Of a stretch of DNA of 64,000 nucleotides, positions 1 through 64,000 are shown piece after piece (position 1 is the first letter of the stretch; each line of letters starts with the position of its first letter). Origin of the DNA: Pagrus major. Lineage: Eukaryota; Chordata; Actinopteri; Spariformes; Sparidae. The notes under the pieces were generated by a model that had not been told where the DNA came from, did no database searches, and saw only the letters and a program-made list of their open reading frames with translations. The translations under genes and the position numbers were made by a program. The stretch lies in the NCBI RefSeq assembly GCF_040436345.1, contig NC_133234.1, positions 13,718,446 to 13,782,445 of the forward strand. Reading direction: 5' to 3'.

Positions 1-12430
<12,430 letters not shown>

Positions 12431-13720
12431 GGCAAAAACGGAGAGATGGAAATGAATTAAAAGCGAGAGGATTTTAAAAAAGAAAATACAAAAAACGGAC
12501 AGAGATGGATCCTACTGTACAGCCCCCCCGACCCTCTTCAAATCTCTAAGATCTGAGGATGAATTTTTGAGGCCCTTGACGAACACAAGGGGGTCTGTTC
12601 ATGTGACCTCGGACACTGGCCTCTTGTTCTTTTTCTTGTTGTTGATCAATGACTAAAGACATGTCGTACTTTGTGAGAAGGAAGGGACCCCACCTGTTCA
12701 GGGGTCGCTCGGCGGGTCAAGAGGGAATTGACCGCCGGTGAAAAGGGAGCAACGCGAGGCGGGAGGACAAAAAGAGGAGGAGCCGTAACGCCAAGTCAAC
12801 GGAGGAGGAGGAGGAGCCACTGACATCTTGTTAACTGTGTGTCATAAAGACGATAGTTCAAAGAGAAACTATTACCACTTAGTTTTTACATAAATTATTT
12901 TTTGAAGACTAACATCAGCTGTTGGCTTTTGAAAAGAGTGGAAGAGGGTGAGAATGCTTTTTAAAAAACTGCGTGTAGAGTGTGCCGTGAGCAGCGTGAA
13001 CATGGACTCGTCCACGGATAGAAACATGAAATGTGATAATAAACGCTCTCTCTCTCTCTCTTTCTATCTCTCTCTCATCCTGTGCTATGTGAAGGGCAGC
13101 CCCAGTCCGCTGTGTGATAATATATAAACACATTTTTATTATTTATATGAGGAGGTTTTTAACTTAAACTCTCACAAGCACTGGGTCGCTGCCCTAACAT
13201 TTTAAATACCTTTTTATTTCCCACAGGTTCGGTATACAATCGTAACCCACATATCCAAGCCGTCTTCCCCTCTATACAAACGAACAGACGTCAAGACAGA
13301 AACATTGGGTGCAACACGGTGGGTGTAAAATAACTAAAAAAAAAACACAAAAAAAACAAACGAAGAAAAGAAAAGAAGAAGAGAAGAATGGGAAAATCTA
13401 TTTGAAACTTAACATTGTTGTGCTTCAGTTCAATCATCAGTCATGCAGGTGCAAAGAAAAATAAGTAAACTATCCATTTCCCATTGTGGGAAGAAGGAGT
13501 ATAAATAAGTAATATTTAAAGAGGAAATAGTCATTTCATTTTTATCATTTTGATGTTTGTGCATACTATGACTTATTTTGAAAACAATCTAATTTTCCAT
13601 AAAAAAAGGAAAAAAAAGACGTGTAAATATTGTACAGTTCTTGATGAAATTCTTTGTCCTTCTGTACATTAACTCTCCTGTATTTGAGAAACAAATAAAA
13701 TCTGCAAAGAACAAATGGTG
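12431..13720 (+). other. prr12 3' UTR with poly(A) signal at 13693-13698
   Basis: After the TGA there is no further conserved reading frame. An AATAAA stands at 13693-13698, followed by a GT-rich stretch, and is the best candidate cleavage signal, giving a 3' UTR of about 1.3 kb. It includes a CT-rich microsatellite at about 13,045-13,075 and A-rich stretches near 13,337-13,375. ORFs on the opposite strand here look like chance. Confidence 0.6.
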
Positions 13721-15150
13721 TTTCATTTCCCTACTGTGTGTTTTCTCTTACATCCATCTGTGTGAGGACATGTTGGCTGGTCCTCATTTATTCAAAAGGC
13801 TTTTTAGGTATTACAGTGTTGTTTGGGAACTAAAGATAGAATTAAAGTCCCCCTTCATTACAAAGTGTGATTTGCTTATTGTTCTTTGACATGAATGTTG
13901 GACCTTTTTGTCAGTGCTGTTCGACACATGAAGGCTGTTTTCACGTTCATCTGCTGAAGAAGGAGAGTGTTCACATTGAATCTCGGTTTAACCCCTGCAC
14001 CTGCGGGCATGATTTGTGACATCACAGCTATGGTCTCGAGTGCCACTTTTTAGCAAAGTAGAAGACGTGTGGCATCCATTTAACTTTGAAATAAAAAATA
14101 TTTGCAGAGCCACAGAAGAAGAGAACATTTTAAGAATTTGTAGTTAACTGAACTTCTTTTAAAATGTCTTCAGTGGTGGAATCTAAGTATGCTAAATTTA
14201 CTTAAGTTTTAAAGTACAAATTTAAGATATTACTTTGTCTTCTTGTGCCACTATTTCTACTTCACTACATTTCAGAGGGAAACTGTTTTTCTTTACAAAT
14301 TAGACATCTTTCATTACAACTTCACTAATTAAATATTACTTTTTGTTATAAATTCATGTACTTAATAGTTTATTTAAACGACTAGTCAAGAGAGAAAATT
14401 AATTGGCAATTATTTTAATCGTGACGTCATTCTTCATAGCATTTCATGGTTCCAGCCACTCAAATGTGATGATTTGCTGCTTTTCCTTTTAGTTATTTTA
14501 ATCATTTGAAATATTTTTTTATATTTTAGGTTTGGATTGATGGAAGTTGTTAATTTCTCACTGTTTTCACAATACTTATGAAACAATAAGTCAATTGATA
14601 GAGAAAATAATCAGCAGATGAATCCATAATGAAGATAATACAGTCCTGTACAAAACAGTTCTCTTCCACCACAAACAACTATAATTTTAAAATATTACTT
14701 TTTAAAATGAGTCTCAAAGTATCTGATATTAAATGAACTCAAGTATAAAAAGTTATACATATATTTGCCTGTATGTAGGCTATATGCTGGGTTGACTGAT
14801 TCTCAGCCCATTTAAAAAACTACTTGGCTACTTGGGCTATTTTTGGCTCTGATGCAGAATGTAATCTGCAAAGTAATTAGTTACTTAAAATATCAGATAA
14901 CTATATTGAGGGGGGGAAGCACAATGTTTGCCTCCATAAATATAGTGAAGTGAAAGCATAAAGTAACTGAAAACGGAATTACTCAAGTAAAGTGTGATAG
15001 TAAAGTACCTCAAAATGTTACCCAAGTACAGTAACTTAAGTAAATGTACTTAGTTACATTTCATCACTGTGAGCTGCAACAGTAAAATCCTGCTTTTTAT
15101 GATGCAATGATGCAATATATGATAGTGTAACAGTCTCAGAGGACTTTTTT
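13720..15150. other. prr12-irf3 intergenic region, mostly repeat-derived
   Basis: No exon-like reading frame with splice sites and conserved peptide could be found. The second half (14,172-15,071) is a transposon remnant, listed separately. Positions 13,720-14,170 are plain AT-rich sequence with nothing I recognise. Confidence 0.6.
14172..15071. mobile_element. Non-autonomous DNA transposon remnant (hAT-like teleost family), copy 1
   Basis: The left end is CAGTGGTGGAATCTAAGTA and the right end, read in reverse, is CAGTGATGAAATGTAACTAA. Both continue into similar sequence containing a TTTACTTAAGT core. The interior is non-coding. The same termini occur at 16,247-16,711, so two copies flank the first exon of irf3. 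Confidence 0.75.
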
Positions 15151-15153
15151 TGG

Positions 15154-15154
<1 letters not shown>

Positions 15155-15222
<68 letters not shown>
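15155..15222. repeat. (GT)n microsatellite upstream of irf3
   Basis: About 34 GT units end about 60 bp before the ISRE-like site of the irf3 promoter. Long alternating purine-pyrimidine tracts can adopt Z-DNA; any effect on the promoter is inference. Confidence 0.95.
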
Positions 15223-15224
<2 letters not shown>

Positions 15225-15257
15225 TGTTTGCCCCACCTAGCGGGACCGTCGGTAAAT

Positions 15258-15367
15258 GAAACTCCGGGGTGACGTCACATTTGGAAAACGAAACTGACGC
15301 CTCGCCTCGGAGTTTCCCGAGAAAACCTCGTCCGGCGGGCAGCAGCTCGGACTCTGACGGTATTTAA
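15258..15367 (+). promoter_or_regulatory. irf3 core promoter: CRE, ISRE, kappaB-like and TATA-like elements
   Basis: In about 110 bp: the palindromic CRE TGACGTCA at 15270-15277; a consensus ISRE GAAAACGAAACT at 15284-15295; a kappaB-type site GGAGTTTCCC (reverse of GGGAAACTCC) at 15309-15318; and a TATA-like TATTTAA at 15361-15367. A further GAAACTCC half-site lies at 15258-15265. A non-coding first exon probably follows (about 15,390-15,471), ending at a CAG|GTAGGA donor. The motifs are read directly; interferon and NF-kappaB responsiveness is inference. Confidence 0.7.
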
Positions 15368-16246
15368 GGATTTAGTGACAGGTTGACACACACAGCTGCA
15401 GCTCACACAGCTCACACACACTCACACAGTTGTCATCCTGCCTTCTGACCCGGGACACCTCGTCGCTGCAGGTAGGAGAAGGTCAGTGCTGTTGAGTCAT
15501 GTCGCCTGTTGTGCTGCCTTGTTGTGAAATTGTTGTGTTGTGTCATTTTTTATACTCAACGTGTAGCCTCTGTTTACACTGTATAGTATCCATCTCTGAC
15601 TTGTTGTGTTGTACTTGTGTGTTCCCGCTTGTTTCACCTCTATTTCAAACGCAAAAATACACTGAAACAGAAGAAACGTTGATATTTGACATTTACAAGG
15701 AGGCATTCTCCAGAAGGAGTGCTTTTACTTGTCATGCTTGAATATATTTTAATGTAATAATATTAAACTTAAGCTTTTAAGTCAAATTGAGCTGTTTCTT
15801 CACTTATATTAGAGAATTTGTGTTATTGAGGGGCTGCTTCCTCTTTTTAGCAACACAGGAATTGCACCACAGCACTGCACAGATGAGGCTGCTGATGCTC
15901 AAATATTCATATATTGCTCATTTGTTCTTCAACCTTTCATTATTTAGTGGCATTAAGAAAAGATAGAAAGAGAGATCTCCCATTCTGTTAAACTGAACAT
16001 GCATCAGGATATTTAAGATTTTTTTTTACATTCAAACATGCAAATCTTAAGTTGCTTTTTTTTTTTTTTTTTTTTTTTACTGTATTTACTCTCTTTTACT
16101 TCTATTCTGATACTTTGGACAATATGTTTTAAAAGGCTCAAATCCAGCTGTTAATAGCGCCATCTGCAGGAGGAAAGAGTACTTTAAGATGGACCTGAAA
16201 GTTTTTTTTAATTAATATATATACCTCTCAGTACATGTATAATAAT

Positions 16247-16711
16247 CAGTGTTGTAGCCAAAAGTCATACTTGAGTAAAAATAAAGATATCTTTAGAATG
16301 TTGTTTTTAAAAAATGTCGCCCAAATGAACACTACTTGAGTAGAAGTCTCTGATATTAAATGTACTGAAGTACCAAAAATACAAGTCAAAGTAAGTTATA
16401 CATACAGTATATTTACCTATATGTAAATTATCAGCTTGGCCAATTATCAGATCTAATATTGTGCATTTTTTTGATTGTCTGAATCTTTTTTTTTAATAGG
16501 TTAATTTAAAAAGTCACTCATTTGGCTCTGATGCGGCATGTAATCTGAAAAGTAACCAGTAACTTAAGTTGGCGAGTGAATGTTGTAGAGCAAAAACTGC
16601 AGTATTTGCCTCTAAAGTGTGCAGAAGAAGATGCTCAAGTACAAGTACCTCAAAATTATATTTAAACACAGTGCTTGAGTAAATGTACTCAGTTACATTC
16701 CATCACTGTGA
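16247..16711. mobile_element. hAT-like non-autonomous element, copy 2, in irf3 intron 1
   Basis: It has the same type of termini as the 14,172-15,071 copy: the right end in reverse begins CAGTGATGGAATGTAACTGA and the left end has GTCATACTTGAGTAAAA. It is shorter (about 465 bp) and diverged, so not a recent duplicate. Confidence 0.7.
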
Positions 16712-16940
16712 ATAATTACGGTGGTGTAACATCCAGCCTGGCTCAGCTACTCTGATTTAAATAAATAGTGTGAAGAATTATTCCATGTTGTCAATAAACT
16801 CTTCTCTGATTCAGCTCTTCCATGTGCGCTGTTACATTCTTTAAATTGTAGATAATCACGTTACAGTTCAGTGACCTAAATGACAGCAGACCGATGCACT
16901 GACACTGCAGATGTGACATTTTGTTCTTGCTCCTGCAGAA

Positions 16941-19900
16941 ATGTCTCATTCTAAACCGCTGCTCATCCCGTGGCTGCGGGCTCGCATCGACAGCGGCAGG
17001 TATCCTGGAGTCCAGTGGACGAACCCGGAGCGGACAGAGTTCTCCATCCCATGGAAACATGCTTTAAGACAGGACTCCTCCGACACTGACATCCTCATCT
17101 TCAAGGTAACTCACAGTCATCACAAATGATATCATATTTAATAACTAAATGGGGGAATAGTAGAAGGTATCGCACAATGTATGTCACTGAATCTCGCTTT
17201 GGTGCCAGAATGTCGTGACAGCTGTATTGAAGTCTATGGGAGATGCATTCACTAAAACCCAACATACGTCGTATGACTTCTGATGAAGAAATGCCTCCAG
17301 AAAAGGAAAGAACACACTTCAGAGAGCAGGCTAACGACTGATTCTTTTATCGGCACGTTGTTCATCCCTCGATTTTGTTTGAGAAAGATATAATCAGTCC
17401 TGTCAATCATTTGGGGGAAAAAAAGTGGTTAGGTTAGACTCTGAAGTGTGTCTCTTGAGTGTTTTTCAATGGATCTCCCATAGACTTCAACACAGCTGGC
17501 ACCATAGCATGACTGAGTGACGTAATGACCCCTCCCTTCTTGTTAGGTTCCTTGTCACATCGAAGGAGGTACAATGTCAAGTAAGCAAAGTAAACAATTT
17601 TGTCAATGCTTGCTACCAAAGGAAAACTCATAAGGTTCTCATTTTCCATGACTGATCAACAAGGTGTTACCTAATTTAGTCCAGTTGTGTACTTGATACA
17701 TGAGAGTTTGCACTGCATGCGCAGCAAACATCCACTGATCATTTGTGAAAGCGGGGCCTTCCCTGGTTGTTTGGTAAAATTCACTCCCCTGCAAAATCAT
17801 CCCAGTAATTCTAGAGTGATTCATTATTTCTAAATGGATCTAAAATTCCTTTATAATTTCATATATATTGCAAATAAATGACTAGCTCTAGTGACAGTGG
17901 CTGTAATGTAATGACCTCTTCCTCCCTGCAGGCCTGGGCGGAGGTGAGCGGCAACGGCCGGGCTCAGGGAGACGCCTCGGTCTGGAAGAGGAACTTCCGC
18001 AGCGCCCTCCGAGTCAAAGGCTTCAAAATGGTCTCTGACAACAAGAACGACGCTGCTAACCCCCATAAAGTGTTTCACTGGCCGGATGACTCGGCATCAG
18101 GAGGTGAGGATCAAAGACGACCCCCATTTGGTCTTTTATTGTAGTAGACAGTTAAAGAAGAAGAAGAAGACTGTTTCCTGTGATGATCTGCACAAAAAAA
18201 GATGTGTATTCAGATTCCATTTCTCTCTCTCTGTTTTATTCATGCAGAATTATTCAGCCTGTGTATCTTAACTATAATCCTAGGAAGGGGGAGGCATCAG
18301 ACGGTCTATCATATCACTCGATTGCAAATTAGATGAAATACAAAAATCAGATAATACAGTATATGCGCCACAGATGCTGCTCATTTATGCTCACATGTGG
18401 GTAAAAGAGCACCTCTCTATCACCGTGGCCACACACAGGCCTGTACAGTCCCTCCTTACCTCCACATCACTCTCCAACTTGTATTCTATCTGGAGTCACG
18501 CCTCAGTGGATGAGAATTGTCAATATGCAAATGCAGAGCATGCAAGTCAATGCCATTTGTAGCGGGGATTATAAGATTAAAGGAGTGTTTCTGAGGAGGA
18601 TGAATGATTAAAAGATAGTAAGCAGCACATTAGAACTGAGCTCTTTGCTTTCACTCTCAAAGCTAACTCCTCTGCTGGATCCCAGGACCAAGACGACCCC
18701 GATTTGTTTGAGGATGTCAGCTTTCCTATACAAGAAGTAAGAATTGTAGAAAAGTGTGAATGCTGTGTTGTTGTGTAGTTGCATATGAACTCATACAGAT
18801 GTGTGTCTGTGATGTTTTAGAGCCAGTTGGAGGCATGCCTTGATGACTGTCTCTATCTTTCAGAAGAAACTGTGTTTACAGGTGAGGGATTTATCATCTC
18901 TTGGCGTTAGTTTTGTGTCTCAGAAGGTAAATCTATCAGATCATTAATTTTCTAGTGAGGAATTTGGAATCACGTTTCTGAGCTTATCAATATTTATTAT
19001 CTCCTGGCATGAGTGTTGTATCTCAGAAGTGTGAATTTATCTGATAGCGAGGAATTTGGAATCCCTTCTCTGAATATCTCTGAGCTGATCAATATCTGCC
19101 AGCAGAATCCGCTGCCAGCCATGATATCCTCCAGGAGTGTCTGAAGGGACTGAACATTGGCCCTGACACAGGTACCGTCTCTGCTCATCATCTCCTCCTC
19201 GCTGCACAAGCAGAAAACAATGCCCAGCTACTTTTCCAGAGAAAGATAGTTTTTCACTTTCTCCAACTTTTCCACAGAGGGCACCGCAGGCTTTGAGCCT
19301 CCTCCCGAGCAACAGCAGCTCCAAAACCAGCTTGCGATTGGTGGATGTGCGTTGCCTGGGCAACAGCAGCATCCAGTAACGTTTGAGAGTGCAGTCGGTG
19401 AAGCTGGGTTGCCTGAGCAACCGGCACGTCCAATGGAGGGAGCCATGGGAGGGGCCTGTGGTGGGCAGTTTGCGGAGCAGTTCCTAGAAACCATGAGCAG
19501 GACCAGTGGTGGAGATAATTTCAGTGAGATGATGGATGCCACTGTATTTACGTGCAATTTACACTCAGCAATGACTTCCCTCATAAAATATCTTTCATAA
19601 GGCCGTTAAAACAATGAGGCCTGTCAGTGTAAAAATAAAACCAGTCACTGAATAATGTGTTTTAAAGAGGAATACAGTGAAGAGTGGAGCCTCTCCTCAC
19701 ACACTGCTTCTCTTTCTGTATCATCAGAGACTCAGTTCAGGATATCAGTGTACTACAGAGGGGTGAAGGTGTCGGAGCAGATGGTTGAGAATGAAGCTGG
19801 AATCCGCTTGGTCTACAGGTAACATCAAAATAAAGCTTTCATCAAAGGAAACATGTCGGACGAATGTTCAGAATCCACAGTTCATCTTCAAATTGACTCT

Positions 19901-21967
19901 CATAGTTAAAGGGGGCAGTCGGATTTTGTTGAATACATGCTGTTCTTTCTTGCACAGAGTCAGAGATAGGAGGAGAGTCATTGTGCTCTCATGTCTGTAC
20001 TGTAAGCCATTATTTCCCATAGGATGGTGAAGTCATGACCCGCCCTATTCTGCCTCTGATTGGCTCTTACTCTTTGCCTTTGTTGGCTGGGTTGGTTAAG
20101 TTTAGGAATGAGGAGTGAGATTGGTTATCAGGGCGAGTCAATCAGAATCACAGTGGAGTGGAGCACAGGTAATGCCTTCATCATCCCGGGGGAAAAAAAA
20201 TGTAAGTGCAACAGTCAGTTTGTAGCTGTGGCCAGGAGCTGATTAGCTTAGCTTAGCTTAGCTTAGCTTAGCATAAAAAGACAAGAAACGGGGGAAGCAT
20301 CTGGCCTGGCTCTGTTTAAACAGTGGCATCGAGTGTTAAAAGGACCAGGCTAGTAGTTTCCCTCTGTTTCCGGTATTTGTGCTAAGCTAAGCCAACTGTA
20401 TCCTGGTTGTAGCTACATATTTAGTGTACAGATATGAGAATGATGTCAATGTTCGGTCATTATCTGCTCACACCTATGCTGATGGAAAGTCAGGTGAAGT
20501 TTTATAGTCCACCCATGAGGGATGCGAGCTAACGCTATTAGCTTAGTGGCTACAGTGAAGATTTCAGCTTGAAAAAAGCTTTAAATAACAAATCAATTTG
20601 GGTTTGCTTTTTTGGCGCTGTTTTTTAATGTCTTAAAACAAGTCCCCATCTACTTCAGTTATTTAGGAAAACGCTGAATGCTGTTTTGCTGTGAATCTCC
20701 AGAAATGTTTTGTAAACTACGAAACGTCAACTTTCCATCGGCATGGGGTGAATAGATAATGACTGATTTTTCATTTTTGGGTGACTTTTTCCTTAAAGGC
20801 CAAAAATATCAAACTATTCCTTTAGTGTTCATGGGCAAATAGCCTAATATTCAATAAAAAATCTAATGAATCAATGTCTTCATGTCAGACCTGAGCTCAT
20901 CGGGACAGTGGTGGATCCTGCGTCGGGCCTCTCCCTCGTCTCCCTGCCAAGTCCTGGAATGATGCTGGATCAAACCCAAGTCAATCTGACCCAGCGCATC
21001 TTGGACAAGCTGGGCGATGGCGTTGACTTTGGGGTGTCGGGCCATGTATTCTACGGCCAGCGACATGGCGAAATCAAAGCATTTTGGAGCTTCTCCAAGC
21101 ATGACAGCAGCAGAGTGCCCCGAGAGATTTATAAACTGGAGCCTCAGCCGCTGTACATGTTCAAGGACTTTGTGCAAGGTGGGTGAAAGGAACAAGCTTT
21201 CTGATGGGGGTACCTGTAAATACATATGCAGTCTTGTTGGCTCGATGTAGTGACTGATTGTCCTTTCCCTCTAGGAATATTGGACTTCATTGAAGGCAGA
21301 GACTCCCCTCCGTGCACCCTGTTCTTCTGCCTCGGGGAGAAGTGGCCTGACCCAGACAACAAGCCTTGGGAGAAGAAGCTCATCACAGTGGAGGTGAGGC
21401 AACCTCTAAATTATTGAAACACACAGACAGTGTTGTGCTCTCAAATACCTTAAAGCAGTATTTCAGTTGCACATACCTCGATCAAATTTCATGAGTGATC
21501 AAACCGCCAAAATTGCCCACTCAAGGGAGCTGTAGTCAGCAGCACTTTTCAAGAGGCAATTTTGTCTCAGTATTGATTAATAGCACTGGGGGAACAAAGC
21601 CTGAATACCGCTGGTGACAGCTGATCCCTCTGGTGTAAAAGGTTTCTCTGCCCCCGAGCCTCTACAGTAGAGCACATGCTGTGAAATGAAAAGCTGGTGC
21701 AAAACTTTAAAGAAAACCAGCGTGACACGTCTCATTGCTCCAGCTTTCTTGAATTTCAAGGCCTCTGTCAAGCTCAAATTCGCCATCTCGCTCATGTCAT
21801 TCTTGTCATTGCGTCTGACTTCTGCTGCCTGTTCTGTTTTTTCTCGGTCTCAGGTGGTCCTCACTTCAATGGAGCTACTGAAGAATATGGCTGTTGTAGG
21901 CGGCGCCTCCTCCCTGCAGTCTGTGGAGCTGCAGATGTCGCTCGAAGAGATGATGGAGATGTACTGA
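16941..21967 (+). CDS. irf3: IRF3 (interferon regulatory factor 3), 466 aa, 10 coding exons
   Basis: Transcription factor activated downstream of RNA/DNA sensing through MAVS/STING/TRIF and TBK1, inducing type I interferon. Coding exons: 16941-17105, 17932-18103, 18663-18736, 18821-18881, 19103-19171 (start uncertain by 3 nt), 19278-19523, 19728-19818, 20889-21178, 21275-21393, 21854-21967; a non-coding exon precedes. The DNA-binding domain (about 1-115) has the Trp pattern W11, W26, W38, W57, W73 in contexts LLIPW, GVQW, SIPWKHA, AWAEVS and SVWKRNFR. A weakly conserved Gln/Pro-rich linker covers about 116-262. The IRF-association domain (about 264-450) contains FRISVYYRGVKV, HVFYGQRHGEIKAFWSF and CTLFFCLGEKWPD. 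The tail has VGGASSL and VELQMS, matching the human VGGASSL...LHIS phospho-regulatory region, but the protein stops 7 residues later. Linkage to prr12 and adm5 supports IRF3 over other family members. Confidence 0.92.
20236..20810. repeat. Teleost interspersed repeat mosaic in irf3 intron, including a (TTAGC)n run
   Basis: About five TTAGC pentamers (20,243-20,271) open a block with GCATAAAAAGACAAGAAACG and GGCCTGGCTCTGTTTAAACA, typical of a dispersed teleost family. The block from about 20,440 to 20,800 resembles the element at 58,766-59,356: TCATTATCTGCTCACACCTA near the start and GATAATGACTGATTTTTCAT at the end. Non-coding. Confidence 0.6.
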
Positions 21968-22328
21968 CACACTGTGTGCCTGGAGAAAGTCACTATTTAC
22001 TGTTTTTCTGTAATCCTTTACCCTGAGAAAATCATCTCAGAAATAATCAAAGTTTACATGCTAATGAACATTTTATAGCTTTATTCTACACCGGATAAAA
22101 CAGATCAAGTACTAATAATGGTGTTAATGATTTCTCTGGTGTTTGATGCACTGATTCTGTCCAAAGGAGCAAAGCAAATCTATTTAACTATGTTTAAACA
22201 TGAATATGTGCTTTTAAATGTAATTTTAATATTTTTACATAAAATAATGGGACTAGGATTTGATAGGATCTTATTGGTGCTCGTGTTTCTAAGATACCGT
22301 GCTGCTTTCTGTTGCGTTGAATGAGCAA

Positions 22329-22334
22329 AATAAA
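22329..22334 (+). promoter_or_regulatory. irf3 poly(A) signal
   Basis: AATAAA about 360 bp after the irf3 stop codon, the first strong signal downstream. The 3' UTR between shows no conserved reading frame. Confidence 0.6.
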
Positions 22335-23671
22335 AGAGCTCTGTCACTCAGCTCCAGAGGTAAACAGCAACTCTTTTCACTCATCATTCATTCTGCCTTC
22401 GCAGGTAACGTGTCTGTCCTGATATAAGTGCACTTCTGTCTTTTGCTGTAAAGCAAAGCTGCAGATTTCTCTCAATATGCAATGTCATCCAGAAGCTGTC
22501 AGTCATCCCATTAATGCTCCTATTTGTTTATTTGTTTACAGCAGGGCTGCAGCTAAAAATGATTTTCACTGGAGATGAATCTGTAATTTATTTTTCTTGA
22601 TTCATCGATTTGTTGTTTGGTCTCTAGAAAATGGTCAGAAATGTTAATCAGTGTTTCCCAAAGCCCTAGATGACGACCTCAAATGTCTTGATTTGTCCAC
22701 AACCCGAAGATACTCAGTTTACTCTCGTAGAGGAGGAAATATTCACATTTAAAAAGCTGGAATTAGAAAATAGACTAAAAAAAGTTACTCTGCTCACTAC
22801 CAATTAATCGATTATCAAAATAGTTGGCGATCAATTTAATGGTCGACAACAAATTGATTAATTGTTGCAGCACTAGTTTATAGTTAACATGCTGATCTGT
22901 CAGAACAAATTTATTGAATTACATAAATTCCCACATGTAGCAACATTTATAATCAGATAAAGACGTTTCACTCATCAAAACTGAACTCTGTGCGCAGAGT
23001 GATATGAATATACTGTAACAATGCCTAAAGCCTCTAATAAACAGACATAATAGTAAACCCTTGAACCCAACTGTTCAGTAAGACTTGACAGTGCAGATGT
23101 GAGCAGAGCATCTGGAATCAGTCTAAATGTTTATGATCTTTGATCACATGAGACAGTTATAGCACAATAATATTCACCTGAGCACAATCTGACACAGTTA
23201 TGTATCACTTCACACCACAGACTGAACAAGTTTATTTCATCTGTTCTTTTCAAAGGGCACGGCTAACCAACGACTGTGTGTATCACATATTAGCATATTC
23301 CAAATGTACTCTGAAGTAACTCTATAGAAGAGACTGAATGAAACTATACATTAAAATACACATTTCAGTACAGTGAGAAGACTTGATTATGCCTTTGGAG
23401 GATATTATGTTTTACCATAAAATCAATCACTTCTTAACATCTACTATCAATTCAGAATTTCATTATTAACTCAAACCAGTGTGACATTATAGCTGCTCTA
23501 TATTATTAGTCTGAATCCAAAGAACAAATTAAAAAGCTTTTCTTTTTTTATCCTTTTTGAGTTAGTTCGGTCTCAGAATATAAGCTATGTTGTATTTATG
23601 TGCAGTCAAACTTTAGAAATAAAATATTTACAAAAGAAAATCATCAACTGAATGAATGGATGAGACACGTT
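22335..23671. other. irf3-ric8 convergent intergenic region
   Basis: Besides the MITE at 22,545-22,878 I see no gene. The ric8 3' UTR must lie at the right-hand side on the minus strand; a TTTATT at 23,231-23,236 (AATAAA on the minus strand) is one candidate signal, about 440 bp beyond the stop. Confidence 0.45.
22545..22878. mobile_element. hAT-like MITE with GGCTGCAGCTAA / TTGTTGCAGCACTA ends, copy A
   Basis: Left end GCAGGGCTGCAGCTAAAAAT, right end TTAATTGTTGCAGCACTA, with internal ATCGATT and AATTAATCG motifs. Diverged relatives lie at about 39,395-39,700 and 43,070-43,940. It is in the gap between the convergent genes irf3 and ric8. Confidence 0.65.
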
Positions 23672-26600
23672 TCAGTTCTTCTCTCCCTCCTCTGCGTCTC
23701 TGTCGTTCTCTGACCCAGACTCTCTCTCCTCAGGGAGGGAGTTTTCCCTCAGTCCCATCATTGGGACCAGCCTCCCCTCAGAATCCACTCTCATCGCTTG
23801 GATACCACCTCTGCAAAATAAATGAGTAGAAAAAAAACATGGACTATTTAATAATCAATATTGTTCTCATTGAGCTCATTTAATCTTGTTCTGAGCCAAT
23901 ACTAGACTCGTCTTTTCAAACTGTTGCCACTGTGAAGATTTATACTTATAAATTTGATTTGATTGATAAGAGATACTGTGTCTGAGTCATTTCACTGACC
24001 TGGACAGCTTGTTGAAAAGCATGATCAGCCTCTTGGCCTCCTCCTCCTTTTCCTCCTCTGTCATGCCCTCCATGGGGTCTGGCTGCTCCGTCTCCACCCG
24101 CCCCGTCACCGGGTTGATGCGATCTTTGACCTGCCGGTACTCCTCAGTGTCCGAGTCAGAGTCGCTGGAGTACTGGCCGTCAGTGGTGGGGGCCCTGCAG
24201 CTCTGGCCGCCCAGCAGACCCCGGGAGGCCAGCAGGCCTGCCGCATTACCGTAGCCCGTGTACTTGACAAAACGACTCACTGGAAGAGGAAGTGAAGGCA
24301 GAGGTGACAATTGTATTCACAAAAATATGATTTTTTGGGGGGTTATTTCTAATCGGTTGAGGAAGGTATTTTATAGGTAATAATTGATGAAAATTTGACT
24401 AACGCCCCTGACAGTTTCTAATTAGTAATGCATGCTGTGCAAACAAGCATTGCTCAAAAACACATAAATATTATTATAAGTTCTAGAGGAATGCCTAGTC
24501 CAAATATGTCAGGCTGAATTTTCAAGAAATGTATATGAATTCATGCACAATACAACAGATATACAACACAATACAATGGATTCTAGAGGAAATATAAAAG
24601 GAATGAGGATTTCAGGAAGAAAAAAAAAAACAGGTATTTTTACACTTTTTAAAAAAACAATTTTAACTAAATTTTTTAAAAATCAGATCAACATGAATCC
24701 AGAGTACATCCCTAATGAAAAGTAATGATGTCTGCTCTTACCATTTTCCTTGCAGAGTACAAAGATGAGGTCAGCAGCGCAGTGTTTGACATCTGTATCC
24801 AGATGAGTCATAAGACGGATCAGACGACTCTTCACAGTGGACCCTTCCTCCGGCCTGTGTGTCGCGTCTCTCAGAGGAGGCAGGATCTGATGATCAGTTA
24901 TAATTTCAGTTTCACACACAAAAATACAAGCTTCAAACATAGTCTAAATATTGTAAGAAGAAAAATATGAAATGAGTTTTCTTTTAATGTTTGTGTGCAT
25001 TACATGCTTCCTGATGTATTGACGTGTTTCTCTGTGAGCCCTGCAGCTCTCTGTCAGCAGATTGAGGATTGGTGTCAGCTTCTCCTTGATCTTATCACCC
25101 TGAGAAGCAAACAAACATGGATGACTCCCTCAGGTCATTTCAGTATTAACAAACGCTCTCTGTTTTTAGGAGGAAACTCATGATTCAGTTTCCTCTCTGT
25201 ATATTACTTTCTCCCTCACCGAGTCCAGGCGTTTTTCCATGAACATCACAAGGGTGTGGACACAGTCCATGTTGACCCCCTGGCACTGCTGTGAGCCGGG
25301 TTCCACAGGCACCATCAGCAGCACATCGAGACACTGGAGAGGCAGCGCTGACAACAGGTTGACTGTGTGACTGTGGGATGGAGAGAAGATTACAGGTCTA
25401 ATATAGCAGTGTTCAACATTACATAATACTTCATGCAAGAATATAGAGTGAAACACAAATATACATTAATGACCCAACAACATGAGAGGAATCATCCCTG
25501 ATACAATAATCAAATGCTTGTTCTATTCAGGTAATAAGGTCTTAATAAAGGTTTAAATAAAATAAAACAAAATTAAGAACTATAAAAATTCAGATACAAT
25601 CTAGGAAAAATATATTTATTATTATAATAATTTAATCAGATCAATTGAAAATTTTAATCTAGCTGTGGAAGCCTCAAGTCAGTAAACAAGAAAAGGATAA
25701 ATGCTATCAAATCTAGAAGTACGTACAGATGAATGTTTACAGATTAATATTATTTTAGAGTATTACTTTAGAAACAGCGATTCTTTGTGAAAGTAATATT
25801 TTTGGACCAAACCAAAGACTTGAATTTTCGACCTGGGATTAAAATATTGATGAACAAAAGTGTATTTTATAAAACTCGTCATGGAAACATCCAGTATGGA
25901 GTTGAAGGTGTTTCCACCTCATATGAACATTAAAATCTAAAATAAATCTGATTTGATCAAATAAAAACATGGGTGCGATAGATCTTCAGGATTACACTTA
26001 TATCTTTTTTAAACACATTTTTCAGAAACATATATTATATAAATTGTACATGCTGTAAATACATGAGTATATACTGTATCCAGATCATTTTGACAGTATT
26101 GTGTTTATTGAACTCATTTGAAACAAAATTAAAGGTAAAAAGAGACAGAATAAGAAAATTACTGCATGACAAAAACCTGATTACAAAATGCACCCTTTAT
26201 TCCCCCTTTCATGTTTTAATTCTTTCTTTTTTACCTCTTACTTCCATTATTCCCTTATTTTTTTTTTTTATTAATTAATTTTGTCTTAATACACTTTCAT
26301 GAGTTCGTAATAATTTAATACTCCTGTTCTCCTGACACGTGTAGAATTATTCACCTGTAAAATTATTTCTGTTTTCTTGAATATCCTTTTTTTTAATTAA
26401 ACAAACACTAGCAAATTTAAATGCATCTGTATTGTTTTTTACTTATGATGGTTGTCATAGCCATTTCCTTGCTATCCAACCTCACTTGTGTTCATGCTCA
26501 CCCCTGCAGTTCATCAATATCGTCAGGAAGGATACACTTCCTCATCAGGCAGACACGCAGGAGCGCCACCAGGTGTCGGTAGAGAGCTGCATTGTCCTGA

Positions 26601-29600
26601 GGGAGAAGAAAACACACAGTAGACACATAGTAAAGCTCATATCTCTGGGATAAAGTGTGAAGGGGTCAAGGAAAACAAAGTTTTATGATTTAATTTGACT
26701 TATGCAGAGGCTGACATTACACCTGAAGGCCTAATTCTGGACTTGGTCACTGACCTCACTTGGCTCCTGCCTGTGGCTGCTGCAGGTGATGTTGAAGAGG
26801 GTTTTGAGGATCTCGATGATTCGCTGAGAAGCTTCAAGGGAGATGGGTGGCGTTGTTGGGCCCAGCACACATACATACTGGTCTTTCCACTGGACCTCCA
26901 GGGAGCTCTCCAGAGCTGCAGTGAGGATGGACACGCCTCCCTCCTGGAAGAGAAACATGATGTGTGTGAGAGTGTGAAGACAGCCAGTTCAGAGGTGCAG
27001 AACAAGTCAGGTCTGTTTGTATTAATATCAGAATAAACTGAAGGCGTCATGATAAACAAAAGGAGATTTAGCTTTGAGGATTGTTACATCAGAAGGATCT
27101 ACCTGTTGAAGCTGAGTCCTGAGCTCTGGCCGTAGTGCAGTAATGAGGAACATGAGACGTAGTTCATAGAACTGAACACTGGAGGGAGATGAGCAGCTGA
27201 CACTGGAGGATAGACGCTCGATGAGACCACACATGAGCCTGATGGAAACAATAACAAGACATCCGCTGTCTTGAAATATGTTGATTTACAACATCATTTT
27301 ATCTCAGTCTGCCCTGTTAATTTACATCACAGTTTGGGATTTGCTTTTCTGTTAACAAGCATGAACTTGTTGCTTTCAATCAAATCTGGGTGTATGTGTA
27401 CATAACGACTTAGATTCAGAGGATTGAAGGATTATTATTTACTATAAATATATAACATGGATTCATTTACACTTTTTTTGCTGTGACTAAACTGTCATAG
27501 CTTCAATGGAAATGCCCTGAAGTGATCTAGTGTAGGAAAATGGATGCAGAAATGCAGGTGAGAAAGCCAACAGCTGTGTCTTTGTGTGCATGTGTTTGTC
27601 TGCGTCCTGTGAGCAAGCCCACCTGAGAGCACTGAACCTCTCCTGTGCCCAGGTGCTGTTGTACACCACGTTACACAACACCTTCATGGCCTCTTTTCTC
27701 TGCGCCTCCTCTCCTGAATCCCCCTCCCCCTGCTCCTCTTCCTCCACCTCCATCTTGCTCTCCCTGCGGTCCCTCCTGCCTCGCTCCAGCATCTTGTGAT
27801 TGATGCTGCCCCTGTGCATTTCGTTGATGCTGGTCCTGTGGCTCCCGAACCAGCTGATGCTGTCCAGATCTCCGCTGGTGGCGTTGCTGATGTCACTCTT
27901 GGCATCCTCGTCATAGGCGCAGCACTCTTCGTTTTGGTCGGTGCCGTCCATGTCGCCATCGTCCTCATTGGTGCGACACTGCAACACTTTGGCCTCGGCG
28001 AGAGAGACAAGGATGTTGTCGTAGAAGTCAGTGTCAGGGTCGGTGGCTTCCTCGCTCGCATCACATGTGGTGAGGCCGGCTAGTTTGGCCAGAGTCAGGA
28101 GAGCGCTGTCGGTCACAAAGGGGCCCAGGACCTTTTTGTCTCTGGAGAGGATTCTCAGGGTGCGTAGAGACACTCTCAACAGACGAGATTTAACCCCTGT
28201 TCTTATGAACCTCGTGAGGACAAGAGCTAAATTCTGAGGACAGGAAAAGAGAAATAGACACTTAGTTTCACACCATTCTTCAAAGGAACAACTGAAAAAA
28301 CCTCGGGGCAAGACAGTGAGAGAGTCAGGCACCTGTCTGAGGATGAGGCCTCGATCCTCCTGGTCGTACTCGTCATAGTCAGAGTCAGAATCAGTGTAGT
28401 CCCTCACTTTATTCTTCTTGAACTAATACAGCAGAGCAAAGAATACATTTAAAGTTAGGGCCTTCTCATGTGCAACAAAACCAATACTTTAGTATTATTC
28501 CAAATTCTGGCAGCACTGTACCTCCTCAAGTCTTCTTTGCTTTAGGAGGTGGAAAGTTGGATTTCAGTGAGCAACGTGGCAGAAAAAAGAAAAAAGAATA
28601 TCAGTACATATTCTTGTTACCATTGGGAATCATGCGTATGTATTATGTTAAACTATTAGGACTCCTTCACACTCACACAAAGAGTTTCCTCTTAAGAGCT
28701 ATTCACAAAGCTGCTAAGCCAAACTAAAAGAAGGGGTGATGTTGACCCTGTTGCTATGGAAGACATCATGTCTCTGAATTAATGTACTCACTACGTATGT
28801 GTCAATAAATGTGAAATTAAATATTCGTCAATACATAGGAGCGTGAAAAGGAACTAGACTGGATAAGATTAGCTTATAAACGTTAAACATAAAACTGAAA
28901 TGTCTCAACACATTAGAGAACACTGAAGTTCAAACAAGAGAAAAATCCAAGGCACTTTTTTGGCAAAAAAGGTTAAAAAGCCTTAATTTGATGACTTCAG
29001 GAGATGAAAGCCATTTAGCTGACCCTGACCCTAACCCTAACCCTCAGGAGACGAAAGTCATTTGTGCCGCTACATACATTGTCAATGTTTTTAAGAATTT
29101 CAGTATGAAATAGCCATCTAAAAGGCTTTTTAACCTTTTGCCAGAATCAAAGATAGATTTGAGTTATCTAAATTACTTTTAGACAAAAATCTACAAGGAG
29201 CTTTAATTGACTCTATGACCTTATTTAGGAGTTTCTCCTAACTCAATCAGTTAAGGGCTATTTTCGGCCACAGTATGTTTGAGAATACGGCTTCAGATCT
29301 GCTGTTCAATGGCTGCAAATGACAGAGCTGAAAGTGTTGAATAGATTAACACACAGGCTGTCGGTTATTCAATCACTCTGCCTGGGCTCAATCTGCCTGA
29401 GCATGCAAGGAGAGAGGATCAGGGACAACTGATACAGCAGAATTACTAATCACATACAGACTATGGAGCCAGGGTGGGGAGGGGTGGATGTAGGCTAAGA
29501 AAAGGTTAAGGTGAGGTTTAAGGGGCACTGGTTGGACAGGAGCAGCAACTTACCTTCCTTCGGTCCCTCTCCTCTGCATCAAAGAAGAAGCACTGGGCGA

Positions 29601-29787
29601 ACTGCGGGAGATGACGACAAAATGATAGTCATTATCATATGTTACAGCAACATATCGTCCAGACAAGAATGTGTGAACTTCTGTGTGTTGGTATTACCTC
29701 TCTGTTGAACTCCTGCAGCTGTGTCTGAACACCGTTCTCATTGCCCTGTTTGATGCACTGGATAATCCCCTCCAGGTCCACGTCCAT
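23672..29787 (-). CDS. ric8a: RIC8A-type guanine nucleotide exchange factor/chaperone (synembryn-A-like), 689 aa, 12 exons
   Basis: Cytosolic chaperone and exchange factor for nascent G-alpha subunits. Exons in transcript order: 29787-29698, 29601-29554, 28422-28333, 28233-27623, 27238-27103, 26943-26755, 26596-26502, 25370-25220, 25099-25004, 24886-24742, 24279-24000, 23810-23672. Total 2,070 nt, all phases consistent. Family blocks: [143 protein letters not shown], then an acidic [12 protein letters not shown]2-type site and INPVTGRVE / [15 protein letters not shown]. The last two are RIC8A-like, not RIC8B-like. RIC8A and RIC8B are about 520-540 aa; the excess is an acidic insert at about residues 155-255 inside the armadillo-like repeats and a separate 30-residue acidic exon (47-76). 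I think it may be a paralog distinct from the canonical fish ric8a. Confidence 0.9.
28955..29147. repeat. Fold-back repeat in ric8 intron with a short telomere-like core
   Basis: Arms of about 23 bp, GGCAAAAAAGGTTAAAAAGC at left and GCTTTTTAACCTTTTGCC at right, can pair with one mismatch or gap. Between them lies CCCTGACCCTAACCCTAACC at about 29,024-29,045, resembling three to four vertebrate telomere units. It probably is a MITE remnant. Confidence 0.65.
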
Positions 29788-30130
29788 GCTTCCTGCGCAC
29801 ACACACATGCAAAGGTACAGAGATAATCATTCAGGCTATAACAAAATTAAAGTTACACAAGAATAATGATGATGAGGATGACAGTGACAGACAAAATACA
29901 CCATGTAAAGCATGTGTTTGGTCTGTTTTTGACCAAGATTGTGAGAATACAGGCCAACAAATGTGACATTTAAGAGCAGAAAATGACTTTCAGTAAAATA
30001 CTTTATCTTCTTAAATCAGCTTGATCACTGATAAATGCTGCCTGGCTAATGACAGCTGAATCTGTACATACTGAATTGTTTCACACACACATACAGAAAC
30101 TGCAAACATTTGATGTGTGTCTAAACTTAC

Positions 30131-30350
30131 CTTGTGTAATTCACTTAATCAGCCGGTGATAAACCGTAGGTGTGTCAAAATCACTGACCCAAAGTGTTGT
30201 CACCGCTGCAACTTTACTTCAGCTCGCGTCCACGTATGCACAGTAAACTAAGCTCTGCCTTCAAATTCACTCAATTCACTTGCTTTCCAGTTACACTCAT
30301 GCGCTCAGCACATCTCTGTATCGCCCTCTCTCTCCGTCCCTCTCTCTCTC
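30131..30350 (-). other. Probable ric8 5' UTR exon and promoter area
   Basis: On the minus strand a good donor (ACAAG|GTAAGT) ends an exon at 30131, about 340 bp upstream of the start codon at 29787. Pyrimidine-rich sequence (CT runs about 30,320-30,353) lies just upstream. The transcription start cannot be fixed by eye. Confidence 0.45.
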
Positions 30351-30359
30351 TTTAATCCA

Positions 30360-33300
30360 AGAGAGATACAGGAGCCATGGAGTGGTTATGGTTATAATCC
30401 ACTAATGGACTCTAAGCTTATATCTCTCAGTGTTGACCCTATAACCTACAGGTTTTCCAGACTCTCTCTCACTCTCTCTGTGTCCAGCTCTAACACACTC
30501 TTTCACTCAAATCTCTTAATAGCTTGGGAATCACTGAAATAACCATTAAGATTTGGTTTTCATCACGCTTCTCTAGCTGTTGCATAACACCGGAGCTGAT
30601 GATGCGGTGTCACCCAAGATAGCATCAATATTCTTCAGCTGAATGATTACAGCTTAAAATGTCTTTAATTACATTGATCAAAATCCTTCCATCATGTTAA
30701 TGAAAGAACAGGTACAGTGAATTAATTATTGTGTGTACAGTTCGAGTCTAGTCCCACAAGATGGAGCTGTTTTGATGGCTGAGTCAATCCAACTCTAAAT
30801 CTAAAGAGGTTATTTATCTTTTGCATGATGAATATGCATTACAAAATGTTTCCATTTAAAGAAAACATAAATATTTTACTCTATTTATAAACTTCAGATG
30901 GCACCAGTCTCCATCAGATCAGCTAGAATAAGGGATGACAGCAAACCATGCTGAAATTCTGATTTATTCTAGTAAATAAATTGTTGCACTGTTGCAGAGT
31001 GCCCTTAAGTCATAATCTGTGAGAAGATGATGTGTGAGTGAATGACAACAGGACGCTCACTCTTGTGCCCAGTGGGTAGAGGAAACACGGCCGGGAAGGC
31101 TGAAGTGGCCGGCTGGTGGCTGCAGGTTTACAACAACAGGATGCGCACTACGTCAGCGATAGTGGGAGAAAAGTCCGACGAGTCCTGACAAAGTGCTCTC
31201 CTGGAAGTGAGCGCATATATTCCTTCAAGACGAATTAAGACACTTGAGGTGCAGGAAATCAACAAGTCTGAGCTCTGAGAGACCGGTGACCTTCAGTAAC
31301 CTTTAAACCATTGGAAGAAAACAACCATTGCCACTGATGTATGCAATACAGGACTGTTTGCTTTAGTCATCCTGACACAGAATAGCTCATAATGGCTGGG
31401 ACACTATAAACTGCATGTAGCCTAAACCCACCTGACCTCGGTTAGCTTTAATGGAAATCTGTTTTGGACTCTATACGTTTGTATGATGTATATATTTTTT
31501 TCCCATAAGATGAGTCCCCAGGATAGTATGGCTACTTTATGTTGTGGTAAATATCTTTTAAAGAGTAGAGTCAGTTAACTTTAATTACTCACATATATAT
31601 TTAGATATTTCAAACACAGTAATAAGGAGCAATTACAGTAATTTTCTATGTATTTGTCATTTTCTTAACGTCACCCTCTACTAAAAAAATATGCTTCTTG
31701 TTCCTTCACTTGGATGTTTGACATTCACTGTGCAGAATGAAGTACGTTAATGGTAGAAGTCTGTTTTCACATTTATCTCACCTAAAATCTTAGTTTAAAG
31801 AGTGTATGGACAGATTCATTTTGTGTCTTTATATCTACTTTGTAATCAAAGCATGTGCCAATATGAAAATAACATAATTTAAATCACTTAAATTAAATTT
31901 TCTTTATATAAAATTCGCAACAGTTCCCTCCATGAGCAAGCACTTGGTGACAGAATTGAGGAAAAACTCTCTTTAACAAGGCAGAAACCTGGAGCAGAAC
32001 CAGGCTCTGGGTGGGCAGCGATCCGCATGAGGGCTATGTGGAAGCTTGACAACTTCAATGCAAATATACAGGGAATACATTTTTCAGTATATGTGTATGG
32101 GGACAACTTGTGTCCAGCAGTTTGGGTCACACTTTAATTTGAGTTCCCCTATTTAGCATTTAAAAGGTGTACATAAACAAATTATTTTCAACACACTATA
32201 ATGTAGCTGTACAGTGATAAAGTCAATTTTACGTATTTATCAATATACATTATTTGTCAACAATTCTAACTTCTCCTACATGAATGAAGACATATTTTAT
32301 AATATTACAACTGCATTTCACTATATTACCATTCATCTTATCTGTTTATGTCCCAGCTTCACAAAGAAAAGCCGTCAATTCTCATGCTTGGGAATTTGGA
32401 AAGTTTTACTTGAAAAATGACTCAAACAATGAATTAACTGTGTATCAAAACACTTGCTGATACGTTTTCTGTTGATTGCCTTGTCCGTTAATAGACTCAT
32501 TGTTTCAGTCATTATTAGTGACAAAGTTTGTTTTCTGTTGTGATTCGCATTTACTTAAGTTTCAGACAACCCTTGCTCACAGCCAGTCAGCAGCAGGTGC
32601 ACAGGAAGTGTTGACTTTCTTTTGGCACGTAATCCTCGTAATCATGCAAGTTGTAACCTTTGAAGAGATTTTTCTCTCGAAACAACATTTGGTGTAATCC
32701 ATGCTTAATCATATGTTAAATCCTGAGACTGCGTTATCAATCGACTGCTAATGCTCTCGTGTGCACGCGCGCCAGTGATGACTCAGTGCACTGCTCAACT
32801 CAAACTCCCCAGATGGTAGTCACAGGAAAGGTACACAATAGGCTCCAGAGGGGAAGTTGTGATTCAGCGTGAGAGAGAGGGGCTGGGAGAAACAGGAGTG
32901 TGGAGTTTGGAAACCATTAAACGTGTCACTTGTGACACTGGCTCACTGTGGGTTTACTGTATTATTAAAAGATAAGAAAATATTGGATCATTTCCTAGAG
33001 CAATGTTAGAATTTGACCATGTGCCAAACTAAAAAAAAGTTCAACCTTTTTTATTTCTGTGACCATTTTTAACAAAGCTGTGCTTCAATTTTTGTTATCA
33101 CATTTTTTCTAAAATCTGATTTATTATCTTTGAGGAAAGTTGTAAGATAGAGATGTTGTTTTTGAAACACTGTATATGGGGGGTGGGGGGGGGGTGGCAT
33201 GTGAGTGAAGGACATTTCAGGAATAAACACGGTGACGGCAAAAGTGACTCAAGGGAAAAAGGCACAGGAAAAATGGGGCGATAAAGAAAAGCCCGGAGGA

Positions 33301-33640
33301 GAATTGGGGTTATTTTGGGCTGTGCGGGCTTCCTGCAGGTGATGGAGATGAAAGAATGATTTCTGGAACAATTGCTCAGCAGCAAGTGGAGTGAGAGCGG
33401 GGGGGAGTCGGTGGAGCAAAGAGTGAACATAAGAGTCAATGTAAACATCACACAAGGTACAAGGTCACCTCAAGTTTAAGTACAATGTTGTGCTTGGATG
33501 CTGTTGTTATATGTGTGTTTATGTTAGCATCACATCTCTTGTAAATAGAGGATAAAACAGCCACCATAACTGATTAATTACAAGCGTGGGAGTTGCTCTG
33601 CCAGTATGAGTACATTTGAGACACACCCCCTCAGCCTGCC
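30360..33640. other. ric8-adm5 intergenic region
   Basis: These two genes are divergent. No conserved peptide with splice sites was found in 3.3 kb. It holds a dispersed repeat at about 31,915-32,050 (motifs CATGAGCAAGCACTTGGTGA and GCAGAACCAGGCTCTGGG, common in teleost genomes) and a G-run near 33,178-33,197. Reading frames here are short and overlap on both strands. Confidence 0.5.
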
Positions 33641-33647
33641 ACAACAC

Positions 33648-33653
33648 TATAAA
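33648..33653 (+). promoter_or_regulatory. adm5 TATA box
   Basis: TATAAA followed by GG, about 25-30 bp before the likely start of the first exon (about 33,680-33,760). A TATA promoter suits a tightly regulated peptide hormone gene. Confidence 0.6.
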
Positions 33654-33925
33654 GGACCAGAAGTGGAGACGGGATGACAGACTTGGGCATCCAACAATCA
33701 GCAAGAGACCACGAATGGTTTACTCAAAAAGCCACAGCAGGGTTTGGGATTTCTTTGGCGGTAAATGCTATTTTGATAATGATTGAATTGGATCATAATT
33801 GCTCTCTTTATTGATTTTCTTCTCTCTAGTTGTACAGATCATTTATTAGTAATGAGTGTGGTCAGGACAGTATGTTTTCCTCATCACCACTTGATGTTTT
33901 TTTTTCTGTCACAGGCCAGTGCGGT

Positions 33926-34967
33926 ATGGAGATAGCTGTTCTGCTGCTGCTAGTTGTGCCTTTGACTGCTGCCACACCGCTCAGACCAACTCACAGGTCA
34001 GTGAAAAACATCAGTAAATATTAAGCTAATGATAACAGAGATAAACCAGATAAAGATTTTCCTGCCCCAAAAGCGATGTAGATATTGAGACAGAAAGAAG
34101 GAGAAAACTGGACTACATATTAGTTTATCTATATATCACAAATTCCAATATTAATAAATACCTTTTTCTGATGGGCCTACAGGTCAGACGCTGTCTTCCC
34201 AGGGGACATCGTCCAGACTTCAGAGGTAAAAGCATCAGAGGACGCACAGGAGCAGCATGTTCAAGCACTGAAGATCATCCCATTTCACTCAGAAGACAAA
34301 CATCTAGACCTGGACGCACTGAAAGAAAGGTACATAAGAGCACACAACACATCGTGAGTGGCTGAAAACTACAGAGGTTCTACTTACAAGAAATACTTGA
34401 AAACATCTGCTTTCTTGTATCACATCACATTTTACACACTTTATTTTTGCTAATCCTGTAGTGTGTATTTCCGTCCCACTAATTAACTGGCTTTTAGCAA
34501 TTCCTAAATTGTAGGTGTGTATGATCTACATAGTCTTTATTTTTAATATTTTTACTTCATTTTTTTAATTATTATTATTTTGTCCGGGTTTTTTTTTTGT
34601 CTTGCTTCATTTTTATCTATCATAAATCACTGTTTTCCCTCTGTTCATGACTGTTGAGCTGCTGTAACAGGTTAATTTCCCCACTGTGGAATCAATAAAG
34701 TCTTATCTAAATTGTAGTTTTATGATTTATTTGAAAACTGGAGATTACTTTTCTAAATGTATGTTACTTATTTATTTTCCACCTCTTTCTCATTTTTATC
34801 ACTACAGCATGGCAGTGAAGTTGCGTCCCCGGCGTGCGCCTCAGCACGGCTGCAAGTTAGGGACATGCCAGATTCAAAACCTGGCCAATGACTTATACCA
34901 CATCAGCAACACAAACGGAAAAACGACGTCGAACAAGGCCCGCGACCCGCATGGATACGGCAAATAG
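33926..34967 (+). CDS. adm5: Adrenomedullin-family prepropeptide (adrenomedullin 5-like), 125 aa
   Basis: Secreted peptide hormone of the CGRP/adrenomedullin family, expected to act on CALCRL/RAMP receptors. Exons 33926-33996, 34183-34329, 34808-34967 (TAG). It begins with a hydrophobic signal peptide, MEIAVLLLLVVPLTAA. The propeptide ends at a dibasic site in LRPRR and the mature part starts APQHGCKLGTCQ. The disulfide ring has four residues between the cysteines (C-KLGT-C), typical of the adrenomedullins. It continues NLANDLYHIS and ends HGYGK-stop, where Gly supplies an amide to Tyr after Lys removal. The GCKLGTCQ..NLANDLYHIS region and linkage next to irf3/trpm4 fit AM5 better than AM1 or AM2. 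An upstream in-frame ATG at 33715 in the first exon (donor after 33760, acceptor before 33915) would add 19 residues; the 33926 ATG has the better context (-3 G, +4 G) and starts a proper signal peptide. Confidence 0.85.
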
Positions 34968-35195
34968 GGCCGAGAGGGGTGACAACAGTTGTGGACTAAC
35001 AAGATGAACAGTTCTCAACAGTTCTTGTCTATTTATAACCAAATATGTCTGTCTGTGTATGTTCTGACTGACTGGTACTTATAATTGATTTATGCTCTGT
35101 AAGCACATAGATTGTGGATGTTTGAATGTTGCGTAAAATATTTAATCATATTGCTTTTTAAAATATAAACACCTCAATATTTAAATGCTTTGTAC

Positions 35196-35204
35196 AATAA
35201 ATAT
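35196..35204 (+). promoter_or_regulatory. adm5 poly(A) signal
   Basis: An AATAAA lies in this AT-rich segment about 230 bp after the stop codon. The region 35,220-35,940 between here and trpm4 shows no gene. Confidence 0.5.
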
Positions 35205-35999
35205 TTAATATAAAGAAGAAGTGTGTGGAGTTACAGTTGATGAATATCTAGATTAACCTGAGGAAGAAGGCAAAATAGACTACTGCAGGTTGAATTCTAC
35301 TTATATGGACACTTTCTAAGGAGCTTCAATGCCTTTTAAGGGTAGAAGGGCACTGAAACATTTTTCTCAGGCTAGAAATTACCTTATAGAATCGACATAC
35401 TTAAGTACAGAAATCATTTGTTAATTTCATCTAAATTATTACATATTCTGATGTTAACTATGTTTCTGCATGCAAACGCGCCATGCACTTGTTGGGCTAA
35501 TTGAGGCATTGCCCTGTTGGTAATCCAGGCCTGACTGTGTGATATTTTTAGGCAACTGTGACAGCAGCAAATTGCTTAATGCACAAGCTTGTGTGTCTTT
35601 AGTTGTCTGTCTTCTACAATGTCAAAATGTTCAATCAGTGGCCAGGAGCATTGAATTTCCAACAGAGGGAGATCTTACTAGTGATAGCAAGAGGGTTATA
35701 ATCAGGAATGACCCAGCTCACAGCCCAGGTATGAAATACCTTTGGTTTTTCACTGGCCCCTCCTATGTTTCTAAGTTTGGAGGAAGGTATTTGGAGATTG
35801 TCAGCCACTTGTAAAAACCACACCCTCACCTGTGCGGCGTGTCAGCACCTGGTTTCCTTCCTGACTGCTGCTTGGGGAAGTCTGGAAATGGTATTTCCGT
35901 AGGTAATTCACCTACTCATTGGAAAATGGTCAGAAAGAAATCCTGAAGCTTCTCCCCCTCCCTATCTTTCACTGAATCGGACAGAAAGGAAACAACAAC

Positions 36000-38900
36000 A
36001 TGAGAGACACAAGAGGAGAAGGAGGAGGAGGAGGCGACGGAGACAAAATCTGTAAATCTGAGAAAGATCAGGTGGGTAGGCTTTTCTTTAAATCACTCTG
36101 CTCCTGTTGTGAACTCATTGCGGTGTCTGGCAAAGACTGCAGCAGTGAAACGATGAATAAACGAGGAGCCGACAAAGTGGAAGTTGTAAAGAAAGTTGTG
36201 GCTGGCAGTTATTCTGCGGGGCTGAGTCACGGTGACGAGCGATGTGCCTGCTCGGGACAGCACATATCTAATGGCCGTGTAGTGAATACTTCTGTTATTA
36301 GGAAACCAAAGGCTCTCTTACTCTCAGCTGTGTGTTAACACTTGCATTTTGTCGCATGTTTAGCTAGCGCCGGCTAGTTTACGGTGTGTATGTTGACAGT
36401 GCACGTGACGTGTAACTTTAAACCGGCGGAAGTGAAGACAACGTTAGCTTGGCTGCGGAAAATACGCATTCAACTGATTTACAACTTAATAAACCGGTGA
36501 ACGTCACTGACTGTGACAAAAAGGTGCGGATGGATATTTTTTAACAGTTAACTACATGAGCGTTTACCTAACGATAACTGCAAAAACAAAGGCGAGAGCA
36601 TGCCCATAAATGTGTATGTTGTTCTGCCCGTTGTCTCACTAGCTAACTAAATCATAACGCTACACATACAACTAGCTAGCATACCAGCTGTATTTAGCAT
36701 CCCATAGCTTTGTAAGGTTTGTACTTTAAGCTAGCTGAAGCTGTAACACACATATTGATCGTCATACCTACATCCAAAGGATAAATACAATACGATGTAA
36801 GAATTGTCTCTGTTGTCTCTGGACATATGTTCACTCGACAAGCTCAGGTGTTATTAATAACGTGATGAATGGCTGCATTCCGTTTAGACGTGCCAGCACA
36901 GCGGCTCTGGTGTTGTGCCCCAAGCTCACTGATAGGGCTGGCTGGCACAACTAATTGGAACGCAGCCATGATTTTTATCAGCTATACACAGGGTTGTATT
37001 CAAAATGTACTGTGGTACAGTTAGTGACCTACCTCAGTACCAAACATATACACATAAAGACAAGAGAAAATAAATATGAATAAGATTACTTATATTTTAT
37101 CTCATGTATTTACAGATTAGTATTTCATTCTTTATATTGAAATTGTAATCCTGTCCGTAAACCCCCTTTTTACTGAATGTATCTGTAATCAAATTACATC
37201 TTTTTTTCTGTGACTTCACCAGAATTCAGTTACTTTTTTTTAATCCTAATTACGTAATCCTCTAATTACTCCTCAAGCCTGATTACACATGGGCTTCTTC
37301 TGGTTCTTCAGTCAAACATAGATGTATTTACACATCCACACAGCTAATGATGCACAATAAATATCAGGCCGATAAATTACCACCCCTATCTTGGGAAATT
37401 TACATTATCTGCTATTTATTGGTATCAGCGAAATTCTAGTCGATGGAGCCAATAATACAAAGCCAAATATCTTTCATTGACTTGACGAGCACAGCATCTA
37501 CACACAGATACAGTAGTTGCCTGTATGCATCTTTAAAGTTGGTTCCTGATCGGTCCTGATCAATTACAGCAATAGAATATTAAATCATCTATCTTAGCTT
37601 ACTATATCTTAGCCCTTCTTACCCTCAGGTGTGCATAAATAACAGGTAATTAACTTTTTTTTAAAATACAAAAAGGGGAAATAATGGTATCGGCTGTGAC
37701 AAGCAGGTAATAATCGGTATCGGCTGAAAATAATCCACATCGTGCATCCCTACACACGGCTATTGGTGTGACAGTGGATTAGAAATTAGTTTATTTAAAA
37801 GAAATGTTCTGTTGTTAGTTAAATGTCAAAGTTGGAAAGAGACTTCAGTCCAGTTTCAAGATGTAAGAAGATTACAGTGGGGCCCCTCACTTTAACAAGT
37901 AGGTTTGCAAATACTGGTGTTCAGTACCGTAGTAGCCTACGTGACCACCGCTTACACCCTCTCCGTCTCTTACACATTCACAAACCCATAAAAATTGAAG
38001 CTGAAACTACAGCACCACGTCAGAAGTCGCACTCAGGTGTTATGGCAGGCATATCTCTGAGCCAAAGTCAACATTTCTCATTTGAACGGTTTACTGCACC
38101 CTGCAGCCACATGATTTCCAGGCGTAAAAGGGTAGGATATGATTTCTTAAAGCTGAAACAGCCTGTTTATATATTCAGTTCATTAACCTGTTGAAAATGC
38201 TTTCAGAGCTGGATCCCCAAAATCATCAAGAAGAGAGTTTGCACCACCTTTGTAGAAGATTCCTTCAGGTACTGTGAGCTCTGCGGAGCACATTCCTTTG
38301 GTAATAATGTCTGTCTGTTGACTGTGTTGATGCAACAGGAGATGATCCTGTTTTCACATGTATCATCTTCTCACATCTCGCAGCAATGGCGCGCTGTGCC
38401 AGTGTGGGGGTGTCAGAGATGCCCATGCCTCTGTGGCTCTCGGGGACTACTTTAGCACAGCGATGGTCAACCACTGGGACAGCGCCCAGCACTCGTCTGA
38501 ATACCCGACGGATGCCTTTGGAGAGATACACTTTGCTGGAGCCAGCAAGAGGCATAGCTATGTGGGTGGCCTCTTTGTTGGCTCTGAATGCCTCATTAAA
38601 TACCTTCGATTTTTTTTTAATCAAATCTGTTGTGTTTTCAAAGTGTTTCATAAGCAAATGAGCCAGATGATGATTCAAATTAAGTACTTCTGCTTTTTCT
38701 AAACTTTAACCTACTTATGTGTTTACAGTGAGCAAACTAACAATGCTGACAGAGAGGACCCATATCTGTACTGAGAGGCTAATCTAACTAATCTAAACTA
38801 ATCCACTTGTAGTGTAATTTAGCATGTGTTTGCATTGTATAATCACAGTTCTTTCTATTTTAAGTCATAAGTGTGGTTACTTTTGAAATAATCAATCAGA

Positions 38901-41900
38901 TGTCTATAATTGTCTCTTTTTTGGACCTCAGTTCCTTCGTCTGTCATGGGACACGCCGGCGTCTATGGTCTACACCCTGATGACAGCCCACTGGGGTCTT
39001 CCCTCACCCAACCTGGTGGTTTCTGTAGTGGGCGGAGAAGGCAGGACAAAGGTGAAGACCTGGGTACGGGAGGTCCTCAGGCAGGGACTGGTGAAAGCCT
39101 CACAAAGCACAGGTAAACAAATCCTGGTGGGTCATAGGTCACACACCAGTTAACAGCATTGTGAACACATATACACTGTTAACAGTGTATGTCCACCATA
39201 TATATAAAATAATATATTTTGACTGGTGTGCTACTAAATTCAGGGTATCTGAAGGTCCTTAAAAATTTGATTATCAGAAGTTTTAAATATTTTTCTTTTA
39301 CCTGCTTTACTCAGTAATGTTTGTTATACAATGTTTCTGTAACTGATCACAGCTGTCAGGAAACGTTATTCATCTATAAACTAAAAGTGGGATTGTTGTA
39401 GTTGCAGCGAGTAATCAATTAATTGATTAGTTGATCAGTCAATCGAAAGAACATTAATCAACAGCTATTTTGATAATCTATTAATCTATATGGTAATTTT
39501 TCAAGCAATATTGTCAAACAGTTGTTGGTTCCATTTTCTTAAATGAAGAAAATATTTGCTTTTGTTTGTCATTTATGATCGTGAAAAAGAGTCTTTTGGT
39601 TTTGGATTTTTGGTTGGACAGAGAAGCAATTTAGAGATGTCGCTTTTCGCTTCGCTTCAGATTGATAAATAATGAAAATAATTGTTAGTTGTAGCTCCAG
39701 ATTTTTTGAAAGTGGATTGTGAATGTAGGAGGCTGTACAGTAGCAGTATACAGTAGCATGCACTGTCAGTATTGCAAGCTACAGTAGCTCAAGTAGCAAT
39801 TTTTTTCATTATGGGCAAGTTTGAACACATTTTAGCAAAGCCTGACATGACAGAATACATTTTGATTGGTTAATTCATCCACCTATTTTCTGCTGCTTAT
39901 CCAGGTCCAGGTTGTGTAAACAAAATTGATTATATCTTTAGGAATTATTGTTATGTTGTGCATGGAAGTACTGACATTTTTGATTTAATGATAAATAATT
40001 CTAGGCTGAATTGTCCCTTCTGACTTTCCATCAAAATGAGACTGCTACTTTTCATGAAGGCAAACTGTAACTTTGAAGTAACTGAACAGGGTATGAAAAA
40101 TTGTTCTATGTGATATTTAAAAGTCTTAAATTTAATTTGATGAATCCAGCAGAAAACCTGAATTTGAGATGTTTTGATCTCTGTTAGTTGCCTTAAATCA
40201 ATTTGTTCCCTTTTTTTCTCACATATCAAATTGCTGATTTCTGGACCTCTTTTACAGCTAACAAATGCTAGTAACTGGTATTTATGGCCTCATGTGACTT
40301 ACTTTAAAACTATTTGTAGGTGATTTAGTCACATCAGTTGAAATCACTTATATTTTTTTCCTTGAGGTGATTATATCATTTTGCCGACCTCTCATGTTAC
40401 AAGCTCAAAATGTTCATTTAGGGTCATAATGACAGAATCAGGAATCTTCTATTTTATTAACCATTTAAACAGTATATGTTTGTAATATAGATTAGAGCCT
40501 TAATACAGATAACTTTCAGTTCTGTATATTTTTGCTTGTGTAATCTTTTTTTTTTCCCCATGATGTCAGAACCCTCAAAAATCATAAAAAAATCAAAACG
40601 ACTGACTAATAATGCAAGTTTCTGAATCAGCACTTTCTTGGAAAACGCATGATATACCCATGGTGGTTTTAGCAAGAAAAATACAGCTGTTGCATTATGT
40701 CTTTCCAGTACACTGTATGTGTCCCTGTGGTCTGATCCTAATTTGGTACTACAATGACCATTTCCTTCTGACTACTGTGCTAAGCGCAGCTGGCACACGG
40801 CGATACTGATCTCCCATCATCTGAGGTCACTTTAAGTGGCTGTTCTCTGAAAGACCCCTGATTACAGCACAGTTAATCAGACACACGCAAAAACAAAAGC
40901 AAGGTGCACTTGTGTAGACACAGGTCACTAATGCTTGGCTTTAGTATAAACATTGTTGTAGGGAAATGTAAGTACAGTACTGTACAGTAATGTGAGAGCA
41001 GCGATGCGAAAAGCTGTTGTTGTACATTGAAACACATCATGTTTTCTTATGGCTTCTTATGACAAACCTAGGTACTAATTACAGAGGTAACTATGCCATT
41101 TTTTTCAGGCATTCAATTCCAGCATCAACCAAACTTTTAGTTTCTCCTTTTACATTCACTGGTTTGACTGTTCCTCCCAGGAGCCTGGATCATAACAGAA
41201 GGCCTGCGTGAAGGCGTCGGCAGGTGTGTCGGAGAAGCGGTGAGGGATCATGCCACTGCAGCCTCGTCGGTCCCCCTCAACAAAGTGATGGCGCTGGGCA
41301 TCGCTCCGTGGGGGCTAGTGCATAACCGACAGCAGCTGGTCAACTCTCAGGTCTGACACTGTACCTACATACTGAACTACCCGCCAACCATGATCATGTT
41401 CCCTTTTATTGTGAAACAATCAATGAAAAATTCCTCATCTTTACAGTCTAGGTTTCTAATCCTATCATATCCCTTGATTGTTCCTCTTTCAGGGCAGCTT
41501 TCCTGCTAAGTACTATGTCCAGAACTTGACCCGGGACTCCTGCTGCCTCGACAACAACTACCAGGCCTTCCTGCTGGTGGACGACGGGAGTGAGGGGCGC
41601 AGAGGAGGACAGATCGGGTTCAGGGCCAAACTGGAGGACTACATCTCCCACCAGCGCACGGGCATCTGGGGTGAGAGATGGGATAATGAAATCTTATAGT
41701 TTTTATTGAGTGTAGAATCAGAATAGAAGACCTGGAAGACGCTGGTCCTCCTGTGTATATCACAAGAATTGAGTTATTTGTGTTAGCTCAATGCTACATG
41801 TTCAACCTTGATTTGGCCCTCCTGTGGTGAACTTTTACTGATGCAAGAGATGATAAGATAATCCTCTGGTATCCACTGGATGAAAGCCATTGCGTGCCCC

Positions 41901-44900
41901 TGCAAGAATTTGAGACACAGCGGCTCCTCAACATGTAACATCAAGCAGGGAACTGTCCAAAATTGTAACAGCTACTCTGTCTGTGTTTGTGGTGTCTCTA
42001 CACACTTAGTTTGATTGATCATGTCGGCATTAAAGTGAAGTCTGTACTAACAAATAACCTCCCAGTGCACTAAAGGTGAAAATGCTTGTGCTTTTGTAGG
42101 CAGTGGCAGCATTGACATCCCTGTCCTTTGTATGCTGGTGTCAGGGGAGGCGAGCATGCTGGAGGTATAGTCACAAAGACATTATTAGTTTTAATATTAA
42201 AATGTACTCTCTGATTGTACTCCATAAAGAAACCCCTCTTTCTTTTCCTTTTTCCTGTCAGAGAGTTGATCTCTCTCTGAAAACCTCCATGCCCTGGCTG
42301 GTGCTGGCCGGCTCAGGAGGCCTTGCTGACTTCTTGAGCGATCTCTTGGAGAACCTGTCCTTGGCCCCGGCTACACAGTCCTCTGGCGAGGGAGATGGCG
42401 AGGCAGGCCCCAGCGTGGATCTGAAAGACAGAGTGGCAGAACGGCTTAAGAAGCACTTCCCTTCTGAAACAGAGTTGGATAAACTAGTTGAACCGGTAAG
42501 TGCTGTGGACAAAGAGGTTTATGAGGTCATGTGGGTGTTGACATGCAGAACAGGAAGAAGCTGTACATTCAGCTATCTAACATTTATATTCATGATCTTA
42601 GAAGTTTTCAAATGTTATTCTTTGTGGCCCCTTGACCTTTCTTTTAATGCTCAAAGGTCAGTTTTACTCACACAGGATGTTTCATAACATAACGGGCAGC
42701 CTTCCAATACCTTTACAGCACATTTATGAACAAACTCTTTAATTTTTAACGACCCCATTGTCTTTCTTCTATCATAACCCTCAGGGCAAGCTTACAATCT
42801 TAGCCCAGCTGCTGCTAAAGCTCAGAACAGCAAGATGAACAGTATGTTGCTATGTATGTTGTATGTCATACAACAATTGCATGTTAAGAACATCAATCTA
42901 TTCTGGCCCTGTGGACTTCTCAAGCTACTTCCTGTCTCAGTTTGACCCAGATTCCTGAAACTGCTGGCTGTCTTTTAGTTATTCTTGCTGCTCCACAACT
43001 GACTTTGGAAGTCAGTTTCAGTTTCCATTTGCCAGAATAGTAACGCAAAACACCGAGAAAGAATTGGCTGTATTGTATGTAGTCAATAATGACCAATTTA
43101 CAAAATGCCTTGATGGTTATTTTCATTAATTATTTAGTTTATAAAATGTAAGAAAATTGCGAAAGCTGCTCATCACAGTTTCTTCGAGCCCAAAGTGACG
43201 TCTTCAGATTGTTTTTCCAACCAACAGTCCAATACCCAAAGATCAATGTACAATCATAAATGACAAAGAAAAGCAGCAAATTCTTAAATTGAATTTAAAT
43301 TAAATATTAAAACATTTGAAACATTCAGCCACTTAATGTGTCTTCCGTTTCCCCTTACCATTGCATTCATGTCACAACGGCGCTGTTGCTCGAATCACCT
43401 GCCCTCAAGTGGTTGCCAGGTTGTTGAACGTAGTCACGTGTTGCTAACGCTAGCTAGCAATTACTTTGCTAACACTATCTAACAAAAATGTTGCTGACGC
43501 TAGCTAGCTAACGTTAGGGCAGTATAGTATGCAGCCAGCATCTCAGCCATTTTTATCTTTTTTCTCCAAACTGGTAACTACTAAGACTGTTGATCACAAA
43601 ACACAGATACCATGTGACACCAACAGCATTATATTGTTGGAGAGATAAACAAAACAATCATTTTGGACCTGACAAAATCTTTAAAATTATTAATTCACAA
43701 TCATAATAATGTTTTTAAGGAAATACTTTTATGCAGCACCTTTCTACAAGCTCTGTTGATGTCTTATTTTTTAAAAAAACATTTGTCTACATAAAAATGT
43801 TATCAATAAGATGTCTAAGAAGCTGGAACCAGCAAATGTTGCTTGAAAAATGACTAAAATTACTTACCTAAATATTAGGCAACTAATTTTCTTTTAATCA
43901 ACTAATCGATTAATTGACAAATTATTGCAGCTCTACTTGATGAGCCCCAAATACTGATCTTTCAAATGTCCTGAGGACGTCTGTTTGTCATGATCACATG
44001 CTTTTTTGGAAAATTCCCAGAATGCAATGTAGAAAAACATTCAGTTTCCTCACTGAGCTCTCTCTCTGCACTCCCAACACACCCTTATTACAGATGCAGC
44101 TTTAAAGATTACGTGTTTGAGTTTGATTTGTGTGGCTGTAACATAATCAACACCACAAGCTTTCTTGAAAGAAAGTGGCTGCTCATTGACCTTGATTTTA
44201 TCACTATTCCAGTGAGTCAATCAGTGATGTATCAGTGCCAAATCTTTAACTTGTTGTGTTGTTGAACAAGGGAGTGATTGGATACACACTTCTTATCTTA
44301 TTCTTGTCTACTTGCTGGTCAATTAGCACTGTTGGTGCTGAACTTCAAAGGCCCTGATAAAATCTTTAAACGCTGGATATCTTGCTCACTCAGCATGAAG
44401 AGGCTTTGCACTTAATAATATCATAAATTTGACGACACCCTTTGTCCCCAAAGCTTCACTTTTTGTCTGCTCTTTACATTCTTTCTCAGTATTTTGCTCA
44501 TATATTAAAAATTCCTGTTTTTCTTAACTTCTGCCTCCTTGTTCTTTGTCTCCAGGCTCTGAGCATCTACCAGAACAGAGGCTTCATTACAATCTACCAC
44601 GGAGAGCAGGAGGGCCCAAATGAATTTGACACAGTCCTGCTCAAAGCGTTAGTGGGAGGTACATGCAACTGTATTAAAATCATGGAAATTAAACATTTTA
44701 CGTGGCAACAAGTTATGTTACTTTGATGATGTTTTTTTTGGTGTGATTCTGTGTTTTCCAGCTAGTAAGCAGCGTGCGTCAGTTGATGCCAGCCCTTACA
44801 ATGAGGAGCTAAAGCTGGCGGTGACGTGGAACAGGGTTGACATTGCTAAGAGTGAACTCTTCAATGGAGACATCCAGTGGAGGGTGAGAAGAAAAAGACA

Positions 44901-47900
44901 TCACATGATTTATGTTACATTCAGAGAAATATTACCATGGCAAAGTAGATCCATTAAAATTGAAACCTCCCTCCAATCAAACAGTATGACGACCTGGAAG
45001 ACTCCATGACAGACGCCCTGGTCAATGACAAGCCTCAGTTCGTGCGTCTTTTCACTGAGAACGGCCTCAACATCCTGGACTACCTGACTTACGGCAGGCT
45101 GGAGAGCCTGTACCGCTCGGTGGCTGATGGGACGGTGCTTTTCCAGCTACTTCAGCGCCGTCTGGTGGAGCGACTAGGAACTGTAACCACTGTGCCCACA
45201 TCATCAAACATGCAGGCCTCGCCTTCCAAAGTGGCAGCAGAGAACATGCATAGTGGCCCGGTGACGGAGATCACACTTTTTGAGGTCGGTTTTTGCCTCT
45301 CAATAAAAAACAATGAGAAAAAAACTTGGATTCTTTCTTTGTTTCTTACTCTACCTCCTTTTTCACTCAGGTTGCAGGAGTCCTGGAGCTGTTAATGGGT
45401 GATGTCTGCCAGCCATTTTACTACAATGCTTTGGGCTTAGAGCTGATCTCATCAAAGAGGAGAGCTCTGAAGGTAATTTTTTCTGAATGTGTAGACATAT
45501 TAACTTATGAACTTCTGGCTTTCGAAGACAAGAGGGAATCTAATATCCCCTTCCTATCTTCTCATCCACCCCAGCGTGCCAGTAAGCTGCTGCGTGGTGA
45601 CTGCTTGTATCGGAGACAACGCTGCCTCTTCCCCTGGGCTTCTCTCTTCATCTGGGCCGTCCTTCAGAACCGCAGTGAGATGGCCACTTTCTTCTGGGAG
45701 ATGGTAAATCTTCTGAAGCAGAAACTTGTTTGAAATAATCACATCTCTTAGTGCAATCAGGCTCAGAGCTGTGTCTGCTGTAGACCTCTAGCTTCACAGC
45801 AAAATACTGTATTAGCACCCAATTTAACAGAGTTTGTATGGCCTGACTTCCCTTGCTGTCTCTTGCAGGCAGGAGAGTCGGTGCTGAGTGCTCTGAGTGG
45901 CTGCAAGATACTGAGGGAACTGTCCAAGCTGGAGGTTGAGACTGAGACCAAACTGTCCATGAAGGAGTTGGCTCAGAGGTTTGAGAACGTGGCACATGGT
46001 GAGACCATGGATACATCATCCACTAATGATAAATTCAACATTAACTAATAAAAAAAATTCTGATCAGACATTAGATTTCACATCCTAATTGTTGTACTTA
46101 GTCTTATTTAGCCCGTCTTTTAAAGCATAAGTTCACCCAAAGGTTAGATGAAGCTTTGTATTTCACAAAACGTATATGGAGCTTCACAGCAAAACAGGGC
46201 TGCAGCATTCTTCTAAACTACTGAAGTGGATGGGGACTTGTTTTAAAACAAAAAAAAAACAACAGAAAACAAACATGAACTGGCTCCATACAGTGTGTTT
46301 GGCATACGTTTAGATTCTGGAAGCCCTGAGATCCCAGATTGATTCAAAAAGATATTTACACTCCCATGTCAGCAGCTACAGCAAAGATTTTGGATGAAAA
46401 AAGGGTATAAATGCATGCTTATTTATTATATGCTTATTAAGATGATTTTCAAGCTAGTGTTTTCAAGCTAGTGTCTCTTTTTCCCTCTTCACAGACGTCT
46501 TCAGCTCCTGCTATCAGAGCAACGAGAGTCGCTCTTTCACGCTGCTGATCAGGAAATCTCCAGTTTGGGGTGGCACCACCTGCCTGCAGATGGGCATGGG
46601 CGCTGACGCACGACTGTTCTTCAGCCATGATGGAGTACAGGTGTGTCACTATAACTGACATTATAAAGACCACACCAGAACCAAGTCACTGACTTCAATG
46701 TGGCTGTTTAACCAGTTCTAATTACCCACAGTCCTTTTTGAATTGTATTTTGAGCATGCTTGCCAAGATGTTCAGGCCAAAGCATTAATCCTTTGCTATC
46801 TCAGAAAATAAATGAATAAATAACAGCACTTGGACATAATGAAGTATTAATTTTCTCTCCTCCTCCAGTCTCTGTTGTCCCAGATCTGGTGGGGTGACAT
46901 GGAGAGAAACACGGAGGTGTGGAAGCTCCTGCTCACCTTCTTCTGCCCCGTCCTCTGCTATACCAACCTCATCTCCTTCAGGTAAAACCCTTATGTTTGG
47001 CATTTCTTTGCCAAAAGCATTCAGGAGATTCAGGAGATTCAGAGTTCAGCGCTGATCTCCATCTCACAGGAAACAAGAGGACCATCAGCAAGAGGAGGAG
47101 GGGAAGCCCAACGAGGACGCACCAGGCAGGGACAGCGACAGCCTTTATGGCCACACCGTCTTCTCTTTCTCAGACATCAAACACATGTAAAACTCTTCAC
47201 TCTGTCCTGATTTATTGTAGAATGAATGTCGTTTTTTTTACAGCATGTTTGTTCATTAAAAGTGTCTCATTGTTGTGACAGTGAAGAGGATGCACAAGGC
47301 TTTAACAGTCCCAGGACAGCGACCATCAAAGGTAAGTCCTCTTTAAACACAACACCTGCTTTCATAAATAATCATATTCAGCAGCTACTAATCCACGCCC
47401 ACTAACTTTCCTTACAGGCATACCCCAATCTCGCAGACCGCCAAAGCGTCCGTTCATAGTGTCAAGATGGCGGCAGTTCTGGTTTGCACCTGTCACCTCA
47501 TTTTTGGGGAACGTCCTCATGTACTTCCTCTTCCTCCTGCTGTTTGCCTATGTGCTCTTGGTGGACTTCAAGCCCCACCCGCCCGAGGGTCCAGCCATCA
47601 CTGAGTATGTGATGTACTTCTGGGTATTCACCATTGTGTGTGAGGAGATCAGGGAGGTGAGTGTGGAGAGACATCTTGTCATTTATCATTTATAAGTGTT
47701 TTTTTTCTTTGCAGTATTTGGCTATGTTTATTTGGTATGATTAATTTGTTTTCTTACATTTATAGCTGTGTTTAAATTATGGATCTACTAAATTGACTGA
47801 CGTTTTCTTCCTCAAGACGTTCTTTTTGGGGACGATGAACTGGCGTCAGAGGCTCAGAGTGTACATTCAAGATGTTTGGAACAAGTGCGACCTCATTGCC

Positions 47901-50900
47901 ATCATTCTGTTCATCATAGGACTGATCTGCAGGTACTGATGACAGGAACCATCTGTTGTATAATTTACACATGGATCAGGCCAAATATTGAGGTTTTAAT
48001 ATTGCAAAATGTATTAAATTCAATTTCCCATTTATGAATAGAGAAAGTTTGGACATCAGGCCATATTTCCTGGTAAAACAACATATTTGGTAACCCTTTA
48101 CCATTGAACAGCAACTAATGATAGCACTCAACCACAACTCCTGTGTTACATGATACGACAGGAAACGTGTAAATTGATTCTGAAATGTCAGCCGAAATCT
48201 TGGAATGGTACTGTAATGGTAGCTAGTTGGCTAGATTTTAGCTGGACAGCAGCTATCCTTGGCTTTCAACCATTTCTTTGCTAAGATGGCCGCTATTATT
48301 TCAGAATTGACACATTTCCTATTGTATCATGTTACACTATCAACAGGTAATGTTAGTAAGGAAGTGGTTGAATGCTAACATTAGCTGCTGTCTAATGGTC
48401 AGTGAGGGTTTTCAAATAAATGATCATGATTTGTTACATGCCCTACTTTTGTACAGCTTGCAACCTGGAACACAGCAGTACCACATAAGCTTCCCACCTT
48501 GAGCATGATGTCAGAGGAAAATGGCCACTGTGTAATGATAGTCTATGGCTTCTGCTCTTGACGCCTTAAAACAGAGCAGTGTGTTGCCACCTTGTAATCA
48601 GAACACGGGGAACATATGCATTGTTCAACTGAATTTAATTTTAAGTTTCTCGTAGTTCGAGTTGATTACTACGGAAGCCCTAAAGGGCCATGCATTCATA
48701 CATTTTATTTCCTCCGTTTTCGAATTAATTATCCCGTTATCTCGGGAAAACGGCAGTTGTTATTTCGAGATAATAACTCGAGATCTCGAGAAAACAAATG
48801 AAATTAACTCGTTATCACGGGAAAACGGAGGAAATAAAATGTATGTATGTATGTATGTAATGTAACGAGTTAATTTCATTTGTTTTCTCGAGATCTCGAG
48901 TTATTATCTCGAAATAACAACTGCCGTTTTCCCGAGATAACGGGATAATTTTCTCGAGATCTCGAGATAATGACTGTGATATGATAGGCCTGAGATTATG
49001 GAGACGCCCGGGACCTCGTAACATTAACGAGGACATCAGGCTCACTTAGATTGCGCTGCCGATATAGCTGAAGCCTTGCTAACTGTCTTTTTAGATTACG
49101 CACACTAATGTGTATATTATCTGTAATAGCAAGGCATAATGCTATTTCAGCCTGTATCAGGCCTTGATTGAGAAGATATGTGACGCAGTGATCGATATGC
49201 TCCTGCTCCTCTGACATTGCTACGCTGAATGATGTTTCCTGCAATGACTTAATATACTACACTATTGTTTTGTTTTCTCAAGATCTCGAATTAATTATAT
49301 CGTTATCTCGGGAAAACAAAGTTTCGTTATCTCGAGATCTCGAGAAAATTATCCCGTTATCTCGGGAAAACGGCAGTTGTTATTTCGAGATAATAACTCG
49401 AGATCTCGAGAAAACAAATGAAATTAACTCGTTATCACGGGAAAACGGAGGAAATAAAATGTATGTATGTATGTTAATGTAACAAGTTAATTACATTTGT
49501 TTTCTTGAGATCTCGAGTTATTATCTCGAAATAACAACTGCCGTTTTCCCGAGATAACGGGATAATTTTCTCGAGATCTCGAGATAATGACTGTGAAATG
49601 ATAGGCCTGAGATTATGGAGACGCCTGGGACCTCGTAACGTTAACGATGACATCAGGCTCACTTAGATTGCGCCGCCGATATAGCTGAAGCCTTGCTGTC
49701 TTTTTAGATTACACACACTAATGTGTATATTATCTGTAATAGCAAGGCATAATGCTATTTCAGCCTGTGTCAGGCCTTGATTGAAAAGATATGTGACGCG
49801 GTGATCGATATGCTCCTGCTCCTCTGACATTGCTACACTGAATTATGTTTCCTGCAATGATTTAATATACTACACTATCGTTTTGTTTTCTCAAGATCTC
49901 GAATTAATTATATCATTATCTCGGGAAAACAAAGTTTCGTAATCTCGAGATCTCGAGAAAATTATCCCGTTATCTCGGGAAAACGGCAGTTGTTATTTCG
50001 AGATAATAACTCGAGATCTCGAGAAAACAAATGAAATTAACTCGTTATCACAGGAAAACTGAGGAAATAAAATGTATGTATGTATGTATGTATGTAATGT
50101 AACGAGTTAATTTCATTTGTTTTCTCGAGATCTCGAGTTATTATCTCGAAATAACAACTGCCGTTTTCCCGAGATAACGGGATAATTTTCTCGAGATCTC
50201 GAGATAATGACTGTGATATGATAGGCCTGAGATTATGGAGACGCCCGGGACCTCGTAACATTAACGAGGACATCAGGCTCACTTAGATTGCGCCGCCGAT
50301 ATAGCTGAAGCCTTGCTGTCTTTTTAGATTACGCACACTAATGTGTATATTATCTGTAATAACAAGGCATAATGCTATTTCAGCCTGTGTCAGGCCTTGA
50401 TTGAAAAGATATGTGACGCGGTGATCGATATGCTCCTGCTCCTCTGACATTGCTACACTGAATGATGTTTCCTGCAATGATTTAATATACTACACTATCG
50501 TTTTGTTTTCTCAAGATCTCGAATTAATTATATCGTTATCTCGGGAAACCAAAATTTCGTTATCTCGAGAAAATTATCCCGTTATCTCGGGAAAACGTCA
50601 GTTGTTATTTCGAGATAATAACTCCAGATCTCGAGAAAACAAATGAAATTAACTTGTTATCACGGGAAAACGGAGGAAATAAAATTTATGAATGCATGGC
50701 CCTTTAAGGCTTCCGTAGATTACAGTAACTGTCAGAGAATGGATTGCAGTTTTAGTCACACAGGCCACTGGGTGGTGCTGTTACCTCAGTGTATTTCTTC
50801 CACTCTGTGTCTCAGGATGTTCAAGTGGTCGTATGGATTTGGCCGGGAGATCCTGTGTGTGGACTACATGGTCTTCACCCTTCGTCTCATTCACATATTT

Positions 50901-53446
50901 GCCATTCACAAACAGCTGGGACCAAAAATCATCATTGTTGGCAAGATGGTGAGAAATATTAACATCAATTGACATTATATCAATGTTAGAGCTTATAATG
51001 ACTGAAAGACAACTATTATCTCCTGTTCAGATGAAGGATGTCTTCTTCTTCCTCTTCTTCCTGGGGGTGTGGCTCATGGCATACGGAGTAGCCAACCAAG
51101 CTTTGCTTTACTCCTATGACCCTCGCCTGGATCGCATCTTCCGGCGGGTTTTCTACAGGCCGTACCTGCACATCTTCGGACAGATCCCTGTGGAAGAGAT
51201 GGATGGTACAGTATCAGTGCATTGTGCATATTGAGAAAATAATAGTTTTTAACAGTGTTAGAATAATGTATCTTTTACTTCCATTGCAGCCAGGACATGT
51301 TTTAATCTTTGCTGTGTTTTTGTGTCTATCGCAGTGGGGAAGAAGTGGGACATGACGTGCACAGACAACATCACATTGATTGACAACGGTGAGGAGCCAT
51401 GCAGAGTTCTGTACAGTAACTGGCTGGTGGTAATCCTGCTGGTTGTTTATCTGCTGGTCACCAACATCCTGCTCATCAACCTGCTCATCGCCATGTTTAG
51501 GTAAAGAACAACGAGAAGCGTCTATCAGTCTGTCTCATCAGCAGTCTGGCTACTGACACTCTGCTCTTTTTCTGTCCTCCACCAGTCACACCTTCTCTGA
51601 AGTGCAGGCCAACAGCGACATCTACTGGAAGTTCCAGCGCTACAACCTGATTGTTCAGTACCACTCCCGTCCTTCCCTGGCTCCTCCTTTCATCATCCTC
51701 TCTCACATCAATCTGTTCATCAAGAGGACCATTCGTAAAGTGCCGTCTATCAAGATCCACCACTTTGGTCAGTATTTGTACAGGAGTCTTGGTTACTGCC
51801 TAATGTACACTGCTTGGAAACATCATGGCTGAGTTGAGTGATATTAATGATGAACCCAAAAACCCGGCTTTTTCTACTAGTGTTGCAGTTGAAAGGGAAA
51901 GCAGCTAACAGGCTAATGACATGGGAAACCATTCAGAAGGAGGACTTCCTGACTGCCCAGAACAAGATCCAGAAAAGCAGCGACTCAGAGAGGCTCAAGC
52001 GGATGTCTGTCAAGTGAGCACAACTTCCTACAACAACACTGAAGCAGTGACTCATTTATTTTTTGGCTCCATCATATTGAAGTGAATGTCTTCTTTTTAA
52101 GGGTGGATGGTGTGCTTAAACATCTGACTGAGAGCAGAGACTTTGACCACAGGCTGAGGGCTCTGGAGAATGAGGTCAAATTAAAGCACTATTTTAATAC
52201 ATTTGACTGATCTTACGCTCTGTTTCTCATTCTGTACCAATTGTTTCATTCTTAACTCAAACTGTCAAAGAGCTTGTGAGCTCAGTCAGCCTATCCTGTA
52301 TCAAGGTTAAATAAATGTCACCAATCGACATTTAACAGGGCTTGGAACACTATGTTCTGAAGTACTGGAAATCAAACATATTTGTTAAAGGAGTAGTCAC
52401 CATTTTGGGAAATCCACTTATTTGATTTCTTAGATAAGAAGATCGTTACCACGCATGTTTGTACAGTAATTATGAACACAAAGGTGCAGGCTGCGTGCAG
52501 CAGCCATATATTTACTGGGTTCGCTTAGCTTTTTGAGTAAAATCTAAGCACTCCACCATGGTATACAGGTTGCCATACAGTTTGTATACAAGCCATTTTT
52601 TATATTTTTTGTTAGCAAGTCAGTTGTCTTAAAAACCACAGCCTAGCACGTTGATAAAACGATACCCTTTTCATTTTGGTGCCCATGTCAGTCATTCTAG
52701 CTCCAGATCACTCCGTGTCTGGTATGACATGTTGGAAGACAACAATGAATTCGACTATGGGATCATATCATTTCAAAATTTGAAATATTGGTTTACCTGA
52801 GTTACTAGTAGTAGTTTTGTTGATTTTGTTTGATTCTTACTGTTAATCTGAATTCAAGCATATTCATTACTTACATAATGGTTAAAATTATCCATTTTCC
52901 AAAGACTTTGAACATATGAGAGTGGTATCTATCTTCTCATCAAAGTCTCAGCTGGTAAGCAAATAGGTGTATTTCCCCAAATGTCAAACTGTTCCCTTAA
53001 GTCTTAATAAGGGCCACAAGTTCCCGCAAAAGGGTTGCAGAGATGTACCAGAACAGGAAATGTCAACATATACAATGACTGTGCACTGTGTTCCCAAAAT
53101 ACTGGTCCTTCCCTTAGGTGTCTGAGAGTTATTGTATGTCAACACACTTTTAATCCTCCTTCTCAGATGGAGTATTGCTCAAATGCTCTCAGCTGGATTG
53201 TGGATACTTTGGCACAAGGAAGCACGTTCAAACCGCCTCGACCTCCACCTACATTAAGAGGTATTTCCAAATCAGATCATACATGTATCAGAAACAGGAA
53301 AACAGTCTGCATGTTGGAATTTCACAGGTTTCACTCACTGAGCTTGATTGACTATTCAGTTTTTGCCTCAAATTATTTACCTTAATCTCTCCGTTCTTCT
53401 CTTCTTCTTCTACACAGATGCTTTCCCCTCCTCCAATTCTTCCTGA
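36000..53446 (+). CDS. trpm4: TRPM4 Ca2+-activated monovalent cation channel, 1,263 aa, 28 coding exons
   Basis: Plasma-membrane channel opened by internal Ca2+, passing Na+ and K+ but not Ca2+. Exons: 36000-36071, 38207-38268, 38384-38561, 38932-39112, 41181-41350, 41493-41670, 42100-42164, 42262-42495, 44556-44658, 44762-44883, 44985-45284, 45371-45472, 45575-45703, 45869-45998, 46495-46640, 46869-46981, 47070-47186, 47282-47331, 47418-47656, 47817-47932, 50816-50948, 51031-51205, 51335-51500, 51586-51767, 51881-52013, 52102-52174, 53167-53260, 53418-53446. The start is supported by EKDQ|SWIPKI, matching human EKEQ-SWIPKI. N-terminal melastatin homology (about 25-720): [35 protein letters not shown]1 [21 protein letters not shown]2 [15 protein letters not shown]3 [17 protein letters not shown]4 [15 protein letters not shown]5 [18 protein letters not shown]; filter [11 protein letters not shown]6 ending LLIAMF; then TRP helix and a C-terminal coiled coil. 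The human Ca2+-site residues E828, N865 and D868 are kept, but Q831 appears as E. Confidence 0.94.
37345..37756. mobile_element. hAT-like repeat in trpm4 intron 1 ending in a GCATCCCTA motif
   Basis: Left part ATGATGCACAATAAATATCA followed by AGGCCGATAA; right end ATAATCCACATCGTGCATCC followed by CTA. Internal TATCGGCTG motifs occur twice. This is a common teleost non-autonomous family; the left terminus is degraded. Confidence 0.6.
39395..39700. mobile_element. hAT-like MITE, copy B, in trpm4 intron
   Basis: Opens GTTGTAGTTGCAGCGAGTAA with ATCAATTAATTGATTAG and closes AATTGTTAGTTGTAGCTCCA. It is similar to the 22,545-22,878 and 43,070-43,940 elements. Confidence 0.6.
43070..43940. mobile_element. 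hAT-like MITE, copy C, apparently interrupted, in trpm4 intron
   Basis: Body motifs CCAACCAACAGTCCAATACC and AAATGACAAAGAAAAGCAGC lie at 43,210-43,280. The right terminus ATCGATTAATTGACAAATTA followed by TTGCAGCTCTA is at 43,905-43,936. The gap of some 550 bp between the parts has GCTAGC/GCTAAC-rich sequence (about 43,440-43,520), so another repeat may have inserted. Confidence 0.5.
46115..46440. repeat. Partial copy of the AGTTCACCC-type teleost MITE in trpm4 intron
   Basis: ATAAGTTCACCCAAAGGTTA near the start and TGGAGCTTCACAGCAAAACA and AACTACTGAAGTGGATGGGG inside. Both match the element at 58,766-59,356 closely. The right terminus is not clear. Confidence 0.6.
48091..48410. mobile_element. 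320-bp palindromic MITE in trpm4 intron 20
   Basis: The two halves are imperfect reverse complements over more than 100 bp. At left: TAACCCTTTACCATTGAACA ... CACTCAACCACAACTCC ... TGTTACATGATACGACAGGA. At right: TCCTATTGTATCATGTTACA ... GGAAGTGGTTGAATGCTAAC ... AGTGAGGGTT. Non-coding. Confidence 0.75.
49013..49217 (-). pseudogene. Transposase N-terminal remnant, unit 1
   Basis: A minus-strand frame starting [20 protein letters not shown] and continuing [30 protein letters not shown] and LSEPDVLVN before it runs into the arm sequence. The helix pattern looks like an HTH-type DNA-binding start. No catalytic (DDE) part is left, so it is a non-functional relic. This unit keeps the frame through LARLQLY. 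Confidence 0.65.
49640..49835 (-). pseudogene. Transposase N-terminal remnant, unit 2, frameshifted
   Basis: Same peptide as unit 1, but a 4-base deletion (unit 1 has CTTGCTAACTGTC, here CTTGCTGTC) shifts the frame after RNLKRQ. A substitution also makes a stop just upstream of the MSEEQ start, showing that any longer N-terminus is not coding here. Confidence 0.6.
50265..50453 (-). pseudogene. Transposase N-terminal remnant, unit 3, frameshifted
   Basis: Has the same 4-base deletion as unit 2, so units 2 and 3 share a more recent common source than either does with unit 1. The reading frame passes from RNLKRQ into unrelated residues. Confidence 0.6.
52385..53000. mobile_element. MITE in trpm4 intron with TTAAAGGAGTAGTCACCATT ends
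   Basis: Left end TTAAAGGAGTAGTCACCATT followed by TTGGGAAATCCAC; right end ATTTCCCCAAATGTCAAACT followed by GTTCCCTTAA is its imperfect reverse complement. About 615 bp, non-coding. Confidence 0.75.
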
Positions 53447-53956
53447 TTCAGCTTCTGTGATGCCTTCACTTGCTTGGGGTCTGTAAAAGACAAGAATGAA
53501 GTGCTTTCACTTAGACTGCTCCCCACCCACCAGTCTTACTGTTTGCAGGTCATGTTCATCACTGGACTCAGTTACCAAATAGATTTAATTGTTCTCAACT
53601 GAAAAAGTGAAAGAACAGCAGTCATCACTACTTGTTACAGTATTGAGTAAATACAAAAGCTGATATTTTAAATGTGCAATCACTATTACTCAAATACCAA
53701 AGAAAACTGTGTATTTATGATGTGGCATTATAGCCTATATTTCATTTGCTGATGCTAACATGTCGTTATTGCTGTAAATTGAATGCTGGAATTTTGTTTC
53801 AGTGGTTTTTATACAGGTGTTTACCATTATATTGAAACTATATTGTTGTTACAGGGTTCAGTAACTTTCTGGCTAGATGGTTGCTTTTAACAACCTGTTG
53901 AATCATGTATTTGTGTTCTACATTTTATTCTGTTCAATACATTTTATATAAAGTAA

Positions 53957-53962
53957 AATAAA
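53957..53962 (+). promoter_or_regulatory. trpm4 poly(A) signal
   Basis: AATAAA about 510 bp after the stop codon, followed by a T-rich stretch. No other strong signal lies closer. Confidence 0.6.
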
Positions 53963-53964
53963 TG

Positions 53965-56100
53965 AGTTCTTACTGTTACTGTTCTTTTTGTAAGGAAGAA
54001 TTGATAAATGGAGTGATCTTGACAAGAGTTTCACTCTGTTGAGAAAACGAGACACCAAACGGTAAAGCAGGGTGCAGTGATGTTTGTGAATGGGGCCAAG
54101 TAAAGTAAGCTTTGTACAAAGAACTAGTTATGACATCAAATATACATTTAACGAGAGAATCACTGAGGGAATGTGTGACTAAAACACAGGAGCAGGTTAG
54201 TTGGACATACTGTAGAGAGAAGGGGTTATGGGTAGTGTGAAAGGTGCATGGTGCTGAGTTTCAGTCCACTGGAGCTCTATTGAAGGTCACACAGTGCAGC
54301 AGGGCTATTGAAGGAGCCTTTACTGTAAATAGCCGGCTGTGCCACCTGTCAATAGCACCAGCGGCTCACACTGAGAGAGGCGGTGTCATCACTTTCTGCC
54401 TTGCTGCCCCGTCGCTGCATGACGGCTGCATGTGCAAATATGTAACCATGTAAGTGAGATGTAAGTGAGATGTAAGGCTCAGTTTCTGTGTAGTTTTGAT
54501 TTAAAGACTCCTCGCTTCACGCAATTTGCAATGCAACTGAATTTAAATCTCCTTTCTGTCTTTCATCGGGTTTCATGATCAAACCCCTGCAATAAAAAAA
54601 CACTGTGTTCTTCACGTGTGAAACGTTTCTGTGGAATGTCACTTGCCCATGAACTCGTTTGCACATGTGCAGACAGTCATCATCTCCATTTCCTTCTATT
54701 TACATCCCCTCCATGCATCATCTTGACATGTTCTCCTTTGACTTGGGATTAGCAAGCAAATATTACCTTCACTGTTAAGACTGTGACTGAGAAGCGTTGG
54801 TTTAACCCTGTGGTAATTTAATTTGCTCGGCCCTGTATTGTGCGCTGTTGGTAAAATATTGTATTGTATTTACCACCAGTGAGGCCTTCACGCAGATGGG
54901 TTTACCTTCAAATGTGCACGTAATACCTCAAGGGCTTAGAATAAACAGCAAAAGTCAAAGTTGTTTGAGTTTGTTAGTGAATACCATCTGTTTTTGTTTA
55001 TGTATCTTATGTAGAAACATCAATTTGATTTTTATTTGACTCTACCCACTAGAGTAAGAATAGAGACTATTTAATTCATCCTTCGCAGCCCTCCTGAAGT
55101 AATTATTGTTTTTTCTTAATGATTTTAAACAAGTTTTGTTTCACCTGTTCCTGTTTGTTGGTTGGTTTGTGAGCAGGATTACACAAGAACTATTCAACAG
55201 ATCTCCATGAAACATGGATGGAGAATGGGTCTCGGACCAGAATAGACCCTAATAACTTTGGTGCAGATCCTGATAAAGGAAAGGATCCAGGAATTTTTTT
55301 CTCTTTTTTTAAATTGCATGATTTTCGCATTGTTTTTTCGCTCATGTAACTTGATTACAAAAAAATCTGCTGTATTTCAGTGACTGGTATCTATGACTGA
55401 GTACAAAAGGGACTATTGGGTCTTGGCGGAGGTATGTGCTCTACTGAGTGCCACTTTATTATTTAATCCTCAATTTACATAATTTTGTTTTTTAAGTTAA
55501 TTTGTTTTAATTAAATTCATTATAAACAGACATGAACAGAACATACACATACAAGCGCAAACACATGTGCCTACTATATGTTTATATGTATGGAAAGTCT
55601 TGCTTTCCTGAACAAATGTAGCACCAAGACAACAAAGTTTATATGAACGTAAAAATGGCAGTTGAATTATTTAGTGTCAGTAGTTGAACTTCTCCCTCCC
55701 TCTCATCTCCATATGTTCTTTGACCTCTCTTCTCCCCACCCTTCTGCACTCCAATCCTGCCTGCCCACCTCCCCCCGGTCTGCCATATGCACTGGGTTAA
55801 GGGCATCAGGAGCATTCTTCCTGAACATGTGCCTCTGTCACTCATGCAGCCACACAACTACACCACACACCCAGTTGTGTTTCCACTGTGTCCTCTGTGT
55901 TCTCAGCACAAGGCTGGCACGCTGCTCTGACAGTCTTGTGAACTCGGCCTTCCTCTGCCCGTCTCTCTGTAGCTCGGAGCAAAGATCTGAACAATATTTC
56001 TGAATCACCTGAAGCTCGATTACGTTTTCTGTGGATTTAAAAGGTTTTATCGATTGGTTTTATTTTTGGTGGAAGAAACAGGGAAGAGACGTTCATCCAG
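53965..56100. other. trpm4-hrc intergenic region
   Basis: About 2.1 kb without a supported gene. It holds a dispersed repeat at 55,150-55,450 (listed) and the probable hrc promoter and 5' UTR close to 56,040-56,143. No clear TATA box can be named with confidence; GATTTAAAAGG at about 56,034 is the nearest candidate. Confidence 0.5.
55150..55450. repeat. Dispersed repeat (non-LTR/SINE-tail like) upstream of hrc
   Basis: Contains GGATTACACAAGAACTATTC, TCTCCATGAAACATGGATGG, GGTGCAGATCCTGATAAAGG and TTGGCGGAGGTATGTGCTCT followed by ACTGAGTGCC. The GGCGGAGGTxTGxGCTCT...GAGTGC end is widespread in animal repeats. Family not assigned. Confidence 0.6.
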
Positions 56101-56143
56101 AGTGGATTTGTAGATCAGAAGAGGTCCTCAACTGTCTTTCAAA

Positions 56144-56698
56144 ATGGCTCCTGTGAAAGGCTGGGTAGTGGGGCTCCTGCTGGCTCTCCTGTGCCCTTCC
56201 CAGCTCCCCCTCTCTGGTGTAGTCAGTGCCCAGGACGTGGCTGAGGAAGACCTCCATGGCAGAGTTGTTGAAGAGGTTGTGGCCGAAGAGGGTGAAACCG
56301 CTGATGATGCCGCTGGTGGGGAAGAGGAACAGGTAGCAGAGGAGGAAGATGGCGATGAAGAAGAAGAATCGGATGATTCAGAGGCTGATGAAGAGGAGGC
56401 AGAGGAAGAAGAAGAGGAGGCTGCTGAGGAGGAGGAGGAGGAGGAAGAGGAGACTGCAGAGGAGGAAGAAGAGGAAGAGGAAGCAGAGGAGGAGGAAGCT
56501 GCTGAGGAGGCCGAAGAGGAGGAGGGGGAAGCTGCTGAGGAAGAAGAAGCAGAGGAGGACGAAACAGCAGAGGAAGAGGATGAAGAGGAAGAGGAAGAAG
56601 AGGAAGAAGAGGAAGAAGAGGCGGAGGAAGCAGCAGAGGAAGATGAAGAAGACGAGGAGGAAGCTGCTGAGGAAGATGAAGAGGGAGATGCTGCTGAG

Positions 56699-56733
<35 letters not shown>

Positions 56734-59700
56734 GGAGGAAGAAAAAGCTGCAGAAGAAGATGATGATGATGATGGTGAAGAGGAGGCTGAGGAGGAGGAG
56801 GCTGAGGAGGCAGCAGAAGAAGAAAATGAGGAGGAGGATGAAGTGGAGGCAACAGAGGAGGAAGAAGAGGCTTCTGAAGAGGAAGAGGAGGCTGATGATG
56901 CTGAGGAGGAGGAGGAGGAGGAGGAGGAAGAAGAGGATATTGATGAGGCTGACTCTGAGGAAAAAAATGTAACAGAAGTAGAGGAAGATGATGGTACACT
57001 CACTTTTTTAATTTATTGATTTTTACATATATTTTAAAGTATTTATTGGTGATCAAAACACTGAACTATGCATCAGTTTGGGCCCTTGGAGTGTTTCCTA
57101 ACTCTACAGTAGCATTGTGACATTGTCAGGCTGACTGTGAGAACACCGTCACACATATCAGTCCTAAAATAGATTTAGGTTTATCTGCGTGGCTGCTGGC
57201 ACACAGCAGTATCTAAACCACTCGTGCCTTTTGTTGAACCAACGTGGCTATTTTGAGACCCCAACACAGGTACTGGTGAAGTCTGTAAGTTCAGAGAAAC
57301 ATTCGGACGAAGGAAAAACACAAATGGAGGCTTCTCATAGAAACTTAAATTAGTCTGCCTATTAGTGTAGAGCCAAAGTTAAAACACCTAATTTATTGAC
57401 AATTAAGTTACCACAGGCTGCAAAATCGGATTACAGCTGGCTCACCAAAATCAGACGAATAGACAGTTTGTGGATCACTGGCTCATTTACATTGAGAAGA
57501 GTGTAGGCCGCTCTGACACAAGACAAGTGTCTCGTCCTCACTGCTGAACTACTACCATGTCAGCATATTAGTATTTAATATCACTCGATAATTGTTGTCC
57601 ACAACCTGACACAAATAATATGATTGCATGATTTCTGGTGAAGGAAAAAGTGTATAATTTTAATTAAAACACAACATAAACATAAATCTTGATATATATT
57701 CTTTAGATATGTTCTTTAAAAGAATTGTGACCAAGATACCAACCCGGTCATTTTACAGTCTACAGCAGTGCTAGCTGCTCTTTGAGCTGCTGGAGGCCTA
57801 CATGAGCTATTCTTACAATGATAATACTAACATGCTGATGTTTAGCATGTTTATAATGGTCACCGTGCTGGTTAGCTAGACAATCAGCTTCGCACTAAAT
57901 GCAAAGTACAGCTAAAGGCTCATGAGAATGTCAGATGCAGATATTCAATCATAAATGTTCCTTGATGATGGTGATAGATCAGGGCTGTCCAGTGTTGGCC
58001 TGGCCCAGCAGATGTTTGTAGTGGGAAAAAAACCAACCTATAATAATAATATTTTTTTATGTTTTGAGGTAAAGTGGCTCTTTGCTCAATGTCAGACAAT
58101 TAAGGGAACTTGGGATCATTGTGCCATTTTGCATCTTAACAATACAATACAACAAGAATAGGTGTTCGGCCTGTAGCCCACCATGAAGTTTAAGTTCTGG
58201 CCAAAGTTATTACAGTTCATCCTCTAAGCAACACAGAATACCAAGTTTAACAGCAATCAATCCAGAAGTTGTTGAGATATTTCTCTCTAAATCACAAATA
58301 TCAAACTCAAGGTGGCGCCACAGGAAAAGTCAAAGGATCGCCAAAGTCTTTAGGATTAATGCTCCGCGGACCGAATGATTGCCATGCTGCTAACGTGCCT
58401 AAAATTGACTTGTCAGTGCTCTGACAACTAAATAACAACTAAAGATGTAGTTAGGCATTTCTGTACATCTATTTGTTGTTATGTACTGCTGTGTCTGCAA
58501 TGAGCTAATATTGGCCAGGCTGATATATCGGTCTCGCTGCAGAAGCCTAATTTGTCACTGACTGTGTTGACTAGATGAGCCTGAGAGTGACGACGCAGCA
58601 GAACATGAAGAGTCTGCAGCCGACATGCTGCAATTCCGCCCCGGCTCTTTGTGCAGTGTTTGCTCCATCTGTGAGGTACAAATTTAAGATTTTAATGGTG
58701 TATTTTATTTATTTATCCAGTGATGAAAAGACTGTGTGTGTTTCAAACTCATGAACATTTTTCACTTAAAGGACAAGTTCACCCAAAAAGGAAAATTCAG
58801 TCATTATCTACTCAAACCCATGCCAATACAAAGTCGGGTGAAGTTTTGTTGTCCACGAAACATTTCTGGAGCTTCACAGCAAAACAGAGCTGCAGTGTTC
58901 TCCTAAACAACTGAAGCAGATGGGGACCCGTTTTAAAAAAAAGTAAAAAAACATAATATAAAATTACTTCATACAGCTCGTCCTGTGTCCAGAAGCACCC
59001 AGATCCCAAATTGATTTGAAAAGATGTTATTTACAACATTTTAAAACTGGAATCTTCTACTGTAGCTGCTGAAGGAAAAGTGTTAGCGAGCACTTGATTT
59101 GACGAAGAAGAGGGTTTAAATGACTTCTTCTAAAATTAATTTAGTATCTTGGGGCTTTCACAGACATGGATTAAGTCTGACGAGCTGTAAGGAGCCAGTT
59201 TATTTTTTTAAGTCCACATCTACTTCAGTTGTTTAGGAGCATGCTGCAATGCTGTTTTGCTGTAAAACTCCAGAAAATGTTCACTTGACTTTCCAGCGGC
59301 GTGATGCTGAGTAGATAATGACTGAATGTTAATTTTTGGGTGAATTTATCCTTTAATCTTAATTCTTTGCTGCCTTTTAAAAATATAAATAACATATGTA
59401 ACCCACTTTTACAACTTTTTAAGCTGAAATGTTTATTAAGATGTCTCACTTTCTTACCATCAGTGACTGTAGATGCTCCCTCTTTCTTTCAGCACTGCTC
59501 TAGTGAGTGTGACAAATGCCCGTGTGAAGAAGGAGACGAGTCAGAGCACTGTGAGCACTGCGAAGTAAGAATCTCCACAGTTCAAAATACAACAAATAAA
59601 GCACATTTGATGCAACATTTCAGTTTGACAACAGCCTCCTCATTTTATCCCCTTTATTTTCTGTCTTCCAGGGATGCTCATCCTGCTTCCTTTGCCCCAT

Positions 59701-60013
59701 TCTGTGTGACACAATTTGCACACCAGGTAAATACTCCTACTCATACTGTGCACGCACCATTATTTGTTGGCCTTTTCTTAACTTTTGTGTATTGTGTTTT
59801 AGGTGGCCTTGTTGACGAGCTCACTGGGTCCCTCTTTGGGTAAGAATTCTCATTTCCAAACACACATTTCTATTAAATTGCATGTTGCTATACTGTATTC
59901 TTATTTAATGATACAACAGCATTTATTATATATTAGGAATGCTATTTAGGAAAGTGCTGGGTTACCTCATGCCCTGACCTTTGTTTTGCAGGAGTTTTGC
60001 ATCTCTACTCTGA
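56144..60013 (+). CDS. hrc: HRC-like sarcoplasmic reticulum Ca2+-binding protein, poly-Glu, Cys-rich tail, 378 aa
   Basis: Probable luminal low-affinity Ca2+ buffer of the sarcoplasmic reticulum; in mammals HRC binds triadin and SERCA2. Exons 56144-56993, 58575-58675, 59493-59564, 59672-59726, 59803-59839, 59992-60013 (TGA), phases consistent. It starts with a signal peptide (KGWVVGLLLALLCPSQLPLS, cleavage near residue 30). Residues about 31-305 are almost all Glu with Ala, Asp and a few Val/Ser. The Cys-rich tail (about 308-365) reads SLCSVCSICEHC, SECDKCPCEE, SEHCEHCEGCSSCFLCPILC and DTICTPGGLVDELTGSLFG. Mammalian HRC also ends in a Cys-rich segment and sits immediately next to TRPM4, as here. 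The His-rich repeats that name the mammalian protein are absent: only a few His occur, near the tail. No KDEL-type retention signal is visible. The last 22-nt exon is the least certain part. Frames on the opposite strand (poly-Ser) are mirror images of the Glu codons. Confidence 0.8.
57770..58420. repeat. Common teleost dispersed repeat in hrc intron 1
   Basis: Characteristic segments are ATACTAACATGCTGATGTTT, TAATGGTCACCGTGCTGGTT, AAAGTACAGCTAAAGGCTCA, ATCCAGAAGTTGTTGAGATA and GTGGCGCCACAGGAAAAGTC followed by AAAGGATCGCCAAAGTC. Non-coding; probably a SINE- or MITE-like family, not assigned. Confidence 0.65.
58766..59356. mobile_element. 590-bp MITE in hrc intron 2 with AGTTCACCC-type ends
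   Basis: Left end TTAAAGGACAAGTTCACCCA and ATTCAGTCATTATCTACTCA; right end GTAGATAATGACTGAATGTT and TTTTTGGGTGAATTTATCCT followed by TTAA, its imperfect reverse complement. Two further internal inverted pairs (TTCACAGCAAAACAGAGCTG and CAATGCTGTTTTGCTGTAAA) show that the element is long-palindromic. Relatives: 46,115-46,440 and 20,440-20,800. Confidence 0.8.
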
Positions 60014-63000
60014 GCAGCCCTTTGATGCCACCATGTGGTTGCATGAGGTACTGCACTCAGGACTGGACCTGTCTGACTGTTCTTATGAACCTGACAGCTG
60101 ACAGGAAAAGCAAAATATGAAGGATTTCCTCTGTTCTTTTTACCTAGCTTTGTAATGAGAGCTGAAAAAAAAAATCTTATTTTCATTTTCTTTATATAAT
60201 GATCTGCCTACTGTACATTTTCAATGCAATATGGATAATAATAGATTGCTAAGGCTATTATATAATTTAAAACTGTTTTTTAGGAGCATTATTGTAAAAA
60301 GATTTAGTTGAACAAAAGTGTTTATAGGTCTATATAGTGGCAGGAAACTGTATGAATGTACTGGAAATATGAAATTGGCTTCTGTTGCCACTGGCAAGAA
60401 AGATAATTGATTTTTTTTACAATAACATTTCACACACACACACACACTTTAATACAAAAAAATACTTATATAATGTTACAGATTCCTATCTGATGATAAA
60501 CGTCTCCTTATATCTCACAGCTGATATGTACATCACAAGTACAGGTTATATCCGTCACAAGTTTTTGCTACGTGAACTTTGTATTTCATCCTAAAGTTCA
60601 ATTTCACATTGTTTACTGACTTTTGGGGTGTTGTTGGATTTATTTATGGCTTATGATAAACTGCAGTTGATGTCAAATGAGCAAATATGAATAATTTATA
60701 AGCCTAAAAATAATCACAACTTCACATGTTAACCAATAACTGTGTGTAAAAAGTTAGATTCTGAATTCTGAATGATTCACAATAATAAATTGGGTTTTCA
60801 CAGGAAAGTTGTAATTTCTTTCTAATAGCTCTTAGCTTACAAGCTAGGTGAAGGTGCCAGTCACCAATCCTTTGCTCTCTTAATAGGAACTATTTTAGTT
60901 TGCACTTCCATAAAGTTGGGGGACTTGTGAGGGAAAAAATAAGACAGATGTGAAGAGAGATCCTGAATTTTAGACAATAGAATCAAATCAACACTCTGGA
61001 ACCTAAACTTCACATTATGCTACTTTTTCTTTTTAAGACTGTTTTTGCCTGGTAAATGCGGACGTCATCAAAACTCCAGGCATCTAGTCTGTAAAACACT
61101 AACACACTTTCTGTTATTCTTTTGAAAATCTGGTGATCCTTTTTCTCTGTCAGATCTAAACTGTTTTCTCTTCTGTGTTTATGAATTAAGAGCAGGTGAG
61201 AAAAAAGGTTTTAATTTTCAGTTAAATTTTTACATCTGTGAAAGAAAAGTGAAAAGAAAAGTTTTGACAAGTGAAATGTTGTTGCCAGGACCATGTGTCT
61301 TCTTGTATTTGTTCATACATTCATATTTTATATATTTTAAATTTTTAAAGTTCGTTTTCATGGATGAGATTTTAAAAAGTAACATTGAAAAATTATCCTG
61401 GCAAAACTTTTTTTATGTACTGACTCACCCACCGAGACATTAAATCAAATTAAAAATGACTTATCTTTTTATGTATCTGTTGATCAATCTACTCTTTTCT
61501 TACTTTCTGGTAGCCCTAAGCTTATATGTATATAGTGTGCAAATTAATCTAATTGCAACTAAAAGATCTGTAGCCACCACAACGTGATGGAGCCAATCGT
61601 CCAGCCAATCACACACTGATGACTTAAGGAGGTCCAGCTGCTGCTCAGGTGAAGCAAAGTGCTCAGCTCTCCCTGATCTCTCCAAGTCACTGGTGGTTGT
61701 TTCTGCTGCAAGGTTTTCAGGTGAGTTTTTTTGAGTGTGTCATGGGAAAACACAGTCACTGAGACTTGGCAGTAAAACAAGGAAAAATCTCTCGAGTGTG
61801 TCATTGAGTCAACACACACAGAGCCAGTGCTTTTGTCCCCGAGAAGTGTCGACCTTTTGATACCAGAGTTTGCAAACAGCCACTGAACTTCAGTGCAGCA
61901 ACGAGGCTTGTCTTTTGTTTGTTTTTTTCCCTGAGATGTTTTTCCTCATTCCCTTGCATCAATTCACTGTTATTAACAGGGCTTGGCATGATGAGCTGTG
62001 CTGTCGTATGTAAGGACGCAAAGAAGGGCAAGAAACCTGTTGTGTGGGTTCCTTTTGATGTAAGCGTAAACATGAGCAATTATAAGCATTACCAGGTACA
62101 AAGACATTTGGATCTCTGTCAAAAGGTTCACCCTAACTCATGTTTGTCTGCTAAATATAAAGCAACAGCCAGCAGCCCTTCAGCTCGGCCTCGCACTGTG
62201 ACAGGAAATAGATTTCCTGGCTCCGTCCAACGGTTACAAAATCAGCCTAGGAGCTCCTTTTAAAGGTCACGAATTAACACATATTTTATTGATTCAATTG
62301 AAACTTTATTAGAGACTCGGGGCCCTGATAAGACACGACATTCCACTAATAAATTGTATATAAAATCACAATGAGAGGGACAAAAATTTAAATTGCATTT
62401 AGAGACCGTGATCCAAAACCCCTCTGTAAAAAGTAAGGAACAAAAATGTAATGAGCAAGCCTCAAAAAGAAAAAATGTCCTCTCTAGGGCCAAAATGGTG
62501 CAAAAGGAGGACAAGATCAGGAGGCCCCAGTTTGATGTCTCATCCCCACTTTTATATCCTTATCCTTTTAATGTACATTTTGTTATTTAACCAGGAAGCC
62601 CCTTGAGATTTAAAATCTCATCTTCGAGGAAGACCTGACCAAGATCTCACACCACAGAGTTACAGAAATGTTTCAACAGAGCAAGTCAGAAAGGAGCTCT
62701 TGAAGCTTCTCTCGTCTCCGAGTCTATTTTTGGTTCACCAGTTAGAACAAATCATCAGTTCTAATTCAAATCTTCCTGTTTGCGTCTCAGCTCAGAATCC
62801 CTAAAATTTAGGAACGACACACACAAAAAAGACTTTCCAGGTCCAAATGGTTAGTTTTGTCTGTGTTTCTATTGACAATGAGAGCACGGTTCTGTCAGAT
62901 ACAGATCAGCACAGCTTGCAGGTAGAAAACCACAAGTTTCCTGTGCTTTTGCCTCTAGCAGCCTTCAGCAGTTTGTGAAAGGCTGCAAGTTTCAATTTGT

Positions 63001-64000
63001 CACCAGAGACATAACTTGCCCTCCTACTGGAAAAAAGTATAATGAACTCCACTTAAAGCCAGAGGTCCTGCTTACCTCCTACAGTTCTCTGACATCACAC
63101 AACAGTGGCACGTTGACCTATTCCTTTATAAATGGAGGATAACTCTTCAGTCTTGAAGATGCTGAATGTTACTTTATGTGGAAGAGTAACAAATTCCCAG
63201 GGTTAAGACAAACGAACAAAAACACAATGCAAATCATGCAAACGACATGAATCATCCAAGTAAAATCTGCCAGGATTTTTATTGCCTTCAAAAAGATTTC
63301 ACAAGTTGAGCAGCTGAAATAGAATCAAACGGAAAATGATACAATAGGCACTGACCCAGCATCACATTACTGCGGTTTATAGTCAACATTCCTACGGCAG
63401 CTTGTGTAAGCTGGCAGCCTGACCAGTCAGGCAACAATCTGCCGTGTCGAGTCCAAGTCTTGTTTATCTTCCCTGGTATCAGTTTGCAGAATCAACTCCC
63501 AATTAAAGGATTAGTGTCGCCATGTCCTGTAATCAAAGTAAAATGTAGTGTGACTGTAGGGCATTTCATTGAGGAATAATATCCTGTATCTGGATTGTGT
63601 TTTGTGTGTTTGTGTTAAGTCCGTTGCTGATGACAGCCGCAATAAAGGAAGTGTCTAATAACAAGTTTATCTTGTAGTGAAGTTTGAAAAAGTGTTTGGT
63701 GGAGCCTATAGTTTGGCAGTTTAAGATCTAATCTGAGGTTTTTAGATTTTTTTTTATTTAACAGTGCTCTAGGTAGCTCTAGTGTCTTTTAAATCACTTT
63801 AAAAGGCTTATTATCAGATGGCCTCTCTATAAATGTCGTGGTAAAATTTTAGGGGGTGTTTTATGTTTTTTGAGTAACACTGTACTTTATTCTTGACTTG
63901 CACTGCTCTATTTTCTATTTTCAGCCTGTTTATTCACACAGTACCATGTATTTTATTGTTGTATTTCTGTGTTTGTTCTTAAGCACTTTGGATGAATGAA
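60014..64000. other. Region downstream of hrc, no supported gene
   Basis: A possible hrc poly(A) signal AATAAA is at 60784-60789. Beyond it, reading frames of up to about 114 codons (for example 61,919-62,263) have no signal, repeat or family motif that I recognise and no convincing splice partner. Some repeat-like or UTR-like AT-rich sequence is present near 62,270-62,640 and 63,860-64,000. A 5' exon of a neighbouring gene cannot be excluded. Confidence 0.5.

Follow-up and report, generated by a model that had tools for sequence, protein, structure and literature searches.

The stretch of DNA analysed here (the window, 64,000 nucleotides) covers C20:13,718,446-13,782,445 (NC_133234.1) of Pagrus major. 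Its minus strand carries a gene of the RIC8 family, for which the name ric8c is proposed, adjoining irf3; further on there are a peptide gene (near 33.9-35.0 kb), which we take to be of the adrenomedullin type, and a trpm4-type gene, and from their open reading frames prr12 and hrc are presumably present in the window as well. The features are as follows (positions are those of the window).

16917..21186, plus strand: irf3, recognised exons, with the DNA-binding exons near 16.9 and 17.9 kb and the IRF-3 domain (Pfam IRF-3) at 20848-21186
29698..29787, minus strand: ric8c exon 1, ATG at 29787, followed by a GT donor in phase 0; its counterpart in the alignment is the first exon of ric8a and ric8b
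29554..29601, minus strand: ric8c exon 2, 48 nt, equal in length to the ric8a and ric8b exon
28333..28422, minus strand: ric8c exon 3, predicted extra in-frame exon of 90 nt (30 amino acids, acidic), AG/GT bounded, phase 0 on both sides
27623..28233, minus strand: ric8c exon 4, 611 nt in a single open frame, N-terminal armadillo part and acidic insert
27700..27975, minus strand: acidic insert within exon 4, 92 amino acids, 27 D/E and 11 K/R
27103..27238, minus strand: ric8c exon 5, from the gene model
26755..26943, minus strand: ric8c exon 6, from the gene model
26502..26596, minus strand: ric8c exon 7, 95 nt, equal length in ric8a and ric8b
25220..25370, minus strand: ric8c exon 8, 151 nt, equal length in ric8a and ric8b
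25004..25099, minus strand: ric8c exon 9, 96 nt, equal length in ric8a and ric8b; retains R345 and has Q in place of K349
24742..24886, minus strand: ric8c exon 10, 145 nt, equal length in ric8a and ric8b
24000..24279, minus strand: ric8c exon 11, 280 nt, split into two exons in ric8a and ric8b; codes for the helices in contact with G-alpha and for the CK2 motif
23672..23810, minus strand: ric8c exon 12, C-terminal tail, stop at 23672
33927..34967, plus strand: adrenomedullin-type peptide gene, approximate coding limits read from the sequence
38887..50972, plus strand: trpm4-type gene, approximate limits of the recognised exons

Splice-aware protein-to-genome alignment and inspection gave a reading frame of 12 exons and 689 amino acids for ric8c, free of internal stops, in which all 11 introns are GT...AG and the phases are consistent. 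The start at 29787, the stop at 23672 and the protein length are exactly those of a preliminary description of this DNA. The protein matches the Pfam family PF10165 (Ric8) with 425.8 bits (E 3.2e-127; cut-off 25.7 bits) over profile positions 2-434 of 447, and in a phmmer search of solved structures in the PDB RIC8A (6vu8) scored 414.7 bits versus 345.6 bits for RIC8B (8el7). Structures of RIC8A (synembryn-A) are PDB 6vu8, 6tyl and 6n86. The C-terminal blocks of RIC8A type which the preliminary description had noticed were recovered in the alignment: PMEGMTEE occurs in all three RIC8A sequences of the alignment and in neither of the two RIC8B sequences. Additionally, INPVTGRVE of ric8c is identical in both mammalian RIC8A proteins, the fish ric8a having INPITGVVE and the RIC8B sequences INLITGHLE and INPITGHVE.

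The whole genome (786 Mb, 25 contigs) was searched with the PF10165 profile and the 14 best candidates were scored. Thirteen of them matched Ric8, all in three loci, namely ric8c, C8:6.968-6.972 Mb and C8:24.530-24.566 Mb; this count holds for the best-scoring candidates, and a much weaker fourth copy could escape it. The first C8 locus is ric8b (571.7 bits to RIC8B 8el7 versus 473.0 to RIC8A). It presumably adjoins rfx4, judged from open reading frames read by eye, and a SIRT3-type exon lies 7-12 kb from it (142.7 bits versus 125.4 for SIRT2). The second locus, at C8:24.53-24.57 Mb, is ric8a, which over 470 gap-free positions agrees with rat RIC8A at 285 and with mouse RIC8B at 235. Since a separate ric8a and a separate ric8b are present on C8, ric8c is a third paralog, and the simpler case that had been considered beforehand, a genome with only one ric8a and one ric8b in which the window gene is the ric8a, does not apply to this species. 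Three other identities were rejected: ric8c is not the fish ric8a, because the C8 gene is closer to rat RIC8A (285/470 versus 227/470); it is not a relative of RIC8B (AU p at most 0.002 in all five substitution models); and with its 12 exons it is not a retrocopy.

The IRF gene of the window was assigned to irf3 by its scores against the PDB (IRF3 107.5 bits versus IRF7 71.2). For the TRPM gene the same kind of search (TRPM5 8sl6 447.9, TRPM5 7mbp 431.1, TRPM4 404.4; we take 8sl6 to be the human and 7mbp the zebrafish TRPM5) suggested trpm5, hence an 11p15.5 block. This reading was set aside by comparison within the genome, where TRPM2/4/5-type genes, recognised by exon layout, are found on C20 (the window gene), C24, C4 and C9. 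Over four of the six query pieces, identity to the window gene amounts to 76-86% for the gene on C24, 47-63% for that on C4 and 36-50% for that on C9; the other two pieces had no match on C24, where those stretches are partly covered. The window gene is of the trpm4 type because its match to C24 exceeds that to the C4 gene, which we take to be trpm5-type by a human motif. A further TRPM gene, at C8:11.43 Mb, was rejected as trpm5: three of four pieces match it more weakly than they match the C4 gene, and by its exon layout we would type it as TRPM1/3/6/7. Both names, irf3 and trpm4, had already been given to these genes from the letters of the window, and the IRF scores and the C24/C4 comparison agree with them.

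Most teleosts keep a trpm4 pair from the teleost genome duplication, as PMC13143021 states, and the C20/C24 pair indicates that the teleost duplication gave the window block its partner on C24, not on C8 where ric8a is located. On C8 there is also an IRF gene at 5.11 Mb which weakly resembles irf7 (87.9 bits versus 83.8 for IRF3). When compared with 11 other IRF loci (a second copy on C13 being left out), the second DNA-binding exon of the window irf3 had its best match in this gene (40.4 bits, next 30.0), which was only eighth for the first DNA-binding exon; with caution, we take it as irf7. The chromosome layout is thus irf3 and ric8c on C20, the trpm4 twin on C24, ric8a and the irf7-like gene on C8, and the trpm5-type gene on C4. 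The linkage of IRF7, TRPM5 and RIC8A invoked in the preliminary description is therefore found only in part, since ric8a and the irf7-like gene share C8 and the trpm5-type gene does not. Another 40 kb around ric8a contained repeats and no recognised 11p15.5 gene; exons near ric8a that we take to be PPP6R-type received no confirmation from Pfam. A genome search for DUF4211 (PF13926) gave no match, and its controls were silent as well.

PMC13143021 (Mol Biol Evol, April 2026), in whose main text RIC8 is mentioned once, counts RIC8 among the three-member families of the TRPM4/TRPM5 paralogon and dates the duplications to early gnathostomes. IRF3, 5, 6 and 7 all belong to paralogon 6 according to PMC12220609. 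One ric-8 gene is reported for invertebrates and two for mammals (PMC10642896), which fits the earlier proposal that the gene was lost in mammals. In PMC4350181 the human ric8b is said to lie close to cry1, on chromosome 12, and the zebrafish gene next to cry1b, and the accessible part of PMC7915476 names no RIC8 near irf3. Altogether, it is highly probable that ric8c is a working third vertebrate RIC8 on the irf3/trpm4 chromosome, derived from the early vertebrate duplications, sister to RIC8A and absent from mammals. The ohnolog origin, already proposed in the preliminary description, is well supported by the layout of C20/C24 versus C8, by the published RIC8 trio and by a tree placement that is best in four of five models; it rests mainly on the chromosome context and the independent publication, and less on the tree.

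The tree was calculated from six proteins (ric8c, fish ric8a, fish ric8b, two mammalian RIC8A and mouse RIC8B), the three PDB-derived sequences being partial, over 470 gap-free columns of 712; exon 3 and the insert are in the dropped columns. It was clearly found that ric8c is on the RIC8A side, both placements with RIC8B being rejected under every model. In the best maximum likelihood tree ric8c stands outside fish plus mammal RIC8A (SH-aLRT 79, bootstrap 72), and this placement was the best in four of the five substitution models. However, the branch of ric8c has 0.84 substitutions per site versus 0.35 for fish ric8a (about 2.4 times as long), so long-branch effects are possible, and the gene might be a fast-evolving, old-looking duplicate of ric8a from the teleost-specific duplication (3R) or from later in the fish lineage. 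We consider such an origin improbable, although several results are compatible with it. Fish ric8a is the protein with the highest identity to ric8c (239/470; rat RIC8A 227/470). The placement as sister to fish ric8a is within the confidence set of all five models (AU 0.225, 0.284, 0.258, 0.577 and 0.248), as is that as sister to mammal RIC8A (0.178, 0.149, 0.181, 0.592 and 0.125), and under LG+C20+G4 the three placements on the RIC8A side have nearly equal likelihoods, the sister of fish ric8a being nominally best (AU 0.577). A recent teleost duplicate nested with ric8a, the outcome named beforehand as contrary to the ohnolog, is thus not the best tree in four models but is kept by the AU test (0.23-0.58). 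A parametric bootstrap (LG+G4, 100 data sets per tree) speaks against it: the advantage of 3.35 log units which the real data give to the old placement was reached in 73 of 100 data sets simulated under the old placement and in 1 of 100 simulated under the sister-to-fish-ric8a tree. In the latter simulations that tree itself was the winner in 75 data sets, against 13 for the old placement and 12 for the third tree. The tree therefore leans towards an old origin of ric8c, without settling the question by itself.

The gene structures also bear on a fish-specific duplicate. Eight intron positions are common to ric8c and ric8a, phase included, and the intron at column 623, common to ric8a and ric8b, is missing from ric8c. 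In the divergent N-terminal stretch (columns 76 to 396) ric8a has four introns (237, 273, 300, 333), ric8c two (279, 325) and ric8b none, and zero positions are common to ric8a and ric8c. A recent duplicate of ric8a would not be expected to have such disjoint introns; from one species gain and loss are indistinguishable. Furthermore, a 3R duplicate of ric8a would be at odds with the chromosomes, since the block of the window has its 3R partner on C24 and not on ric8a's C8, and since ric8c adjoins irf3 while the irf7-like gene is on the chromosome of ric8a.

It might also be supposed that a single gene was copied at the DNA level to another chromosome and stands beside irf3 by chance. Genes do move between chromosomes and one genome was sampled here, yet this supposition would need a coincidence, irf3 beside ric8c and an irf7-like gene on the chromosome of ric8a; the introns show that ric8c is no retrocopy, and the RIC8 trio of the same paralogon mentioned in PMC13143021 makes a dispersed copy unnecessary. 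We judge it very improbable.

Besides its place in the genome, ric8c is distinguished by two acidic segments. Exon 3 (columns 46-76 of the alignment) is not in the ric8a or ric8b gene models of the same fish, and the 92-residue insert of exon 4 has no counterpart in any of the five other aligned RIC8 proteins. The insert has a GC3 of 0.70-0.90 in the 60-nt bins spanning it and a coding log-odds of 62.9 bits, the maximum in 89 stop-free intron windows (13979 windows in total) being 10.9 bits; on this score, far above the intron windows, the insert behaves as coding sequence, and its reading as an unspliced intron was rejected. Exon 3, a predicted exon, has a weak donor (GTGCCT) and a coding log-odds of 12.1 bits, equalled or exceeded by 57 of 3128 stop-free intron windows (16766 windows in total). 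These features of exon 3 and the long branch might suggest a decaying gene or a wrong model, in which loss of constraint or introns read as coding sequence would account for the divergence and the acidic stretches, but against 689 open codons across 12 canonical exons, kept contact residues and the coding score of the insert this is hardly credible. CK2-like motifs number 20 in ric8c, and the other five sequences have between 9 and 14 each (motif counts, not sites, in sequences of unequal length, three of them partial), and 8 of the 20 fall in exon 3 and the insert.

The residues known to be important in RIC8A were then compared. PMC7044438 assigns the G-alpha classes i, q and 12/13 to Ric-8A, which serves them as chaperone and exchange factor, and the classes s and olf to Ric-8B. 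In the complex formed by Ric-8A the alpha-5 helix is ejected and its place is filled by Y412, A415, A416 and L418, switch II is held by E478 and L482, and a basic groove to which R345 and K349 belong takes up S435 and T440 in phosphorylated form. The structural basis of the division of G-alpha classes between RIC8A and RIC8B is described there as 'not readily apparent'. We compared 13 positions, 11 named in the consulted part of that paper and R348 and K352 added here. Ten are identical between ric8c and rat RIC8A, two are changed conservatively (T440 to S, K352 to R) and one non-conservatively (K349 to Q). All six G-alpha contact residues (Y412, A415, A416, L418, E478 and L482, in helices alpha-b9 and alpha-11) are identical. 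In the CK2 site and groove S435 and R345 are kept, position 440 is S as in both fish paralogs, and K349 is Q. The C-terminal half of ric8c is the most conserved, with 54 of 80 positions identical to fish ric8a in columns 500-580 and 18 of 53 in columns 0-100.

Since the contact residues are kept and the C-terminal half is conserved, ric8c is likely a working Ric8 with altered phospho-control. By analogy with Ric-8A, its armadillo trough would hold the ejected alpha-5 helix, its contact helix would occupy the place of alpha-5 on the beta sheet, and the CK2-phosphorylated acidic linker, pinned in the basic groove, would stabilise the complex. Its phospho-regulation is probably altered, as K349 to Q and the two added acidic segments suggest. 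The checked residues are largely common to RIC8A and RIC8B and therefore do not tell the client class, which by likeness to RIC8A is most likely i/q/12/13; they speak for a working Ric8, not for the class specialisation that the preliminary description thought possible. Exon 3 resembles the CK2-phosphorylated linker, and together with the insert it might compete for the basic groove or partly replace it. That ric8c is in this way a regulated variant, whose new control parts give the fish a different phospho-switch or a distinct G-alpha client set that is covered differently by tetrapod RIC8A and RIC8B, we regard as rather unlikely.

Compared with RIC8A and fish ric8a, ric8c is alike in belonging to the Ric8 family over its length, in PMEGMTEE, in the eight intron positions, in the CK2 acidic linker and in Y412, A415, A416, L418, E478, L482 and R345; it differs in its chromosome and neighbours, in the extra 30-residue exon, in the 92-residue insert and in K349 to Q, and from fish ric8a also in the roughly 2.4-fold branch, the introns of the N-terminal half and the one missing C-terminal intron. 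With RIC8B (synembryn-B, 8el7) and fish ric8b it has the family and the equal lengths of exons 7-10 in common, whereas its score is lower than for RIC8A (345.6 versus 414.7 bits) and a grouping with RIC8B is rejected. With the third RIC8 of the published trio it has the TRPM4-containing paralogon and the early gnathostome origin in common, as far as the one-line mention in PMC13143021 allows the comparison. A third RIC8 ohnolog is therefore in essence already in print, in that one line; a literature search for a third fish RIC8 turned up no paper describing its sequence or its function, and as far as searched the extra exon, the acidic insert and K349 to Q appear undescribed.

A natural third paralog in which the contact residues are kept and the regulatory groove is changed offers a comparison for the choice of G-alpha class and for phospho-control in the RIC8 family. 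Moreover, experiments on G proteins in fish which address ric8a and ric8b may be buffered by ric8c.

A close twin of the trpm4-type gene of the window was recognized on another contig of the same genome (C24:1.433-1.444 Mb), the two genes being 76-86% identical in four exons. Since the Ric8 profile search of the whole genome had no C24 match among the matches listed, the twin of the third RIC8 paralog, which lies in the window, has probably been lost. The trpm4-type gene of the window also carries a dispersed repeat (window positions 48600-49660), which was found near ric8a as well (around C8:24526638), and reading frames recurring in it were [33 protein letters not shown].

The fish ric8a itself extends over about 36 kb (C8:24529.9-24566.0 kb), where many repeats are present. 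According to the alignment, one stretch of the coding region is interrupted by four introns in ric8a, by none in ric8b and by two, at different positions, in the window RIC8 gene; this short stretch of the RIC8 genes underwent several intron gains or losses. Upstream of ric8a there are candidate exons of what we take to be a PPP6R-type gene (C8:24.571-24.588 Mb), and two of these exons gave no match in Pfam.

On a further contig two IRF-type DNA-binding domains with matching exon layout stand approximately 25 kb apart (C13:25.472 and 25.498 Mb), and this pair looks like a tandem duplicate. Exons of a BRSK-type kinase were read by eye 18000-16000 bases to the left of the window start. Human BRSK1 and BRSK2 are located on 19q13 and 11p15, and they are possibly a further ohnolog pair of the two blocks.

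In human, SIRT3 adjoins RIC8A, whereas in this fish a SIRT3-type exon was observed 7-12 kb away from ric8b (C8:6.979-6.984 Mb). This difference suggests an ancestral RIC8-SIRT3 neighbourhood, followed by reciprocal loss after genome duplication.
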